Shown one piece after another: positions 1-64,000 of a DNA stretch of 64,000 nt. A program made the translations under genes and the position numbers. Under the pieces are notes generated by a model. That model worked only from the letters and a program-made list of their open reading frames with translations, made no database searches and was not told where the DNA came from. Numbering within the stretch: position 1 is the stretch's first letter; the number at the start of each line of letters is the position of its first letter. Location: contig NZ_JACNMO010000003.1 of assembly GCF_020622345.1 (NCBI RefSeq), forward strand, positions 62,001 to 126,000. Direction: 5' to 3'. The DNA is from Roseobacter weihaiensis (GTDB taxonomy: Bacteria > Pseudomonadota > Alphaproteobacteria > Rhodobacterales > Rhodobacteraceae).

Positions 1-1016
1 AGACAGGCATCTGAACAGGCCCCAAGCGCGTGGGCAGCTGCATTTCCGGCCAGCTTTCCTTCGAGGATCGCGGCAGAAGCACCCGAGACACCGGCACCAT
101 CCCCCACTGCAAAAACATCCCGCCGGCTTGTGCGCAATTGGTCGTCTCGCTCCGGATGCCATCCGCCTCGCATTTCGCAAAACCGCATTTTGCACCCAAA
201 TATCTGGAACAGGTCAGTGCGCGGCATAAGACCATAACTGATACAAAGCGCATCTGCATTGATCGTTTCGGTGCGCGATAGATCAGGGCGCCAAGACGCA
301 TCAACGGGGGCGTGGCTAATGCCGGTGAGCCTTTGATCTCCATGCGCCGATACAACCATGCGCCCATAGCGCATCTTTACACCCGTTCGCTTCAGCGTTC
401 CAAAATACTTCATGCCTTCGAGAGTTTTTTGCGGAGCCTGCCACGCCCGCAGCGGCAGCATCATCCAGGACCTCCGCGACGCGGCCTGGAACACAGACAC
501 GACCTGATGACCAAGCTTTGCCATCTGGGCTGCAACGGCGAGAAGCAAGGGACCAGACCCCGCCAAGACAATCCTGCGACCCGGGGCAACCCCGGTCATT
601 TTCAGAAGGGCCTGTGCACCCCCCGCGGTCATAACTCCGGGCAGCGTCCATCCGGGAAAAGGTGGTACATATTCCTGCGCGCCCGGTGCCAGAATGATCT
701 GCTTTGCTGTCAGTATCGTAGAGGCATCGCCATCACTCACACAGACCCTCTTGCGATCAAACACACCCCAGACCGAGGTGTTCGTGCGCACATCGATAAG
801 GTTGCGATTGGCGACCAGATCCCGCCTGATCCTTTCACCATCCGGATCGGGCCCGGGCGCATTTGGGGACCTTGGCGCACGATGAATCTGCCCGCCCGGC
901 ATGTCGCCCTCTTCGATCAGAACAGATGAAATGCCGTGACCCGCAGCTGCGATTGCCGCGCTTGCCCCGGCCGGGCCTCCACCGACAACAAGCAGATCTG
1001 TGGTCTCTTCACTCAC
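1..1016 (-). CDS. FAD-dependent oxidoreductase large subunit (HcnB/OoxA-like), 3' end beyond window
   Basis: Reading from a GTG at 1016, the protein opens with a Rossmann dinucleotide motif (LLVVGGGPAGASAA). It then shows PGGQIH, a second nucleotide-binding segment (RIVLAGSGPLLLAVAAQ) and a late FAD-binding stretch (VFAVGDGAGVSGA). This order is typical of the flavin subunit of opine, hydroxyproline or cyanide-forming amine dehydrogenases. The start overlaps by 8 bases the end of a small [2Fe-2S] protein, the usual partner in these heteromeric enzymes. A membrane-linked amine or imino-acid dehydrogenase acting on a D-amino acid, opine or hydroxyproline is likely, but the substrate cannot be read from the fragment. 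The gene continues past the left edge, so the C-terminus, which often carries a BFD-like domain, is not visible. Confidence 0.8.
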   Translation of the reverse strand, partial: MSEETTDLLVVGGGPAGASAAIAAAGHGISSVLIEEGDMPGGQIHRAPRSPNAPGPDPDGERIRRDLVANRNLIDVRTNTSVWGVFDRKRVCVSDGDASTILTAKQIILAPGAQEYVPPFPGWTLPGVMTAGGAQALLKMTGVAPGRRIVLAGSGPLLLAVAAQMAKLGHQVVSVFQAASRRSWMMLPLRAWQAPQKTLEGMKYFGTLKRTGVKMRYGRMVVSAHGDQRLTGISHAPVDASWRPDLSRTETINADALCISYGLMPRTDLFQIFGCKMRFCEMRGGWHPERDDQLRTSRRDVFAVGDGAGVSGASAAILEGKLAGNAAAHALGACSDAC

Positions 1017-1305
1017 GGGAAGGAACCAACTGCGCGTCACCGTCCTGCGTTTCTATTATCATTCCTTCCTGTACTTCCGTAATGCAGGCCCGCCTGTTCG
1101 AGATACCATCTATTTTCACCACGCAATCAAAGCAGCTTCCTATTCCACAAAAGAGAGATCTGCCGGTGGAAAACCGGGAAGTCCGCCTGAATTGAACATG
1201 GTCAATTTCCAAAAGAGCGGCCGCGACCGTATACCCTGAACCAGTTTTAACTCGCCGTGAATCTACAGAAATCGAAACAAAGGCATCGGCCATAGCGTGC
1301 AACAT
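1009..1305 (-). CDS. [2Fe-2S]-binding small subunit (HcnA-like)
   Basis: A 98-residue protein with a plant-ferredoxin-type cluster motif near residue 52: CGIGSCFDC followed by a later Cys in NRRACITEV. This is the Fer2_4 pattern of HcnA and opine-oxidase small subunits, and the length fits. It is the first gene of a two-gene operon; its stop lies inside the start region of the flavoprotein, which suggests translational coupling and a stoichiometric complex passing electrons from flavin to the iron-sulfur cluster. It is divergent from the rhodanese gene. Confidence 0.8.
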   Translation of the reverse strand: MLHAMADAFVSISVDSRRVKTGSGYTVAAALLEIDHVQFRRTSRFSTGRSLFCGIGSCFDCVVKIDGISNRRACITEVQEGMIIETQDGDAQLVPSRE

Positions 1306-1562
1306 TCCACCTCGGTCATCTGCGCATACGCCTAAGCTGTATGATATTGGGCTATAGTGTGACGTTTCAAGGAACGACTCGGTCGCGGTGCGTCAAAAAA
1401 TTCTCCTTAAGCGGGAATTTGCCCAATCTCACACTCAACCTGTCCAGCTACGCTTCGATAACTTATACTGTCGTCGACATGATTGAAGGCCGCATCCTGA
1501 ATGACAGCGTGACGGAGCCTTGGAACCACCGAAGTCGCGGATCGGATGGAGGTCTAACGCCA

Positions 1563-2417
1563 ATGACAAGAGCCTTGATTTCGCCCGAAGAACTCAAAGC
1601 AGCGCTCGGGCATGACATCGTTGTAATCGATACACGCAGTCCTGACGACTATGCAGAAAAGCATATACCGGGTGCTGTTAACATGCACGAGATATTCACT
1701 TTTCTGGCCACATCGACCCCGGAAGGCATGCAGGAGTTGGCTGACAGGTTTTCAGCGGCGTTTGGGGCCGCAGGCCTTGACGGAAAAAAAATGGCCGTTG
1801 TTTACGAACAGTCCATGGACACCGGCTTTGGGCAGTCCTGTCGTGGTTATTTCTTGTTGGACTACCTCGGCTATCCCTCAATTCGTGTACTCCACGGCGG
1901 ATTGAAAGCATGGGAGGCCAAAGGCTATCCGGTCACTCAAGATCAACCGGAGATTGAGGCGGTTGAGTATCATGCCAGTGCGAACGCGACCAAGACAATG
2001 CTGACGAAGGATGACGTGAAATCTGCTCTGGGTCGCTCGGATATTGCTCTTTTGGATGTGCGTGATGTTGACGAATGGATTGGCGACAGCTCTTCCCCCT
2101 ATGGCAAGGATTTCTGTCCGCGAAAAGGGCGCATTCCCGGCGCAAAGTGGATCGAGTGGTACCGGATGATGAAGCCAACAGAAACAGGGCCGATGATTAA
2201 ATCACCGGATGAAATCCTGGCAGAGTGTGCATCTGTTGGCATTGCAAAGGAAACGCCGGTTTACATCTATTGTTTCAAAGGTGCGCGTGCTGCAAATACT
2301 TTCCTCGCTCTCAAAGAAGCGGGGCTGCCGGACGTGCAGATTTATTTTGGCTCCTGGAATGAATGGTCCCGTGATTTCGACCTGCCCATAGAAGAGGGCC
2401 TGCCATTTGACACATAG
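1563..2417 (+). CDS. Tandem-rhodanese sulfurtransferase
   Basis: The start at 1563 is chosen because GGAGG lies just upstream and the protein then begins directly with a rhodanese fold; the frame stays open to 1341 but that extension has no domain. The 284 residues hold two rhodanese domains. The first has the VIDTRSPDDY and GHIPGA-like segments (KHIPGAVNMHE) but no cysteine at the expected loop (YEQSMDTGFG). The second carries the active-site loop YIYCFKGARAAN with the catalytic Cys. This is the thiosulfate/3-mercaptopyruvate sulfurtransferase arrangement, where only the C-terminal domain is catalytic. The changed loop (CFKGAR rather than CRKGVT) leaves the donor uncertain. It appears monocistronic. 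Confidence 0.85.
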   Translation: MTRALISPEELKAALGHDIVVIDTRSPDDYAEKHIPGAVNMHEIFTFLATSTPEGMQELADRFSAAFGAAGLDGKKMAVVYEQSMDTGFGQSCRGYFLLDYLGYPSIRVLHGGLKAWEAKGYPVTQDQPEIEAVEYHASANATKTMLTKDDVKSALGRSDIALLDVRDVDEWIGDSSSPYGKDFCPRKGRIPGAKWIEWYRMMKPTETGPMIKSPDEILAECASVGIAKETPVYIYCFKGARAANTFLALKEAGLPDVQIYFGSWNEWSRDFDLPIEEGLPFDT

Positions 2418-2801
2418 CGTGTAACCGCGACAGCCTTCGGGACGGGATCGTGGCGTGAACCTCCCAGCAGCAAAAAAGACCTAAGGCAAATGCCTGTCGG
2501 GGTGCTCAGGATGCAAGGATGTCGCTTTTGTCCCCAATGGCCCGTTCTGCAACGTGCTGTCCCCCATCAAGAGGGCGGAAATCTGGAAAGTTCGTCCCGG
2601 ACCCATCTGCGCCCGCCAACTCGCTGGTCGTATCGAAGATGACAAAGGCCCCTGTTTCAAAAGTATCGGATCAAGGCCAACGGTGTCGACCCGCCCGCGG
2701 CCCTTTGCTTTCCTGCCACACGAAAGAAAGCCGAGGCGCAGAGGTTGGAAACCTCCGGCCGGCTTCGTACGTTGGACCGGTAACAACATCGAAAGACGGC
2801 C
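2418..2801. other. Intergenic stretch without a recognisable gene
   Basis: 384 bases between the rhodanese and the cupin gene. Open frames exist on both strands, but none has a ribosome binding site or a protein pattern I recognise. It may hold the cupin promoter. Confidence 0.4.
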
Positions 2802-3479
2802 ATGGACCTGAATGCAGATTTTTCAAAGCGCGCGCTTGTGCACACGGCACAGCTTGACTGGCAGGCCTCGCCCATGCCGGGCGTGGACCGCCGGATGCTC
2901 GACCGGATCGGAGGCGAGGTGGCGCGTGCCACCAGCATCGTGCGCTATGCCCCGCAAAGCCATTTTTCTGAGCACACCCACGCGGGCGGCGAAGAATTTA
3001 TCGTGCTTGAGGGCGTTTTCTCGGATGACCACGGCGACTTTCCCGCCGGATCCTACGTGCGCAATCCGCCGACTTCCGCCCATACCCCCCGGTCAGAGGA
3101 AGGCTGCACGATCTTTGTCAAGCTTTGGCAGTTCCAGCCCGACGACCGCACGCATGTGGTGATCGACATGACAAAGATGGAGTATCTGCCGGATGTGACG
3201 CGCCCCGGCATCGACGTCATGCCGCTCTTTCAGGATGCCTTTGAAACCGTGCGGGCAGAGCGGTGGGCTGCGAATACTGACGTGACACTTGCGCTGCCCG
3301 AAGGGGGTGAGTTTCTGGTGTTGGACGGCGATGTGACAGAAGGTGGCGATGTGTTGCAACGCGGTTCATGGCTGCGGTTGCCTGTGGGCAGTACTCTCAA
3401 CGCTCGGGCGGGCCGTCAGGGGGTCACACTCTGGGTCAAATTGCGGCATATCCCCCATGCCAAACCCCCTGGCCCATGA
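2802..3479 (+). CDS. ChrR-type cupin protein
   Basis: A 225-residue protein with two cupin repeats. The first shows the metal-ligand pattern HTHAGGEEFIVLEG, with a later His in SAHTPRSEEG, as in the C-terminal domain of the zinc anti-sigma factor ChrR and in stand-alone ChrR-like cupins. The N-terminal zinc-binding anti-sigma domain of true ChrR is absent, and no ECF sigma factor lies beside it, so an anti-sigma role is not supported. The second half (VTLALPEGGEFLVLDGD) is a weaker cupin repeat lacking the His set. Function is unknown, perhaps a metal-dependent dioxygenase or sensor. Confidence 0.75.
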   Translation: MDLNADFSKRALVHTAQLDWQASPMPGVDRRMLDRIGGEVARATSIVRYAPQSHFSEHTHAGGEEFIVLEGVFSDDHGDFPAGSYVRNPPTSAHTPRSEEGCTIFVKLWQFQPDDRTHVVIDMTKMEYLPDVTRPGIDVMPLFQDAFETVRAERWAANTDVTLALPEGGEFLVLDGDVTEGGDVLQRGSWLRLPVGSTLNARAGRQGVTLWVKLRHIPHAKPPGP

Positions 3480-3562
3480 GAGCTCGGTCATATGAACCCC
3501 GGCTCGGCAGGAACGGGACGCCTGGCCATTCCGTTTCCGGTGTTGGCATGGTCTGAGCCAGG

Positions 3563-3597
3563 CGAAAGCAGGTTGCGGCCTTTACGGGCTGCTTTCG
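3563..3597. terminator. Stem-loop between convergent genes
   Basis: Nine-base perfect arms CGAAAGCAG (3563-3571) and CTGCTTTCG (3589-3597) with a 17-base loop, overlapping the last codons of the kinase gene. There is no clear T-run, so intrinsic termination is only possible. Confidence 0.3.
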
Positions 3598-5087
3598 ACA
3601 GACAGCGCAGAGGTGAGCGCGGGATAGAGCGCGAGATAGCGTGCATAGATCTCTTCGTAGGCACGCACAGCCGCCGGATTAGGGTCAATCACCCGGCCCG
3701 GTCTGATCATCGCCGCAATCCCGTCATCGATGCTGTCAAATCGTCCGGCACCATGGGCCGCAAGGATGGCCGAGCCCAGCGAAGGCCCGTCGGTTGATGC
3801 AGGAATACGCACCGGAATGCCCGCCGTGTCGGCGTGTATCTGCATAAAAAGATCCGAATTTGTGGCACCGCCTCCGGCGATCATTTCCGTCACCTGATAC
3901 CCCCCTTTGGCGAAGGCATCGAGAATTGCGCGGGTGCCCATTGAAATACCCTCCATGACCGCGCGGAAAACGTGGTGCGGCTCATGCGCAAGGGTCAGGC
4001 CGGTGATTGCCCCGCGTGAGAGCGCATCGGTATAGGGCGTGCGGTTGCCCTGGAAGTGGTCTTGCACGATCAGCCCCTCAGCCCCGGGTGGCAAGGCTGC
4101 CGCTTTATGGTTCATCTCGTCAAGGTCGAACGCATCACCGACAAACCGTTTCAGCCAGTTGATGATCGACCCGGTCGAGGTCTGGCCTCCTTCGATGATA
4201 TAACGGTCCGGATACACGATGTCGGCATAAGCTCCCCAGATACCCGGGGCATGGAAAGGTTGTTCTGTCACCCCGAATTGCAGGTGTGACGACCCGGTGA
4301 TCAGGCAAAGCTGCCCGGGTCGGGATACGCCCAGACCGATCATCCCGATCAGCGCATCAGCCCCGCCCTGCACCAGCAGGGTCCGGGGTGTCAGCCCAAG
4401 CGCCTCTGCCGCCTGCGCAGTCAGCGGTCCGACAACCTCGCCCGGTGCAGCGATGCGCGCGGGCCATTTCCCGACCAGATCGGGCATACCCAATTTGTCC
4501 ACAAGGCGGTCCGCCCAGCCGCCATCTCGGTTCGCATAATGCCAGCGCAACCCGACATTATTCAGGGACGCGCAGCGCTCGCCCGTCAGGCGCAGTGTCA
4601 GGTAATCCTGATACTCGCAGATCGTCTCCGCCGCGTCGTAAACCTCGGGCTCGTTGTTCTTGATCCAGAGTGCCTTGGGGATCATCCATTCGGCAGAGAC
4701 CGGTCCGGCCCCATCCGCGTTGAGCTTCAGCCGCGTGTCGCCTGTCGCCAGAACGGCTTCGGCTTCCCTGTCCGCCCGCACATCCATCCACATGATCGCG
4801 GGCCGCAGGGGTCTGTCGGCCTTGTCCAGCGCAACCACGGTACAACAGGTCGTGGCACAGGCCATCGCTTCGATCTGGTCGTCCGACAGGCCAGCCTCTG
4901 CCAGACATGCGCGGGTCGCCTTGCAAAGGCTCTCCCACCAGTCATCGGAGTTCTGCTCGGCCCGCGCACCGGGGGAGAACATTGTCTCATAGGCCTCTGC
5001 GTGTGACGCAATGCAGCTGCCATTCAGATCATAGATGCGGGCCCGCAGGCTTTCGGTGCCGCCATCGACTGCCAAAACATAAGACAT
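3582..5087 (-). CDS. FGGY-family carbohydrate kinase (ribulokinase/xylulokinase-like)
   Basis: 501 residues, the usual length for FGGY sugar kinases. The N-terminal actin-like domain starts with the phosphate loop LAVDGGTESLRARIYD, followed by the substrate-side segment AIMWMDVRA. The C-terminal half has GGQTSTGSIINWL, DHFQGNRTPYTD and the family signature near GGGATNSDLFMQIHADTAG. These fit ATP-dependent phosphorylation of a ketose or polyol. The motif set resembles ribulo-, xylulo- or tetrulokinases more than glycerol kinase or LsrK, but the exact sugar is not readable. It is the last gene of the minus-strand operon regulator-epimerase-E1alpha-E1beta-E2-kinase, 24 bases after the E2 gene, with a good GGGAGG ribosome site. 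Confidence 0.85.
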   Translation of the reverse strand: MSYVLAVDGGTESLRARIYDLNGSCIASHAEAYETMFSPGARAEQNSDDWWESLCKATRACLAEAGLSDDQIEAMACATTCCTVVALDKADRPLRPAIMWMDVRADREAEAVLATGDTRLKLNADGAGPVSAEWMIPKALWIKNNEPEVYDAAETICEYQDYLTLRLTGERCASLNNVGLRWHYANRDGGWADRLVDKLGMPDLVGKWPARIAAPGEVVGPLTAQAAEALGLTPRTLLVQGGADALIGMIGLGVSRPGQLCLITGSSHLQFGVTEQPFHAPGIWGAYADIVYPDRYIIEGGQTSTGSIINWLKRFVGDAFDLDEMNHKAAALPPGAEGLIVQDHFQGNRTPYTDALSRGAITGLTLAHEPHHVFRAVMEGISMGTRAILDAFAKGGYQVTEMIAGGGATNSDLFMQIHADTAGIPVRIPASTDGPSLGSAILAAHGAGRFDSIDDGIAAMIRPGRVIDPNPAAVRAYEEIYARYLALYPALTSALSVESSP

Positions 5088-5111
5088 TGTCCCATCCTCC
5101 CGTTGGGTCTT

Positions 5112-6302
5112 TTAGGGGGCTGCGACGATGTCCGCCACCACGTCGGCGGCGTCCCAGTGTGGCATGTGCCCCGCCGCTACCATGTGACAGGCAACATGGG
5201 GCGGCAAGTGAAAGACATGATCGCGCGGGATGACCTGGTCATTCAACCCAAAGATCGCCGTCACCGGTATCTTGCCCGCCAGCGCCAAAAGCGGGGCAAG
5301 GGTGTCGATGCCTTGCACATTACCCTGAACCGTGGTGGCGGCAAGGGATGACAAGCGACCGGCAACCAGACCTTCTGCCATTGCGCTCAAGGCGTCTGCA
5401 TCAAGCTGGGATGCCTTTGGGCCCAGCATCCGCATGAGATGCGCCAGTGCACCCCGATTGGGGCCCTGCGCCATACCCCGCACAAAACTGCCATTGATCT
5501 CGGGCCCGCATCCCGCTGGCGCGAGCAAGGTCAGGCGGGCGGTTTTGAGAGGCGCGCGCAGGGCGGCCTGCGTGGCGAGATAGGCACCAAGGGAATGGCC
5601 AATCAGGTGAACAGGCTCCGGCTGGTTCTCCAGCTCGCCCACAAGCCAATCCACAAGGGTCTCAACATCCGGTGCATCGGCAGCATTACGTCCATGGCCG
5701 GGCAGATCCGGTGCGACGGAGGCCATCCCCTTGCGTTGCAGGACGGCCCGCAGCGCCGCCCAGTTCGAGCCTAATCCTGCAAATCCGTGCACGAAATACG
5801 CAGCCAGAGATGCCGTGGCCGGTCTGCTGCGACCGGATACATGCAGACGGACATCGGCAGCCTCGATCCGCCCACGCCGCCCGGTTCCGCTGATGTCATC
5901 GAGCGAGATACCATTTGTCTTGGCGATCCGCCGTGCCAAGGGGGTGGCGCGCGGCGTGGCGGCGCGGGGGGCGGGCTGCGCGGTCGTGACGGTGCTCTGT
6001 GCAGGAACATTTTCGACAGCGGCCTCGGCGGTCTCTTCACCCTTGATCCCGTCCCACAGATCATCTGTCTCGATCATGGCAATGGGGGCGCCGACCTCAA
6101 CCACGTCACCGGGGCGAACGAGGGTTTCGCGTAAGGTGCCATCCCCCAAGGCAGGATATTCAACAAGGGTTTTATCCGTCTCGACTTCCACCAGAGGATC
6201 ACCGCGTTTGAAACTCTGGCCGGGTTTGACCAGCCATTCGGCAATGGTGCCTTCTTCCATGGTTTCACCAAGGCGCGGCATCGGCAAGGTGAGCGTTGTC
6301 AT
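5112..6302 (-). CDS. acoC: Acetoin-dehydrogenase-type E2: lipoyl domain, E3-binding domain and alpha/beta hydrolase
   Basis: The start at 6302 overlaps the E1beta stop (ATGA) and places a lipoyl domain at the N-terminus, with the lipoylated Lys44 in VETDKTLVE. A peripheral E3-binding region follows at about residues 118-150 (PLARRIAKTNGISLDDISG). From about residue 167 there is an alpha/beta-hydrolase fold instead of the CAT domain of ordinary 2-oxoacid dehydrogenases, with FVHGFAG, the nucleophile elbow GHSLG (Ser237) and a C-terminal AAGHMPHW His. Lipoyl plus hydrolase is the known architecture of AcoC, which passes the acyl group to CoA. No dedicated E3 gene is present, so a shared dihydrolipoamide dehydrogenase is assumed. 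Confidence 0.88.
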   Translation of the reverse strand: MTTLTLPMPRLGETMEEGTIAEWLVKPGQSFKRGDPLVEVETDKTLVEYPALGDGTLRETLVRPGDVVEVGAPIAMIETDDLWDGIKGEETAEAAVENVPAQSTVTTAQPAPRAATPRATPLARRIAKTNGISLDDISGTGRRGRIEAADVRLHVSGRSRPATASLAAYFVHGFAGLGSNWAALRAVLQRKGMASVAPDLPGHGRNAADAPDVETLVDWLVGELENQPEPVHLIGHSLGAYLATQAALRAPLKTARLTLLAPAGCGPEINGSFVRGMAQGPNRGALAHLMRMLGPKASQLDADALSAMAEGLVAGRLSSLAATTVQGNVQGIDTLAPLLALAGKIPVTAIFGLNDQVIPRDHVFHLPPHVACHMVAAGHMPHWDAADVVADIVAAP

Positions 6303-7282
6303 GGAAACATCTTTCGTGCGGTTTCGGCAATAAGCTCGGGCGTGGGCACGGAGTTCTGTTCCAACAGAGGCGATACCGAGATCGGGATATCCTCTCCGGC
6401 CACCCGGACCACCGGATCTTCCAGAAAGTCGAAACACTCCTCCGTGATGCGGGCGGCCAGTTCGGCAGCGACGCCACATGTCATCACCCCTTCGGAGACG
6501 ACCATCGCGCGCCCGGCGTCTTCAACAAGGGGGCGGATCGTGTCGAAGTCCAGCGGATTCAGGGTGCGCAGATCGAGGACCGCCGCATTGATCCCGTGTT
6601 CAGAGTGCAACGTCTGTGCCGCCACCAGCGCATGATGGACTTGCCGGGAATAGGTGACGATCACCAAATCCGCTCCCGCGCGCAGCAGGTTGGCTTGGCC
6701 CCATGCGACAGGTTCAGCATCCGCGTCCACCGTGCCCTTCATGGTATAAAGACCCTTATGCTCAATAAAAACAACGGGATCAGGCTGTTGCAGTGATTGC
6801 CGCAACAGATGGTAGGCGTCTTCGACTGTCGCGGGCATGGCCAGCCGCAGGCCCGGTGTGTGCATGACGTAGGCCTCGAGGCTCTGGCTGTGCTGCGCGC
6901 CTGCAGACCGGCCGGTTCCGCCTTGTGTACGCAGCACCATGGGCACGCCGATCTGACCTCCGAACATATATCGGATCTTGGCAGCTTGGTTGGCAAGCTG
7001 GTCCATCGTCATGCCAATGAAATCGACATACATCAGTTCAGCGACCGGACGCAGGCCCGTCATGGCAGCGCCCACGGCGGTCCCGACAATCGCGGCCTCC
7101 GAGATCGGTGTGTCGATCACGCGATCGGCGCCAAACTCTTTGATGAGGTCCTTGGTCACCCCGTAAGCACCGCCGTACCGCCCGACCTCCTCTCCCAAAA
7201 GGATAACAGTGTCATCGGTTTGCATGGCTTCATGTAACGCCAGGCGCAGCGCGTCGCGGTAGGTTGTCTCTTGCAAAGCCAT
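6299..7282 (-). CDS. acoB: Acetoin/2-oxoacid dehydrogenase E1 component, beta subunit
   Basis: 327 residues of transketolase-like pyrimidine-binding plus C-terminal domain. Visible features are LLGEEVGRYGGAYGVTKDL near the N-terminus, DTPISEAAIVGTAVGAA with the conserved Glu that activates thiamine diphosphate, and VVSEGVMTCGVAAELAARI in the C-terminal domain. These match E1beta of acetoin, pyruvate and branched-chain dehydrogenases. Pairing with the hydrolase-type E2 favours the acetoin-dehydrogenase subfamily. It starts 5 bases after the E1alpha stop and overlaps the E2 start by 4 bases, so the complex is translated as a unit. Confidence 0.88.
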   Translation of the reverse strand: MALQETTYRDALRLALHEAMQTDDTVILLGEEVGRYGGAYGVTKDLIKEFGADRVIDTPISEAAIVGTAVGAAMTGLRPVAELMYVDFIGMTMDQLANQAAKIRYMFGGQIGVPMVLRTQGGTGRSAGAQHSQSLEAYVMHTPGLRLAMPATVEDAYHLLRQSLQQPDPVVFIEHKGLYTMKGTVDADAEPVAWGQANLLRAGADLVIVTYSRQVHHALVAAQTLHSEHGINAAVLDLRTLNPLDFDTIRPLVEDAGRAMVVSEGVMTCGVAAELAARITEECFDFLEDPVVRVAGEDIPISVSPLLEQNSVPTPELIAETARKMFP

Positions 7283-7287
7283 CGCCC

Positions 7288-8301
7288 TCAGCCCTGCGCC
7301 AGAATGCGGTCAAGCCGGGTGCGCACCGGTTCCGGCTCCGGTTCGGTCGGAGCATAGACGTCGCGAAACATCGATTGCATCTGTGGCTCCTCCCCGGCGA
7401 TGGCAAAGTCGATGGCGGCATCCATTTCCCTGGCAATCTCATCATCCAGCGCGTCGAGCTCTGCCGTGTCCATCAACCCGGTGGTCAGCAGTTTTTCACG
7501 CGCCTGCAGCACCGGGTCCTTCTTGCGGCCCTCCTCCTCTTCTAACTCCTCACGGTAAGGGGATTTGTCTTTGCGGGCGTGACCGTAAAAGCGATAACAA
7601 TCAATCGCGAGGAACGCGGGCGTACCGCCGCGCGCCTGCTCCATCAGGTCCGTGGCAGCCTCGACGACATCTTCGACCTCGAGCCCGTCGACGGTCCGCG
7701 CCGCCAGACCAAAGGCTGCTGCCCGTTCATGCAGGTCGGGGTTTGCGGTGGCCTGATCGATGCGCGTGCCCATACCGTATTGGTTGTTGATGCACACAAA
7801 CATGACGGGCAGCTTCCACAGGGCCGCCATGTTCATGCTTTCATAAAGAATACCCTGCCCCGTCGCGCCATCACCAAAGAACGCGACCGATACGGCACCG
7901 CTTTTCTGATGACGCGCGGACAATCCAGCACCCACGACCGCCGGAATGCCACCGCCCACGATGGCATTTGCCCCAAGGTGCCCCAGCCCCATGTCGGCGA
8001 TGTGCATGGAGCCGCCCTTGCCATGGCAATACCCGGTGTCCTTGCCCGCAATCTCGGCCATCATGCGGTCGGGATCGGCCCCGCGCGCCAGAAAAATGCC
8101 GTGGCCGCGATGATGCGTGGTGAAGGTATCACCATCGCGCATCCGGGCACAGACACCGACGGCTGCACTTTCCTCTCCGATCGACAGATGCAGCATGGAC
8201 CCAGCGGACTGGCCACGCACAAAAAGCTCTCCGACCCGTTCTTCAAAGGTACGCACCCGGCGCATCTCTTGGTAGAGCTGTGGCAATGTCGTGTTCTTCA
8301 T
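7288..8301 (-). CDS. acoA: Acetoin/2-oxoacid dehydrogenase E1 component, alpha subunit
   Basis: 337 residues with the thiamine-diphosphate motif GDG (143-145) to NN (172-173), about 28 residues apart. Also present are FTTHHRGHG and the GYCHGKGGSMHIADM region typical of PdhA/AcoA. Together with the beta subunit it would decarboxylate or cleave its substrate on thiamine diphosphate and pass an acyl group to the E2 lipoyl arm. In acetoin dehydrogenases the substrate is a 3-hydroxy-2-ketone, split into an aldehyde and an acyl-CoA. The setting here, among ketose epimerase and sugar kinases, makes plain acetoin an uncertain substrate. Confidence 0.88.
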   Translation of the reverse strand: MKNTTLPQLYQEMRRVRTFEERVGELFVRGQSAGSMLHLSIGEESAAVGVCARMRDGDTFTTHHRGHGIFLARGADPDRMMAEIAGKDTGYCHGKGGSMHIADMGLGHLGANAIVGGGIPAVVGAGLSARHQKSGAVSVAFFGDGATGQGILYESMNMAALWKLPVMFVCINNQYGMGTRIDQATANPDLHERAAAFGLAARTVDGLEVEDVVEAATDLMEQARGGTPAFLAIDCYRFYGHARKDKSPYREELEEEEGRKKDPVLQAREKLLTTGLMDTAELDALDDEIAREMDAAIDFAIAGEEPQMQSMFRDVYAPTEPEPEPVRTRLDRILAQG

Positions 8302-8320
8302 GATCCGCGCATCCCTTGTT

Positions 8321-9169
8321 TTAGATCAGCCCGTACTGCCGCGCCTTGTTGCGCAGAAAGGGCAGGCCGTTATCCATCACCTCAGCCTCACCCGACGCAA
8401 CAGGCCGCCAGACCGACAGGCCGTTGGCGATTTCGGGCGGCATGTTGATAAAGCTCTCCATGGCAAGCCCGCCAGTAAAGCCAACCGCCCGCAAGGCGCC
8501 AAAAACCTCATCCCAGCCGACAGTGCCCGCCCCTGGCGTACCGCGGTCGGATTCCGACAGATGGATATAGCGCAGGTGATCGCGGGCATCGATGATGCCC
8601 TGGGCCATGCCCTTTTCCTCGATATTCATGTGATAGGTATCGAGATGAACGAACATGTTATCCGCGCCGATGCGCTCGATCATCTCAACCGCCTGCCATC
8701 CGGTGTTCAGCAGGTGCGTCTCGTACCGGTTCACCGGTTCGATCCCGAACGCCAGACCAAGTGTCCTGGCGTGCTGCGCCGCGCGGCTCAAGGCATGCGC
8801 AACGTTATCCAGTTCCGCTTGCGTCGGTGGCTGGCCGGAGCGTTCGCCGATCCCGCCGTAAACCACGCCGGACAGCGCCTCCGCCCCAATGGCTGCAGAT
8901 TTATCCAACGCGGCACACAGAAACTCTGTCGCGCCCTCCGGATTGCGGGAGGCCCAGACCTCCTGCGGCAAACCAAGGGAGCAAACGGACCGCATTTGCG
9001 CCGCCTCAAGTGTTTTGCGGCTGTGTGCCGCATCCACGCGCGGTGGGTCAAGCAATGCGATTTCCAGAAAATCCATGCCGTAAGACACGGCCTTGGCAAC
9101 CGCTTTTTCACAGCCCGCCCTGTCCCAAGACATGGTCCACATGCTGGTGTGCACGCCAAAACCTTCCAT
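8321..9169 (-). CDS. Ketose 3-epimerase-like TIM-barrel protein (tagatose/psicose 3-epimerase family)
   Basis: 282 residues, AP_endonuc_2-type TIM barrel. The metal and substrate residues of the D-tagatose/D-psicose 3-epimerase family are visible in order: EPVNRYETH (metal Glu), VHLDTYHMNIEE (metal Asp and His), HLSESDRGTPGAGTVGWDEVF and the final AMESF (metal Glu). The predicted reaction is Mn- or Co-dependent C3 epimerisation of a ketose or ketose derivative. The start immediately follows the regulator stop with no gap. Related family members act as tetrulose-phosphate or hydroxypyruvate isomerases, so the activity is assigned only at family level. Confidence 0.8.
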   Translation of the reverse strand: MEGFGVHTSMWTMSWDRAGCEKAVAKAVSYGMDFLEIALLDPPRVDAAHSRKTLEAAQMRSVCSLGLPQEVWASRNPEGATEFLCAALDKSAAIGAEALSGVVYGGIGERSGQPPTQAELDNVAHALSRAAQHARTLGLAFGIEPVNRYETHLLNTGWQAVEMIERIGADNMFVHLDTYHMNIEEKGMAQGIIDARDHLRYIHLSESDRGTPGAGTVGWDEVFGALRAVGFTGGLAMESFINMPPEIANGLSVWRPVASGEAEVMDNGLPFLRNKARQYGLI

Positions 9170-10171
9170 CTATACCCCCTGTTTTTCGCTGGCTGACAAA
9201 AGCGCAGTCGCAAGCCCTTCGTCGACCATGAGCCGCTTTACGAAGCCAGCGCGCAAAACCGCGAGAGTGGCTGCCAGTTTGCCCGTGCCGCCGGCCAACA
9301 GCACGGTGTCGGTATCCGCCATGTCGGCCGGTTGCACACAGGGCGTCGAGCGGTTGAGCTCAATATCCGCGACCGTGCCGTCTGCCTTGTAGAATATTCC
9401 ACAGCAATCACCGACCACATCCGCGTCGCGCAGCTGCTGGATCTGATCGGGGCTGAAAATGTTGCTGTCAAATAGAATGGCGCCCTCGCGACATTCACCA
9501 ACGCTCATGAGAGCGTGATCAGCCCGGCGTGCGACATCCATCGCCTCGCGCACCAGACGTTGCGACATGATCCCATCACAGGCGACCGCACTGTCGGTCA
9601 CAAAGGGCGCGGGCATCAGAATGGCGCGCCCCCCGGTTTGCGCGGCAAGCCGGACACAAACATCCCCGGGCGCCGTGTGCGACGCATAGGTAACCGACCC
9701 CATAAGCGACACGAAGGTCAGCCCGCTGTTCTTGGTCCTTGTCAGGTTATCCGCCATTGCCGACAGCGTGCGGCCCCATCCGACACCGACGGTCAATGCC
9801 TGCGCCGTCTTGCCGATTCGTGTCAGATAGCCGCTGGCCAGGACTGCCACGGCATTGCGCGCCAATGCTTCGTCTTCATCTCCGGTGCCGGTGGGGGCGA
9901 CCTGAACCTCTTGCAGGCCAAAGGTGTCACTCAGCCGGTCAGCCAGCGCAAGCGTGCGCGAGGTCCGGTGTTCCACGGTTATCCGCACCAACCCCTGTTC
10001 GCGCGCGTCGGCCAGCATCCGCAGCACTTTGAACCGTGAAATCCCCAGCCGTTCACTGACATCCTGCTGACTGAGATTGCCAACGTAATAGAGCCACGCC
10101 GCCTGCGCAATGTTATCATCCGCCTCGGGTTTTTGCATAAACATTGGGCGCTCTGTTCCTTTTTGAGGCAT
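9170..10171 (-). CDS. SorC-family (DeoR-like) sugar-responsive transcriptional regulator
   Basis: About 333 residues. An N-terminal helix-turn-helix (QQDVSERLGISRFKVLRMLADAREQGLV) is followed by the SorC sugar-phosphate-binding domain (VGVGWGRTLSAMADNL, later LAGGTGKLAATLAVLRAG). Members of the family are tetramers that sense a phosphorylated sugar made by their own pathway. It is the first gene of the minus-strand operon and divergent from the binding-protein gene, so autoregulation and control of the importer across 10172-10370 is likely. The annotated ATG lacks a good ribosome site; ATGs at 10144 or 10138, preceded by AAGGAA, are alternative starts. Confidence 0.85.
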   Translation of the reverse strand: MPQKGTERPMFMQKPEADDNIAQAAWLYYVGNLSQQDVSERLGISRFKVLRMLADAREQGLVRITVEHRTSRTLALADRLSDTFGLQEVQVAPTGTGDEDEALARNAVAVLASGYLTRIGKTAQALTVGVGWGRTLSAMADNLTRTKNSGLTFVSLMGSVTYASHTAPGDVCVRLAAQTGGRAILMPAPFVTDSAVACDGIMSQRLVREAMDVARRADHALMSVGECREGAILFDSNIFSPDQIQQLRDADVVGDCCGIFYKADGTVADIELNRSTPCVQPADMADTDTVLLAGGTGKLAATLAVLRAGFVKRLMVDEGLATALLSASEKQGV

Positions 10172-10184
10172 GTGACAAAACGGC

Positions 10185-10212
10185 TTGACCGAGCGACATA
10201 CGCTTATATAGT
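10185..10212 (+). promoter_or_regulatory. Candidate sigma-70-type promoter for the locus A importer
   Basis: TTGACC (10185-10190) and TATAGT (10207-10212) separated by 16 bases, upstream of the binding-protein gene at 10371. The following 160-base leader and the divergent regulator make this the probable control region of locus A. Confidence 0.45.
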
Positions 10213-10370
10213 CACATTCGTGTAGTCAATGCACAAGTGTGAAGACGGCCTGTTCCAAGGGGGAATACCCTTTCCGACGGACAGTGCGTACGCAGGAATG
10301 TCACGCGGGCGACATCGTCCAATGCGCCCCGGAAAATGACCCGCAAATGCGGGCGTAGGGAGGAAACAGA

Positions 10371-11360
10371 ATGAAGACACGTACGAAATTAATGGCAGGT
10401 GCTGCGCTGATCGCGTCATCGCTGACGGCTACGCAGGCCGTGGCGGACGGTCACGCCAAAGACATTGCGACAGTTGTGAAAATCGCAGGCATCCAGTGGT
10501 TCAACCGCATGGAAGAGGGTGTCAACAAATTCGCCAGCGAAACCGGCATGAACGCCTTTCAAGTCGGCCCGGCGCAAGCCGACCCGCAACAGCAGGTGGC
10601 CTTGATCGAAGATATGATCGCCCAGGGTGTTGATGCGCTCGCCGTTGTTCCCATGTCCCCCGAGGCGCTTGAACCGGTGCTGGGCCGCGCGATGGAAGCG
10701 GGCATTACGGTCATCACGCACGAGGCCGCAGCCCAACAGAACACCAGCTATGACCTCGAGGCATTCGTCAACGAGGACTTCGGGGCCAACCTGATGGAGC
10801 AACTCGCGGCTTGTATGGGCGGCGAAGGTGAATACGCCGTGTTCGTGGGTTCGCTGACCTCGCAGACCCACAATCAGTGGGTTGATGGCGCCATTGCGCA
10901 TCAAGAAGCGAACTATCCGGACATGACGCTTGTCGGGGACAAGAACGAAACCTTCGACGATGCAGAGCAGGCCTACACCAAGGCGCAGGAAGTGCTGCGT
11001 GCATTCCCGGACATCAAGGGGATGCAGGGCTCGGCTTCGACTGACGTGGCGGGCATTGGCCGCGCAATCGAAGAGCGTGGCATGGAAAACGCCACCTGTG
11101 TGTTTGGCACCTCCCTGCCCTCCATTGCGGGACAGTATCTTGAAACCGGCGCCGTCGATGGGATCGGCTTCTGGGACCCGGCCGTTGCGGGTGAGGCGAT
11201 GAACAAGCTCGCTGTGATGGTCATGGACGGCCAGACGGTTACAGATGGCATGGATCTCGGCCTGCCCGGCTATGAGGAAATCTCGCTCGATGGCAAGGTG
11301 ATCTACGGCCAGGCGTGGGTCAATGTGAACAAGGACAATATGGGCGATTACCCGTTCTGA
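10371..11360 (+). CDS. ABC transporter periplasmic sugar-binding protein (RbsB-type), locus A
   Basis: 329 residues starting with a signal peptide (about residues 1-25, cleavage near TQAVADG) and preceded by GGGAGGAAACAG. The mature part is a type I periplasmic binding protein (Peripla_BP_4), with [36 protein letters not shown] and ITHEAA in the first lobe and the hinge near [18 protein letters not shown]. It should bind a monosaccharide-like ligand, related to autoinducer-2 and rhamnose binders, and deliver it to the ABC proteins encoded next. It is the first gene of the plus-strand operon and is followed by a strong stem-loop. Confidence 0.88.
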
Positions 11361-11372
11361 TCCTTTCTTTCT

Positions 11373-11398
11373 GCGGAGCAGTTTCTGGACTGCTCCGC
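11373..11398 (+). terminator. Stem-loop behind the binding-protein gene
   Basis: Perfect 10-base stem GCGGAGCAGT/ACTGCTCCGC with a 6-base loop and a T-rich run after it, placed between the binding-protein gene and the ATPase gene. Such hairpins commonly act as partial terminators or 3' mRNA stabilisers that keep the binding protein in excess. Confidence 0.7.
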
Positions 11399-11432
11399 GC
11401 CTTCTTTGCTTCTCAATACAAGTTGGTTGTTC

Positions 11433-12929
11433 ATGTCCTCAGAACGTGACGCCGCGTTTATCGATCTGCGGGCCATAACCAAACGCTACGCAGGTGTGAC
11501 CGCGCTCCAGGATGTTGATTTCACCGTTCAGCCGGGCGAAGCGGTCTGCCTTGCCGGCGAAAACGGGTCCGGCAAATCGACCCTCATCAAGATCATCTCG
11601 GGGGTTGAGCCCGCCACCGAGGGCACCATTCGCATCGCGGGGCAGGAGCATGCGGTTCTCAACCCGCGTATCTCGGCCGCTGCCGGGGTCATGGTGATTT
11701 TTCAGGACTTCTCGCTTTTCCCCAACCTCAGCGTTGCGGAGAATATCGCCTTTGCCACCCAGCTGTCGACGCGCGAACGGTTTTTCAAACCGGCCGCCAC
11801 GCGACAGATTGCGCGCAAGGCGCTGGACCGGATCGGGGTTGAGATCGACCTTGATGCCCGGGTCGAAACGCTGCCCGTGGCGCAGAAACAACTGGTCGCG
11901 ATCTGCCGCGCTCTGGCCTCCGAAGCGCAGTTGATCATCATGGACGAACCCACCACCGCGCTCACTGAAAAAGAGGTGCGGCGCCTGCAGGGCATCATTC
12001 GGATGCTCAAGGAAGAGGGCGTGGCCGTGATCTTTGTCAGCCACAAGCTGGCCGAGGTGCTGGACGTGTCTGAGAAGGTCGTCGTCCTGCGCAACGGCAA
12101 GAAGGTTGCCGAAGGCCCTGCATCAGAGTTCAATACGCAATCTCTCACTTACCACATGACAGGCCGGGACGTGCCCGATGTGACGCCTCGTACAAGGCGG
12201 GCCGACGCAGAAACACTGATGCATGTGAACGGGCTGAGCAAAGCAGGCTCGTTTGAAGACATCAACTTCGAGCTGAAGTCGGGCGAAGTGATGGGCATCA
12301 CGGGCTTGCTGGGCTGCGGGCGGACCTCGGTCGCCAAAGCGCTCTTTGGTCTTGTCGCCCCGGATCGGGGCACCATTACGCTGGCAGGGCAAACCGTGCC
12401 GACCGGGGATCCCCAAGCTGCATCGCGGGCGCGCATCGGCTATGTCCCCGAAGACCGTCTGACCGAAGGGCTGTTCCTCAGCCAGTCCATTCTGCGCAAC
12501 GTTGCCATCGGACGGCTTGATGCGCACACCAGTGGCGGGTTTCTGAACATGAATGGTCTGCTGGCCGAAGCAACCGAGTGGTTGCAGAGGCTCAAGGTCA
12601 AAGCCCCTGATGTCCAGGCGCCGGTGCAGTCCCTGTCAGGCGGTAACCAGCAGCGTGTCGCCCTTGCCCGATGGCTGTCCCGTGCACCGCGTGTCCTGAT
12701 ATTGAACGGTCCGAGCGTGGGGGTCGATGTCGGATCAAAGGCCGATATTCACGACATCATCCGCGATCTGGCCAGCCAGGGTATTGGGATCATCCTGATC
12801 TCGGACGACCTGCCCGAACTTCTTGCCACCTGTCACCGCATCCTCGTCATGCGCGATGGCCGGATCACCGATACGCTCGAAGGCGGCACGGTGACCGAAG
12901 AGGAACTTGCCCACAGGTTGGCGTCATGA
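11433..12929 (+). CDS. Sugar ABC transporter ATP-binding protein (RbsA-type, two domains), locus A
   Basis: 498 residues from the ATG at 11433 (MSSERDAAF); the frame opens slightly earlier at a TTG. The first nucleotide-binding domain has Walker A GENGSGKST, a Q-loop and IIMDEPTTAL. The second has a degenerate Walker A (GLLGCGRTSVAKA), signature LSGGNQQRVALA and a changed Walker B, where VLILNGPSVGVDVG has Asn-Gly in place of Asp-Glu. This asymmetry is known in RbsA/XylG-type ATPases. The stop overlaps the permease start (ATGA). Confidence 0.88.
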   Translation: MSSERDAAFIDLRAITKRYAGVTALQDVDFTVQPGEAVCLAGENGSGKSTLIKIISGVEPATEGTIRIAGQEHAVLNPRISAAAGVMVIFQDFSLFPNLSVAENIAFATQLSTRERFFKPAATRQIARKALDRIGVEIDLDARVETLPVAQKQLVAICRALASEAQLIIMDEPTTALTEKEVRRLQGIIRMLKEEGVAVIFVSHKLAEVLDVSEKVVVLRNGKKVAEGPASEFNTQSLTYHMTGRDVPDVTPRTRRADAETLMHVNGLSKAGSFEDINFELKSGEVMGITGLLGCGRTSVAKALFGLVAPDRGTITLAGQTVPTGDPQAASRARIGYVPEDRLTEGLFLSQSILRNVAIGRLDAHTSGGFLNMNGLLAEATEWLQRLKVKAPDVQAPVQSLSGGNQQRVALARWLSRAPRVLILNGPSVGVDVGSKADIHDIIRDLASQGIGIILISDDLPELLATCHRILVMRDGRITDTLEGGTVTEEELAHRLAS

Positions 12930-13927
12930 AGCGTTGGCTGCCCAAGGATTTCTGGACCCGGAACGAGACACTGGTGGCTGGTGTCATCGTACTTTTCTGT
13001 ATCATCGCGACCTTGTCGGACCCGCGCTTCCTGACCATCACCACCGTGTCTGACCTGCTGCGGGCGGCAATCGTTATCGGTATTCTCGCCGTTGGCGCAA
13101 TGCTGGTGCTTGTGTCTGGCGGGATTGATGTCAGTTTCACGGCCATCGCTGTGTTTGCAATGTACACGTCCACGGTGCTGTCGCTGGCCATCTGGCCCGA
13201 TATGCCCTGGCCGCTGATTTTTGTGATTGCTGTCTGTCTTGGGGCTTTGCTTGGGGCCATAAACGGGTTTTTCATTGCGTTTCTGAAACTGCCCACGCTG
13301 ATCGTGACCCTTGGGACCCTGTCCGTGTTTCGGGGTTTCCTGCTGACCTTCATCGGGTCGCAGCGCATTTCAGATCTGCCGCCTGCCATGCGCGACTTTT
13401 CTCGCGGGGTTCTGGCACGCGGCACGACGGAGGCCGGAAACTTCTACTCGATTCCCTGGGCCGCACTGGCGCTGCTCTTTGTGATCGTGCTGACCTGGTT
13501 CATCCTGCACAAGACCATGCTGGGCCGGTCGATATACGCCATCGGCGGCTCGGTCGAAAGCGCGCGGCGTGTGGGCGTCAACGTCAAGTGGACACAGTTC
13601 TTTGTCTACGTCTATGTCGGGGCACTGGCCGGGCTGGCCGGGATTATCCATGGATCGGTGGGCCGTATGGCAGATCCCTTTTCGCTTGTCGGGCTGGAAC
13701 TGTCGGTGATCGCTGCCGTCGTGCTGGGCGGGGCGCGTCTGATCGGCGGGTACGGAACACTGACGGGGACGCTTTTGGGTGTCGCGCTGATCGTGATCGT
13801 GCAGAACAGCCTCATCGTGGTCGGTATTCCGACCACATGGCAGTCCGTCACCATCGGCCTTTTGATCCTGCTGGGCACCGGCGTTCCCGCCTACCGGGCC
13901 AAACAAGAAGCCGCACGCGCGGGGTAA
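12926..13927 (+). CDS. Sugar ABC transporter permease 1 (RbsC/BPD_transp_2), locus A
   Basis: 333 residues and about eight to ten hydrophobic segments. The motif LVSGGIDVSFTAIAVFAMY is the conserved cytoplasmic/EAA-like region of ribose-family permeases (SGGIDLSVG type), and GSVESARRVGVNV resembles the GxN..AAR..GI motif. It overlaps the ATPase gene by 4 bases and is followed 7 bases later by a second permease, so the transmembrane unit is probably a heterodimer. Confidence 0.88.
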   Translation: MKRWLPKDFWTRNETLVAGVIVLFCIIATLSDPRFLTITTVSDLLRAAIVIGILAVGAMLVLVSGGIDVSFTAIAVFAMYTSTVLSLAIWPDMPWPLIFVIAVCLGALLGAINGFFIAFLKLPTLIVTLGTLSVFRGFLLTFIGSQRISDLPPAMRDFSRGVLARGTTEAGNFYSIPWAALALLFVIVLTWFILHKTMLGRSIYAIGGSVESARRVGVNVKWTQFFVYVYVGALAGLAGIIHGSVGRMADPFSLVGLELSVIAAVVLGGARLIGGYGTLTGTLLGVALIVIVQNSLIVVGIPTTWQSVTIGLLILLGTGVPAYRAKQEAARAG

Positions 13928-13934
13928 GGGTGTC

Positions 13935-14948
13935 ATGTCAAACCAAACCATCATGAAAAACGTCACCTCGGCTCCGGAATTCCGGCTGCTTGTGATCGCC
14001 ATATCGGTCTTTGTTCTGATGTCGGTGCTGTCGCCGGACCGGTTCCTGTCGTCGCAAAACCTGACCTCGATGGCCTTCCAATTCCCCGAATTCGCGATAC
14101 TCGCCCTGGCGATGACACTTGCAATGATGACGGGGGGCATCGATCTGTCCGTTGTCGGCATCGCGAACCTGTCTGCTGTGGTTGCAGCCGTCATCCTGAC
14201 GACCTTCACCGATCCGGCCATGCCCGCAGCGCAATCTGCCCTTTGGCTGACACTTGCAGTTGTGGCGGCCCTTTGCGTCGGCGCGCTCGCGGGGGTGACG
14301 AACGGTGCGTTGATCGCATTCTTCGGCCTGCCTCCGATCCTTGCGACCGTGGGCTCCGGGCTTGTTTTCACAGGCTTTGCCATTGCAATGACCGGCGGGA
14401 GCGCGGTGATGGGCTTTCCCGGTACGGTCGCGCTGATTGGCAATGCACAGATCTTTGGTCTCCCGGTCCCTCTGATCTTGTTTGCGATTCTCGCCGTCGT
14501 TCTGCACCTCATCCTGACCCGCACGGCCTTTGGCCTGCGCGTGACGATGTACGGAGCCAATCCCTTGGCCGCTCTCTATGCGGCGGTCGATATCAACCGC
14601 ATGCTGCTCAAGGTATATGTCATCGCTGGCATGTTTTCTTCCGTCGCGGGGCTCATCATCATGAGCCGCGCGAATTCGGCCAAAGCCGACTACGGGTCCT
14701 CTTACCTGCTGTTGGCCGTCCTGATTGCCGTGCTTGGCGGCGTAAACCCCTATGGCGGCTACGGACGCGTCATCGGCGTGGTGCTGGCCGTGTTGTCGAT
14801 GCAATTCCTGTCGAGCGGGCTGAACATGCTGCAGGTCTCAAACTTTGCGCGCGAATTGATTTGGGGCGCGCTGCTGATCTTTGTCATGGTCATCAACACC
14901 CAAGCCCTCGCGAGCCTGCGCGACGGCTTTGGCAAGACGGTGAAATAA
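13935..14948 (+). CDS. Sugar ABC transporter permease 2 (RbsC/BPD_transp_2), locus A
   Basis: 337 residues with multiple membrane segments. It carries MMTGGIDLSVVGIANLSAVV, the ribose-family permease signature, GANPLAALYAAVDI and a late LGGVNPYGGYGRVIGV. It belongs to the same family as the preceding permease but is clearly a divergent paralogue, as in autoinducer-2 (LsrC/LsrD) and rhamnose transporters, which also need two permeases. A 30-base gap with GGGGAGG precedes the DhaK gene. Confidence 0.88.
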   Translation: MSNQTIMKNVTSAPEFRLLVIAISVFVLMSVLSPDRFLSSQNLTSMAFQFPEFAILALAMTLAMMTGGIDLSVVGIANLSAVVAAVILTTFTDPAMPAAQSALWLTLAVVAALCVGALAGVTNGALIAFFGLPPILATVGSGLVFTGFAIAMTGGSAVMGFPGTVALIGNAQIFGLPVPLILFAILAVVLHLILTRTAFGLRVTMYGANPLAALYAAVDINRMLLKVYVIAGMFSSVAGLIIMSRANSAKADYGSSYLLLAVLIAVLGGVNPYGGYGRVIGVVLAVLSMQFLSSGLNMLQVSNFARELIWGALLIFVMVINTQALASLRDGFGKTVK

Positions 14949-14978
14949 CCAACACACCTCAATGGGGAGGAAAACGCG

Positions 14979-15980
14979 ATGAAGAAGATTCTCAACAAGA
15001 CAGACGCCTATGTCGATGAGATGCTCGAAGGTTTCGTGGCCGCGCATCCCGAGTATTATCGCCTGCACGGCGACAGCGGCAAAGTGATTGCGCGGGCCGA
15101 AGCTGGCAAGCAAGGCAAGGTAGGCATCGTCACGGGCGGCGGGTCGGGTCACCTGCCCGTCTTCACCGGTTACGTCGGCACCGGGCTGCTCGACGCCTGC
15201 GCCATCGGGGATGTCTTTGCCTCGCCCTCCGCCGAACAGATGGCCGATGCGATACGCGCGGCGGACAGCGGGGCAGGTGTGCTGCGGCTATACGGGAATT
15301 ACGGCGGCGATGTCATGAACTTCGACATGGCCGGAGAGTTGGTCGAGTTCGAGGATATCACCTGCTCCACCGTGCTGCTGGCCGATGATGTGGCCTCTGC
15401 CCCGCCCGAGGAGCATGAGAAACGCCGCGGTGTCGCGGGGATGGTCTATGCGTTCAAGATCGCCGGGGCCGCCGCCGAAGAAGGGCGCGACTTAGACGGT
15501 GTGACCGCTGCCGCGCAGAAGGCCGCGGATGCCTGCCGGTCCATCGGCGCGGCCTTGTCGCCCTGCACCGTACCGCAGGCCGGCAAGCCCACCTTCGAGA
15601 TTGCGGAGGACGAGATGGAAATGGGCATGGGCATCCACGGCGAGCCCGGCGTCTGGCGCGGCAAGTTGCGCCAGGCGGATGAGATCGCGGGGGAGATGAT
15701 GGACCGTCTGCTTGACGATATGCCTCTGACCAAAGGCGACCGCGTGTCGGTCATGGTCAACTCACTTGGGGCAACACCACCCGAAGAGCTCTACATCCTC
15801 TACCGGATCGTCAAGGCACGGCTGGAGGGTCTGGGCGCCAGCATCGTCATGCCGCTGGTCGGTCGCTATGCCACCTCCATGGAAATGGCTGGGGTGTCCT
15901 TTACCCTGTGCAAGTTGGACGAGGAGCTTGAAACACTGTTGCAAGCCCCCTGCGATTGCGCGTTCTGGAGGGTTGGATGA
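14979..15980 (+). CDS. dhaK: Dihydroxyacetone kinase-type DhaK subunit
   Basis: 333 residues. The substrate-binding domain shows VTGGGSGHLPVFTGYVG, GNYGGDVMNFD and GMGIHGEPG, whose His220 corresponds to the residue that holds the ketose covalently as a hemiaminal. It forms a kinase with DhaL. In related proteins the substrate is dihydroxyacetone, D- or L-erythrulose or another short ketose, so the presence of an upstream ketose importer and epimerase suggests a ketose other than dihydroxyacetone. Its end overlaps the DhaL start (ATGA). Confidence 0.85.
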   Translation: MKKILNKTDAYVDEMLEGFVAAHPEYYRLHGDSGKVIARAEAGKQGKVGIVTGGGSGHLPVFTGYVGTGLLDACAIGDVFASPSAEQMADAIRAADSGAGVLRLYGNYGGDVMNFDMAGELVEFEDITCSTVLLADDVASAPPEEHEKRRGVAGMVYAFKIAGAAAEEGRDLDGVTAAAQKAADACRSIGAALSPCTVPQAGKPTFEIAEDEMEMGMGIHGEPGVWRGKLRQADEIAGEMMDRLLDDMPLTKGDRVSVMVNSLGATPPEELYILYRIVKARLEGLGASIVMPLVGRYATSMEMAGVSFTLCKLDEELETLLQAPCDCAFWRVG

Positions 15981-16576
15981 CCCTCACCCGTGACACCCTC
16001 CTGGCCGCAATTGACCGCATTGCACAGGCCATGGAACGCGACTTTGAAATGCTCAATGCTGCCGACGGTGCGCTGGGGGATGGCGATCTGGGCGTGACCA
16101 TGACCCGCGGTATGCGCGCGATTACAGAGATGAAGGACGACCTGCCAGCGGACATCGGCATGGCGCTCTTTCAATGCGCGCAGGCGTTCACCAAATCCTC
16201 CGGTTCGTCCTACGGTACGCTGCTGGCCACTGGTCTGATGAGCGCCGCGAAGGCTTTGCGGGGGCAAGAAAACATCGCCTCTTCGGACCTGGCAGGCCTG
16301 ATCGCGGGCGCGCGCGACAAGATGCAGGATCGCGGCAAAGCCGAGCTTGGCGGTAAGACGGTGCTGGACAGTCTGGACTTCCTCGCCAAGGCGCTGCCCG
16401 GTGCGGACGACAAAGCCGCCGCCGCCGCGCAAGCGGTGGACAACGCGCTGGAGGAGTTCCGCGACAGGCCCGCGACCGTGGGCCGGGCGCGCATCTTTGC
16501 GGAAAAGAGTGTCGGCCTCGATGATCCGGGCATGCTGGCGATGCAGTCGGTGGTCAAGGCCGCCGTGCAGAGCTGA
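15977..16576 (+). CDS. dhaL: Dihydroxyacetone kinase-type DhaL (nucleotide-binding) subunit
   Basis: 199 residues from the ATGA-overlapping start at 15977. The Mg-nucleotide loop LGDGDLGVTMTRG, SSGSSYGTLLATGLM and GGKTVLDSLDFL match DhaL. No DhaM/PTS component is encoded nearby, so the pair probably uses ATP directly, as in DhaKL-type tetrulose kinases and fused ATP-dependent kinases. It is the last gene of the locus A plus-strand operon and convergent with the aldo/keto reductase of locus B. Confidence 0.85.
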   Translation: MTLTRDTLLAAIDRIAQAMERDFEMLNAADGALGDGDLGVTMTRGMRAITEMKDDLPADIGMALFQCAQAFTKSSGSSYGTLLATGLMSAAKALRGQENIASSDLAGLIAGARDKMQDRGKAELGGKTVLDSLDFLAKALPGADDKAAAAAQAVDNALEEFRDRPATVGRARIFAEKSVGLDDPGMLAMQSVVKAAVQS

Positions 16577-16636
16577 GCGCGGCGGCGACAGCTTTCATAC
16601 GCCCACCGCCGGAGGGCATCAAAGCGGCCCCGACCC

Positions 16637-17716
16637 TCAGATCAACGTATCCTCCCCGCCGTAGTGACGGTCGGGGTAATCCGCGTGCAGCGCCTGATCC
16701 GCCGCGCCAAAGCGCGGTCGGGCAAAGTTGTGCTGATGCCAATAAGGGTAGATCAGCGGCAGCCGGCTGACATCGTTCAGACGGGTCAGCTCCTCCTTCG
16801 ACAAGACCAGATCAACCGAGCGGAAGTTGCGCTCAAACTGTGCGACGTCGCGCCCGCCGACAACCAGCGATGCGACCGCAGGCCGGGTCAGCAGCCACGC
16901 CAAAGCAACCTGTGCCGCCTCGACCTCATGGGCTTGCGCAATCTCAACCAGCGTATCAACGATGGACCACAGCCGCTCGGTGTCGCGGATCGGAGGCTCG
17001 TCCCAGCCCTGCGCCTGTCGCGACCCCTCTGGCGGGTTGGCCCCGCGACGGTGTTTCCCGGTCAGCAACCCCGCGGCCAGAGGTGACCAGACCAGCACAC
17101 CCAACCCCTGATCGACAGAGAGGGGAAGTAATTCATACTCGGCCTCCCGGGCCTCAAGCGTGTAGTGGATCTGCTGCGTGGCAAAGCGGCTGGCGGGGCT
17201 GGGCGCGGCGGCCAGTGATTTCATCACATGCCACGCGGAGTAGTTTGAACATCCCGCATAGCGCACCTTGCCCTGCCGGATCAGCGTCTCCAGCGCTTCC
17301 ATCTTTTCTTCCACCGGGGTCAGGCCGTCCCATTCGTGCATATAGTATATGTCGATGTGATCGGTCCGCAGCCGCTTGAGCGAGCGTTCGCATTCACGGA
17401 TCAGATGCCAGCGGGACACGCCTTCGTCGTTTGGGCCGTCGCCGATCCGCATCCGCGCCTTTGAGGTCACAAGGATATCCTCGTACCGGCCTTCCAGCAC
17501 CTCACCCAGGATCTCTTCCGACAGGCCCGTGGAGTACATATTTGCCGTATCAAACAGGTTCACCCCGTGATCGATGCAGGTATCGACCAGCTGCCGGGCA
17601 TCGCTGACGCTCTGACTTGCAGCCCGGCCAAAGGCACCCCGCCCGCCAAACGTAAACGTGCCCATTGTCAGGGCAGAGATCTTCAGCCCCGTGCGTCCCA
17701 GAGTGCGGTAGTACAT
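16637..17716 (-). CDS. Aldo/keto reductase
   Basis: 359 residues of an NAD(P)H-dependent (alpha/beta)8 barrel. The catalytic tetrad can be placed: Asp in LFDTANMYSTG, the Tyr of that segment, Lys in VTSKARMRIG and His in YYMHEWDG. The cofactor region is WSPLAAGLLTGKH. It resembles the Tas/YajO/potassium-channel-beta branch. It is the last gene of the MtnK-MtnA-regulator-aldolase operon, 17 bases after the aldolase, so reduction of the aldehyde released by that aldolase is a reasonable inference. Other AKRs act on sugars or ketones, so the substrate is open. Confidence 0.83.
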   Translation of the reverse strand: MYYRTLGRTGLKISALTMGTFTFGGRGAFGRAASQSVSDARQLVDTCIDHGVNLFDTANMYSTGLSEEILGEVLEGRYEDILVTSKARMRIGDGPNDEGVSRWHLIRECERSLKRLRTDHIDIYYMHEWDGLTPVEEKMEALETLIRQGKVRYAGCSNYSAWHVMKSLAAAPSPASRFATQQIHYTLEAREAEYELLPLSVDQGLGVLVWSPLAAGLLTGKHRRGANPPEGSRQAQGWDEPPIRDTERLWSIVDTLVEIAQAHEVEAAQVALAWLLTRPAVASLVVGGRDVAQFERNFRSVDLVLSKEELTRLNDVSRLPLIYPYWHQHNFARPRFGAADQALHADYPDRHYGGEDTLI

Positions 17717-17733
17717 GGCGGTTCCTTCCTTAT

Positions 17734-18420
17734 TTATGTGTCAACGGCCGGGCGGGGCCCATAGCTCTCGAATGCGACCAGAACCTCGGCAATCTCGGCA
17801 TCGGTCAGCAGATGCGCCTGCCCGCCGATGCTGCTGAAGAGGTAGGTGCGGGCCAGCACCTCCAGTTCTTCCAGACGCCAGCGCGCCTTGTCCAGCGTTT
17901 CCCCCAGAACGGTCGCACCGTGGTTGGCCATCAGGCAGCCGTGCCGGTCCGCCATGATCCGTGCGAGGTTCGCACAAAGCTCCGGGCTGCCAAAGAGCGC
18001 GTAATCCGCCAGCGGCACGTCGCTGCCGCCGAACGCGGCGATCATGTAATGACAGGCCGGGATCGCCCGCCGCTGCACCGCAAGGATGCTGCAATAGGGC
18101 GGATGCGCATGCAACACGACAGGCATATCGGGCCGTGCCCGATGCAGCCCCTGGTGGAACGGCCATTCCGAGGACGGGCGGGCGCCCTCCTCAGACGGCA
18201 TCCCCTCCAGCGGGATCAGAACCATCGCATCCGGGGTCAGCGCCTCATAGGCGACACCGGAGGGCGTAATGAGGATGCCGGCGTCGGTGCGTATGGAAAT
18301 GTTGCCTGAGGTGCCCTGGTTGAGATGGCGCGCGTTCATCCAAAGACAGGCGTCGATGAGGGCTTGCCGGGTCTCATCGGTATCCGGCAAAGCGACCGCG
18401 GGGAAGGGAGTTTCTTTCAT
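17734..18420 (-). CDS. Class II aldolase/adducin-family protein, probable 5-deoxy- or 5-methylthio-ribulose-1-phosphate aldolase
   Basis: 228 residues of the zinc-dependent FucA/AraD fold. GTSGNISIR is the phosphate-binding loop, SSEWPFHQG carries the catalytic Glu, HAHPPYC gives two zinc His and ANHGATVLG the third. In the known DHAP shunt, MtnK and MtnA products are cleaved by such an aldolase to dihydroxyacetone phosphate and (methylthio)acetaldehyde, or acetaldehyde from 5-deoxyribose. A dehydratase role (MtnB is in the same fold) is less likely because no MtnC, MtnD or MtnE gene is present. The start overlaps the regulator stop by 1 base. Confidence 0.82.
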   Translation of the reverse strand: MKETPFPAVALPDTDETRQALIDACLWMNARHLNQGTSGNISIRTDAGILITPSGVAYEALTPDAMVLIPLEGMPSEEGARPSSEWPFHQGLHRARPDMPVVLHAHPPYCSILAVQRRAIPACHYMIAAFGGSDVPLADYALFGSPELCANLARIMADRHGCLMANHGATVLGETLDKARWRLEELEVLARTYLFSSIGGQAHLLTDAEIAEVLVAFESYGPRPAVDT

Positions 18421-19412
18421 CAGACCATCTCCAACAGATCTTGGGCCAGGCGTGTACTGGTGGCCAGATGCGTCACGAACCCCCCCATGATCGCGGCATG
18501 TGCCGGGAGCGCCCGGCCGGGGCCTGCGGCCACCAGCAAGGCCATGTCCTTGCCGCGCATCTGATTCAGCGAGACGCCGATCATCCGATCTTCGATGGCG
18601 GCCACGACAGGGCGGCCTGCGCCGTCAATCAGCCGCGCACAGATCACGCCTTCTGCGCCCGCTTCACGGTAGGTGGCAATGCTGGCCGCATCAAGGATCC
18701 CGCTGCGCACGATGTGGGCGTCAGCGTCGCAGGTGCCACAGGCCAGCACCGTCTTGTTACAGGTCGCAAGCGCCTCGAGTTGTGCGGCCACCACCGCCTC
18801 GGCACAGAGCGCATCGCGCAATTCCTTGCTCGACAAGAGCAGCGGCACGTGCAGGTTGATGCACTGCCCGCCAAGCCTTTGCGCCAGCATGGCGGTACAG
18901 GTCTCCGCGGCAAAGCCAAGAGCGGCCGGACGCGAGCCCAGCAGCTGGATCACCGTGAGGTCGGAAATCGGATGATTGGGGACCTGCTGCGCCATCTGGT
19001 ACACTGTCGCGCCCCAGGAGACCCCCAGCGTGTCGCCCGGCTCCAACAGCCGGGGCAGCCAGTCTGCGGCTGCGCGGGTGACGCGCGCGCCACTGCCGGT
19101 ATCGGTCGGATCATCCGGCACGACAAGAGCCCCCGCCAGACCGTAAGCCGCGCAGAGCTCTGCCGCGAGGCGATGGCCGCGAAACACGTCGCTGTCCAGA
19201 TGAACACGCACCCAGCCCCGACTGCGCGCCTCGTTGAGGTAGTTGACCACCGACGCCCGGCTGATCTGCATCCGCGCCGCGATGTCGGTCTGGTTCAGCC
19301 CATCGTGATAGTAGAGCCACGCCGCCTCGACATAAGGCGCGTCGTCACGGGGCGGCAGCCGGGAGGTCTCTGCCGGTCCGGCACGGACATTGCCAAGAGG
19401 GCTGGCAGGCAC
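18420..19412 (-). CDS. SorC-family transcriptional regulator, locus B
   Basis: 330 residues with a helix-turn-helix (NQTDIAARMQISRASVVNYLNEARSRGWV) and a SorC-type sugar-binding domain (LGVSWGATVYQMAQQV, LLGSRPAA). It is a diverged paralogue of the regulator at 9170-10171. Its position between MtnA and the aldolase, within the operon, suggests it senses a phosphorylated intermediate such as a ribose-1-phosphate or ribulose-1-phosphate derivative. A likely binding site is the 17-base palindrome at 21844-21860 between the two divergent halves of the locus. Confidence 0.83.
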   Translation of the reverse strand: MPASPLGNVRAGPAETSRLPPRDDAPYVEAAWLYYHDGLNQTDIAARMQISRASVVNYLNEARSRGWVRVHLDSDVFRGHRLAAELCAAYGLAGALVVPDDPTDTGSGARVTRAAADWLPRLLEPGDTLGVSWGATVYQMAQQVPNHPISDLTVIQLLGSRPAALGFAAETCTAMLAQRLGGQCINLHVPLLLSSKELRDALCAEAVVAAQLEALATCNKTVLACGTCDADAHIVRSGILDAASIATYREAGAEGVICARLIDGAGRPVVAAIEDRMIGVSLNQMRGKDMALLVAAGPGRALPAHAAIMGGFVTHLATSTRLAQDLLEMV

Positions 19413-19419
19413 GCCCCGC

Positions 19420-20526
19420 CTACCCGTCTGCCGCGCGGGCGCGTTCGGGGAACAGCTCCGCCAGCCCCGCTTCGGAGGCGTCGCACACGCCGCGTTCGGT
19501 GATAAGTCCGGTCACCAAACGGTTGGGCGTGACATCAAATGCGGGATTGCCGCCACCGGTGCCGTCGGGGGTGACCTGCACCGCACCGATGGTCCCCGCA
19601 TCTGCGACGCCCTGAATATGCGTGACCTCGCGCGCATCGCGTTCCTCAATCGGAATTTCGGCCACGCCATCGCTGACGGTCCAGTCAATGGTGGGTGACG
19701 GCAGCGCCACATAGAAGGGCACCCCGCTGTCCTGCGCCGCCAGGGCCTTGAGATAGGTGCCGATCTTGTTGCACACATCGCCCCGCCGCGTGGTCCGGTC
19801 AGTGCCGGTGATGACCATATCCACCATGCCGTGCTGCATCAGATGCCCGCCGGCATTGTCGGTGATATAGGTGTGACCGACGCCGTGGCTGCCCAATTCC
19901 CACGCCGTCAGGGCCCCCTGATTGCGCGGGCGCGTTTCATCCACCCAAACATGCAGCGGAATGCCAGCGTCATGGGCTTGATACATGGGGCTGGTCGCCG
20001 TGCCCCAATCAACGGTCGCCAGCCAACCGGCGTTGCAGTGGGTCAGCAGACGCACCGGCTCGCCCGCGGGTTTCTTGGCCGCGATCTCGCGGATCAGGGC
20101 CAGACCGTTCTCGCCGATCCGGCGGTTGATCTCAACATCCTCATCGGCAATCTCATGCGCCAGGCCAAGCGCTGCAGCGGCGCGGTCGGCCTCTGGCAAA
20201 GGGCGCAGCGCCGCGCGGCAGCGATCCAGCGCCCACCGCAGATTGATCGCGGTAGGGCGGGTCTTTTCAAGGAAGGCCCAGGCCGCATCCATATTGGCAT
20301 CGGACGCATCCTCGGCCATCGCCCGCGCCATCCCGTACGCCGCCGTCGCGCCAATCAGAGGGGCTCCCCGCACGCGCATCTCGTAAATCGCATCCGCAAA
20401 ATCCTGCATCGACTGCACCGGGATCACACGAAAATCATGCGGCAGCCAGCGTTGATCAATAATTTCCAGGACGTCTTTGTCTGCGTTCCACCACAAAGAG
20501 CGATAGGGCGTGCCATTGATCTTCAT
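19420..20526 (-). CDS. mtnA: S-methyl-5-thioribose-1-phosphate isomerase family protein
   Basis: 368 residues, full length for the family. Conserved elements are [16 protein letters not shown] near the N-terminus, [18 protein letters not shown] with the catalytic Cys and [21 protein letters not shown] with the catalytic Asp. The enzyme converts the aldose-1-phosphate to the ketose-1-phosphate. Paralogues isomerise 5-deoxyribose-1-phosphate, so the natural substrate may be methylthio- or deoxy-ribose phosphate. It overlaps the kinase gene by 4 bases. Confidence 0.9.
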
Positions 20527-21782
20527 AAGATGTCCTTTCCATTGAAATCACGGGCCATCGCGCAAACCATGCCCACATCCGAAAGCGTCCCAGCCTGGTG
20601 AATTAAGGCAGCCCCCATCATCAGATTGCGCGCTTCCAGCCGGGCGCGCACCGCAGTATCCGCAATATCCTCAAAATCCGCGTTATGCGCCAGGGACAGG
20701 CACCGGCGGTGCATCTCGATCCCGCAAAAGCTCCAGGCATCGCACCAGATTTCGTTCAGCATCGCATCGCAGGCCAGGGTGCTGTCATGGCCCTGATCTT
20801 CGAACAAAGATGCTGGGTAAAGGATACCAGTGCGTTCGCTCTGCCACAGGGCGCGGAATTCAACCTCAAATCGGGTGCAGGTGTCTGTGATGACCCTCAG
20901 AATCCAGTTCTGATAGGTCTCCAGATCGTCGCCCCGATGCGCGGGCTGGCTGAAATACGCCATCAGGAAGTTTGCGCAGAGCATGCCGACATCAAAGCCA
21001 ATCGGCCCGTATTGCGCGAATTCCGGATCAATCACGCGGCTGTCGCGCGCAGTGGACATGATCGAGCCCGAATGCAGATCGCCATGCAGCATTGTCTGGG
21101 TGTTCGAGGTAAACCGTTGCAGCGCCTGCTGCACGCGCACCTTCAGGCCGACATCTGCGCGCAGTTGCGCCACCACCGGGTCAAGACCATTGGTGTGGTT
21201 GTTCATTTCGGCCTCATAATAAGGATCCGTGAACACCAATCCTTCGGTGATCGCGGGGATTTCCACGTTGCCGGCAAAAAGCGCGACATCCGCCTTCTTG
21301 TCCGCACTTCGCATCGACAGTTCCGACCCGCGAAAAGCGGTCCGCGCGCAGTAGCGCCCCAGAAAATCCGCCAGCCCTTCGACCTGCTCGCCTGCAATCA
21401 GCTTGCGGCGCAGGATCACATGCGGCGCAAAGAACTCCATCACGATCAGCGCCTGCGTTTCATCGAAATGGAACACCTCCGGCACAGCTCCCGGCGCGCG
21501 GGCCGCCTGCCGGGTGAGCGCGTGATATTCAAAGAACGCGCGATAAAGCGGCAAGGGCCAACTGTCGCCCACGAGCCGCACATAGGGCAGCGCCTGTTTC
21601 ACGATCACAGTGCCGTCCGGGCCGCTGACGATGAACACGAGATTGAGATTGCCGTCGCCGACCTCCCTGACGCGCCAGACCGTGCTGTCCGGCCCCACCT
21701 GCGCGACCAGGGCCGCGACCCCCGCAAGGCGGGCGGGCAGGCTTTCAACCGTCAAGGCCTCGTATTCCGATCCTGCACGCAT
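20523..21782 (-). CDS. mtnK: S-methyl-5-thioribose kinase family protein
   Basis: 419 residues from the ATG at 21782 ([10 protein letters not shown]); the frame is open further upstream, but that extension covers the operator region. The fold is of the aminoglycoside-phosphotransferase type. [11 protein letters not shown] is the nucleotide loop, [11 protein letters not shown] carries the ATP-binding Lys, [12 protein letters not shown] is the catalytic loop and [10 protein letters not shown] is the DFG-like metal motif. It phosphorylates the anomeric C1 hydroxyl of 5-methylthioribose or a 5-deoxyribose analogue. It is the first gene of the minus-strand operon of locus B. Confidence 0.9.
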
Positions 21783-21843
21783 GGGCAACGCTCCGGTCCC
21801 TGTTTGACACTTGTCCCTTTGGGTAGCTTCCAGAATACACATA

Positions 21844-21860
21844 TGTCAAACTGTTTGACA
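21844..21860. promoter_or_regulatory. Inverted repeat in the divergent locus B promoter region
   Basis: Perfect 7-base arms TGTCAAA and TTTGACA around CTG. The right arm contains TTGACA on the plus strand and the left arm gives TTGACA on the minus strand, so a repressor here would cover the -35 elements of both divergent operons. A further TTTGACA lies at 21803-21809. Confidence 0.6.
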
Positions 21861-21909
21861 AAAGTATTTAAGCCCGCCTACCGTCACGACAGTCTGGGGG
21901 AGGAACCGG

Positions 21910-23427
21910 GTGTCTGACGCTGCGCTCCATGTGAGCGGTTTGAAAAAATCATTTGGCAGGAACCGGGTTTTGCGCGGCGTTGACGTCACGCTTGCACCAG
22001 GCAGTGTGACCGTGCTGATGGGCGCGAACGGGGCTGGCAAATCAACGCTGGTCAAAGCCATTTGCGGGCATCACCGGGCGGACGGTGGGCAGATGACCCT
22101 CGCGGGACGGCCCTTTGACCCGGCGGATGTGGCCGATGCCATCAGCCGCGGCGTAGTAACCGTGCACCAGTCCATTGATGATGGCGTGATCCCCGACCTT
22201 GATGTGGCCAATAACCTGATGCTCGACCGGCTTGTGGACGGCCAAGACGGGCTGTTTGTGCGCGACCGCCGTCTGCGGGCCGAGGCCAGCAAGGTCGCCG
22301 CCGAAATGGGTCTTACGGTGAACATGCGCACGCGGGTGAGCGATCTGCCGGTGGCCGACCGTCAGATGATCGCCATCGCGCGGGCGATGGTTCGGGCGCC
22401 CAAGGTTCTGATCCTCGATGAGCCGACCTCCTCGCTGTCCGCGACCGAAGCCGCGCGACTCTTTGACCTGATTGACCGGCTGCGCGCGCAGGGTGTTGCG
22501 ATCCTTTATATCTCACACCGGATGTCTGATATCCGCCGAGTCGCAGAGCGTATCGTGGTGATGCGCGACGGTGCGATCTCGGGGGTTTTCGACACCCGAC
22601 CGCTGGACTATGAGGCGGCCGTCACGGCCATGCTGGGACACCGGATGAACGAGGTCGATATCCGTCAGCGGACCGGCACGACCCCCTTGCTGGAGCTCAC
22701 CGAGTTGCAGATCCGGGAAGGCGCCGCACCCATCACCCTGACCGTGCGTGACGGCGAAGTCGTGGCCTTTGTCGGACTTCTCGGCAGTGGCAAAAGCCGG
22801 CTCGCCGACATCCTGTCTGGCCTTTCGCACCCACTGGGCGGCATCATGCGGATCAACGGCACCCGCTATGCGCCACGCTCGGTCGAGGAAGCCGTGGGCA
22901 AGGCTGTGTTCCTGTCACCGAAGGATCGCGGCACCAACGCCGTCATCCCCGGTTTTGACATCGCCGACAATATGACCCTCCCGTTCCTGCGGGGTGTCAG
23001 CCTGGGCCCTTTCCTCAGCACCCGCCGACAGCACAAGCGCACAGGCGATATGGTGGAGCGGGTCGGGATCGTATGCCAATCGGTCCGCGACGGGATCGGG
23101 ACCTTGTCGGGCGGAAACCAGCAGAAGGTAATGATCGCCCGCTGGCTTTTGGAACCGGCGCAGGTTCTGCTGCTGGATGAACCGTTTCAGGGCGTCGACA
23201 TCGGCGCAAGACGTGATATCGGGCGGCATATCCGGGCCACGGCGCAGGGACGCGCCACGCTCGTTTTCCTTGCCGAGATCGACGAGGCGCTGGAGATCGC
23301 GGACCGGATTGTCGTGATGAACGAAGGCACCATCGTCGGTGAGCATATCAGCGATGCCATCAACCTTGCAGCCCTTGTCGCCGATATCACTGGCCCCGAC
23401 GGGCCTGAGACGGGCCTGCATCCATGA
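21910..23427 (+). CDS. Sugar ABC transporter ATP-binding protein (RbsA-type, two domains), locus B
   Basis: 505 residues from GTG 21910, with GGGGGAGGAACC just upstream. Domain 1 has Walker A GANGAGKST, signature-like LPVADRQMIAIARA and Walker B VLILDEPTSSLS. Domain 2 has GLLGSGKSRLADILSG, LSGGNQQKVMIARWLL and VLLLDEPFQGVDIGARRDI. Both sites look more intact than in the locus A protein. It energises uptake of the locus B sugar and overlaps the permease start by 4 bases. Confidence 0.88.
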   Translation: MSDAALHVSGLKKSFGRNRVLRGVDVTLAPGSVTVLMGANGAGKSTLVKAICGHHRADGGQMTLAGRPFDPADVADAISRGVVTVHQSIDDGVIPDLDVANNLMLDRLVDGQDGLFVRDRRLRAEASKVAAEMGLTVNMRTRVSDLPVADRQMIAIARAMVRAPKVLILDEPTSSLSATEAARLFDLIDRLRAQGVAILYISHRMSDIRRVAERIVVMRDGAISGVFDTRPLDYEAAVTAMLGHRMNEVDIRQRTGTTPLLELTELQIREGAAPITLTVRDGEVVAFVGLLGSGKSRLADILSGLSHPLGGIMRINGTRYAPRSVEEAVGKAVFLSPKDRGTNAVIPGFDIADNMTLPFLRGVSLGPFLSTRRQHKRTGDMVERVGIVCQSVRDGIGTLSGGNQQKVMIARWLLEPAQVLLLDEPFQGVDIGARRDIGRHIRATAQGRATLVFLAEIDEALEIADRIVVMNEGTIVGEHISDAINLAALVADITGPDGPETGLHP

Positions 23428-24434
23428 ATGACAAGATCCTCAACTTTGCCGTCCGCTACGGGTTTCTGATCCTGCTGGTGGGCCTGATTGTCTACTTCAG
23501 CCTCGCGGCGCCGGGGTTCTTCGGCCCGCTGTCCGCCGCGTTCGTACTGCAATCGGTGGCCGTCACCGGCATTCTCGCGCTTGGGGTCACCTGTACGCTG
23601 GTGGTGGACGGTTTCGATCTTTCCATCGGCGCGGTCGCTACCTCGGCGCTGATGCTGTCTGCCTATTCGATGGTGATCCTTGAACACCCCACTATTGTGG
23701 CGGTGCTCCTGTGCCTTGGCATGGGCGCGCTCGTGGGGCTGCTCAACGGGCTTTTGATCGTCAAGTTCCGGGTGCCAGACCTGCTGGCCACGCTTGGCAT
23801 GATGTTCCTGCTCATTGGCGTGCAGCGCATCCCCACGCAGGGCAATTCCATCGCCACCGGCATGACGCTGTCCGATGGCACTGTCGCCGAAGGCACCTTT
23901 TCGGCGGCATTCCTCTGGCTGGGCCGCCACCGGTTCGATGTGTTTATCGAACGGCTGCTGCCCATGCCGGTCGTGATTTTTGTGGTGATCGCGGTTGTGA
24001 TCTGGCTCTTTCTCGGCTTCACCCGCCACGGACGGCTGATGTACGCCATCGGATCCAACGCCCGTGCCGCCAGCCTCGTCGGCACACCGGTGAACCGCTA
24101 CAAGATCGCGGCCTACATGATTTCCGGGGTCACAGCCTCGATCGGTGGCATCCTGCTGGCGGCCCGCCTTGGGCGCGGTGATATCGCCAGCGGCAACAAC
24201 CTGCTGCTCGACAGTGTCGCCGCCGCCCTGATCGGGTTTGCGGTGCTGGGAGCGGCCCGGCCCAATGCGTTTGGCACCGCCATCGGCGCGCTGTTTGTCG
24301 GCATCCTGTTGCAGGGCATGACCATGATGAACGCACCCTACTACACCCAGGACTTCGTCAAGGGTGCGGTGCTTGTCGCCGCCCTCGTGTTCACGTTTTA
24401 CCTATCTTCGCGCCGGTCCGGCGCGGGGCATTGA
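23424..24434 (+). CDS. Sugar ABC transporter permease (RbsC/BPD_transp_2), locus B
   Basis: 336 residues with eight to ten hydrophobic segments and the ribose-type motif VVDGFDLSIGAVATSALML, then GSNARAASLVGTPVNRYKI. An internal loop rich in charged residues at about 135-175 is longer than in locus A permeases. This is the only permease gene in locus B, so a homodimeric channel is expected. Confidence 0.87.
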   Translation: MNDKILNFAVRYGFLILLVGLIVYFSLAAPGFFGPLSAAFVLQSVAVTGILALGVTCTLVVDGFDLSIGAVATSALMLSAYSMVILEHPTIVAVLLCLGMGALVGLLNGLLIVKFRVPDLLATLGMMFLLIGVQRIPTQGNSIATGMTLSDGTVAEGTFSAAFLWLGRHRFDVFIERLLPMPVVIFVVIAVVIWLFLGFTRHGRLMYAIGSNARAASLVGTPVNRYKIAAYMISGVTASIGGILLAARLGRGDIASGNNLLLDSVAAALIGFAVLGAARPNAFGTAIGALFVGILLQGMTMMNAPYYTQDFVKGAVLVAALVFTFYLSSRRSGAGH

Positions 24435-24459
24435 TCATCAGCGACTGGGAGGAATCGAC

Positions 24460-25500
24460 ATGCTGAGACGTTATTTCATCACCCTTACAGGGGCTGCGGG
24501 CCTTGCCCTTGGCGCGGGGGCGGCGATTGCGCAGGAGGCCCCGGCCCCTTTTGACGCGCCCCAAGACGTGACCATCGCGCTGGTGCGCTATTTGTCAACC
24601 GGCGACTTCTTTCAGGCCTATCTCTCGGGTGTGGAGACGCAGGCCGAGGCGCTTGGTGTCAACCTGCGGGTGCTGGACAGCCGGCAGGACGCCGCCTTGC
24701 AGGCCGACATGGTGGATCAGGCGATTGCCCTTGGTGTCGATGGCATCATCATTCAGCACGGGCTGACCGAATCGATGCGCGATGCGGCACAACGCGCAGT
24801 GGATGCGGGGATCGAGGTGGTGGCCTTTGACGTGAACGTCGAAAACGATGCGATCCCGCAGATCGAACAATCCGACTATCTTCTGGGCAAGCTCGCGCTG
24901 GAACAGGCCATTGCGGACAATGGCGAAAGCTTTGCAGCAGGCTATGTCTACGTTCCGGGCATCGCACCGCTCGACCGTCGTCACGTGGCCTGGGAAGAGG
25001 TCAAGACCGCCCATCCCGGCATCACCGAGGCCGCGCGGATCGGCACGCTCGACAACCCGATTGCCAATGCCAACGCCAACCAGGCACGTGCAGCCTTGCA
25101 AGCCAACCCCACCATTTCGGTCTTTTTTGCGCCCTATAACGAGTTTGCCAAAGGCGTGAAGATTGCAGCGGATGAGGTGGGGATGAGCGCGGACATGAGC
25201 ATCTATTCGGCCGATATCTCCACCGCGGACATCGCCCTCATGCGCGAACCGGGCAGCGCATGGAAGGCAACGGTTGCAACAAACCCGGCTGTCGTGGGCG
25301 AGGTATCCGTGCGCGCATTGGCGTTGATGCTGGCGGGCCAAGATCCCGGTGCATCGGTGATCGTCCCACCAACGCTGATCACGCAGGCTTTCTTGAATGA
25401 CCAGGACATCCGCAACATGGAAGACCTGGGCGAGAAGATGCCGCAATTCCAGCATGCGGATGTCGCCATGGCCGACTGGATCGCGCTGCCCTCCCGTTGA
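24460..25500 (+). CDS. ABC transporter periplasmic sugar-binding protein, locus B
   Basis: 346 residues from the ATG at 24460 behind TGGGAGGAATC. A signal peptide runs to about residue 27 (GAGAAIAQEAPAP). The mature protein is a Peripla_BP_4 type I binder: IALVRYLSTGDFFQAYLSG, DQAIALGVDGIIIQHG, VVAFDVNVEND and a late SADISTADIALMREPGSAWKA-type hinge. Because it precedes a mutarotase and shares control with MtnK and MtnA, its ligand is inferred to be a free 5-deoxypentose, 5-methylthioribose or a related nucleoside-derived sugar. Confidence 0.87.
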   Translation: MLRRYFITLTGAAGLALGAGAAIAQEAPAPFDAPQDVTIALVRYLSTGDFFQAYLSGVETQAEALGVNLRVLDSRQDAALQADMVDQAIALGVDGIIIQHGLTESMRDAAQRAVDAGIEVVAFDVNVENDAIPQIEQSDYLLGKLALEQAIADNGESFAAGYVYVPGIAPLDRRHVAWEEVKTAHPGITEAARIGTLDNPIANANANQARAALQANPTISVFFAPYNEFAKGVKIAADEVGMSADMSIYSADISTADIALMREPGSAWKATVATNPAVVGEVSVRALALMLAGQDPGASVIVPPTLITQAFLNDQDIRNMEDLGEKMPQFQHADVAMADWIALPSR

Positions 25501-25558
25501 TGTTTCCGCGTGCGCCCTGCCACGGCGCGCGCCCCCACCCCCAAGCGGAGTGACGCAT

Positions 25559-26002
25559 ATGCTGATCGGAATAGATCCTCGCACCACGCCAGAGCTTTTG
25601 TCGGCCCTGGCTCGCATGGGTCACGGCGACGAAATTGTGATCGCCGACGCCAACTATCCCGCAACATGGTCTGCCGCCGGTTGCGTGATAACAGATGTGA
25701 TCCAATATCCCGGCCATACGGCACAGCAGGTGGCAGACATCATCACGGCACTGATGCCGCTTGATGACTTCCACAGCCACTCTGTCCTTCGGATGGAGAT
25801 TGACGATGCGCCCGATGAGATGGCCACCCCGCATCAGGAAGTGTGGGACGTTGTGAGCCCGCGCCTGCCCGAAGGCGGCATTCTGGCAAGCCTTGAGCGT
25901 CAGGCATTTTACAAGCGCGCAGGCCACAGCTTTGCCGTGGTACACTGCGGTGAAGCGCGCGCCTTTGGGTGTTTCATCCTGCGCAAAGGTGTGATCCCCT
26001 GA
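25559..26002 (+). CDS. RbsD/FucU-family sugar mutarotase
   Basis: 147 residues from the ATG at 25559, preceded by GGAG. The N-terminus (LIGIDPRTTPELLSALARMGHGDEIVIADANYP) is the characteristic start of RbsD/FucU mutarotases, whose His and Asp assist anomer interconversion; the C-terminal GEARAFGCFILRKGVI matches FucU. It would supply the anomer needed by the importer or kinase. FucU-like proteins act on deoxy-sugars and RbsD on ribose, which agrees with a deoxypentose substrate for locus B. It is the last gene of the importer operon. Confidence 0.85.
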   Translation: MLIGIDPRTTPELLSALARMGHGDEIVIADANYPATWSAAGCVITDVIQYPGHTAQQVADIITALMPLDDFHSHSVLRMEIDDAPDEMATPHQEVWDVVSPRLPEGGILASLERQAFYKRAGHSFAVVHCGEARAFGCFILRKGVIP

Positions 26003-26231
26003 TGACGCGCAACGGGGCCAATCGACTGTGCGGCGCTTGGCTGATCTACGTCTAAGCAACGAAAGGTCCTTTGCGGGCCTTGAGCGGCATCTGCACAGAT
26101 AATCGCCAAGCAGAATGCTTTCGTATCACTTCTCACCTTGAAATTCCTTTCTGGTAGCGCGATACCCTCAAAAATGTCGTAAAAATGCGCAATAGCGGCG
26201 CTATTGCGCTGCAATCGGGGCGAGGAAGATT

Positions 26232-29024
26232 TTGTCAGGCATCGAAACGATTCCAGCGCAGCTCGTGCAAGCGCTGCATGAGCATTCCGAAAAACCGGCG
26301 TTGCTTGATCGTGAGATCACTTTGACATACGGGCAGTTGGCCGATTTCATTACCCGGCTTCAGACGTATCTTACCTCTGATGGACCGGTCGCTGTATATG
26401 GCAGGCCATCTGCTGTCTTCGCCGCTGCGGCAACGACCTGTGTCGTATCCGGGCGTCCGTTTGTGCATCTCGATCCGGCAATGCCGACTGAGGTGCTGGC
26501 CAATATCATTCTCGAGCTTGGTATCGGTGTTGTTCTTCTGTCCGAACCCCCGCAGCAGGGGCAATTGCCCCCTGCCTGTGTCTGCGTTGATGTCCAGACG
26601 GTGTTGGCTTCATCGCAAGACCAGCCGAAACGGCCACTGGCCCCGGCCCCGGTATTGCCGGATGATATCATTTACATCGTCGCCACTTCCGGCACGACCG
26701 GCAAGCCAAAGTGTATTCCGGTCACGCATCAGGCCGCCTGTTTGTCTTATGACTGGCGCGATGCCTACACGCCTTATGACCCCAGCAAGACAGTTGGCGT
26801 CTATATCTTTGCAATCTGGGAGATGTTCCGCCCGCTGCGGGGCGGGGCGGTGGTTTGCTTCCCTGAATTCGGCGAATTGATGAATCCGCGCGCCCTGCTC
26901 AAGTTCTGGCAGCGTCACACCGTGACCGAAATGCTCTTCACACCGTCAGCCTTTGAAAAGACATTGCAGGCCCTGCCTGCATCGGCCCTGCAGAACCTTC
27001 CGGTGCAGCGCATCATCCTGAACGGAGAAGTCGTGAGCGACGAACTGGTGGCGGCAATGCATGAAAAGCTGCCGCATGTGGCCGTATGGAACCTCTACAG
27101 CATCTGCGAGACCCACGACATTGCGATGACACCCGTCTCCTCGCACCGGGAGAGCGCTGGCGCGGTTGGTGTTCCGATGCCCTATCTCAAAGCCGTGGTG
27201 TTGGACGATCATGACCAGCCTTGCCCCCCGGGTCAGCCCGGCCTGCTGCACTTTGAAGGGTCTCGCATGTTGGGGCCCGGCTATATCAACCGCCCCGAGG
27301 AAACGGCACTTCGGTTCCGCGACCTAGCAGTCGCAGGTCAGCAGATGCGGCTCTATGATACCGGGGACCAGGGTTTCGTGGATCGCGCGGGTGCGGTGCA
27401 TGTGATGGGACGCGTCGCGCATATGCTGAAGCTGCGCGGCCACAGCATTCAAACGCAGGGGCTGACAGCCTCTCTGCATGGTTTCATCGGGTTCACGCAA
27501 TCCGTACCGTGGATCCAGGAGGTAGACGGTCAGGGCAAAGTCCTCGTTCTCTATTATCTGGCCGACGAAATGCAAATGGCGCAAAACCAACGCGATTGGG
27601 GGCTGACCCCAGGCCAGATGCGCATGCCCCCTGCCCTCTCCAAAGCACTGCGGGCGGAATTGCCATCCTATTGCATCCCCAGTTATCTGGTACAGCTGGA
27701 CGAGATGCCGATCAACGCGGTTTCTGGCAAATGCGATTTCAAACGCTTGCCAAAGATTAAGGCAACCTCCGCAAATACCACCCCTGCAACAGCTTCTTTG
27801 CCCACGCTCGCGCTGAGCGCAGAGGCAATGGGTCGGGGGGTCGCAGATATTGATCCCTCCCTTTCTTTTCATGACCAGGGCGGCGATTCATTGATGGCCG
27901 TCAATCTGCTGCTGGCGCTTGAGGCCACCTATGGTCGCCGTGTGGATTTCGACTTTGCACTGAACGTCCCCTTGGGGCGGTTGCATGACATCCTGACAAA
28001 TACGACCATTGCACCCCACGACAGCGCCGTTTTTGACCGCAAGGGTATTTTGCTCACCGGAGCGACAGGGTTTCTTGGCCGTCGTGTGTTGGCTGCTGCC
28101 GCACAGCACCTGCCCGTTGATGAGGTGATTTATTGCGTGATCCGCGAAAAGCGCAGAACACCCCTGAAACGCCTCATGGCCCTCGCAACCGCGCAGGGCG
28201 TGGAACCGGACCGCCTGGTTCTCATTCCCGGCTCCATGGATGATGCAAGGTTTGGCCTGGACGGCAAGAGCTACCGGTCGCTGGCTTCCTGTGTCACGAC
28301 AGTGATCCATTGTGCGGCCATGGTGAACCTCGCGGTAGATCGGACACATATGGAGGTTTGGGCGCAGGCGGGCATCACCAACATCTTGCAATTCTGCCGG
28401 GACGCCGAGGCGGATTTGCGGTTCACGTCCTCCTCCGCCGTCTTTCCCGAGGTCGGTGGCCCGCACGCCGAAGGGCCCACATCCGCTTTTGAGATATGTT
28501 CCGGCTATGGGGCGGCAAAAATCGAGGCCGAACACCGGATTGCGCGGTCCGGTGTGCCCGCCCATATCGTGCGCTTGCCCTCGCTTTATGACCTGTCCGC
28601 ACCCAACACCAAGGATATCTATGAAATCATCATGGGGGCGTGCCTGAAGATGAATGCAATCCCGCAGGGCATGACCTTTCGGATGGTAGAGGCGCAGGCG
28701 GCCGCAGCCTTCCTTGTAGGTCTGCCAGAGCCAGAGGGCACACAGTATTTCAACTTTACCCCGAACGTCTTTGCGACACCTGATGTCATGCCAAAGGGGA
28801 TGGTGACGCTCTCGCAGGACAGTTGGCTGAGAGAAGCGCCGCTGACAGAGGCAGAGCGGGCACTGATTGCCGCAGATCAAGACGTGCTGCGCGCAACCGC
28901 CCTATTTGACCACGGCGCTGCGCAAACCGCTTGGCAACAGATCACCGGTCGTGCCTTTTCTACCACCTCCGATCCAGCCGCATTGCTGCAGCAGAGGTTG
29001 ACGCCGCCTGCAACCGCTGCGTGA
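26232..29024 (+). CDS. Single-module carboxylic acid reductase-like enzyme: adenylation, carrier protein, thioester reductase
   Basis: 930 residues from TTG 26232, with GAGGAAG upstream. The adenylation domain has ATSGTTGKPK (near 151-160), LYSICETHDIAM, YDTGDQGFV and the catalytic Lys in AVSGKCDFKRLP. The carrier domain has DQGGDSLM with Ser553 for phosphopantetheine. The reductase domain begins with ILLTGATGFLGRRV near residue 607 and has YGAAK near 759. There is no condensation domain, so the enzyme should activate one acid and release it as an aldehyde or alcohol. At the position of the usual alpha-amino-binding Asp (FDxSxWE) the sequence reads YIFAIWEM, so the acid probably lacks an alpha-amino group. 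A phosphopantetheinyl transferase is not encoded here. Confidence 0.85.
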   Translation: MSGIETIPAQLVQALHEHSEKPALLDREITLTYGQLADFITRLQTYLTSDGPVAVYGRPSAVFAAAATTCVVSGRPFVHLDPAMPTEVLANIILELGIGVVLLSEPPQQGQLPPACVCVDVQTVLASSQDQPKRPLAPAPVLPDDIIYIVATSGTTGKPKCIPVTHQAACLSYDWRDAYTPYDPSKTVGVYIFAIWEMFRPLRGGAVVCFPEFGELMNPRALLKFWQRHTVTEMLFTPSAFEKTLQALPASALQNLPVQRIILNGEVVSDELVAAMHEKLPHVAVWNLYSICETHDIAMTPVSSHRESAGAVGVPMPYLKAVVLDDHDQPCPPGQPGLLHFEGSRMLGPGYINRPEETALRFRDLAVAGQQMRLYDTGDQGFVDRAGAVHVMGRVAHMLKLRGHSIQTQGLTASLHGFIGFTQSVPWIQEVDGQGKVLVLYYLADEMQMAQNQRDWGLTPGQMRMPPALSKALRAELPSYCIPSYLVQLDEMPINAVSGKCDFKRLPKIKATSANTTPATASLPTLALSAEAMGRGVADIDPSLSFHDQGGDSLMAVNLLLALEATYGRRVDFDFALNVPLGRLHDILTNTTIAPHDSAVFDRKGILLTGATGFLGRRVLAAAAQHLPVDEVIYCVIREKRRTPLKRLMALATAQGVEPDRLVLIPGSMDDARFGLDGKSYRSLASCVTTVIHCAAMVNLAVDRTHMEVWAQAGITNILQFCRDAEADLRFTSSSAVFPEVGGPHAEGPTSAFEICSGYGAAKIEAEHRIARSGVPAHIVRLPSLYDLSAPNTKDIYEIIMGACLKMNAIPQGMTFRMVEAQAAAAFLVGLPEPEGTQYFNFTPNVFATPDVMPKGMVTLSQDSWLREAPLTEAERALIAADQDVLRATALFDHGAAQTAWQQITGRAFSTTSDPAALLQQRLTPPATAA

Positions 29025-29027
29025 GCC

Positions 29028-29792
29028 TTACCAATTGGTGGCGGCGTTCACCTTTATATCTTCCATGGTGATCGCCCGGCCAGCATCACTGACAAGAAAA
29101 GCGATGAGCTCCGCAATCTCTGACGGCTGAACAAGCGCCCCCTGTGGATTGGAGCTTTCGTATCGTGCTTGAATTTCCGCACGGGGCAATCCTGTCTCGA
29201 TCGTTTCCTGATCCACAAAGGATTTCAGCATCTCGGTTTCAACCCAGGTCGGGCTGATGCTCACACAGGTGATGCCATAGGCCGCGCCTTCAAGGCTGAC
29301 ACAGCGCCCCAGCCCCAATAACCCGGCCTTGGACGTGCAATAGGCCACGTTGTTCTCAAGACCCTCATGCGCGGCAGTCGAGGCCAGGTTGATGATCCGC
29401 CCCCACTCCTGCGCCTTCATCAGAGGCATCACAGCCCGGATCATTTTGAAGCTCCCGGTCAGATTGGTGTCGATGGTATCGTCCCAAAGCGCGTCAGGAT
29501 GGTCGATCACCGGCGCCTCATCATAGACACCGGCAGTGTTTATCAGAATATCAACACTGCCATGTTTTTTCGCGACATTCTCAACAAACTCGGCGACACT
29601 CGCGCTGTCGCGCACATCCAGTTTTGCCACATCAACCTGCTTGCCAAGCCTGGCGTGCAAATCGGCAACAGCCTTCGGATCACCGCCGCGTCGGGCGCCG
29701 ATGCAAACGGTTGTCCCCGCAACAAGCAAACGCTGGGCAGTGGCAAGGCCCATGCCCGACAGACCGCCCGTGATAATTGCAACTTTTGTCAT
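29028..29792 (-). CDS. Short-chain dehydrogenase/reductase (3-hydroxybutyrate dehydrogenase-like)
   Basis: 254 residues from the ATG at 29792, preceded by CTGGAGAA. Cofactor motif TGGLSGMGLA, VDILINTAGVYD, the catalytic Ser in IINLASTAAHEG and YCTSK for Tyr and Lys are all present; the length is that of classical SDRs. It converges on the adenylation-reductase gene with a 3-base gap. An NAD(H)-dependent alcohol/ketone or aldehyde conversion is expected. Acting on the product of the neighbouring reductase is possible but only inferred from position. Confidence 0.83.
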   Translation of the reverse strand: MTKVAIITGGLSGMGLATAQRLLVAGTTVCIGARRGGDPKAVADLHARLGKQVDVAKLDVRDSASVAEFVENVAKKHGSVDILINTAGVYDEAPVIDHPDALWDDTIDTNLTGSFKMIRAVMPLMKAQEWGRIINLASTAAHEGLENNVAYCTSKAGLLGLGRCVSLEGAAYGITCVSISPTWVETEMLKSFVDQETIETGLPRAEIQARYESSNPQGALVQPSEIAELIAFLVSDAGRAITMEDIKVNAATNW

Positions 29793-30165
29793 TTTCTCCA
29801 GCCTGTGCCCTGCTTCCTCGGATATCAGCCTTATGAACCAAAAGAAGCGCGCTGTGCAATTCATCGACGACTGAAGGTTCACATGTGATGGATTGTCGCA
29901 GAATCAGGGCCAGAATGAGCTGCGGACGATCGATGCAGACCGGGGAATCCCTCAGCCAATCTACGGGTGGATCAGGCATTCCGAAATGGCGCGGTCTGAA
30001 CTGGCATAGGTGCAGGCCAGAGTGCAACCATGGGGACGATCAAGGCCGCCCCTAGGAGTTGGGTAAAAGGAGAATGGAATACGGCCCCCCTGAGTTTTGC
30101 CCATTCCCTGCGCTTTCCGAGGTCGTGGAGTGGAATGGGCAATGTCATTTGTCGCGGCAGCGGCA
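29793..30165. other. Intergenic stretch with an inverted repeat
   Basis: About 370 bases between the SDR and the alpha/beta hydrolase gene. Apart from the inverted repeat at 30097-30142 no gene could be supported. Confidence 0.35.
30097..30142. repeat. Inverted repeat, possible terminator
   Basis: Perfect 11-base arms TTGCCCATTCC (30097-30107) and GGAATGGGCAA (30132-30142) with a 24-base loop, 24 bases beyond the stop of the minus-strand hydrolase gene. No T-run follows, so a factor-dependent terminator or mRNA end structure is more likely than a classic intrinsic terminator. Confidence 0.45.
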
Positions 30166-31077
30166 TCAAGATAAGTGTTCCGCACATGCACCGAAAATGT
30201 CGTCCCAGTTCTCTATGTTGAAATGACCCTTGTCCTGAACCAGATGTAACTCGGCACCGGGGATAGTGTTTTTCAGAAGCTGTCCCATCCTGTTTGAAAC
30301 GAAGATGTCGTCTTTGCCAAGCCAGATGTATGTTGGCACCGCGACATCGGCGATATCGAAGTCCCAGGCGCCAAAGCAGATCGACGCTTCGTGGGCCGCA
30401 CCTCGGCTGCCTTGCCGAAATGCTGCCTGCTCCATTTGGCGGAAGTGACGCAGAAAGGCATCATTTTCCAGGCACGCCTTATCCGCATCAGAGACAGCTG
30501 CTTTCATGATCTTGAAGAAAAGTGACGGCCAATAGAGGGCTCCCCATCCCATCGGCGCGAAGGCCGTGCGCATGATCCATGGCATACGCCGGGATACTCT
30601 GGCATAGAACCGGTCAAGTGGGTTCAGATCCGCCATGATTTCGGGGGATGCGACGGGCCCCCAAGGTCCCAGGGCGCCGATAAACCGCAAGCGGTCGGGT
30701 GCGATGCAGGCACCACAAGCAAAAAGATGGGGGCCGGCGCCCGAATGCCCCGCAACGCCGAACGTGTCAAAATCCAGCGCGTCCGCCAATCGCGAAACAT
30801 CCTTTGGCCAGTCTCCGAAGACGCGGCCGCGCTGGAAGCTTGAATACCCATATCCCGGTCGATCGGTTGCGATCAGGCGAAGGCCATGTTTACACGCAGC
30901 CGCATGCGCAAATGCACCCTCCAACCGGCTGCTTGGCGTGCCGTGGAAATAAAACGTTGGGAACCCGCCCGGATCGCCCCAGTCCATGTATGCCAGATGC
31001 CGCCCATCCGGCAATTCAAACAGGGAATGCGCCGCGATTTGGTCGAGGGATGGGATAGGTGGCAAAACGGATGTCAT
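30166..31077 (-). CDS. Alpha/beta hydrolase
   Basis: 303 residues with PTFYFHGTPSSRLEGAF (oxyanion region), GVAGHSGAGPHLFACG as the nucleophile elbow with Ser, and a late VQDKGHFNIE His. A charge-relay Asp is likely in LGKDDIFVS. The family includes haloalkane dehalogenases, epoxide hydrolases and lactonases; GHSGAG points to the esterase-like branch. It lies 215 bases downstream of, and in the same direction as, a TetR gene that may control it. Confidence 0.8.
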   Translation of the reverse strand: MTSVLPPIPSLDQIAAHSLFELPDGRHLAYMDWGDPGGFPTFYFHGTPSSRLEGAFAHAAACKHGLRLIATDRPGYGYSSFQRGRVFGDWPKDVSRLADALDFDTFGVAGHSGAGPHLFACGACIAPDRLRFIGALGPWGPVASPEIMADLNPLDRFYARVSRRMPWIMRTAFAPMGWGALYWPSLFFKIMKAAVSDADKACLENDAFLRHFRQMEQAAFRQGSRGAAHEASICFGAWDFDIADVAVPTYIWLGKDDIFVSNRMGQLLKNTIPGAELHLVQDKGHFNIENWDDIFGACAEHLS

Positions 31078-31292
31078 AGAGGCTCCTTCAGCATATCTGC
31101 GGTGTTAACAACCGGCGGGGGCGCAATGGGACTGGCTGACGCTATTGCGAACCGGCGTCGCGGGCAACCAAGGCACCGGCGACAGACCCGCATTGACCCC
31201 GATCAAGGACTGCAGTGAAAGAGCCCCCTTAGGTCCGCGCCATCCACCGACCCTGTCCGCTTTGACGTGAAGATGATCGGCCATTGCGGTCG

Positions 31293-31958
31293 TCACCGCC
31301 CGGCCTTGGGTCCGCAGCTCCCAACCAAACCACCAACCAGATGATCCAGCAGAGCCTGCGTTGACGGTTTCGTCACTGAAGAGTGTTCATCGACATCGCG
31401 GGTCTTAACAGCCACCAGGCCGCAGATCAGCGAAATCATGGCAAGGTCAACGCTGCCCTTTATGCTCTGTCGCGGGGTGTCTGGAAAGAATACCTGCAGA
31501 TTGTCCAGCAACTCTTCTGCATCGCGCATCAGGTTCGCTTCGAACCGGCGCACAAGAGTGTCCGCCTCGCCCAACAGGATGCGGGACAGGACACGCAGAC
31601 CGTCATTTCCCCATTCCGGATAGCGTCGCTCCATCATCAGGGTTGGCAGAAAGGCACGCGCCATTTCAGCTTCGAGCCCCGCAGACGGTCGAAGGACGAC
31701 ACCAAGGTCCCGCACCTCTGCCTCGGACACATCGTCGCAAATCGCATCGGAAATGCGATCGAGGACGGCGCGCAGCAGCCCCTCGCGATCTGTGAAGTGA
31801 TAGTGGACCGCAGCCGTGTTCCGCGCGCCCGCCTGTTGCGCCACGGCGCGCATGGACAGCCCATGTATCCCTTGGGTGGCAAAAAGCGATGTCGCTGCAT
31901 CCAGCAACCGGGTGCGGGTGTCGCTTTCCTGCGATGGTTCGGACCGGCTCTCTCTCAT
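31293..31958 (-). CDS. TetR-family transcriptional regulator
   Basis: 221 residues. The N-terminal helix-turn-helix is classical: RTRLLDAATSLFATQGIHGLSMRAVAQQAGARNTAAVHYHFTDREGLLRAVL-like order at residues 15-65. The ligand domain is not assignable. It probably represses itself, the downstream alpha/beta hydrolase and perhaps the upstream genes; the 72-base gap before it contains a GTTGGTCGGTC stretch resembling TetR half sites. Confidence 0.85.
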   Translation of the reverse strand: MRESRSEPSQESDTRTRLLDAATSLFATQGIHGLSMRAVAQQAGARNTAAVHYHFTDREGLLRAVLDRISDAICDDVSEAEVRDLGVVLRPSAGLEAEMARAFLPTLMMERRYPEWGNDGLRVLSRILLGEADTLVRRFEANLMRDAEELLDNLQVFFPDTPRQSIKGSVDLAMISLICGLVAVKTRDVDEHSSVTKPSTQALLDHLVGGLVGSCGPKAGR

Positions 31959-32030
31959 TGGTCTTCACTCGCCTTTGATTGTTCAACGGTGCTTCATTCC
32001 CTACAGTTGGTCGGTCGATAAACACAATTA

Positions 32031-32585
32031 TTAAGGCGGAACGGCCTGGTTCTCTCGAACGGACCCAGACGGAGCCGTTTTACGCAGCCCAATCAGCCAG
32101 GATAATAAGCCTGCGCCAAAGGCGACGAAGTCAGCGGCCCCCCAAAGAAACGCGGCATCGTCTGCCCCACCCTCCGAAGCGCCCAGGGTGATCAACCTGG
32201 TGGCATCACCCAGACCGACCGTGGCACGGACAAGCGGAACAGCCCGCCCGCTGGGGTCTGCGTGGGCGATCTCGGCGGTTGACAGGATCAGCCCAAGGTT
32301 CCAGCAGAACGACAGCGCGACGATACAAAGGACCAACAGAAACGGCCCCGCTTGCGCCAATCCCATTTGAGGGGCGAAGATCTTGCCATAGGCTTTTTCC
32401 GTATGGCGGCTGCTTGCCGCACAATAGAAGACTGCTGAATTCGCAAGGCTCCCGCCGACGCCCGCAACCAGCAAGAGGCCGCCCCATGCCTCAAAGCCGC
32501 CTGTCAACAGCATGACCGGCAAGATGAACAGCAAAATCAGGCCCAACGTCATGGCGGCACGTGTGTTGGTCCGGGAAATCCTCAT
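32031..32585 (-). CDS. Small integral membrane protein of unknown function
   Basis: 184 residues with four or five hydrophobic segments: LGLILLFILPVMLLTG, LLLVAGVGGSLANSAVFY, PFLLVLCIVALSFCWNLGLIL and AADFVAFGAGLLSWLIGL. I do not recognise the family. It is the last gene of a minus-strand set agmatinase, amine oxidase, small protein, membrane protein; its ATG overlaps the stop of the previous gene (ATGA), which is good evidence that it is translated. A role in amine metabolism or transport is only a positional guess. Confidence 0.6.
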   Translation of the reverse strand: MRISRTNTRAAMTLGLILLFILPVMLLTGGFEAWGGLLLVAGVGGSLANSAVFYCAASSRHTEKAYGKIFAPQMGLAQAGPFLLVLCIVALSFCWNLGLILSTAEIAHADPSGRAVPLVRATVGLGDATRLITLGASEGGADDAAFLWGAADFVAFGAGLLSWLIGLRKTAPSGSVRENQAVPP

Positions 32586-32842
32586 TGGCTCGAAATGACC
32601 GTCAGTCCAAAGCCAAGAAACTGCATTTCGGCCACTTCGGCGACGACTTGGGCGGGCAGTCCCGCATGTTGCATCAGATATCCATTGGGCACAGACATAA
32701 TGTTAAAACCCAGCGATACCACGGCTGAAGTCGATGCCAATCGGTTGATGGACGTCCCGTTGAAATCACGAATGCGGTCGATTTTCTGATACCGCTGTCT
32801 CAAATCCCGGCAAGGGTCTGGTCGGGTGCGCACTACCTGCAT
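32582..32842 (-). CDS. Small hypothetical protein translationally coupled to the amine oxidase
   Basis: 86 residues, no recognised domain; the C-terminal half (FNIMSVPNGYLMQHAGLPAQ) is mildly hydrophobic. Its ATG lies inside the last codons of the amine oxidase (10-base overlap) and its stop overlaps the membrane-protein start, so both ends are consistent with coupled translation. Confidence 0.5.
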   Translation of the reverse strand: MQVVRTRPDPCRDLRQRYQKIDRIRDFNGTSINRLASTSAVVSLGFNIMSVPNGYLMQHAGLPAQVVAEVAEMQFLGFGLTVISSQ

Positions 32843-34233
32843 TCTGCGCCAAGTTCAGGCTGTCGATTGTCCCCAAACGCCGCGATCACCTCATCGGCCG
32901 CCCGTCGACCAGAGCGGATCGCACCCTCCACATAGCCCGACCATATCTCTGACGTCTCGGTGCCTGCCCAGTGCACCCGTCCAAAGGGCTGCCGCAGATA
33001 TGGTCCATACTTCGTGAGCGTCCCTGGCGGCATGTATGCGCCGTAGCACCCGCTGGAATAGGTCTCGTCCATCCAGTTCCGCTCAACCACGTCGATCGGC
33101 CGGGCGGCCTGAGGTCCAAATGCCTCTGTTACCGTGTGGACGGCTTCGGCGCGGCGGTCCTCCGGTGTGGCGTCCCCCCATTCGATGGCTGCCTGCGCAT
33201 CGAAGAACCCGGCCAGAAACCCATGTAATGTGCCCGGTGGTGTCACATCGAAAACGGGGGCAAATGCCTGCGACGTATCGACAACAGAGCCATTGAGCCC
33301 ACTATCGCGCCAGAATGGCCGCTCGTAAGCAAGCCAGACCTTGATGCAGGCTCCCATGACTTGCCTTTTTAAAAGCGCACGCCGTGGCAGTGGCTGCACG
33401 GGCGAAAACGCGATGGCATTCGTTTGCGCGGGCGGCGTCGCAACAATCACGCGGCGAGCCTTGTGGGTCTGGCCGCTTTTTGTCCTTACGGTGACCATGG
33501 CATCCTGCTGATCGATCCTGTCCACCGGGCACCCCATCTTGACAGGGTGCGGTAACTCCCCGGCCAAGTGCTGCGCAATCTGGTGCAGGCTTCCGACAAA
33601 AAGGTGGTTCTGTGCACCACCGGGACCGGCTTTGATCAGCACCTCCAGCCCGCCTGCCGACTTAAGATAGAACAGGAAGAATAAGAGCGACAGGTCATCG
33701 GGCTCACAACAAAACACGCTGCGCACGATGAAGTGAAACAGCTTTCTGACGCGCCCGTTGCGGACATGAACACCGGACCATTGCGCGACTGTCATGGCAT
33801 CCAATTGCGCCGCTCCCGACGACATCCATGGCGTTGCGGGATCAATGCGGGCGCACAGGCGATCCAACTTATGTACAAGCAGGCCCAGATGTATCTTGGA
33901 AATCAGACCAATTCTGGTCTCAAAGGCTTCTCCGTCGAATACGGTATTCAAGCCATCGAAACGCCCGATGCTCCGACCCTCCAGATATGTCGGATAGGTC
34001 TCAACCCCGAACGCGCGGCCCAGCTCAAGCAGGGCGGTCTGGGTTGGACCAACCCACATGCCACCGAGGTCGATGACCTCGCCAGCAAGAGTACCGGCCT
34101 CGGTCCGGCCGCCAACGCGATCCCGCGCTTCGAGGACGAGAACATTGTGGCCCTTTGCCAGCGTTTGCGCCGCCGACAGACCGGCAAAGCCGGCCCCAAC
34201 AACAATGCAATCAAAGACATGTGGCCGTCTCAT
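32833..34233 (-). CDS. Flavin monoamine oxidase / putrescine oxidase-like
   Basis: 466 residues. The N-terminal FAD site is CIVVGAGFAGLSAAQ, followed by LEARDRVGGRTEAG. Around residue 395 the sequence SSGCYGAYMPPG carries the Cys that binds FAD covalently in monoamine and putrescine oxidases, and WAGTETSEIWSGYVEGAIRSG closes the FAD site. It oxidises a primary amine to an aldehyde, ammonia and peroxide. The agmatinase gene lies 16 bases upstream in the same operon; since agmatinase makes putrescine, oxidation of putrescine to 4-aminobutanal is the favoured role. Confidence 0.85.
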   Translation of the reverse strand: MRRPHVFDCIVVGAGFAGLSAAQTLAKGHNVLVLEARDRVGGRTEAGTLAGEVIDLGGMWVGPTQTALLELGRAFGVETYPTYLEGRSIGRFDGLNTVFDGEAFETRIGLISKIHLGLLVHKLDRLCARIDPATPWMSSGAAQLDAMTVAQWSGVHVRNGRVRKLFHFIVRSVFCCEPDDLSLLFFLFYLKSAGGLEVLIKAGPGGAQNHLFVGSLHQIAQHLAGELPHPVKMGCPVDRIDQQDAMVTVRTKSGQTHKARRVIVATPPAQTNAIAFSPVQPLPRRALLKRQVMGACIKVWLAYERPFWRDSGLNGSVVDTSQAFAPVFDVTPPGTLHGFLAGFFDAQAAIEWGDATPEDRRAEAVHTVTEAFGPQAARPIDVVERNWMDETYSSGCYGAYMPPGTLTKYGPYLRQPFGRVHWAGTETSEIWSGYVEGAIRSGRRAADEVIAAFGDNRQPELGAECR

Positions 34234-34249
34234 CGTTCAACCCCGCCGA

Positions 34250-35236
34250 TCAAAACGAGGCATCAAGCAAATGACACAGATCCGCGGCAAGATAGGCCGC
34301 CGCGACCGAGGTCATTCCCGTTGGATCGAAGAGCGGATTGACCTCCACCAGGTCCGCACCGACAAGGTTGATCCCCTCCAGCGCCTTCAGCAGGCGGCGT
34401 ACGTCCGCCGTTGTCGGGCCGCCAGGGACAGGTGTGCCTGTGCCCGGCGCGCAGGACGGGTCCAGGGCGTCGATATCAAGCGTCAGGTAGACCGGGGCGC
34501 CGTCGATACGCGCCTTGATCCGTTCTGCCAGCGCTTCGGGCGTCATGTCCAGCGCATCGTTTGCATGAACGATGTCATATCCACCCTTTGGACTGAGGGG
34601 TTGCGACGTGCGAATGTAGGCCTGTGTTGAGCGGGCGGGATCGACCTGTCCGTCTTCCACCAGAGCCGTCGCAAACACGCCGTGGTTGTACATTCGGGCA
34701 CCGCTTTCATCCCGGACGTCATAACTGTCTTGATGTGAGTCCAGATGCACGAGCGCCACAGGCCCATGTGTTTTTGCCACGCCCCTTACCAACCCGATGG
34801 GCAGCGTATGATCCCCACCCAGCGTCAGAATGCGCGCGCCCGCTGCATTGATTTCGGTAGAGACCTGCTCGGTCAGCTCCAGAATCATGTCCATCACACC
34901 GGTGCCCGGAAAGGGTGTGACATCGCCAAAGTCGATGATACGATGCCTGTCCCCCAGCATGGTCGTCCAGGGATAGACTGGTGGGAATTCAGTGGCGTAA
35001 TACGATTGTTCGCGAATTGCGCGCGGGCCATAGCGCGTGCCAGGCCGGTTGGTGACACCTGCGTCGAACGGCACACCCATCACGACGATATCGCCGGGCT
35101 GAACATCACGCGTGTATGGTGCTTTCATGAAAGTCGAGAGGCCAGCAAAAGGCAGGTATCCTTCGAGGATGTCCAACGCATCCGTCTCTGGATTGCCGCC
35201 TCGCTGATTGGCGATCAATTTCACGATATCCATCAT
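34250..35236 (-). CDS. speB: Agmatinase / ureohydrolase family
   Basis: 328 residues of the arginase-agmatinase fold. The manganese ligands lie in LTLGGDHTLP, VHLDSHQDSYD and LTLDIDALDPSCAPGTGTP. It hydrolyses a guanidino compound to urea plus an amine; agmatine is favoured by the adjacent amine oxidase, but guanidinobutyrate or proclavaminate-type substrates are handled by close relatives. A strong AAGGAGGAAG site precedes the start, and a perfect 16-base palindrome lies 68 bases upstream. Confidence 0.85.
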   Translation of the reverse strand: MMDIVKLIANQRGGNPETDALDILEGYLPFAGLSTFMKAPYTRDVQPGDIVVMGVPFDAGVTNRPGTRYGPRAIREQSYYATEFPPVYPWTTMLGDRHRIIDFGDVTPFPGTGVMDMILELTEQVSTEINAAGARILTLGGDHTLPIGLVRGVAKTHGPVALVHLDSHQDSYDVRDESGARMYNHGVFATALVEDGQVDPARSTQAYIRTSQPLSPKGGYDIVHANDALDMTPEALAERIKARIDGAPVYLTLDIDALDPSCAPGTGTPVPGGPTTADVRRLLKALEGINLVGADLVEVNPLFDPTGMTSVAAAYLAADLCHLLDASF

Positions 35237-35303
35237 CTTCCTCCTTGGCGGTCACATCAGCTGTTTTGCGGATGGCGGATTTCACGATACCTTGAAGTCA
35301 GAT

Positions 35304-35319
35304 TAAAGCAATTGCTTTA
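35304..35319. promoter_or_regulatory. Perfect 16-base palindrome upstream of agmatinase
   Basis: TAAAGCAATTGCTTTA is exactly self-complementary and AT-rich in a GC-rich setting, 68 bases before the agmatinase start. It is a plausible operator for the agmatinase-amine oxidase operon. No regulator gene adjoins it. Confidence 0.5.
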
Positions 35320-35401
35320 TTTCTACCCATCACGCGCTGCGCTCGCCCGCTGGACAAGACAGCACCCACAGACCCCGGGGTTCGGTGCGGCATTCCCGTT
35401 C

Positions 35402-35503
35402 AATCCAACAGCTCAGAAGCAGCGCAGAAAAGTCGACCCGATGTTCGCACATCTCAAACGCATCCTTGGTGTCGTGGTCACGCTATTCTTGGGACTCTTT
35501 TGA
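35402..35503 (+). pseudogene. Transposase C-terminal remnant (IS1182-like)
   Basis: The frame ends with QRRKVDPMFAHLKRILG, closely resembling the C-terminal region of IS1182/IS5-type DDE transposases (typically RKKVEMLFAHLKRIL). The catalytic part and the rest of the tail are missing, so this is a scar of an insertion element upstream of the agmatinase gene. Confidence 0.55.
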
Positions 35504-35598
35504 GCTGGCATTCGCTTTACTCATTTTTGGTAACGTTATTCATGAGGTAGAATAAAAATTACACATTACTCTCAGGTAGCACACATTCAGATCGGGGA

Positions 35599-35826
35599 GT
35601 GAACATTGCCTCCAAGATCTACGGCCATCGCCATTTCCCACCGGAAGAATGCAACTTTACCGTCGGCGAGGGCCTGCAAGCAGGCGATACGTATACGGAG
35701 GCTCCGCTACGCCCCCCTGATGGTGAAACGGTTCACTTGTCGGACTACCTGAACGACAAGCCATCAGTGCTGGAGACTGGCAGAATGACCTGCCCGATGT
35801 ATGCGCAAAGCGCAGGTTGTTGGTGA
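35599..35826 (+). pseudogene. Truncated thioredoxin-fold protein (peroxiredoxin/deiodinase-like) N-terminus
   Basis: 75 codons from a GTG. The segment LRPPDGETVHLSDYLNDK followed by PSVLETGRMTCPMYAQSAG has the strand-loop-Cys pattern of redoxin/iodothyronine-deiodinase-like proteins (LETGSxTCPxY). The frame then stops at once where about 100 further residues would be expected, and no continuation was found in the other frames. It is read as a decayed gene. Confidence 0.5.
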
Positions 35827-36002
35827 GTGCGTGGTGACTACCAGTCCGTTTTCAACCTGCGGCAAGATAACATCGCTCAGAGTTCAAATGAGCTTTTCTC
35901 ACATTTGAGGATCCAAGTGAGCGTCAGATACGTTGAGCTGTAATAATTTTGGCAAAGCAGGTCAGCGCGCGTTGAACCCGACCTAACCGGGCCGTCGCAT
36001 CA

Positions 36003-36183
36003 GCGCCGCAGGGATGCCCGATCAAGAGCAACATCAGCCCCGGAAGGGCGACGCGGAAAATCTATCACACGCCCTGGTCGCCCAACGACAGCAATACCAA
36101 GATCGACACCAAAAGGGCGAGCGCTGGTTCTGCGACGAAGGCGAGGCACGCCAGGCGGGATGGGTCGCGGTGGCTTCAAGGTA
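36003..36183 (+). pseudogene. C-terminal remnant of a thermonuclease-like protein, frameshifted
   Basis: One frame gives APQGCPIKSNISPG and KIYHTPWSPNDSNTKIDT. After a one-base shift near 36111 the next frame gives KGERWFCDEGEARQAGW and ends at a TAG at 36181-36183. Together these reproduce the conserved tail (C.IKGNIS..ERIYH.P....T.I....GERWFC.E.EA..AGW) found at the end of many alphaproteobacterial SNase-type nucleases. The catalytic domain is absent. Confidence 0.6.
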
Positions 36184-36523
36184 GAGAAGTGTAAAGGGCC
36201 GGTTTGAGCCCACTTCGACCGATGCTGCACATTGAACGAAGGGCCGCTATGATGAAATTAAGGGCAATATACTTAACAGAACTGGGAAAAGTAATCCATC
36301 GCGTGACCTGCCCCGCGAGGCTCCTTCGTACATAGCGCGAGTTTGCGGTTTTGAGATTCATATTCCTCGGCTTCGCTTTGGGCAAGCTCCGCATCTTTGG
36401 CACCTTGGCCAAGACCCGAATTACACCATCCAAACCAGTACCAACGAGGCCAGAGTGCTCACGGAGCCCGTCTCCGGCACGCCCAACTTCAGAGTCGTCT
36501 GCTTTAGCATGCTCCTCATTCAT
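36176..36523 (-). CDS. Small hypothetical protein
   Basis: 115 residues from the ATG at 36523, which overlaps the preceding membrane-protein stop by 8 bases. It is basic in the middle (VPKMRSLPKAKPRN) and has no recognised domain. The last 35 codons run across sequence that looks like older intergenic material, so the true gene may have been shorter. Base composition is AT-richer than the rest of the window. Confidence 0.35.
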   Translation of the reverse strand: MNEEHAKADDSEVGRAGDGLREHSGLVGTGLDGVIRVLAKVPKMRSLPKAKPRNMNLKTANSRYVRRSLAGQVTRWITFPSSVKYIALNFIIAALRSMCSIGRSGLKPALYTSLP

Positions 36524-37016
36524 GATCCGGTCCTTTCCAAACAAAGTAGCTATGGTAAAATCCAATAGATATAATGGGCGAAAAAACGACTGTTCCAACT
36601 GCGGCTGCAGGCCAGGCGCGTAGATGAGAATAGTGTTCGAACCAGAGAAATACTACCGCAGCAAGAACCCCCAATGCTGCAGAAAACACAGGCCAACAGG
36701 CGACCTTAAGCTCGAAGTCGTAAGGATGCTTGCGCTTTTCTTTTGGCGGCAAGCCACCCCGCCGTCTCATCTCCTTCCAGTAGGGCCAAAAAATTTGCCT
36801 GAGGTAGAGATCGAGAGGACAAAAGAAGGGTCCAATAATCAAGGCCGCAACCGCACGGTTATAGCCGACGGAAAAGACGGGAGGCTCTATCACATAGAGA
36901 TAATAGCAGAGCGATAGATGCATGATTGAATATGCTGCAGCCCAAAAAAGATAGCGGCGCTTGCTGGACAAGACTTGCGGCGACAATTCTTCATCGGGAA
37001 TATCAGAAAGTATCAA
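36516..37016 (-). CDS. Orphan integral membrane protein
   Basis: 166 residues with four hydrophobic segments: YLFWAAAYSIMHLSLCYYLYVI, AVAALIIGPFFCPLDLYL, VACWPVFSAALGVLAAVVFLWF and WPAAAVGTVVFSPIISIGFY. A charged cytoplasmic-type loop (KEMRRRGGLPPKEKRK) sits between segments two and three. Family not recognised. GC content is visibly lower than in neighbours, suggesting recent acquisition, and it sits amid gene remnants. Confidence 0.5.
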   Translation of the reverse strand: MILSDIPDEELSPQVLSSKRRYLFWAAAYSIMHLSLCYYLYVIEPPVFSVGYNRAVAALIIGPFFCPLDLYLRQIFWPYWKEMRRRGGLPPKEKRKHPYDFELKVACWPVFSAALGVLAAVVFLWFEHYSHLRAWPAAAVGTVVFSPIISIGFYHSYFVWKGPDHE

Positions 37017-37430
37017 TACTGCACTCGAAATATATGCAGAAGCTGATTTTGTACAAAAGAGCGTTGCTGTTTTTGGGTCGCATTTTCTGCTTCCATGATA
37101 GCACTCACTTCGGTCACGCGGCCAAATTTGAGCTTAGGACTGCTATAGGTTTTAATCAACGAAGAATAGGCAAGACCACAATAAGTGGGTCTTTTATGTG
37201 GGGATTACCTTGAACCAGGGGACCTTCCTAGAAAGCTCCCTTCATCCCGGACTGCCGCCAGTTAGCACAATGCGCCAATCTATAGACCTTGGGTGGAGTG
37301 GCCACCAAAAATTCCCCAATTAATTCAGTAATCGAGAATTTCGCACATCACTGAGGTTTAAAAGCCGTCGCGCAAATTATTAAACATGTGAAAGCAGACA
37401 CTGTTTGATCCATGGCGCATGACCGAAAGG
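37017..37430. other. AT-richer noncoding stretch
   Basis: About 400 bases upstream of the orphan membrane gene with no supportable gene. It may hold that gene's promoter. Confidence 0.3.
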
Positions 37431-37532
37431 TCTGAGCTTTGTGGCTGCTGGATTCGTGCCATCCGACGCCAAATCTGACGAAGAGGAAAGCGCGGGCGGT
37501 TTTCGGTGCTATGGGGATTGTGGCTCAGGGCT
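37431..37532 (+). repeat. Dispersed repeat, copy 1
   Basis: About 100 bases that match the reverse complement of 50914-51018 at roughly 80% or better by eye, including shared blocks TTTGTGGCTGCTGG, GAGGAAAGCG and GCTATGGGGATTG. It lies next to a pseudogene in both places. Confidence 0.65.
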
Positions 37533-37649
37533 TGAGCGATCGATGCGCCGGGTTGCAAATCCTATGACGTTGAGTAGCGCGAGGGGAAAGGCACATGGCT
37601 AAAAAACGCTTCGAGAACGCTGGGCACAGTTTCACAGTTCACCATGATC

Positions 37650-38360
37650 GCGACCGAAGGATCGCTGCTCGGCTCGACGAGTAGGAGAGAGAGAGACGAA
37701 ACCCGCGTTCAGTCCGGCGTGCAACAACACACTGTGCTTTGCGACAAAGATGCCGCGCGCAACATATACATCCGCCTCGTCTGGACCCCGCAAGGTCGAA
37801 TTCAATATGGCCAGCGGGTTCAAAAGTCGCTCGTCCTTAAGGTCGGCGTAATCGCGTTCGACACATCTTCGACCAAGAGTTGCAAGGCGCTCGTTCCACC
37901 ACCGGGATAGGATGGACGCGCATTCCCCCCTCGAGGGTGTCGATCAGGCCGGCCACTGGCTCGCCGCACCGATGTCCCCGGGAAACCGGGACCGGTGGTT
38001 CCGCTGGCGTGTGAAAACAACATGATAAGTATGACCCGATCCGCGTGGGGCCCGGCCAATTGCCAGCGTTTCGGTTGCGCATTTACGGGGCGGTCCAGTT
38101 CGAGCAGTCCGCGTCTGCGCGCGACAGCACCGCCAGGGCATTTGCCGTCCTGCTGATCGACGCAGCCCGGAAATAAATGTCCTCATGCACGGGTGCGCCA
38201 CCCGGTGTCACGTGGCCGAAGCGCCGCGACACCCCGATCTGCCCCGCCCTTCCGTGTGCGATCGCGTCGCGGCACTCCTTACATGATCGAAACAAGAGGT
38301 GAAGGTCTCGGGCCGTGATTTCATGGCTTGGCGTCTCCAATGCTGGTTTTGAGCAATGCA
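37650..38360 (-). pseudogene. Class C beta-lactamase-like serine hydrolase, frameshifted and decayed
   Basis: Successive segments appear in different minus-strand frames in the right order. First is HVTPGGAPVHEDIYFRAASISRTANALAVL, corresponding to the Ser-x-x-Lys region but with Arg for Lys. Then come RWQLAGPHADRVILIMLFSH, HPIPVVERAPCNSW, ALQLLVEDVSNA and NPLAILNST. The pattern is that of serine beta-lactamase/esterase proteins (FRAASISKTxNA..MLLSHTSG..YSGGG). Several frame changes and stop codons show it is not functional. Confidence 0.6.
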
Positions 38361-38525
38361 TTACGCCCGCAGCCGGTCTGCCCCAATGGTTCACAGCGGG
38401 CGGACTGTCCTCGCCTATCGGAGGAGCGGTTTTGCCGGTGCAATGGCCTTTTGGTGTCGAGCAACTTATCGTAACACTCCCCAAGTTTTTCTGAACCGGA
38501 ACAGAGCTCCTCTGTCTAGAAGGGA

Positions 38526-39305
38526 TTGCCTACAGTGCTATATTACACCATATCGGGGGCGCGTTCTGACAATCCGCTGCTGTTTTTGCACGCGGGCAAC
38601 TACTCTGGAACGATGTGGCACGACATCGCAGCGCGCGTGTCGAACCACCATTGCATCTTCGTCGACCTGCCAGGCCACGGTTACTCGCGCGAGATCGACT
38701 TGACCTCTCTGGACCAGGCAGCGGATGCAGTCGCTCGCGTCATCGAACAAGACTTCGGTGGCGGCCCTGTCAATCTCGTCGGACTCTCGTTCGGCGGCTA
38801 TGTCGGACTGATACTGATGGCGCGGCATCCACACCTGATCCGACGGTCGATGCTTAGCGGGATCCACCTCGGCGCGATACCGAATGCCAAGGCCATGAAC
38901 CTGGTCGCGGGACTGATGTCGCCATTGATCCGCCTCGGCTGGGTCCGCCGGAAACTTGCAGAACCTCTGGGCATCACAGACGCATCGATAATCGATCGCA
39001 CGGACGGTCGGGCAAACCTGACGCCCCGCACGATGCGTGCCGTTCTCCGGCTGGTATCGGTGTTCGATGTGCAGGATGAACTGCCCTCAATCGAAGTGCC
39101 GACCCTGATGATCGCCGGGGGCAACGAACATGCCACCATCATCGACTCGCTGCGGACATTCCAAGCGGCGATGCCAGCCTGCACGGCGCGCACGGTTCCG
39201 GGAATGGGACATGCCTGGTGCAACGAAGACCCGCAGCTTTTCGCGCAAACCCTGCAGATGTGGTGTGACGGCAGCGCGCTTTCGGACCGGCTGAATGCTG
39301 TCTAG
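38526..39305 (+). CDS. Alpha/beta hydrolase
   Basis: 259 residues. Oxyanion region LLFLHAGNYSGTMW, nucleophile elbow NLVGLSFGGYVGL with Ser, an Asp/Glu region near LMIAGGNEHATI and the C-terminal PGMGHAWCNEDPQ His. The start is either TTG 38526 or, better spaced from AGAAGGG, GTG 38535. It is the only intact recognised gene between the pseudogenes around it; no operon partner. Likely a small-molecule esterase or C-C hydrolase. Confidence 0.75.
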   Translation: MPTVLYYTISGARSDNPLLFLHAGNYSGTMWHDIAARVSNHHCIFVDLPGHGYSREIDLTSLDQAADAVARVIEQDFGGGPVNLVGLSFGGYVGLILMARHPHLIRRSMLSGIHLGAIPNAKAMNLVAGLMSPLIRLGWVRRKLAEPLGITDASIIDRTDGRANLTPRTMRAVLRLVSVFDVQDELPSIEVPTLMIAGGNEHATIIDSLRTFQAAMPACTARTVPGMGHAWCNEDPQLFAQTLQMWCDGSALSDRLNAV

Positions 39306-39726
39306 CCATGCCTCAAGGGTCTCGCGAAAGGAGATCGACCTGGCCCGGCCAAAGCGCATCGCAACGGCGCGCGCAGGTCACGTTTAGGGAAACTGGAAAA
39401 CTCATTCTCGAACACCTCGACGCGTTGGAGATCGACATTCCACAGGTCTTTGGCGCTTATGCGCACCGACGCTGACAGGGTAACGCAGTCTCAGCATCTC
39501 GGTCTTAATCCTCAAGGTAATGGTTGGCCAAGTGTCGGCCCGGCGTTTCGAGCAATCAGTTGATGCCCGACCTCGGCTTTGACCAGCAGCAAGACGACCA
39601 TTCCGAATCCTCGCTCTCAATAGGAAATTGAGAGCGGTTTTCAGTCGATTTGATCCGGCCGCACCGACCTATCTGTGACGCCGTGCGGCTGAGGCGTCAA
39701 GCCTTGCGTCAGTTTGCCATCCCATC
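39306..39726. other. Noncoding stretch between the hydrolase and an Fe-S gene remnant
   Basis: About 420 bases with no supportable gene or clear repeat; it is probably decayed coding sequence. Confidence 0.3.
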
Positions 39727-39840
39727 ATCAATGGCGTTGAAATCACCAAATCTGGTTGTGGCATTACTGCCTGTGGTGCGTGCACGGTTCGACTATCCTC
39801 AGCGTTCGTGCGTGGTCCCCGTCGGGTAAGAGAGTGTTTA
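39727..39840 (+). pseudogene. Fragment of a [2Fe-2S] small subunit of a molybdenum hydroxylase-type enzyme
   Basis: In frame from 39727 the sequence reads KSGCGITACGACTVRLSS, matching the cluster-binding motif GCGIxxCGACTV of CoxS/IorA/xanthine dehydrogenase small subunits. Nothing of the protein before or after it is preserved, so it is an isolated gene scar. Confidence 0.55.
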
Positions 39841-39855
39841 TAGCTCATCTTCCCC

Positions 39856-41070
39856 TCACGCGACGATCAGTGCGCCTTGGCTTTTCAGCGCCTTAATTTG
39901 ATCCTGCGAGTATCCATGCTCTGCCAGAATCTCTTGCCCGTGCTGGCCGAGGGTCGGGGCCGGGCGCACAACACCGCCGGGGGTTTCACTGAACTTTACC
40001 GGGAGCCCAATAGCCTTGACCGGGCCGGCAACAGGATGGTCGGTTTCCACAATCATGTCCCGCGCAAGGGCCTGCGGGTCGCGGTGCATCTGGCAAATGT
40101 CCATAACAGGTCCGGCTGGCAGACCGGCAGCGTCCATGCAGGCGATCCAGTCATCGGTATCGCGGTGCTCAAGGTGACTTTCGAGGATCGGCACAAGTGC
40201 TGCGAGGTTGTTCATCCGGTCGAGGTTGCTGCCAAATCGCGGGTCCTCGTCAAGCTCTGGCGCGTCGATCACGTCAAGCAGCCGCAGCCAATTGCGCTGG
40301 TTGGCAGCGCCAATATTGATCCAGCCGTCGCGGGTGCGAAAGGACTGGTAAGGCGCATTGAGCGGATGGGCCGACCCCATCGCCCCGGGTGCCTGTCCCG
40401 TGGCAAACGCGATGGCAGATTGCCAATAGGTCAGCGAAATGCCCGCCTCAAACAAAGAAGTGTCAACCATCTGTCCTTCGCCCGTTGCCTGCGCGCGCGA
40501 ATAGGCCGCGACACAGCCCAAGGCGGCGAGGAACCCCGCGGTTATGTCTGCAATCGGCGCACCCGGCTTGACAGGGGGCCGTCCCGGCCCTTCGCCCGTA
40601 ATCGACATCAAGCCCGACATCCCCTGAGCGATCAGGTCGAACCCGCCGCGTTCGGCGTAGGGCCCGGTTCGGCCAAACCCGGAGACGGCGCAATAGACCA
40701 GCTTTGGATTGCTTTTGCGCAAGGTTTCATAGCCAAGGCCAAGCCGCCCCATCGTGTCGTGGCGATAGTTCTCGATCACCACATCGGCGCTGTCGAGCAT
40801 CGTGCGGAGCACCGTGATGGCGTCCGGGTCCTTGAGGTTCAGCGCAATGCCCCGCTTGTTTCGGTTCATCATCATGAAGGCGGCGCTTTCGCCTTCGATA
40901 TCCGGCGGCAGGAAACGGCGGCTATCGTCGCCATCGGGTTTTTCCACCTTGGTGACGTCTGCGCCCATGTCGGCCAGCATCATGCCACAGGCCGGACCGG
41001 CCATGATATGCGCCAGTTCGATCACTTTCATCCCGGTCAAGGGGCCTTGTGGTTTCACGTGCCGCTCCAT
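39856..41070 (-). CDS. CaiB/BaiF (family III) CoA transferase
   Basis: 404 residues. The N-terminus (GPLTGMKVIELAHIMAGPACGMMLADMGADVTKVEKP) is diagnostic of the family, followed by NRNKRGIALNLKDP and VVIENYRHDTMGRLGLGYE, whose Asp may be the catalytic residue of the family. It moves CoA between carboxylic acids, for example succinyl-CoA to a hydroxyacid or dicarboxylate. It overlaps the enoyl-CoA hydratase end by 16 bases, so activation by CoA followed by hydration or cleavage is the likely sequence. Confidence 0.88.
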   Translation of the reverse strand: MERHVKPQGPLTGMKVIELAHIMAGPACGMMLADMGADVTKVEKPDGDDSRRFLPPDIEGESAAFMMMNRNKRGIALNLKDPDAITVLRTMLDSADVVIENYRHDTMGRLGLGYETLRKSNPKLVYCAVSGFGRTGPYAERGGFDLIAQGMSGLMSITGEGPGRPPVKPGAPIADITAGFLAALGCVAAYSRAQATGEGQMVDTSLFEAGISLTYWQSAIAFATGQAPGAMGSAHPLNAPYQSFRTRDGWINIGAANQRNWLRLLDVIDAPELDEDPRFGSNLDRMNNLAALVPILESHLEHRDTDDWIACMDAAGLPAGPVMDICQMHRDPQALARDMIVETDHPVAGPVKAIGLPVKFSETPGGVVRPAPTLGQHGQEILAEHGYSQDQIKALKSQGALIVA

Positions 41071-41831
41071 TCAGGTTTGGCTTTGGCAAGGAATGCCTCC
41101 AGACCGTGTTTGAAATCGTTGCTCATGTAGCACATGGCAATGAGGTCGCTGTCTTCGACCGCGAGGGCCTCTCGATTGCGTCGCATCGCCTCTTTTGTCG
41201 CGCGGAGCGTCAGCGGTGCCATGCCCGCCAGATGTTGTGCCAATGCGTCAGCGCGTTGCATCAAAGTTTTTTCGTCCGGCAACACCTCAGAGACCAATCC
41301 CCCAGCCAACGCTTCCTCCGCGCCCATGAGCCTTGCGGTAAAGATCATCTCGCGCACACGTCCTGCCCCGATCAACTCGCTCAGGCGGGCGAGATTTCCG
41401 GCATTCAGACAGTTGCCCAGGGTTCGGGCGATGGGAAAGCCAAATTTGAGCTGCGCACTGGCGATCCGGATATCACAAGCCGCAGCGATAGACGCGCCGC
41501 CACCGGTACAGGCCCCATTCACCGCCGCAACAGTCGGCACAGGGCACTGGTCCACCGCCCTCAGCACACGGGTGATCTCCTCCTCGTAATCTAAAGCATC
41601 CTGAGCTGTTTTGAACGCGCGAAACTGTGTCATGTCAGTGGCGGCTGCGAAGGCCTTGCCCCCCGCGCCGGCAAGGACCATCGCCCGGACCGAACCGTCC
41701 GTTGGAACACCGGCGCAAAGCTTGGCCAGTTCTTCGTACATCGCAAAGGTTAGCGCGTTGCGGGCCTCGGGCCGGTTGAAGGTGACCCAAAGCGTTTGGC
41801 CACGCAGGTGAGAGGTGATTTCGCTGGTCAT
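41055..41831 (-). CDS. Enoyl-CoA hydratase/isomerase family protein
   Basis: 258 residues from the ATG at 41831, which has GGAGGAA before it; the frame is open further upstream. Crotonase features: VTFNRPEARNALTFAMYEEL, the oxyanion loop GAGGKAFAAATDMTQF and AAVNGACTGGGASIAAACDIRIAS. Active-site Glu positions are not the canonical pair, so hydratase, isomerase or lyase activity cannot be told apart. It is coupled to the CoA transferase gene. Confidence 0.85.
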   Translation of the reverse strand: MTSEITSHLRGQTLWVTFNRPEARNALTFAMYEELAKLCAGVPTDGSVRAMVLAGAGGKAFAAATDMTQFRAFKTAQDALDYEEEITRVLRAVDQCPVPTVAAVNGACTGGGASIAAACDIRIASAQLKFGFPIARTLGNCLNAGNLARLSELIGAGRVREMIFTARLMGAEEALAGGLVSEVLPDEKTLMQRADALAQHLAGMAPLTLRATKEAMRRNREALAVEDSDLIAMCYMSNDFKHGLEAFLAKAKPEWSGT

Positions 41832-41969
41832 GGATCGTATTCCTCCAAAATCGGGTGCGGTAGGGTCATGCTCGGACCTCGCAATGAAAACTGAGTGGAT
41901 TGTTTTGCCTTGGGACACAGGACACGGATCCTGCGGGGTCGCCTGACGTCCAACCTTAAAATCGGGATG

Positions 41970-42653
41970 TCAGCTTTCGGCCATGTCACCCGGCGCAGGG
42001 TCGAGCGCCCGGATATGGGCCGCGTATTTGTTCATCATGTGAGTCTTCATGAGCTGACCCAAGCCGGTCGCGTCCCGGTCGCGCAGCTTCTCCATCATTT
42101 GCTCGTGTTCCTGGATCGCCTGCGCCCAGCGTTCATCTGACAGGTTGACCATGAAACGGGCACGGCGCACCCGCACGGCAAGCATGCGGTGGTGCGCTTC
42201 GAGGATTTCGTTCTGCGCCCCTTCAATCAGAGCGTTGTGAATATCCTGATTGGCTTTGAAATACACTTTTCGATCCCGCGAAATGAACGCTTTCACCATT
42301 GCATCATGCCGTTTCTCGATCCGCGCGATCCCCGCACCGCTGAGGTTCTGACACGCTAATTCACCTGCAAGCTGTTCCAGCACAGCGATAACAGGAAAGG
42401 TATTCTCAAGCTCCTCGCGCGTTACCTGCGCAACACGCGCGCCCCGATTTGCCTGCAGGACGACCAGACCCTCCGAGGCAAGCACCTTGAGGGCCTCGCG
42501 CAGTGGCGTCCGAGAGACGCCGAAGGCTTCGCACAGGTCTTTCTCGGGTACTTTCTCGCCCGGCTTCAGAGCGTCTTCGACCACGAGATTGCGCAGGCGT
42601 TCCACGAGCTCTTCGTGCAGGGTTGGGCGATTGATGCTTTTTGTCAGGTTCAT
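41970..42653 (-). CDS. GntR-family regulator (FadR/FCD subfamily)
   Basis: 227 residues. The winged helix (LHEELVERLRNLVVEDALKPGEKVPEKDLCEAFGVSRTPLREALKVLASEGLV) is followed by an all-helical FCD ligand domain with metal-binding His residues (DIHNALIEGAQ, HHRMLAVRVRRARF, MKTHMM). FCD regulators usually sense a hydroxyacid or dicarboxylate. It lies 9 bases after the flavoprotein gene in the same operon. The palindrome at 45601-45618 between the divergent operons is its likely target. Confidence 0.87.
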   Translation of the reverse strand: MNLTKSINRPTLHEELVERLRNLVVEDALKPGEKVPEKDLCEAFGVSRTPLREALKVLASEGLVVLQANRGARVAQVTREELENTFPVIAVLEQLAGELACQNLSGAGIARIEKRHDAMVKAFISRDRKVYFKANQDIHNALIEGAQNEILEAHHRMLAVRVRRARFMVNLSDERWAQAIQEHEQMMEKLRDRDATGLGQLMKTHMMNKYAAHIRALDPAPGDMAES

Positions 42654-42662
42654 ATGCGTATC

Positions 42663-45536
42663 CTATCCATCAAGTGCCTGATCCAGCAAGCGCGCAACGT
42701 GCAGGGCGCGCCGTGGTGTGCCATCTGCGATCTGATGACGGCATGATGTGCCATCCGCAACCACAAACGCGTCCTCGGGAGCTGCTTCAAGTGCCGGGAA
42801 GAGATCGAGGTTCGCCATCTTGAGCGAAACGTCGATGGTATCCGGTGCATACCCGAATGCACCCGCCATGCCACAACAGCTGCTTTCAATCATATGGACC
42901 TGCGCATCGGGGATGCGCTTGAGCAGATCCAGCATCGGCGTCACAGCATCATGCGCTTTCTGGTGACAGTGACCGTGCACATAGATCGGCCGGTCCAACG
43001 ATGTGAGCGGAAGATCCGCTTGTGTGGCGAGGAATTCCTCAAACGTGCAGGTAGCTTTGGCCAAGGCCTCTGCGTCGGGTCCGGGACAGAGCGCAAGGAA
43101 TTCGTCCCGAAAGGTCAGGATCGAAGACGGCTCCAGACCCACCACCGGAGCACCCTGCGCGACAGCGGCCCGCGTCGCATCGATGACGCGCTGTGCTTCG
43201 CGGCGGGCCTCGTCAACGCGCCCGGTCGCCAAGAGCGTGCGCCCGCAATCCAGCGCTTTGCCGCTGCCGTCTTTCGCCACGGCCACCCGCACCCCCCCTG
43301 CACGCAGCACGCGCAGGGCAGCACGGAGGTTTTCCGGCTCGAAATAGCGATTGAAAACATCCGCGAAGAGCAGAAGATAGGGGTTGGCGTCCTGCGCCTC
43401 ATCATCGCGGAAGGGGTCAGACGACCACACCGGCAAATCGCGGCGGTGAGACACGCCCGTGAGGCCTTCTGTCAGTTTCCGCAGCGGTCCGATCTTGTTG
43501 CGCAGGTTCAGGACCCACGCGAGCTTGGCCGCTTTGGGTGCGTAGCGCGGCAAATACCCGACCAGTTTGTCGGCAAGGCTCAGTCCCTTTTTCTTGCGCC
43601 GCGCGGCCAGCACCTCAATCTTCATGCGTGCCATATCGACGCCGGTGGGGCATTCGCGGCGGCATCCCTTACAGGACACACAGTACTTCATGGTGTCTGC
43701 CATCGCATCAGACGTCAGCCCACCGGGCATTTGTCCACTGATCGCAAAGCGCAGCGTATTGGCGCGTCCCCGCGTGGCGTCCCGTTCGTTTCGCGTGGCC
43801 CGGAAGGACGGACACATCACACCGCCCTTGAGTTTGCGGCACGCCCCGTTGTTGTTGCACATCTCGACGGCGCCCTGGAACCCACCCGCAGCCCCAGGCC
43901 ACGCCGACCAGTCGAGCGCGGTTTCAAACTCGGGCACCTCGTATTTCGGGCCGTAGCGAAAAACACGGCGGTCATCCATCGCGGGCGCATGCACGATCTT
44001 GCCAGGGTTCATCAGGCCATCTGGGTCGAAGCGTGCCTTGACCTCTTCAAAAGCCTTGACAATGCGCGGCCCAAACATCCTTTCGTGAAATTCGGAGCGC
44101 ACGATGCCATCGCCATGTTCGCCGGAATGCGACCCTTTGTACTTTTTGACCAGATCGAACGCTTCTTCGGCGATAGAGCGCATCGTTTTGACATCCTTGT
44201 CCTGCCGCATGTTGAGGACAGGGCGCACGTGCAGACAACCGACCGAGGCATGGGCGTACCACGTCCCTTTCGTGCCGTGGCGCGCAAAGATGTCGGTCAG
44301 CCCTTGGGTGTACTGCGCCAAATCAGGCAGCGCGACAGCACAGTCTTCGACAAAAGAAATCGGTTTGCCCGCTTGTTTCATCGACATCATCACGTTGAGA
44401 CCGGATTTGCGGTATTCGGCGATAGCGCCTTGCAGCCCGTTGTCGGTGACCGGGACCACGCCTCCCCAGGTTGTGCCGGTTCCAGTGAAGGCAAAGCCCA
44501 GATCGCCCATCAACTGGGACAGCTCGGCCAGTTTGGCGACATTCGCGTCGGCACTGCCTTCGGCAAACTCAACGAGCAAGAGGGCTGCGGGGTCACCCTT
44601 TACAAAGGCTTCGATGGTTTTGCGAAACAGTGGAATATCGCGCCCAAGTGCCACCATCGTGTCGTCGATCAATTCCACCGCCTGCGGGTTCAGCGTGACG
44701 AGATGCTGGGCGGCATCCATCGCTGCGTAAAAAGTCGGGAAATGGCAGACACCGGTGACTTTCTCACCAGGAAGATGGGCAAGGTTCAGTTCAAGCTCGG
44801 TGAAATAGGCCAGCGTGCCTTCGGAGCCCACCAACAGGTGTGCCATATTCACATCGTTGCCGGCCAACGCGTCGATATTGTAGCCGCCCACACGGCGCTG
44901 TACGCTGGGAAAACGCGCGTCAATCTCGCCAGCCTCGCGTTGCCCCAGCGCCCGCATGTCCGAAACAAGATGAGCATAGGCACCCGGCTCCGGATCGGCA
45001 CCGTTGAACCGCGCCTTTGTCCCATCGGGCAGAATGGCCGAGATGGCCCGGACATTGTCGCGCATGATACCATAGCGAAGGGATTTCCCGCCCGAGGAAT
45101 TGTTCGCAGCCATGCCGCCCAGCGTGCAGCGTGAGGCGGTGGACGGGTCCACCGGGAACCACAAACCGTGCGGCTTCAGCGCGCGGTTCAATTCGTCCAG
45201 CACAAGGCCCGGCTCCACGCAAGCGGTCAGACTGTCTGTGTCGACGTTCAGAATTCCATTCAGATACCGCGTGTTGTCGAACACCACAGCGCGGTTGACC
45301 GTCTGGCCGCATTGCGACGTGCCGCCGCCACGCGGAAGGACCGGAATCTCCTCCTCGCGAGCGACCTGCATGGCCGCCTGGATATCGTCTTCGGAGCGGG
45401 GAACAACCACTGCTTCGGGAATTATCTGGTAGATCGATGCGTCCGTGGCGTAGCGGCCCCGCGCGGCGGCATCGCTCATTACGTCGCCTCGGACCGCAGC
45501 GCGCAGGCGGCCGGAAAGTCGTGCATTCTCACGCAT
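42663..45536 (-). CDS. FAD-linked 2-hydroxyacid dehydrogenase with C-terminal Fe-S domains
   Basis: 957 residues from the ATG at 45536. The N-terminal half is a PCMH-type FAD domain (PVLPRGGGTSQCGQTVNRAVV) with the FAD-oxidase C-terminal domain (HSGEHGDGIVRSEFHERMFG) containing the substrate His. The C-terminal half has a 4Fe-4S motif YCVSCKGCRRECPTG and a CCG domain (ESSCCGMAGAFGY). This single-chain layout is that of quinone-linked D-lactate and related D-2-hydroxyacid dehydrogenases, which combine GlcD- and GlcF-like parts. It divergently adjoins an aminotransferase that could use the 2-oxoacid product such as glyoxylate. Confidence 0.87.
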   Translation of the reverse strand: MRENARLSGRLRAAVRGDVMSDAAARGRYATDASIYQIIPEAVVVPRSEDDIQAAMQVAREEEIPVLPRGGGTSQCGQTVNRAVVFDNTRYLNGILNVDTDSLTACVEPGLVLDELNRALKPHGLWFPVDPSTASRCTLGGMAANNSSGGKSLRYGIMRDNVRAISAILPDGTKARFNGADPEPGAYAHLVSDMRALGQREAGEIDARFPSVQRRVGGYNIDALAGNDVNMAHLLVGSEGTLAYFTELELNLAHLPGEKVTGVCHFPTFYAAMDAAQHLVTLNPQAVELIDDTMVALGRDIPLFRKTIEAFVKGDPAALLLVEFAEGSADANVAKLAELSQLMGDLGFAFTGTGTTWGGVVPVTDNGLQGAIAEYRKSGLNVMMSMKQAGKPISFVEDCAVALPDLAQYTQGLTDIFARHGTKGTWYAHASVGCLHVRPVLNMRQDKDVKTMRSIAEEAFDLVKKYKGSHSGEHGDGIVRSEFHERMFGPRIVKAFEEVKARFDPDGLMNPGKIVHAPAMDDRRVFRYGPKYEVPEFETALDWSAWPGAAGGFQGAVEMCNNNGACRKLKGGVMCPSFRATRNERDATRGRANTLRFAISGQMPGGLTSDAMADTMKYCVSCKGCRRECPTGVDMARMKIEVLAARRKKKGLSLADKLVGYLPRYAPKAAKLAWVLNLRNKIGPLRKLTEGLTGVSHRRDLPVWSSDPFRDDEAQDANPYLLLFADVFNRYFEPENLRAALRVLRAGGVRVAVAKDGSGKALDCGRTLLATGRVDEARREAQRVIDATRAAVAQGAPVVGLEPSSILTFRDEFLALCPGPDAEALAKATCTFEEFLATQADLPLTSLDRPIYVHGHCHQKAHDAVTPMLDLLKRIPDAQVHMIESSCCGMAGAFGYAPDTIDVSLKMANLDLFPALEAAPEDAFVVADGTSCRHQIADGTPRRALHVARLLDQALDG

Positions 45537-45600
45537 GAATGTCCCTACCCTCTCCCGTTTTTCGTTTCGAAGCACTGACGTGAAATTTTTTAGTTGACTG

Positions 45601-45618
45601 AATTATGAATTCATAATT
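45601..45618. promoter_or_regulatory. Perfect 18-base palindrome in the divergent locus C promoter region
   Basis: AATTATGAATTCATAATT is exactly self-complementary and lies between the divergent flavoprotein and aminotransferase genes. Size and symmetry suit a GntR dimer, so the FCD regulator at 41970-42653 is the likely binder. Confidence 0.65.
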
Positions 45619-45677
45619 ACGTTTTGACAACATCTAATCGCGCCAACCAGACGGCGCTTGTGGGAGGAATAGTTTCG

Positions 45678-46865
45678 ATGCGCCAGGCTGGCAGACACTT
45701 CTTGCAGATACCGGGACCGAGTGCCGTGCCCGACCGCATTCTCAAGGCCATTGGTCAGCAGACCATCGACCATCGCGGCCCGGATTTCGCCGCTGTGGGC
45801 AAGAAGGCGCTCGATGGGATGAAATCCATCTTCAAGACCGAGCAGCATGTCTTCATCTTCCCCGCATCCGGGACCGGTGCATGGGAGGCTGCGCTGGTAA
45901 ACAGCGTCTCACCTGGCGACAAAGTTCTGATGTTTGAAACCGGGCACTTTGCGGCGCTCTGGAGTAAGATGGCGCGCAAGATTGGGTTGGAACCGGAGTT
46001 TCTGGAAGGGGATTGGCGCGGTGGCGCTGAGCCGGACCGCATCGAAGCGCGCCTGCGCGAGGATAAGAAACACGAGATCAAGGCGGTCTGCGTGGTGCAT
46101 AATGAGACGTCGACCGGGTCGGTTTCATCGATTTCGGACGTGCGCAAGGCCATTGATACCGCGGGACATCCGGCACTTCTGATGGTTGACAGCATTTCGG
46201 GGCTGGCATCCATCGATTTCCGGTTTGACGAATGGGGCGTGGACGTCTGTGTCTCCGGGTCACAGAAAGGTTTGATGCTGCCGCCCGGATTGAGCTTTAA
46301 CGCCGTCAGCGAAAAGGCGCTGGAACACGCCAAATCCGTCACCATGCCCCGCAGCTACTGGGATTGGCAGGACATGGTTGGGCCGAACGAGACTGGGTAT
46401 TTCCCCTACACGCCCGGCACCAACTTGCTCTACGGTCTGAATGAGGCCGTTGATATGCTGCATGAAGAAGGGCTTGACAATGTATTTGCCCGGCACGCCA
46501 GGCACGGCGCCGCAACACGGGCAGCGGTTCGGGCCTGGGGGCTTGAAGTGCTCTGCGCGCGGCAAGGCGAGGAATCGGGCGTCCTGACCGCCGTTCTGAT
46601 GCCGCAGGGCCATTCGGCAGACGCGTTTCGCGCGACAACGCTCAAGCATTACGACATCTCGCTTGGAAACGGGCTGTCCAAGGTCGCCGACAAGGTGTTC
46701 CGCATCGGTCATCTGGGCGATTTCAATGACCTGATGCTGATGGCCACGCTGTCCGGAGTCGAAATGGGCCTCGCAAAAGCGGGCATTCCGCATCAGCGTG
46801 GCGGCGCACAGGCCGCGATGGAACATCTCAAAGACACGATAGACGAGCGGGTAGCCGCTGAATGA
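45678..46865 (+). CDS. Class V aminotransferase, serine-glyoxylate type
   Basis: 395 residues from the ATG at 45678 with GGGAGGA upstream. IPGPSAVPDRILKAIGQQTIDHRGPDF is the typical start of serine/alanine-glyoxylate transaminases; VFIFPASGTGAWEAALVN binds PLP, VVHNETSTGS contributes to the cofactor pocket and DVCVSGSQKGLMLPPGL has the PLP Lys. The reaction moves an amino group from serine, or another donor, to glyoxylate to give glycine. With a hydroxyacid dehydrogenase across the promoter and a TRAP importer downstream, use of imported glycolate or a related hydroxyacid is plausible. Confidence 0.85.
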   Translation: MRQAGRHFLQIPGPSAVPDRILKAIGQQTIDHRGPDFAAVGKKALDGMKSIFKTEQHVFIFPASGTGAWEAALVNSVSPGDKVLMFETGHFAALWSKMARKIGLEPEFLEGDWRGGAEPDRIEARLREDKKHEIKAVCVVHNETSTGSVSSISDVRKAIDTAGHPALLMVDSISGLASIDFRFDEWGVDVCVSGSQKGLMLPPGLSFNAVSEKALEHAKSVTMPRSYWDWQDMVGPNETGYFPYTPGTNLLYGLNEAVDMLHEEGLDNVFARHARHGAATRAAVRAWGLEVLCARQGEESGVLTAVLMPQGHSADAFRATTLKHYDISLGNGLSKVADKVFRIGHLGDFNDLMLMATLSGVEMGLAKAGIPHQRGGAQAAMEHLKDTIDERVAAE

Positions 46866-46898
46866 TGCCCGGGAGGGGGCGTAAAGGGAGGAAGAACC

Positions 46899-47879
46899 AT
46901 GAAACTCAAAGCAACTATTCTCGCCAGCGTTGCGGCCATTGCGATGCCGCTTGCGGCAACGGCGACGGACATGACACTGCGCTTCGGGCATGTCGGTAAT
47001 CCGGGGTCACTGTTTGAAGCATCGGCAGACGCCTTTGCTCAATGTGCAAACGGCAAACTGGGCGACCGGGCCGAGGTCCAGACCTTTGGCGCAAGCCAGT
47101 TGGGCAAGGACCGCGAGCTGCTGCAGAAACTCAAACTCGGCCAGGTCGATTTCTCGCTGCCGTCGTCCGTGATGTCCTCGGTCGCGCCGGAATTCGGTGT
47201 GTTCGAGATGCCCTATATCGTGCAGGATCGCGATCATATGCGCCGCATTCAGGCAGAGCTGGGCGATGTGTTCCAAGACGCAGCACTGCGCGAAGGCTAC
47301 CGGATCATCGGGTATTTCGAAAACGGCTTCCGGCACATCACCAACAACATCCGGCCCATTACCACTCCGGCAGACCTTGAGGGCGTCAAACTGCGGACAC
47401 CAAACGGTGAATGGCGGGTTAAGATGTTCCAGCTCTACGGAGCCAATCCGACGCCGATGGCGTTTTCCGAAGTGTTCACGGCGTTGCAGACCAAGGTGAT
47501 CGATGGCCAGGAAAACCCCTACGCCCAGATCGCATCAGCCAAGTTTCAGGAAGTGCAGGAATATCTGTCGATTACGGGTCATGTCTACACACCCGGTTAT
47601 GTGCTGGTGGCCGAAAACCAGTGGCAAAAGCTTCCCGAAGATATGCGCGCTGACCTTGAGGCCTGCGGATCCGAGACGCAGGATTTTGTCTACGAACACG
47701 CGGCAAAGCTTGAAACGGAGTTGCTCGACGTGATCCGCGAAGCGGGTGTCGCTGTCAACGAGGCCGACAATGCGGCCTTCATCGAGGCCTCCGCCCCTAT
47801 CTATGAAGAGTTCGCCAGCACCGTTGACGGCGGGGCCGAGCTTATCGAGCGCATTCAGAACCTCGCATCGGGATCCTGA
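46899..47879 (+). CDS. dctP: TRAP transporter substrate-binding protein (DctP), locus C
   Basis: 326 residues with a signal peptide cleaved near residue 22 (LAATATDM). TRAP features are LRFGHVGNPGSLFEASADAFAQ, the carboxylate-binding Arg in VKLRTPNGEWRVKMF and VIDGQENPYAQI. It captures an organic acid anion in the periplasm for sodium-driven uptake by DctQM. A conserved stem-loop follows the gene. Confidence 0.88.
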   Translation: MKLKATILASVAAIAMPLAATATDMTLRFGHVGNPGSLFEASADAFAQCANGKLGDRAEVQTFGASQLGKDRELLQKLKLGQVDFSLPSSVMSSVAPEFGVFEMPYIVQDRDHMRRIQAELGDVFQDAALREGYRIIGYFENGFRHITNNIRPITTPADLEGVKLRTPNGEWRVKMFQLYGANPTPMAFSEVFTALQTKVIDGQENPYAQIASAKFQEVQEYLSITGHVYTPGYVLVAENQWQKLPEDMRADLEACGSETQDFVYEHAAKLETELLDVIREAGVAVNEADNAAFIEASAPIYEEFASTVDGGAELIERIQNLASGS

Positions 47880-47886
47880 CCCACTC

Positions 47887-47914
47887 GGCAGGGGGCCAAT
47901 CAGGGTCCCCTGCC
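47887..47914 (+). terminator. Stem-loop behind dctP
   Basis: Arms GGCAGGGG and CCCCTGCC pair perfectly around a 12-base loop and are followed by TTT. Located between dctP and dctQ, it probably attenuates transcription or protects the dctP message so that the binding protein is in excess. Confidence 0.6.
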
Positions 47915-47980
47915 TTTCGGAACTCAACCGTGACACCGTCTTAGCATGTCACCTGGACCGATGTCCGGCGGGGAATTCTT

Positions 47981-48523
47981 ATGCTCACATCACTGCGCAA
48001 TTTCTTTGAGGTCATCCTGGAGTACTTCGTGATCTTCCTCATGGTGATCCTGACAACCATCGTTGTCGTGGCCGTCATCTACCGGCTGCTGGGGTCCAGC
48101 CTGGCCTGGTATGATGAGATCGCGGCCATCCTTCTGGCATGGATCACATATTACGGCTCTGCTCTGGCGGTACTGCGGCGGCGTCACATCGGCTTTGACA
48201 GCGTGCTTTTGTCGATCCCCATGCCCACGCGCATGTGGGCCGTCGCCCTTGCAGAGGCGACTACGGCCGGGTTTTTCATCCTGCTGGCATGGGCCGGGTA
48301 CACGGTGATGACCATCCTTGGTGGGATGTCCCTTGTATCGCTGACCTGGGTCCCGGTGAGCGTCACTCAATCCGTGATCCCCATCGGAGCGACGCTGTTT
48401 GTCATCTGTCAGATACTGAGCTTGCCCGATTACTGGCGCAAAACCGCAGAGGGCGTGTCGCTTGAACACGCTGAAATCGAAGAAGAAGTCGAAACAGAAA
48501 TGAAGAAAGCGGGGAACGCCTGA
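47981..48523 (+). CDS. dctQ: TRAP transporter small permease (DctQ), locus C
   Basis: 180 residues with four hydrophobic segments: FFEVILEYFVIFLMVILTTIVVV, DEIAAILLAWITYYGSALAVL, LAEATTAGFFILLAWAGYTVM and VTQSVIPIGATLFVICQIL. The RRRHIGFD segment after the second helix is typical of DctQ. The tail is strongly acidic. Its stop shares one base with the DctM start (TGATG). Confidence 0.87.
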   Translation: MLTSLRNFFEVILEYFVIFLMVILTTIVVVAVIYRLLGSSLAWYDEIAAILLAWITYYGSALAVLRRRHIGFDSVLLSIPMPTRMWAVALAEATTAGFFILLAWAGYTVMTILGGMSLVSLTWVPVSVTQSVIPIGATLFVICQILSLPDYWRKTAEGVSLEHAEIEEEVETEMKKAGNA

Positions 48524-49803
48524 TGTTGATGCTGGGTATCTTCATCGCCATGGTCGCGATGATCTGTCTGAACGTACCGATTGGCGTCGCCCTGGCTGTC
48601 TCAGCAATCGGCGGCCTGCTGGTGCTCGAGGGCACTGGGTCGTTGGTGAACGTGGCACTCGACATGTATGGCGGGGCGACCAAATTCTCACTGATCGCAA
48701 TCCCGATGTTCGTCTTGGCCGGTGCGATCATGAACGCGGGTGGGATCACCGACCGGCTGATCAACTTCGTGGCCGCCTTGATCGGTTTCATTCGCGGTGG
48801 TCTGGCCCATGTGAACATCGGTGTTTCGCTTTTCTTTGCCGAAATCTCGGGCTCTGCCGTGGCCGACGTGGCGGCAATGGGGTCTGTGATGATCCCGCAG
48901 ATGAAAAAGCGCGGCTACTCCGGGGCGTTTGCGGCGGCGGTGACCTCCTCATCGGCATCTTTGGCGATTATCATTCCGCCGTCGATCCCCATGATCCTCT
49001 ATGCGACGTCGGCCAATGTGTCTGTCGAGCAGTTGTTCGTGGCGGGTATCGTTCCGGGCCTGCTTGGCGCCGCAGGCCTGATGGGCGTCGCCTATTTCTT
49101 TGCGGTCAAATATGATCTGCCGCGTGAAGAGGCGTTTTCGGGCCGCAAACTTTGGACAGCTTTCGTCGATGCGCTTCCGACGTTCGCACTCCCGATCATC
49201 ATTCTGGGCGGCATCTTTGGTGGCTATGTCACGGCAACCGAAGCCGCGGGCCTTGCCGTTCTTGCGGCAATCGCGATCAGCTTGTGGTACCGGCAGGTCG
49301 ATTTGAGGCACCTGCAACGTTCCATGCTCGATGGCGGGATGCAAACCGCGGTGGTGATGCTGCTTGTGGCGGCATCGGTCGTGATGGGCGGTTTCCTGAC
49401 CCGGGCGCAATACCCTCAGGAACTTGCCGCTGGCATCCTCAGCATCACCGAAAACAAGTGGCTCATCCTGCTGATCCTGAACTTCTTCTTCCTGGTGATC
49501 GGCTTTTTCCTGCACTCTGCCGCCGCGATCATCCTGGTGGTGCCGATCGTGATCCCGCTGATCGATGCTGTTGGCATCAACCCGATCCACTTCGGCCTCG
49601 TCGTTACGCTGAACCTCGCAATTGGTCAGCAGACCCCGCCGGTGGCCAGCGTGCTCATCACGGCCTGCGCAGTGGCACGGGCCAATATCTGGGACGTGAC
49701 AAAGGTGAACGTATACTTCATCGCGGTCCTTCTAACCGTGCTACTGATGTGTACCTACATCCCGGCGATCCCGCTGTTTCTTGTGGATTACTTCTACAAC
49801 TAA
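48523..49803 (+). CDS. dctM: TRAP transporter large permease (DctM), locus C
   Basis: 426 residues and about twelve membrane segments. Family marks are LNVPIGVALAVSAIGGLLV, GLAHVNIGVSLFFAEISGSAVADVAAMG, AAAVTSSSASLAIIIPPSIPMILYA and NLAIGQQTPPVASVL. It forms the sodium-coupled elevator with DctQ. A stem-loop at 49811-49839 follows. Confidence 0.9.
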   Translation: MLMLGIFIAMVAMICLNVPIGVALAVSAIGGLLVLEGTGSLVNVALDMYGGATKFSLIAIPMFVLAGAIMNAGGITDRLINFVAALIGFIRGGLAHVNIGVSLFFAEISGSAVADVAAMGSVMIPQMKKRGYSGAFAAAVTSSSASLAIIIPPSIPMILYATSANVSVEQLFVAGIVPGLLGAAGLMGVAYFFAVKYDLPREEAFSGRKLWTAFVDALPTFALPIIILGGIFGGYVTATEAAGLAVLAAIAISLWYRQVDLRHLQRSMLDGGMQTAVVMLLVAASVVMGGFLTRAQYPQELAAGILSITENKWLILLILNFFFLVIGFFLHSAAAIILVVPIVIPLIDAVGINPIHFGLVVTLNLAIGQQTPPVASVLITACAVARANIWDVTKVNVYFIAVLLTVLLMCTYIPAIPLFLVDYFYN

Positions 49804-49810
49804 CCACCCT

Positions 49811-49839
49811 GGCCTGCCCGTCACTCCCGCGGGCGGGCC
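49811..49839 (+). terminator. Stem-loop behind dctM
   Basis: Arms GGCCTGCCCG (49811-49820) and CGGGCGGGCC (49830-49839), one G-T pair in ten, with a 9-base loop. No long T-run; it may reduce read-through into the GlcG-like gene. Confidence 0.45.
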
Positions 49840-49862
49840 ACTTAACGACTGAAAGACACACC

Positions 49863-50282
49863 ATGAACCTCGACCTTGCCAACGCCCTCATCTCTGCCGC
49901 ACTGAACCATCGCCGCGCGCACGGAATGAGACCGCTCACAATTGCAGTGATTGATGCAGGCGGGCATTTGGTGGCCTTGCAGCGCGAGGACGGCACCAGC
50001 AATCTCCGCGCTGAGATTGCCCAAGGGAAAGCCAAAGGGGCCGTCGCAATGGGCCTGGGCTCACGCGCACTCTACAACCGCGCACAGGAGCAGCCATATT
50101 TTATCAACGCGATGAATGCGCTGAACGGAGGAAGCCTCGTCCCAGTTCCCGGCGGTGTCTTGATCCTGCGCGAGGTTATGCTGATCGGGGGGATCGGAAT
50201 CACCGGCGACAGCTCAGACAATGACGAAGCCTGCGCGATGGCTGCCATCGAAGCGCAGGGATTGGTCGCCGAGCCCGGATAA
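49863..50282 (+). CDS. GlcG/HbpS-family protein
   Basis: 139 residues from the ATG at 49863. The sequence ALISAALNHRRAHGMRPLTIAVIDAGGHLVALQREDG is characteristic of GlcG/Haem_degrading proteins, and GGVLILREVMLIGGIGITGDSSDNDEACA is the conserved C-terminal half. GlcG-like genes occur in glycolate and other small-acid operons; the molecular role is not settled, with heme binding or small-molecule isomerisation proposed. It ends the locus C plus-strand operon and supports a hydroxyacid substrate for the locus. Confidence 0.8.
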   Translation: MNLDLANALISAALNHRRAHGMRPLTIAVIDAGGHLVALQREDGTSNLRAEIAQGKAKGAVAMGLGSRALYNRAQEQPYFINAMNALNGGSLVPVPGGVLILREVMLIGGIGITGDSSDNDEACAMAAIEAQGLVAEPG

Positions 50283-50412
50283 AGCCGCTTTTGGTCTGTA
50301 ACGGGGCGGCCTGATTGACAGTCAACCTGGGCCGGAGGCCTGCAGAGTTGAGGCTCCACATTCCACTATTGACGTTGCGCACGAGAAGGCCGTATGGAAC
50401 TGAGATCCGGGT

Positions 50413-50850
50413 GACACGGAACCTGTCGTTGCCGGACGGCTCACCAAAAACGGAGAGACCTATAATTTCAACTATGGTGCCAGCTATCTGGATCGTAAGA
50501 ATGTAATACCGGTTTACGCACCTGAGCTTCCGCTGCGCCGCGGTCTGATCGAGCCAATCACCGGTCTTTCAATGGCTAGCTGCATCCGCGATGGCTCACC
50601 GGACGCCTGGGGCAGCCGAGTTCTTATCAACCGACTTGTTGGCGGCAAGGCGAGCGAAGCGGACGCCCTCGGAATTTCTGAGCTCACCTATCTTCTTGAA
50701 TCAGGCTCGGACCGGACCGGCGCACTCGGTTTTCAGGAAAGCGCATCTGAATATGTTCCTCGCCTTAGCAATGAGACAAACCTCCAAAACTTGCACCGCA
50801 ACAGCTCCCAAGCGGCAAAAGGCGCCAGCCATCAGGGGGCATCTGAATGA
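50413..50850 (+). pseudogene. hipA-like kinase toxin remnant (N-terminal domain only)
   Basis: The frame from 50413 reads DTEPVVAGRLTKNGETYNF, GASYLDRKNVIPVYAPELPL, SCIRDGSPDAWGSRVLINRL, ADALGISELTYLLESGSDRTGALGFQ. These are the couple_hipA and early HipA segments (SPDAWGR..., L....DRIGAL.F). No start codon with a ribosome site is present, the kinase core is missing, and no hipB antitoxin gene adjoins. It is a decayed toxin-antitoxin relic. Confidence 0.7.
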
Positions 50851-50913
50851 AAACATTTGCACGCCTGCACAGTTTGGGTTCCAGTCTGCGCAGTTCGGCG
50901 CTTCGACGGGCCG

Positions 50914-51018
50914 AGCCCTGGGCAACAATCCCCATAGCAACGAAATCCGCCCTCGCTTTCCTCCTTGTCAGATTTATAGCCACTGGATGGTACGCAGCCA
51001 GCAGCCACAAACCTCAGA
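50914..51018 (-). repeat. Dispersed repeat, copy 2
   Basis: Reverse-strand partner of 37431-37532, directly behind the hipA remnant. Long shared blocks include GTTTGTGGCTGCTGG-like and GCTATGGGGATTG. Short frames across both copies have similar peptides (RPRFP and QQPQ/SSD segments), but no real protein is evident. Confidence 0.65.
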
Positions 51019-51235
51019 CGAAGTGGTCGTTTTGAATCGTGGCACGAAAGTCCACTTTGCGCGGCTCGCGACCTCAGCTCAGAGCAGATAAGGTGAGACG
51101 CGGTCGGTCGCTTGCGCGAAAACGACTTGGATCAAATCGGTATTTGGACGTTCGTATGCGTTGCCACTGTCAGCGCATCGGCGGCAGTTGAATCTAAACT
51201 GGCTGCGCGGCGCACACCAGCAGGGCTCCATCGCT
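51019..51235. other. Noncoding stretch beyond the TRAP operon end
   Basis: About 215 bases after repeat copy 2. No gene supported; the minus-strand TRAP operon ends at its right boundary. Confidence 0.3.
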
Positions 51236-52543
51236 CTACTTCGACGGCAGCCAAAGTGCCAACTGCGGAAAGGCTATGAGCAGTGTCACCAGCAGGAGCG
51301 AGCAAAAGATGAATGGAAATGCAGAGCTGTAGATCTCGCGCATCGTTGTGCCCGGCGGAGCGACGCCTTTCATCACAAACAGCAGCAACCCGAAGGGCGG
51401 TGTTGTAAAGCTGATCTCCAGCGCGAGGAGCATGATCAGCCCGAACCAGATCAGATCGAAGCCAAGTGTCTGTGCCAGCGGGAAAAAGATTGGTACCGTC
51501 AGAAGCATGATCGAAATCTGTTCCATGAACATGCCCAGCAGGAGAAGCACTGCGAACATGACCAATAGCATCACCAGAGGTGCCAGTTCGAACGAGATCG
51601 CCCAATTTACCAATCCGCGCGAGGCGCCAGAGAAGGCGAGCAGTTGGCTGAAGGTGGCCGAGCCGAACACGATGAGATAGGCCATCAGCGTGACACGCAG
51701 AGCGCCTGTGATGGACTTGCGCATGGCCTCGGAAGTCAGGCAGCGGAAGACAGCGGCCAGAATCATCACGCCTAGCGCACCAAAGGCGGCTGCCTCGGAC
51801 GGGGTGACGATGCCGCGGATCATCATGATGATGATGACCACCATCACGCCGACCATGGGCACGACCTCGGTCAGGAAAAGGCCGAGTTTACTGGCGAACG
51901 ACATGGGCGGCACGTCGTACGCAGGGGCGGCGGAAGGATCGCGTTTGGTCTGAAGCCAGATTGTGGCGATATAGAAAATGGCCAGTATCAGCCCTGGGAT
52001 GACGCCCGCGATCAAAAGTCCGGCGACGTCGATTTGCGCCAGTGTTGCCAAAAGCACCGCAAGGGCCGAGGGCGGGATGATGATGGCGAGACCGCCGGTG
52101 CCGAGGATGGGACCGATGCTCATGTGGGATTTGTAGCCGCGCCTTTGCATCTCGGGCACCATCAGCGAGCCGAGGAGTGCGGTTGAGCCCATCGAGGACC
52201 CCGAGAGGGTCGAAAAGGCAGTGCCGCCCAGCACCGTGACATAGCTCAGCCGTCCCGGCAGGCGGCCCAGCAGCTTGTCGATGGCGTTGAACATGCGCCC
52301 GCCAAGGCCGGTGTGGAAGAAGATCTCACCCATCAGCAAAAACAGCGGGATCGGCATCAGCGCGTATTTCGTCAGCGCACCCCAGCCGTTGTTCAGCAGT
52401 GTCGAGACGCCGCGCTCGCCCCCCATGAACACCCATGCGCCGATAATGTTTGCGGCCAAGAAAGCCAGCGCCACCGGCATGCCCGCGGCCATCAGGAACA
52501 AGATTGCGCCCAGCAGGAGCGCGAGCGCCTCGAACCACTCCAC
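51236..52543 (-). CDS. dctM: TRAP transporter large permease (DctM), locus D
   Basis: 435 residues from a GTG at 52543 that shares a base with the dctQ stop; the frame is open further upstream, inside dctQ. About twelve membrane segments, with GRLSYVTVLGGTAFSTLSGSSMGSTALLGSLMVPEMQRRGY, GGLAIIIPPSALAVLLA and FTTPPFGLLLFVMKGVAP. It belongs to a different DctM subgroup from the locus C protein (TTPPFG in place of QTPPVA), hinting at a different acid substrate. Confidence 0.87.
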   Translation of the reverse strand: MEWFEALALLLGAILFLMAAGMPVALAFLAANIIGAWVFMGGERGVSTLLNNGWGALTKYALMPIPLFLLMGEIFFHTGLGGRMFNAIDKLLGRLPGRLSYVTVLGGTAFSTLSGSSMGSTALLGSLMVPEMQRRGYKSHMSIGPILGTGGLAIIIPPSALAVLLATLAQIDVAGLLIAGVIPGLILAIFYIATIWLQTKRDPSAAPAYDVPPMSFASKLGLFLTEVVPMVGVMVVIIIMMIRGIVTPSEAAAFGALGVMILAAVFRCLTSEAMRKSITGALRVTLMAYLIVFGSATFSQLLAFSGASRGLVNWAISFELAPLVMLLVMFAVLLLLGMFMEQISIMLLTVPIFFPLAQTLGFDLIWFGLIMLLALEISFTTPPFGLLLFVMKGVAPPGTTMREIYSSAFPFIFCSLLLVTLLIAFPQLALWLPSK

Positions 52544-53049
52544 TATTCGTGTATCCCTGCTTCGCCGCTGTGCATAAGTTTTTCGCCGAAGACGAAGCGC
52601 GAGAACTCGAACGCCATCATGCCGAAGCAAAGCGGGAAGGTCACCGTCAACAGCCAGCGCGGATAGTAGTAGGCGCGGACGTCGTAGTCGGCGCGTTCGA
52701 TGTTGGTCAGCATGAGTTCGGCGCCTTTCCAGGCCAGGATCGCCGAGACGACGACGCAGGCAAACGCCACGGTGCGGCTGACCACCGCTCGCGCGCCGTC
52801 TGGCAAAGCGGCGGTGACCAGTTCGATGTGAACGTGTCCCTTTTCACGAACTAGCCAAGGCGCGCCGAGCATTGTCATGTAGAGAATCCCGTATTCGGCG
52901 GAGGTGAAAAGCCAGGCGAAGGGCTGAATCCCGGCGTTGCGCATAGCGACCGATAGGATCACCGAAACCATCAACCAAACCAGCGTCGCTCCGGCCACGA
53001 AGGCCATCGCATAGAGCAATGCTGTGTATGCTCGCGAGAGAGTTTGCAC
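52543..53049 (-). CDS. dctQ: TRAP transporter small permease (DctQ), locus D
   Basis: 168 residues with four hydrophobic segments, including YTALLYAMAFVAGATLVWLMVSVIL and GILYMTMLGAPWLVREKGHVHIELV, the last containing the helix-2 to loop motif of DctQ. It follows dctP by about 80 bases and is coupled to dctM. Confidence 0.85.
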   Translation of the reverse strand: MQTLSRAYTALLYAMAFVAGATLVWLMVSVILSVAMRNAGIQPFAWLFTSAEYGILYMTMLGAPWLVREKGHVHIELVTAALPDGARAVVSRTVAFACVVVSAILAWKGAELMLTNIERADYDVRAYYYPRWLLTVTFPLCFGMMAFEFSRFVFGEKLMHSGEAGIHE

Positions 53050-53131
53050 TCGGCTGTCCCTTCGTCGCTGGACCCGAGCGGTGTGTGACCGCTCCGATGG
53101 AGGCCCCGGATCAGGTCCGGGCAGCCTCGCG

Positions 53132-54145
53132 TTACTGCGCGGCTTCGAGATCGTAGAATAGCTCGATCAGCTTGTCATAGTTGCCAAGCCCGCCGGGCTG
53201 GCCTTCCATGACTTCGCGCATCCGCTCCCACGTCTTTTCGCGTGCAGCGGCAAGGTAGTTGGCCCTGGCGTCGCCTTCCAGTTCGATGGCGGTCATGCCA
53301 GCGGCGTCAAGGGCGGCGAAGTCGGCGTCTTTCTTGGCCTGGAGCGCCTCGACCGAGTCCTTCTCGTGCTGGATCGCAACATCCTGAAGAATGGTTTTTG
53401 CCTCATCGCTGAGAGAATTCCATCGTTCGAGATTCACGATCACGCCAAGGTCGGTCGAGAAGAAGCAGGGCTCGATCCTGTAGTTCAGGAATTCGTTCCA
53501 CTTCAGATCAATCAGCCCAATTTGGGTCCAGCCTGTGGCGTCCACCACCCCGCGCTGTAGGGCCGAGTAGACCTCGCCTGTCGGCAGGTCGATCACCTGC
53601 GCGCCGAGGTAGTTGGTGAAGAATGCATTGTAGACGGCATTGCCGCGTAGTTTCAGGCCCTCGACCTCGAGGTTTCCGTTGGCGTCGAAGGTCGGTTCGT
53701 TCCGGGTCCAGAGGTTGTAGCAGACTCCCGAATCCATCCAGCCGAGATACTTCAAACCCATCTTTTCCTGGTGGATCTGGTCAATCAATTCCGTGCCGCC
53801 ATTCTGGCGGGTTTCGACCGCCGTCAGGTTGGAGGTCACAAGCGCGTCCTTTTCAGGCAGGGCGGCGGCATAAAAGGACCCCGGTGTGTAAACCATGTCC
53901 ACGATGCCGTCGCGCACCGCGTCGGGCTGCTGGAACATGCCGATGGCTTCCGGGCCACCGCGCACGTCGATCTGGATAAAGCCTTCGCCTGCCGCGTTTA
54001 CCTTGTCGACGAAGCTGAGAAAGCTTTGGGTGTAAATAAGGGTCTCGGGGAAGGCGTGAACCGCCGAAATGGTCTCTTCGGCTTTGGCCGCGCCTCCGAG
54101 AGCAAGTGCGGCAGCGAGGATGCCGCCCTGTGTGTAGTGTCTCAT
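53132..54145 (-). CDS. dctP: TRAP transporter substrate-binding protein (DctP), locus D
   Basis: 337 residues with a signal peptide to about residue 22 (GGAAKAEE). ISAVHAFPETLIYTQSFLSFVDKVN, VEGLKLRGNAVYNAFF and RGVVDATGWTQIGLIDLKWNEF mark a DctP-type binder of the YiaO-related branch. The usual binding Arg lies at LKLRGN. The gene lies between the LeuCD-like genes and dctQM in one minus-strand operon, so the imported acid is probably the substrate or a downstream intermediate of the locus D enzymes. Confidence 0.86.
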   Translation of the reverse strand: MRHYTQGGILAAALALGGAAKAEETISAVHAFPETLIYTQSFLSFVDKVNAAGEGFIQIDVRGGPEAIGMFQQPDAVRDGIVDMVYTPGSFYAAALPEKDALVTSNLTAVETRQNGGTELIDQIHQEKMGLKYLGWMDSGVCYNLWTRNEPTFDANGNLEVEGLKLRGNAVYNAFFTNYLGAQVIDLPTGEVYSALQRGVVDATGWTQIGLIDLKWNEFLNYRIEPCFFSTDLGVIVNLERWNSLSDEAKTILQDVAIQHEKDSVEALQAKKDADFAALDAAGMTAIELEGDARANYLAAAREKTWERMREVMEGQPGGLGNYDKLIELFYDLEAAQ

Positions 54146-54247
54146 TCAGTCTTCCTCCACGTTGCGAGGCCGCTTTTGCCTTTGCCCCAATTTTGTTGCG
54201 GCACCCACCCGGGATGCTCTTGGTTTGCGCCCCCCTTGAGGCGCGGT

Positions 54248-54844
54248 TCAATCCGATGCCGTTGGGAAGACCCATGGCTCAGAGAAAGCTCGGCAGGCCG
54301 CGAAGGCCGCGATTTTGTCCGCGTGCTGGCGGGTCAGGTCGATGTCGTCCCAGCCGTTGATCAGTTTCGTGCGCCAGCTTTCGTCAACATCAAATGGAAA
54401 GGTCCGGTCATCGAGTGCGATGGTGCGGGTGTTGAGGTCTATGGTGATCTCTGCTGGTTCGGCCGCCAAAAATGCGGCCAGTTCGGCCTGGGCGTCGTCA
54501 GACACCCGCGCCGGGAGAAGGCCGTTGTTGACGGCGTTGGCCGCAAAGATGTCGCCAAAGCTGGGCGCGATCACGGCGCGGAAGCCAGCGTCGAACAGCG
54601 CATAAACCGCCGCTTCGCGCGATGAGCCGGTGCCGAAGTTGCGACCGGCCACCAGTATCGAAACGTCCCGGTGGCGGTTGAGGGGGAATTCCGGATCACT
54701 CCGCAGATCGTGCAGCAGGAATTGGCCGTAGCCCTCAGCTCGGGGCGTCGACATGAAGCGCGCCGGGATCAGCTGGTCGGTGTCAATATTGTCGAGCCCC
54801 AAATGCACCGCGCGGCCTTGATGTATTGTCCATCCCGCCATCAC
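54248..54844 (-). CDS. LeuD-like small subunit of an aconitase-family hydro-lyase
   Basis: 198 residues. The swivel domain features HLGLDNIDTDQLIPARFMST, VAGRNFGTGSSREAAVYAL and FGDIFAANAVNNGLLPARV are all present, as in LeuD. It pairs with the LeuC-like subunit, whose stop it overlaps by 4 bases. Placement inside a transporter and hydantoinase locus, away from leuA or leuB, points to a catabolic paralogue such as a maleate, citraconate or dimethylmaleate hydratase rather than leucine synthesis. Confidence 0.85.
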   Translation of the reverse strand: MMAGWTIHQGRAVHLGLDNIDTDQLIPARFMSTPRAEGYGQFLLHDLRSDPEFPLNRHRDVSILVAGRNFGTGSSREAAVYALFDAGFRAVIAPSFGDIFAANAVNNGLLPARVSDDAQAELAAFLAAEPAEITIDLNTRTIALDDRTFPFDVDESWRTKLINGWDDIDLTRQHADKIAAFAACRAFSEPWVFPTASD

Positions 54845-56244
54845 GCCGCCCTCTCGCCAAGAAATCGGCGTACATCGATAATCGTTCCAGTCAGTGCCGC
54901 TGCTGCAACCATGGCAGGCGACATCAGATGTGTGCGCGCGCCCGGGCCCTGTCGGCCCCGGAAGTTGCGGTTGGTAGAACTGGCGCAGCGCTTGCCTGCG
55001 GCCACCAGGTCACCGTTCATGCCAACGCACATGGAGCAGCCCGAGGCGGCCCAGGTCAGCCCGGCAGTCTTGAAAACATCGTCGAGGCCCTCTTGCTCGG
55101 CCTGTGCTTTGACTTGTGCCGAGCCGGGGGCCACTAGCCCCGGCACCTTGGCGCGCTGACCGGCCAGAACGGCAGCAGCGGCGCGCAAGTCCTCGATACG
55201 CCCGTTGGTGCAAGAGCCGATGAAGACCTGATCTATGGGTGTGCCTTCAAGCGGGCGACCCGGCTGCAACCCCATATAGTCAAGCGCGGCATCAATGGCC
55301 TTGGCTTTCTCTGGTGCCACCGCAGTGGGGTCGGGGAGTGTTGCGGTGACCGGCAGAGCCTGCTCAGGGCTTGTGCCCCAGGTGACAGTTGGGGCGATCT
55401 CGGCCGCGTCGAAGGTGACGTCTCGGTCGAAAATGGCACCCTCGTCGCTGGCGAGGGTCGACCAAGTGGTGACGGCTGCCTCCCAATCTAAATCGGGCGC
55501 GAAAGGACGCTCTTTCAAGTAGTCGAAAGTCGTTGCATCGGGCGCGATCATTCCCAGCCGCGCGCCCCCTTCTATGGAGAGATTGCACAGCGTCATGCGC
55601 CCTTCCATCGACAGCGCCTGAACAGCAGACCCGGCGTATTCGACCGCGTGTCCCTGAGCGCCGCCGGTGCCCAAGGCAGCGATCCAATTTAACGCGATGT
55701 CTTTGGCGGTTACACCCGGACCAAGGGTGCCGTTCAACGTGATCCGCATGGTTCTGGGCTTGCGTTGCCAGACCGTCTGAGTCGCCAGGACATGCGCGAC
55801 TTCGGTCGCTCCAATACCAAACGCCAAGGCACCAAAGGCGCCATGGGTTGAGGTGTGGCTGTCACCGCAATTGATCAGCAAGCCTGGCAGCGTCAACCCT
55901 TGCTCGGGGCCAATTACGTGCACGATGCCCTGATCCTGATCGTGAAGATCGAATAACCGCAAACGATGCGCCTGCGCGTTTTTGCGCAAAGTGTCGATCA
56001 TTCCGGCTATCTTCGGATCGGCAATTCTCGCCCTGTCGCGCGTCGGGGCATAATGATCGACCACGGCGAAGGTCAGGTCGGGGCGGGCGACCTGCAGGTC
56101 ACGATCAGTCAACTTGGCGAAGGCATGGTGCGAGCCCTCGTGCACCAGATGCCGATCCACCCACAGAAGCGAAATGCCGTCCTCGCGGCACAGAATCTCA
56201 TGCGCGCGCCAAAGCTTGTCGAGCATAGTCCGGCGCTTGCTCAT
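54841..56244 (-). CDS. LeuC-like large subunit of an aconitase-family hydro-lyase
   Basis: 467 residues from the ATG at 56244 overlapping the GntR stop. The [4Fe-4S] cysteines lie in GSCTNGRIEDL and SGCSMCVGMN; INCGDSHTSTHGAFGALAFGIG and TNRNFRGRQGPGARTHLMSP are the conserved LeuC substrate-pocket segments. The heterodimer would add water to, or remove it from, a substituted maleate/malate. Sequence closeness to leucine-pathway LeuC is high, so the true substrate must be judged from context. Confidence 0.87.
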   Translation of the reverse strand: MSKRRTMLDKLWRAHEILCREDGISLLWVDRHLVHEGSHHAFAKLTDRDLQVARPDLTFAVVDHYAPTRDRARIADPKIAGMIDTLRKNAQAHRLRLFDLHDQDQGIVHVIGPEQGLTLPGLLINCGDSHTSTHGAFGALAFGIGATEVAHVLATQTVWQRKPRTMRITLNGTLGPGVTAKDIALNWIAALGTGGAQGHAVEYAGSAVQALSMEGRMTLCNLSIEGGARLGMIAPDATTFDYLKERPFAPDLDWEAAVTTWSTLASDEGAIFDRDVTFDAAEIAPTVTWGTSPEQALPVTATLPDPTAVAPEKAKAIDAALDYMGLQPGRPLEGTPIDQVFIGSCTNGRIEDLRAAAAVLAGQRAKVPGLVAPGSAQVKAQAEQEGLDDVFKTAGLTWAASGCSMCVGMNGDLVAAGKRCASSTNRNFRGRQGPGARTHLMSPAMVAAAALTGTIIDVRRFLGERAA

Positions 56245-57041
56245 CCCGCGGCTCCCGCCTGACCGATGGCCGGTTCCCAATGTCGCGCGCGGCCTTCACC
56301 GACGCGCGCCAAGGGCATCTCAAGCCGAAACATGTCAGGCCGGTAGAGCGCGGCGAGGTACTCAACCCCATTGCCTTGCTCATCCCGGACCACGCGCTTG
56401 AGCGACAGCAGCGCCGAGCCAACCGCAACACCTAGCGCTTCCGCAACATCGGGCGCGGCCAACGTGGCTGACACCGATTGATGCGCTTCCTTGATCTGCA
56501 CGCCGCTCCGCTCGAGCAGTTTGAAAAGCGGCGTAGTAGCCAGATCGTGCTCGGAATAGTTTTGCGCAATGCGCGCAGGTACATAGGTCGTCAGATGCGA
56601 GAAAGGCACGCCATCGGCCAACCGAACCCGGACGGCGATCTGCACTTTCTCTGCTCTGTCCAAACCTATCGATGCGGCGACCACATCAGGGGCGTGGTCG
56701 TAGGAAAAGGACAGAAGCTGGGCCGTGGTCGACTGCCCCATCTCGACCAGTTGCGGCATCAGCGTGTTGAAGTCCATCGCGGCCCGGCGACCAGCTTGCC
56801 GGCTGCGGCGCACGGTTGTGCCACTGCCTGCACGGCGTTCAATCAGACCAGATTGTGACAGCGCATCCAGGGCGCGGCGTACGGTGACACGGGACACGCC
56901 GAAGCTGACGGCCAGCTTCTGTTCGCCGGGAAGCGACTCGCCATCGGCCAACCGACCTTCGGTGATCTGATCGCGCAACGACAGATAGACGCGCTGCGCC
57001 TTGGCGCCTTCGGGCAAGGTCGGTGTTACGATTGCGTCCAT
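56241..57041 (-). CDS. GntR-family regulator (HutC/UTRA subfamily)
   Basis: 266 residues from the ATG at 57041 behind GAGGGA; the frame is open further upstream. The winged helix (QRVYLSLRDQITEGRLADGESLPGEQKLAVSFGVSRVTVRRALDALSQSGLI) is followed by a UTRA ligand domain (LLSFSYDHAPDVVAASIGL, GVPFSHLTTYVPARI). UTRA regulators respond to small molecules including imidazole/hydantoin-like and amino-sugar compounds. It is the first gene of the minus-strand operon and divergent from the hydantoinase operon, so it is expected to control both via 57042-57183. Confidence 0.87.
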   Translation of the reverse strand: MDAIVTPTLPEGAKAQRVYLSLRDQITEGRLADGESLPGEQKLAVSFGVSRVTVRRALDALSQSGLIERRAGSGTTVRRSRQAGRRAAMDFNTLMPQLVEMGQSTTAQLLSFSYDHAPDVVAASIGLDRAEKVQIAVRVRLADGVPFSHLTTYVPARIAQNYSEHDLATTPLFKLLERSGVQIKEAHQSVSATLAAPDVAEALGVAVGSALLSLKRVVRDEQGNGVEYLAALYRPDMFRLEMPLARVGEGRARHWEPAIGQAGAAG

Positions 57042-57128
57042 CGATTCCCTCATTCGGAGCAAAGCAGAGCCTAGTGATACCCCTAGAAAATGCAAGAGAT
57101 TGTACTTCATTTCGACGATGATTCTGCT

Positions 57129-57150
57129 TAACAATGAAACACAATTGTTA
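57129..57150. promoter_or_regulatory. Inverted repeat in the divergent locus D promoter region
   Basis: Arms TAACAAT (57129-57135) and ATTGTTA (57144-57150) pair perfectly around 8 bases, within an AT-rich 60-base patch between the divergent operons. A GntR/UTRA operator is likely. Confidence 0.55.
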
Positions 57151-57183
57151 TTACAGATAATACAAATGAATGGAGAGTGTACC

Positions 57184-57750
57184 GTGCCAATCGTCGAGCT
57201 GCATGTAATCGAAGGCTATTCTCCGAAAGAAAAACAACGGCTTGGCGCAGCGCTGACCGAGGCGGTGCGATTCGTGGTGCCCGCGGCAGCCGAGCTGGTG
57301 ACAGTGCTGATCCACGACCTTCCTGCACAGGATTACTACCGCGGTGGGACCACGCGCAGCCCGGCCCCCGCGCGATCGGATCCGGCCCAACTCGTGCGCG
57401 ATTTCCTTACCGCGATGGAGGCGCGCGACCTTGCTCGCGCTCAGTCTATGCTGGGTGAAGGCTTCATGATGGCCTTTCCCGGTTCAGGTCCGATGACCTC
57501 GTTGCAGGAACTGATCAACTGGGCCAAGCCTCGGTACAATCACGTCGCCAAAACCTATCAAGGCTTCGAGGCGATGCAGGGGCTCGGTGATGTTGCGGTC
57601 GTCTATTGCCGCGGCACCTTGTCGGGTGAATGGCCCGACGGTTCCCCTTTTGACGGCATCCGCTTTATTGACCGGTTCGAGGTCATGGACGGGCGCATCA
57701 CTCGCCAAGAGGTCTGGAACGACATTGCAGAATTAAAGGCGCGCAAATGA
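57184..57750 (+). CDS. 4-oxalocrotonate tautomerase-like domain fused to a SnoaL/NTF2-like domain
   Basis: The GTG at 57184 is chosen because GGAGAG lies 6-7 bases upstream and it puts Pro directly after the initiator, as tautomerases need a free N-terminal Pro. Residues 2-60 (PIVELHVIEGYSPKEKQRLGAALTEAV) are a 4-OT-type beta-alpha-beta unit. Residues from about 67 (LVRDFLTAMEARDLARAQSMLGEGFMMAFPG ... FIDRFEVMDGRITRQEVWND) are a SnoaL-like fold used by hydrolases and isomerases. It is the first gene of the hydantoinase operon, overlapping hyuB by 4 bases. Keto-enol or double-bond isomerisation of a pathway intermediate is inferred. Confidence 0.75.
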   Translation: MPIVELHVIEGYSPKEKQRLGAALTEAVRFVVPAAAELVTVLIHDLPAQDYYRGGTTRSPAPARSDPAQLVRDFLTAMEARDLARAQSMLGEGFMMAFPGSGPMTSLQELINWAKPRYNHVAKTYQGFEAMQGLGDVAVVYCRGTLSGEWPDGSPFDGIRFIDRFEVMDGRITRQEVWNDIAELKARK

Positions 57751-59441
57751 CCGAAATCGACCCGATCACGCTGTCGGTTCTTGCCGGCCGAATGGAACAG
57801 ATCGCCGACGAGATGGATGCCACGCTGTTCCGCGCGGCCTTTAACCCGATCATCGCCGAGGCGCATGACGCCAGCCACGGGCTGTATCACGCCACCACTG
57901 GCGACACCTTGGTGCAGGGTAAATCCGGCCTGCCGATCTTCGTCGGTGTGATGTCGTTCGCGGTGAAAGCGGTAATCGAAAAAGCCGCCGCTGACGGCGA
58001 TCTGGAAAACGGTGACATCTACATCTTCAACGATGCACACATCGGCGGCACACATCTAAGCGACATGCGCCTGGTACGACCCTACTTCCACAACGGTAAG
58101 CTGTTCTGTTTCCTCGCGTCGGTTGGCCATTGGCACGATGTCGGCGGCGCGGTACCCGGCAATTACAATCCGGGCGCGACCGAGGTGTTTCAGGAGGCCT
58201 TCGTGCTGCCGCCCGTGAAACTGGCACGGAAGGGGACCGTCAATCAGGACATCATCGACATTCTCTTGCGCAATACCCGGTTGCCGCAATCGGCGATGGG
58301 AGACCTGAATGGCCAGCTTGGCGCGCTTGATCTGGGTGTCCAGCGGATGGATGAGTTGCTGACCGAATATGGCGGCGATACGATTACGGCCGCACTTGAA
58401 GCTTTGGGCAACCGGGCCGAAGCATTGATGCGGGCCGAACTGGCCGAGCTGCCGGACGGACGATGGGAGGCCGAGGATTTCCTCGACAACGACGGTATCA
58501 TCGATGAAGCACTGAAGATCCGGGTGGCTTTGGAGATCAAAGACGACCGGATGGTGCTGGATTTTTCGGGTTCTTCGCCGCAATGCGCGGGGCCGGTCAA
58601 CATCGCGCTGCCCACCACGGCCGCGGCGGCCTATGTCGCCATCAAGCATGTGTTCCCAGCCCTTCCCGCCAACGCGGGCGTAATGCGCCCCATTGAGGTG
58701 ATCGTGCCTGAAGGGTCGCTTCTTTCCGCCGAGTTTCCCGCTCCGACGGGCGGCTACACTGAGACCATCCTGCGCATGATCGACGTGGTCTTTTCGGCCT
58801 TCGCGCAAGCTGCGCCAGACCGGGTTGTGGCCAATGCTTACGGCACGATCAATGCGCTTTCGATTGCAGGAAAGCGGTCGGACGGCACGGCTTGGGTCAT
58901 GTTTTCGTTCTACGGTGGCGGACACGGCGGTTCGGTCGAAAGCGATGGGTTGAACCACGGCAATGCGCCAATCTCGACGGCGACCATTCCGCCGATGGAG
59001 ATCCTTGAAGCGGCTTATCCGGTAATGTTCCGCACCTGGGCTTTACGGCCCGATTCGGGCGGTGCAGGCGCGCACCGTGGCGGGATGGGTGCCGTCTATG
59101 AGATTGAAGTGCTTGAGGAAAATGGTGCGGAGGCATTTCTCTTCGGCGAGCGCGGGCGGTTTGCTCCGAAAGGGATTGTCGAGGGTGGCGATGGAGCCAT
59201 GAACCATTTCACCTTTGAACAATCGGACGGTTGGCAAGCACCGCCGTTGGCCTCGAAAATGCGCGGGATCAAGCTGACACAAGGGCAGGCGGTGCGGCTG
59301 GAAACACCGGGCGGCGGCGGATACGGCCCGGCGGCGGCACGCGAGGCGCGCGCGGTGGCACGGGATGTTGCGCGTGGTCTGGTCAGCGCCGATCAGGCCG
59401 ACACCGACTATGGAACCGCCTGGCGCGAGGTGACGGTATGA
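57747..59441 (+). CDS. hyuB: Hydantoinase B / oxoprolinase-family subunit
   Basis: 564 residues. Recognisable HyuB segments are DPITLSVLAGRMEQIADEMDATLFRAAFNPIIAEAHDAS, NDAHIGGTHLSDMRLVRPYF, FCFLASVGHWHDVGG and the glycine-rich C-terminal GERGRFAPKGIVEGGDGAMN plus ETPGGGGYG. It works with HyuA in ATP-dependent opening of cyclic amides (hydantoins, 5-oxoproline) or in related ketone carboxylases. Without a third small subunit, the hydantoinase/oxoprolinase type is favoured over acetone carboxylase. Confidence 0.88.
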   Translation: MTEIDPITLSVLAGRMEQIADEMDATLFRAAFNPIIAEAHDASHGLYHATTGDTLVQGKSGLPIFVGVMSFAVKAVIEKAAADGDLENGDIYIFNDAHIGGTHLSDMRLVRPYFHNGKLFCFLASVGHWHDVGGAVPGNYNPGATEVFQEAFVLPPVKLARKGTVNQDIIDILLRNTRLPQSAMGDLNGQLGALDLGVQRMDELLTEYGGDTITAALEALGNRAEALMRAELAELPDGRWEAEDFLDNDGIIDEALKIRVALEIKDDRMVLDFSGSSPQCAGPVNIALPTTAAAAYVAIKHVFPALPANAGVMRPIEVIVPEGSLLSAEFPAPTGGYTETILRMIDVVFSAFAQAAPDRVVANAYGTINALSIAGKRSDGTAWVMFSFYGGGHGGSVESDGLNHGNAPISTATIPPMEILEAAYPVMFRTWALRPDSGGAGAHRGGMGAVYEIEVLEENGAEAFLFGERGRFAPKGIVEGGDGAMNHFTFEQSDGWQAPPLASKMRGIKLTQGQAVRLETPGGGGYGPAAAREARAVARDVARGLVSADQADTDYGTAWREVTV

Positions 59442-61501
59442 GCGGGCAAATGATCGGCGTCGATGTCGGTGGTACGTTTACGGACGTCTTCGTGCTGAAC
59501 GAGGCCGCCGGCTCGGCCAGCGTTGCCAAAGTGCCCACGACCCGACCCGACCAGTCGGTTGGGTTTCTTGACGGCATCGGGCGCGAGGTCGACACACTTA
59601 GCGAGGTGGCGGTGGTCGTTCATGGCACGACGGCCGGAACGAACGCCCTGCTGGAGCGCAAGGGTGCCAAGACCGGTGTCATCTGCACCGCGGGGTTGCG
59701 CGACGTTCTGGAAATGCGCCGCCGCGACCGGCCTCGCACCTGGGGGCTACGCGGCGATTTCGAACCGGTCGTTGACCGGCGTGACCGGCTGGAAGTGCAA
59801 GAGCGCACACTGGCCGATGGCAGCATTCGCACGCCGGTCGATCTTGACGCCGTGCGCATGGCAGCTCGGCAGTTGTGCGATCAGGGTTGCAAGGCCGTCG
59901 CGGTGCTGTTCGCCAATGCCTATGCCAATCCGGAAAATGAGGCTGCCGCCGTGGCCGCTGTGCGCGAGGTCTGGCCCAATCCGCATGTCTCTGCGTCTTC
60001 CGAGATATTGCCCGAGATACGCGAGTTCGAGCGGTTCTCGACCACTGCGCTGAATGCCTATTTGCAACCCGAAGTTTCGGGCTATCTGGGACGTCTGGAA
60101 ACGGCCCTGACCGAAGGCGGGTTCGACGGCGAGTTCATGATCGTGCAGTCAAACGGCGGCGTGATGACGGTGGATACTGCCTGTCGCCTGCCGGTGCGCA
60201 CCGCCTTGTCCGGCCCGGCTGCGGGCGTGATTGCGGCGGGATATATCGCCGGTGTCGCGGGCTTTGATAACGTCATCACCGGCGATATGGGCGGCACCAG
60301 TTTCGACGTGTCCCTGATCGCGGGCGGGCAATCCATTCTGTCGCCTCAAACCTCGATCGATTTCGGCATGGTGGTCCGCAACCCGATGATCGAGATTACC
60401 ACCATCGGAGCGGGCGGTGGCTCGATCGCCTGGGTCGACAAGGGAGGGCTTTTGAACATCGGCCCCGAAAGCGCCGGGTCTGATCCCGGCCCTGTGGCCT
60501 ACGGGCTGGGCAATGACCGGCCGACGGTGACGGACGCAAATGTGGTGCTGGGCCGGATTGATCCCGATAACCCCATTGGCGGCAAACTTGACCGGCTGGA
60601 TATCGAAGCCGCCGGGCGGGCCATCGACGCCCATGTGGGCGCGCCGCTGGGCCTCGACACGGTCGCAGCGGCCGAGGCCATTCTGCGGGTCGCCAATTCG
60701 CGGATGGCCGGTGCAATCCGGCTCGTGTCCATCGAACGGGGCTTCGATCCAAAGCGTTTTGCCTTCATGCCATTCGGCGGTGGCGGCGCGCTGCATGCAG
60801 GCGCGATGTTGGCCGAGGTCGGGATCGCGCGCGCGATTGTGCCTCGCTATCCCGGCGTTACCTCTGCCATGGGCTGCGTGATCGCCGACATGCGGCAGGA
60901 CTTCGTGCAGACCGTCAACACGCTGGTCGACACGCTGGATGAAGCCGCATTGGGTGACTTCATGCAGGCTAATACCGATGACGGGATGGCACTGCTGGAA
61001 GCCTCCCGCACCAGTTTTGAGGCACGCGAGGCGTCGTTCACGCTCGATATGGCCTATGTCGGGCAAACGCACACCGTGTCGGTGCCGCTTGATGTCACGA
61101 TGGTGGACGACAAGGTAACGCCGCCCTCTAAGGCCGAGATCGAGGTGGCGTTCGACACTACCTATCAGGCCACCTTTGGGCGGCTTCTTCAGAACGGCAC
61201 GCGGCGGATATTGAATCTGCGCACTGCGGTCACCGGCAAACGGCCCAAGTTCGATCTGGCCACGCTAGCACCAGGTACCACTGGAAGCGTCGCTCCAACC
61301 GCCACCCGGAAAGTTCACTTCGGCAACGTCTGGCTTGAGACCGCTATCCATGATCGGCTGTCGCTGCCCGTCGGCGCCGTGATCAACGGTCCGGCCATTC
61401 TAACCCAACCCGACACAACGGTGCTGATTGAACCGGGCCTCGCCGGAAAGGTCGACCGTTTTGGCAACACCATCATCGAACCGGTGGAGGGAGACGCATG
61501 A
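59438..61501 (+). CDS. hyuA: Hydantoinase A / oxoprolinase-family subunit
   Basis: 687 residues from the ATGA-overlapping start. N-terminal nucleotide motif GVDVGGTFTDVFVLN, VVVHGTTAGTNALLERKGAKTGVI, then VITGDMGGTSFDVSLIAGG and IGAGGGSIAWVDKGG of the ASKHA core, and FMPFGGGGALHAGAMLAEVG. These fit the ATP-binding HyuA subunit that phosphorylates the ring carbonyl. The substrate is likely a lactam, imide or hydantoin connected to the downstream lyase. Confidence 0.88.
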   Translation: MSGQMIGVDVGGTFTDVFVLNEAAGSASVAKVPTTRPDQSVGFLDGIGREVDTLSEVAVVVHGTTAGTNALLERKGAKTGVICTAGLRDVLEMRRRDRPRTWGLRGDFEPVVDRRDRLEVQERTLADGSIRTPVDLDAVRMAARQLCDQGCKAVAVLFANAYANPENEAAAVAAVREVWPNPHVSASSEILPEIREFERFSTTALNAYLQPEVSGYLGRLETALTEGGFDGEFMIVQSNGGVMTVDTACRLPVRTALSGPAAGVIAAGYIAGVAGFDNVITGDMGGTSFDVSLIAGGQSILSPQTSIDFGMVVRNPMIEITTIGAGGGSIAWVDKGGLLNIGPESAGSDPGPVAYGLGNDRPTVTDANVVLGRIDPDNPIGGKLDRLDIEAAGRAIDAHVGAPLGLDTVAAAEAILRVANSRMAGAIRLVSIERGFDPKRFAFMPFGGGGALHAGAMLAEVGIARAIVPRYPGVTSAMGCVIADMRQDFVQTVNTLVDTLDEAALGDFMQANTDDGMALLEASRTSFEAREASFTLDMAYVGQTHTVSVPLDVTMVDDKVTPPSKAEIEVAFDTTYQATFGRLLQNGTRRILNLRTAVTGKRPKFDLATLAPGTTGSVAPTATRKVHFGNVWLETAIHDRLSLPVGAVINGPAILTQPDTTVLIEPGLAGKVDRFGNTIIEPVEGDA

Positions 61502-62118
61502 GCGATCCGACCACTTGGGACCTGTCGCGCACAGCGCTTTTGACAATCGACCTGCAAAACGACTTTCTGCATCCGGAGTGTGCTTATGGACGCGCTGGCC
61601 AAACCGACGAGGCGATCACGGCGCTTCCCGACCGCATCGCACCGCTTGCTGCCGCCTTGCGCACGCGGGGCGGGCGGTATTTCTCTGCACAGTTCACGCT
61701 TGTACCCGACCGCGACGGAGAGCCATTGATCGCGCCTCATCTGAAAACCCTGCGCCCGTTTCTGGGCCGGGGGGATTTTGTTCCGGGTGGCTTCGGGCAC
61801 TCTTTGGTGGATACGCTGGCTCCTGCAGACTTCACCATTGAAAAGGTGGCCTATTCGGCCTTCTACCAAACCCGACTGGAGTACATCATGCGTGCAACCG
61901 GGATCGAAACCCTGATCGTCGGCGGCATTGTGACAAACGGGGGCGTCGCTTCGACGCTCAGGGACGCGCATCTGCGCAACATCGATACCGTGATGCTCAC
62001 CGATGGCTGCGCGGCCTTTCGTCAAGAAGTCCATGATGCAACGCTGCTCTCTCTCGGCACGGTCACGCATCAGATGAGCTGCGCTGATGCTTTGAGCTGG
62101 TTGGAGGCCGCGACATGA
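61498..62118 (+). CDS. Isochorismatase-fold hydrolase lacking the usual catalytic Cys
   Basis: 206 residues with the family's Asp (LLTIDLQNDFLHPE, Asp18) and Lys (TIEKVAYSAFYQT, Lys116). In the third conserved segment, usually VxTNxCVExTxRDA, the sequence is GGIVTNGGVASTLRDAH, so the nucleophilic Cys is replaced by Gly149. Amidase members (nicotinamidase, N-carbamoylsarcosine amidase, maleamate amidase) need that Cys; isochorismatases proper do without it. Its place right after HyuA suggests hydrolysis or binding of the ring-opened product by a non-covalent mechanism. It overlaps its neighbours by 4 bases at each end. Confidence 0.8.
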   Translation: MSDPTTWDLSRTALLTIDLQNDFLHPECAYGRAGQTDEAITALPDRIAPLAAALRTRGGRYFSAQFTLVPDRDGEPLIAPHLKTLRPFLGRGDFVPGGFGHSLVDTLAPADFTIEKVAYSAFYQTRLEYIMRATGIETLIVGGIVTNGGVASTLRDAHLRNIDTVMLTDGCAAFRQEVHDATLLSLGTVTHQMSCADALSWLEAAT

Positions 62119-62972
62119 CATTGCGCGCCCGGCTCGCGCAAAAGGAAATCCTGGTCGCCCCTGGCGTCTACGACGGGTTGACAGCAACGCTGGCCGAGGC
62201 GGCGGGGTTTCAGGCGCTCTATCTGTCGGGGGCGGCGGTGGCCTATACTCGACTGGGGCGCCCCGACATCGGGCTCAGCACTATGTCGGAAATGGCCGAC
62301 ACCATGGCGCTGATCGCCGACCGCGTCGAGCTGCCGGTGATCATCGACGCCGATACCGGCTTTGGCAACGCATTGAACGCGCAACGCACAATGCGGGTCT
62401 ACGAGCGCGCCGGTGCCGCGGCCTTGCAGGTCGAAGACCAAAGCCATCCGAAGCGCTGCGGGCATCTGACAGACAAGTCCCTGATCCCCGCGACCGAGAT
62501 GGTAGGCAAGATCGCTGCGATGGCCGACGCACGCGCTCGCGACACCTTGATCATCGCACGCACCGACGCGATCGCCGTCGAGGGGATTTCCGCCGCTATG
62601 GATCGGGCCGAGGCCTATATTGAGGCAGGTGCGGATGTGCTGTTCATCGAGGCACCCCAGACCCGCGCGCAACTGGAGGACGTCGCCAAGACCTTCGCCG
62701 TACGCATCCCGCTGCTGGCGAACATGGTCGAAGGCGGTGCAACCCCGATCACTGGATCGGATGATCTGGAAAGCCTGGGCTTTTCCATCGTGATCTTTCC
62801 CGGCGGCATCGTCCGGGCGCTCGCCCGCACTGGCGAAGCCTACTATCAAAGCCTCGCCGCCCACGGCTCAAACACGCGGTTCCAGGACCGGATGTTCGAT
62901 TTCGACGGGTTGAACGAAGCTATCGGCACCACCGAGATGCTGACCCTCGGCAAACGCTATGACGGCAACTGA
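62115..62972 (+). CDS. Isocitrate lyase/PEP mutase-family C-C lyase (2-methylisocitrate or dimethylmalate lyase-like)
   Basis: 285 residues. The metal-binding VIIDADTGFGN, the mobile active-site loop DQSHPKRCGH with catalytic Cys115 (lyases carry KKCGH; mutases lack the Cys), IIARTDAIAVEG and VLFIEAPQTR are all present. The family cleaves 2-hydroxy diacids into pyruvate or glyoxylate plus a second acid; dimethylmalate lyase and methylisocitrate lyase are members. With the LeuCD-like hydratase in the divergent operon it would cleave the malate-type product. Confidence 0.86.
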   Translation: MTLRARLAQKEILVAPGVYDGLTATLAEAAGFQALYLSGAAVAYTRLGRPDIGLSTMSEMADTMALIADRVELPVIIDADTGFGNALNAQRTMRVYERAGAAALQVEDQSHPKRCGHLTDKSLIPATEMVGKIAAMADARARDTLIIARTDAIAVEGISAAMDRAEAYIEAGADVLFIEAPQTRAQLEDVAKTFAVRIPLLANMVEGGATPITGSDDLESLGFSIVIFPGGIVRALARTGEAYYQSLAAHGSNTRFQDRMFDFDGLNEAIGTTEMLTLGKRYDGN

Positions 62973-64000
62973 CGTCAGCGTCTCGGCACCTCCTGACCGT
63001 TTCGACCTATCGGTCGAGACACTGATCATCGGTGCGGGCGCCTGCGGGTTGGTCGCTGCCCTTTCAGCTGTGGAGACAGGCCGAGAGGTGCTGGTGGTCG
63101 AGGCCGACGAGGTGCCACGCGGCTCGACGGCATTGTCAGCGGGACTGATCCCGGCGGCTGGTACAAGGGTTCAACGTGCCGCCGGCATCGACGATACACC
63201 CGAGAGGTTCGCCGCCGACATCCAGGCCAAGGCGCATGGCGAGAACGACCCCTCACTGGCCGAACTGCTGGCCCATGGCGCAGCAGAGGTCATCGACTGG
63301 CTAAGCGACACCCACCACCTGCCGTTTTCCGTTGTGACCGATTTCGACTATCCCGGCCATTCCCGTCACCGAATGCACGGATTGCCCAGCCGCTCAGGCA
63401 CGGAACTGATCGACGCGCTGCGTAGTGCTGCCGAAACCGCAGGGATCGATATCGTCTGTGAAAGCCGTGCGACAACGCTTTACCATGCCGAAGACCGGAT
63501 CGCCGGTGTTGGCGTCACCCGCCCCGACGGCGGGGTCGAGACCATAGGATGCGACCGGCTGATCCTCGCTTGCAACGGGTTCGGCGGCAATCGCGACCTC
63601 GTCGCACAACACATGCCGGACATCTCCGAGGCGGTTTGGTTCGGTCATGACGGCAACCGCGGCGAGGCCGTGCTTTGGGCGGACGCCATCGGAGCCAAGA
63701 CCCGGCACCTCGGGGCCTATCAGGGGCACGGAAATGTCGCGCATCCACATGGCATCCTGATCACATGGGCAGTGATCACCCAAGGCGGGATACAGGTGAA
63801 CCACTACGGTGAGAGGTTTTGGAACGAAGCGCAGGGTTATTCGGAAGCGGCGCGTGCCGTGCTGGCCCAACCCGGCGGCGAAGCTTTCGCGATCTTCGAC
63901 GAACGCATCGCCGGGATCGCGCGACAATTCGAAGACTTCAAGCGCGCAGAGGCCGCTGGAGCGGTACGGACCGACGACACAATCGAGGGCCTCGCTCGGG
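62959..64000 (+). CDS. FAD-dependent oxidoreductase (fumarate reductase/tricarballylate dehydrogenase-like), truncated by the window edge
   Basis: 347 codons visible from the ATG at 62959, which overlaps the lyase end by 14 bases. The N-terminal FAD site is TLIIGAGACGLVAALSAVETGREVLVVEAD, followed by GSTALSAGLIPAAG. LILACNGFGGNRDL is the second FAD-binding stretch of fumarate-reductase-type flavoproteins, and RHRMHGLPSRSGTELI lies in the substrate cap region. It probably inserts or reduces a C=C bond next to carboxylates. The C-terminal catalytic Arg lies beyond the window. Confidence 0.83.
   Translation, partial: MTATDVSVSAPPDRFDLSVETLIIGAGACGLVAALSAVETGREVLVVEADEVPRGSTALSAGLIPAAGTRVQRAAGIDDTPERFAADIQAKAHGENDPSLAELLAHGAAEVIDWLSDTHHLPFSVVTDFDYPGHSRHRMHGLPSRSGTELIDALRSAAETAGIDIVCESRATTLYHAEDRIAGVGVTRPDGGVETIGCDRLILACNGFGGNRDLVAQHMPDISEAVWFGHDGNRGEAVLWADAIGAKTRHLGAYQGHGNVAHPHGILITWAVITQGGIQVNHYGERFWNEAQGYSEAARAVLAQPGGEAFAIFDERIAGIARQFEDFKRAEAAGAVRTDDTIEGLAR

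What the first reader, a model, noticed from the sequence alone, without database searches (positions are those of the whole stretch)
51236..64000. Candidate new pathway: cyclic amide or imide to substituted maleate, malate and C-C cleavage
Seen: HyuAB, an isochorismatase-fold protein, a tautomerase fusion, a LeuCD-like hydro-lyase, an isocitrate-lyase-family lyase and a fumarate-reductase-like flavoprotein under one UTRA regulator with a TRAP importer. Known: in nicotinate fermentation a LeuCD-like dimethylmaleate hydratase and a PEP-mutase-family dimethylmalate lyase act in sequence. Inference: a lactam, hydantoin or (alkyl)maleimide-type ring is opened by HyuAB, deamidated, isomerised or desaturated to a substituted maleate, hydrated, then cleaved to pyruvate plus a short acid. 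Maleimides from tetrapyrrole breakdown would be an attractive marine source, but this is speculative.
Basis: partly seen in the sequence, partly recalled or inferred. Interest (0 to 1): 0.8.

Follow-up and report, generated by a model that had tools for sequence, protein, structure and literature searches.

The report
Candidate hematinic acid breakdown gene cluster
A conserved set of about twelve bacterial genes looks like an undescribed route for eating a ring-shaped nitrogen compound, most likely hematinic acid (a stable end fragment of heme and chlorophyll), by opening the ring and splitting the carbon chain into pyruvate and glutarate.

Summary
All named genes are present, on two divergent operons of overlapping genes; the flavoprotein ends at 64332, beyond the window. 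The order recurs in 56 of 80 fetched loci.

New evidence points to the leaving acid. In four lineages genes for glutarate use (glutaryl-CoA dehydrogenase and/or a succinate-glutarate-type CoA-transferase) are built into the cluster. A five-membered imide yielding pyruvate plus glutarate is a methyl, propionate-substituted maleimide: hematinic acid.

The hydro-lyase slot is filled by LeuCD, DmdAB-type or PrpD-type enzymes in relatives. The lyase has a dimethylmalate-lyase-type motif and keeps the methyl-pocket positions of PrpB.

Two corrections. The isochorismatase-fold protein has Gly in place of the catalytic Cys in 80 of 80, so it is not an ordinary amidase. The flavoprotein has Tyr at both fumarate-reductase arginine positions. 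The roles of these two and of the tautomerase are inferred. Nothing was tested biochemically.

The parts
51236..52630 (-). TRAP transporter large membrane subunit (DctM); the listed ORF, true start not settled
   Evidence: Pfam DctM 256 bits
52543..53049 (-). TRAP transporter small membrane subunit (DctQ)
   Evidence: Pfam DctQ 66 bits
53132..54145 (-). TRAP solute-binding protein (DctP); an Arg in the motif L-[KR]-L-R-G-N aligns with an Arg of 4mnc
   Evidence: Pfam DctP; nearest solved relative 4mnc/4mni, 173 bits, next best 55 bits; the four commonest forms of the motif, all with the Arg, cover 59 of 60 sequences
54248..54844 (-). LeuD-like small subunit of a maleate-type hydro-lyase
   Evidence: NCBIfam leuD 153 bits, cut-off 116
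54841..56244 (-). LeuC-like large subunit, three Fe-S cysteines kept in 71 of 71
   Evidence: NCBIfam leuC 613 bits, cut-off 560; separate LeuC elsewhere in the genome
56241..57041 (-). GntR/UTRA regulator
   Evidence: Pfam GntR and UTRA; start
57147..57164 (.). Candidate operator, consensus TGTATTA-N4-TAATACA, 2 mismatches here
   Evidence: 55 of 68 homologous divergent promoters have a site with at most 2 mismatches, 0 of 1360 shuffled sequences; not enriched genome-wide
57184..57750 (+). 4-OT-like tautomerase domain fused to a SnoaL-like domain
   Evidence: Pfam; Pro in 66 of 66, the 4-OT Arg11 and Arg39 positions lost in 66 of 66
57747..59441 (+). HyuB, hydrolase subunit of an ATP-dependent lactamase/hydantoinase-type enzyme
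   Evidence: Pfam Hydantoinase_B 570 bits; metal-ligand-like motifs kept
59438..61501 (+). HyuA, ATP-binding subunit
   Evidence: Pfam Hydantoinase_A; N-methylhydantoinase 7hk5 429 bits; nucleotide-binding motifs kept
61498..62118 (+). Isochorismatase-fold protein with Gly149 in place of the catalytic Cys
62115..62972 (+). PEP-mutase/isocitrate-lyase superfamily C-C lyase, proposed 2-alkyl-malate lyase
62959..64000 (+). FAD-dependent oxidoreductase; the gene runs on to 64332, outside the window

Best explanation
The locus encodes uptake and complete breakdown of a five-membered cyclic imide with a propionate and a methyl side chain, most likely hematinic acid (3-methyl-4-carboxyethyl-maleimide) and perhaps its saturated form. 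Proposed steps: the TRAP importer brings in the carboxylated imide; HyuAB opens the ring with ATP; the isochorismatase-fold protein completes removal of the nitrogen as ammonia, giving 2-methyl-3-carboxyethyl-maleate; the LeuCD-type hydro-lyase hydrates it to the one-carbon-longer homologue of 2-methylisocitrate; the lyase splits this into pyruvate and glutarate; glutarate goes through glutaryl-CoA to crotonyl-CoA. The flavoprotein probably desaturates the succinimide form, as from reduced chlorophyll rings, to the maleimide. Shown by sequence: gene content, conservation, enzyme families, swaps of the hydro-lyase, and built-in glutarate genes in four lineages. Inferred: every reaction, the substrate, and the roles of the isochorismatase-fold protein, flavoprotein and tautomerase-SnoaL protein. 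My separate estimates: imide to maleate to malate to cleavage, about 0.8; glutarate as product, about 0.75; hematinic acid itself, about 0.5.
For: Fixed order in 56 of 80 loci. Glutarate genes inside the cluster: Tistrella operon HyuB-HyuA-IsoC-dehydrogenase-CoA transferase-LeuC-LeuD in 3 genomes, the dehydrogenase matching glutaryl-CoA dehydrogenase 1sir at 620 bits and the transferase best matching the succinate-glutarate model (533 bits, below the 750 cut-off; next model 295); transferase also in L136; both genes after the flavoprotein in L078, the dehydrogenase in L066. Relatives of the transferase (60-63%) lie directly beside GCDH, away from this cluster, in G576 and G379. The 3 Tistrella genomes hold a further GCDH elsewhere. 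Hydro-lyase swaps in 33 distant loci with HyuB, HyuA and IsoC: DmdAB-type 17, LeuCD 8, PrpD-type alone 2, none counted 6 (subfamilies tested for a few, PrpD). Lyase: NMVEGG, close to dimethylmalate lyase NMVEHG, not PrpB NITEFG, and Phe/Ile/Pro at the methyl-pocket positions, each 81 of 81. HyuAB motifs kept. Hematinic acid is a product of heme and chlorophyll breakdown (passages of PMC10343206 and PMC12860425). Carbon balance: C8 imide = C3 + C5 + NH3.
Against: No experiment. Of 65 window-type loci with at least 1300 bases held after the flavoprotein, only 2 carry a glutarate gene there. NCBIfam does not name the Tistrella dehydrogenase: its best models are general acyl-CoA dehydrogenases (235 of 600 bits) and the one GCDH model shown reaches 215 of 470. 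Among structures the transferase is nearer to 4ed9 (unnamed role, 422 bits) and to 10uh, named formyl-CoA transferase (356), than to SUGCT 9br6 (342). The lyase has Val where PrpB has Thr212, a possible carboxylate contact, so the propionate contact is unidentified. The isochorismatase-fold protein lacks the amidase nucleophile. One search found no flanking family in 4 or more loci that would tie the cluster to heme or bilin cleavage; I did not search the flanks for such families. No imide activity of HyuAB enzymes was seen: no word beginning with 'imide' in the caprolactamase paper (succinimide and the like not searched). One variant (L158) has CoA transferases, an HMG-CoA-lyase-family gene and an arylmalonate-decarboxylase-family gene, with only a 43% relative of the lyase some 4.6 kb before its first gene, or more by another count of the cluster's start.
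Confidence: 0.5

Rival explanations
1. The same chemistry on another alkyl-maleimide or dialkylmaleate (dimethyl-, methylethyl- or methylvinyl-), giving pyruvate plus propionate or butyrate, as at the end of nicotinate fermentation.
For: DmdAB-type hydro-lyases in 17 of 33 distant loci and the dimethylmalate-lyase-type motif; loss of PrpB Thr212 in the lyase.
Against: Glutaryl-CoA dehydrogenase and/or a succinate-glutarate-type CoA transferase are built into four lineages. Propionate- or butyrate-activating genes were not searched for.
Confidence: 0.15
2. The imide has a propionate but no methyl group; the lyase is a homoisocitrate lyase giving glyoxylate plus glutarate.
For: Glutarate genes; the DmdAB-type large subunits score well on homoaconitase-family models.
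Against: The lyase keeps Phe, Ile and Pro at PrpB positions 186, 234 and 236 in 81 of 81 (that these form the methyl pocket is recalled); no common natural imide of this kind is known to me.
Confidence: 0.1
3. A six-membered imide or lactam (glutarimide type) is opened directly to glutarate, and the hydro-lyase and lyase serve another purpose.
For: The HyuAB family acts on valerolactam and caprolactam (search listing and passages); glutarate genes.
Against: The lyase is in 27 of 33 distant loci and a hydro-lyase in 27 of 33, which a direct route would not need.
Confidence: 0.08
4. A hydantoin or N-carbamoyl route: HyuAB opens a hydantoin and the isochorismatase-fold protein is a carbamoylase.
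For: Best HyuA structure match is N-methylhydantoinase; the isochorismatase-fold model matches RutB and biuret hydrolase among others; two Asp/Glu/hydantoin-racemase-family genes in some relatives.
Against: Catalytic Cys replaced by Gly in 80 of 80; does not explain the hydro-lyase and lyase.
Confidence: 0.06
5. Leucine-pathway and methylcitrate-cycle paralogues gathered by chance, doing their textbook reactions.
For: LeuC and LeuD pass the IPM dehydratase cut-offs.
Against: Second LeuC elsewhere; lyase fails PrpB cut-off; fixed cassette and hydro-lyase swaps.
Confidence: 0.03

Closest known systems
Nicotinate fermentation end steps (2,3-dimethylmaleate hydratase DmdAB and 2,3-dimethylmalate lyase), recalled
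   Same: Maleate-type hydratase followed by a PEP-mutase/isocitrate-lyase-superfamily lyase giving pyruvate
   Different: ATP-dependent ring opening instead of an enamidase; glutarate rather than propionate as likely co-product; LeuCD or PrpD-type enzymes can stand in for DmdAB
Methylcitrate cycle lower half (hydratase, PrpB)
   Same: Same superfamily of lyase, same residues or a conservative change at the methyl-pocket positions, PrpD-family genes in some relatives
   Different: Below the PrpB equivalog cut-off, NMVEGG instead of NITEFG; proposed substrate one CH2 longer
ATP-dependent lactamase family (caprolactamase, N-methylhydantoinase, 5-oxoprolinase)
   Same: Subunit layout, nucleotide and metal motifs
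   Different: Under half of the caprolactamase equivalog cut-offs; proposed substrate is an imide
Maleamate/ureidoacrylate/biuret amidohydrolases (isochorismatase fold)
   Same: Fold, Asp and Lys of the catalytic set
   Different: Catalytic Cys replaced by Gly, as recalled for true isochorismatases

Membership tests
ATP-dependent lactamase/hydantoinase family (HyuA/HyuB) | Phosphate-1, phosphate-2 and adenosine motifs in HyuA | tested here: met
   DVGGTFTD in 77 of 78 (one gapped), GD[MVI]GGTSFD in 78 of 78, GS[NDTS]PGP in at least 77 of 78 (only the four commonest forms were listed); motifs from passages of PMC8453981
ATP-dependent lactamase/hydantoinase family (HyuA/HyuB) | Metal ligands Asp, His, Asp, His in HyuB | tested here: met
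   EAHDASH 75 of 75, GGTHL[SN]DM 75 of 75, GHWHD[VLM]GG 75 of 75; equivalence judged by motif, not by structure
Caprolactamase equivalog (NCBIfam) | Curated score cut-off 1000 | tested here: not met
   HyuA 493, HyuB 318 bits
Isochorismatase-fold cysteine hydrolases (RutB, biuret hydrolase, maleamate amidase) | Catalytic Cys | tested here: not met
   Gly at that column in 80 of 80 and in 7 of 7 other sequences aligned
Isochorismatase-fold cysteine hydrolases (RutB, biuret hydrolase, maleamate amidase) | Asp and Lys of the triad | tested here: met
   [IV]DLQND in 80 of 80, EK[VI] in 80 of 80
3-isopropylmalate dehydratase | Curated score and Fe-S cysteines | tested here: met
   leuC 613 of 560, leuD 153 of 116; three Cys 71 of 71
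3-isopropylmalate dehydratase | Role in leucine synthesis | tested here: inconclusive
   A second, higher-scoring LeuC (785 bits) is elsewhere in the genome, so the role is not needed here
2-methylisocitrate lyase PrpB | Curated score cut-off 354 | tested here: not met
   296 bits
PEP-mutase/isocitrate-lyase superfamily lyase | K-[RK]-C-G-H loop | tested here: met
   81 of 81
Fumarate reductase (soluble flavoprotein type) | Two catalytic/substrate arginines | tested here: not met
   Tyr in 73 of 73 and in 72 of 73 (one gap); the His is kept in 73 of 73; residue roles recalled
4-oxalocrotonate tautomerase | Pro1, Arg11, Arg39 | tested here: not met
   Pro 66 of 66; Arg11 position Tyr 66 of 66; Arg39 position Thr 64, Ala 1, Met 1 of 66; positions recalled
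Glutaryl-CoA dehydrogenase (gene in relatives, not in the window) | Close match to solved enzymes of that name | tested here: met
   620 bits to 1sir; nine of the ten best chains are named glutaryl-CoA dehydrogenase (4w9u is named acyl-CoA dehydrogenase), then a fall to 243 bits. L078 68%, L066 67% identical to it
Glutaryl-CoA dehydrogenase (gene in relatives, not in the window) | Curated NCBIfam cut-off | tested here: not met
   The one GCDH model listed (Desulfo type) 215 bits, cut-off 470; best model a general acyl-CoA dehydrogenase, 235 of 600
Succinate-glutarate CoA-transferase (gene in relatives) | Curated NCBIfam cut-off 750 | tested here: not met
   533 bits, by far the best model (next 295)
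Hematinic acid catabolism | Growth on or turnover of hematinic acid | not testable with these tools
   No biochemical data; no paper on it seen in the listings

The most novel reading that the evidence does not exclude
A dedicated, widespread alphaproteobacterial pathway that mineralises hematinic acid, the stable propionate-bearing maleimide left when heme, bilins and chlorophylls are oxidised. It would use three enzyme types not yet described, to my knowledge: an ATP-dependent imidase of the HyuAB family; a Cys-less isochorismatase-fold maleamate hydrolase that exploits the substrate's own carboxylate, through an anhydride, instead of an enzyme nucleophile; and a homo-2-methylisocitrate lyase releasing pyruvate and glutarate.
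Probability: 0.4. Interest if true: 0.9.

Novelty: new variant of a known kind. Interest (0 to 1): 0.75.

Why it matters
Heme and chlorophyll are very abundant pigments, and hematinic acid, one of their ring-cleavage end products, is found even in fossil leaves (passages of PMC12860425). I know of no described bacterial route for consuming it, and the searches listed none in the held library. The HyuB-HyuA-IsoC trio was seen in 24 of 385 sampled genomes of the class, an IsoC relative in 26, and an IsoC relative in 51 of 295 genomes of the family. If true, the last step of tetrapyrrole breakdown becomes directly testable, and a Cys-less isochorismatase family and a LeuCD/lyase pair now annotated as leucine and propionate enzymes gain a function.

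Tried and rejected
Rejected: hydantoin/carbamoylase reading (catalytic Cys missing); leucine or methylcitrate reading (second LeuC; PrpB cut-off not met); fumarate reductase reading of the flavoprotein (both arginines are Tyr). Vinyl-ether or enamine hydrolysis by the isochorismatase-fold protein, as in true isochorismatases, was considered: it would give a ketone, not the dicarboxylate that the lyase needs, but it is not excluded.

Led nowhere: recurrent flanking genes outside the cassette (unlabelled families in 4 or more loci are, by their coordinates, frames antisense to the cassette; my ORF picking could hide real genes); a wider regulon for the operator (4 places in the genome against 5 for the reversed control); a sample of 321 genomes from the class of G379 gave only G379 itself; the ligand of the nearest DctP structure, which I recall as benzoylformate, could not be checked; a guessed accession for a Tistrella replicon was uninformative. 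The structure model of the isochorismatase-fold protein (mean pLDDT 80.8) matches amidases and isochorismatases alike, so it does not decide the reaction.

Rows left out: of 36 distant loci, three (L135, L153, L156) lack HyuB or HyuA in the stretch held and are not in the 33; L135 is cut by a contig end. L104, of the window's type, was not in the 36. L133 and L148 are the same plasmid, and both are in the 33. In that tally a PrpD relative counted only at 40% identity or more and a GCDH or transferase relative only at 50% or more, so L158, with a PrpD-family gene at 26%, stands under 'none'. Of 30 plasmid records found I looked at 5.

Full report
What is there. The stretch 51236-64000 holds two divergent operons. 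Minus strand: GntR/UTRA regulator, LeuC-like, LeuD-like, and a TRAP importer (DctP, DctQ, DctM). Plus strand: a tautomerase-SnoaL fusion, HyuB, HyuA, an isochorismatase-fold protein (IsoC), a PEP-mutase/isocitrate-lyase-superfamily lyase and an FAD protein whose end, at 64332, lies beyond the window. Genes of the plus-strand operon overlap by 4 bases (14 at the last junction), as do LeuC and LeuD. A palindrome of consensus TGTATTA-N4-TAATACA lies at 57147-57164, 19 bases before the tautomerase start codon; 55 of 68 homologous divergent promoters carry it with at most 2 mismatches, against 0 of 1360 shuffled sequences. In the genome as a whole such sites are not enriched.

Conservation. A scan with the lyase found 221 relatives and kept the best 80, by record title mostly roseobacters, with Roseibium/Labrenzia, Cohaesibacteraceae and a few others. 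tblastn found HyuA in 79 of 80, IsoC 79, HyuB 76, LeuC 74, GntR 73, FAD protein 72, LeuD 71, tautomerase 69, DctP 62, with the full order in 56 of 80; many misses are contig ends, and L013/L014 are duplicates. Of the 8 loci without the FAD protein, 7 (L023, L037, L052, L057, L059, L064, L073) have room for it after the lyase and L075 is cut; L057 also lacks HyuB, HyuA and IsoC. IsoC relatives are in 51 of 295 genomes of the family and 26 of 385 of the class, on plasmids as well as chromosomes; another genome of the window's own genus has none. The distribution is patchy, as for a mobile cassette.

Swaps tell the roles. Of 36 more distant loci, 33 hold HyuB, HyuA and IsoC together. In these 33 the hydro-lyase within the stretch is DmdAB/HacAB-type in 17, bacterial LeuCD-type in 8, MmgE/PrpD-type alone in 2, and none counted in 6; the lyase is present in 27 and the FAD protein in 19 (L133 and L148 are the same plasmid). 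NCBIfam puts three large subunits of the DmdAB type in another LeuC subfamily than that of the window and one small subunit in the LeuD/DmdB family, and confirms the MmgE/PrpD family by Pfam. Different LeuC subfamilies and the unrelated PrpD family filling one slot beside the same lyase suggest that a hydration step is part of the pathway. The importer is swapped too: TRAP in the window, a branched-chain-type ABC importer in 15 of the 33 distant loci, TRAP in 1.

The product. In Tistrella the operon reads HyuB, HyuA, IsoC, an acyl-CoA dehydrogenase, a family III CoA transferase, LeuC, LeuD (3 genomes). The dehydrogenase matches glutaryl-CoA dehydrogenase 1sir at 620 bits; nine of the ten best chains bear that name, then the score falls to 243. 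NCBIfam does not name it: general acyl-CoA dehydrogenase models come first, below cut-off. The transferase best matches the succinate-glutarate CoA-transferase model (533 bits, below its cut-off of 750; next model 295); among structures it matches 4ed9 (unnamed role, 422), 10uh (named formyl-CoA transferase, 356) and succinate-hydroxymethylglutarate CoA-transferase 9br6 (342). Its relatives lie directly beside GCDH, away from this cluster, in G576 and G379, which supports the glutarate reading. In the two Tistrella genomes examined the lyase and an FAD protein sit in a second operon with PrpD and two Asp/Glu-racemase-family genes, and all three have a further GCDH elsewhere. A second genus (L136) has the transferase (74% identical) between IsoC and LeuC, with the lyase beside the cluster. 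Two loci with the window's own plus-strand order end with these genes: L078 (Cohaesibacteraceae) has GCDH and the transferase directly after the FAD protein, L066 (Boseongicola) has GCDH there. The other 63 of 65 FAD-protein-bearing loci with at least 1300 bases beyond it show none at 45% identity or more. Four lineages thus attach glutarate degradation to this cassette. GCDH is in 23 of 26 IsoC-bearing class genomes against 217 of 385 overall (p = 0.0003), a weak test because large genomes have more of everything.

From product to substrate. A lyase of this superfamily splits R1-C(OH)(COOH)-CH(R2)-COOH into an oxo acid and R2-CH2-COOH (established knowledge of the family). Glutarate means R2 is CH2CH2COOH. 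The lyase has Phe, Ile, Pro at the PrpB positions 186, 234, 236 that I recall as the methyl pocket (Phe, Leu, Pro in PrpB; 81 of 81), so R1 is probably CH3 and the oxo acid pyruvate. It has NMVEGG where dimethylmalate lyase has NMVEHG and PrpB NITEFG: Gly in place of PrpB Phe214, which may make room for a longer R2, and Val in place of Thr212, which may cost a carboxylate contact. The maleate that yields this malate is 2-methyl-3-carboxyethyl-maleate; its cyclic imide is hematinic acid. The balance closes: C8 imide to C3, C5 and NH3. Hematinic acid is described as a breakdown product of heme, bilirubin and chlorophyll, also from bacterial heme cleavage by E. coli ChuS (passages of PMC10343206; of PMC12860425). 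An Arg of DctP that aligns with one in 4mnc is in the motif's four commonest forms, 59 of 60 sequences, consistent with a carboxylated ligand.

Ring opening. HyuA and HyuB keep the nucleotide motifs and metal-ligand motifs given for caprolactamase (passages of PMC8453981; counts) but fall far below the caprolactamase equivalog cut-offs. An imide substrate is inference; I saw no report of one for this family.

IsoC has TNGG where the amidases have the catalytic Cys (80 of 80; 7 of 7 others), while the Asp and Lys remain. My suggestion, from recalled chemistry, is that alkyl maleamates are cleaved by their own neighbouring carboxylate through an anhydride, so the enzyme needs only acid-base groups; this is untested. 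The FAD protein has Tyr at both fumarate-reductase arginine positions (73 of 73, and 72 of 73 with one gap), so it probably does not act on an open dicarboxylate; desaturating the saturated imide ring would give the cis alkene directly. The tautomerase domain keeps Pro1 but not the two arginines (66 of 66); no step is assigned to it.

Literature. Listings were seen for hydantoinase with dimethylmalate lyase (no paper), hematinic acid or dimethylmaleate with catabolism (12 papers), hematinic acid as carbon source (no paper), hematinic acid or maleimide with seawater or chlorophyll (12 of 14 listed) and GCDH with hydantoinase and isopropylmalate dehydratase (no paper). None of the titles and abstract starts describes such a pathway. 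One search was uninformative: 1505 papers, 10 listed, all matched by the names of bacteria alone. Most subscription papers are not held, so this is not proof of absence.

Verdict. It is a new variant built from known enzyme families.

Noticed in passing
42663-50282: A separate neighbouring set: FAD/Fe-S 2-hydroxyacid dehydrogenase-like protein (970 aa), class V aminotransferase, a second TRAP importer, and a C-terminal stretch (to 50282) that reads like a GlcG/HbpS-type protein (by eye). It may be unrelated to the finding.
   Followed up: partly
L131 14500-15926; L162 and L163 about 12340-13770: Two Asp/Glu/hydantoin-racemase-family genes follow the FAD protein in Neorhizobium and Tistrella versions; they could be maleate-type cis-trans isomerases or racemases of the imide.
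   Followed up: partly
L158 2700-16428; L164: A version in a small, 86% complete genome with a PrpD-family gene, HyuB, HyuA, IsoC, two CoA transferases, an HMG-CoA-lyase-family gene and an arylmalonate-decarboxylase-family gene, as if the lyase step went through CoA esters; a 43% relative of the lyase lies upstream.
   Followed up: partly
L153 9752-10327 and L156 9954-10526: IsoC relatives that lie away from HyuAB, suggesting that the family has other uses.
   Followed up: no
L083 14765-15508: By eye, an IS110-like transposase remnant just after the cluster, outside the window.
   Followed up: no
L131 12610-13101: A 163-residue protein without Pfam or NCBIfam match at the thresholds used, conserved between Neorhizobium and Tistrella next to the FAD protein.
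   Followed up: no
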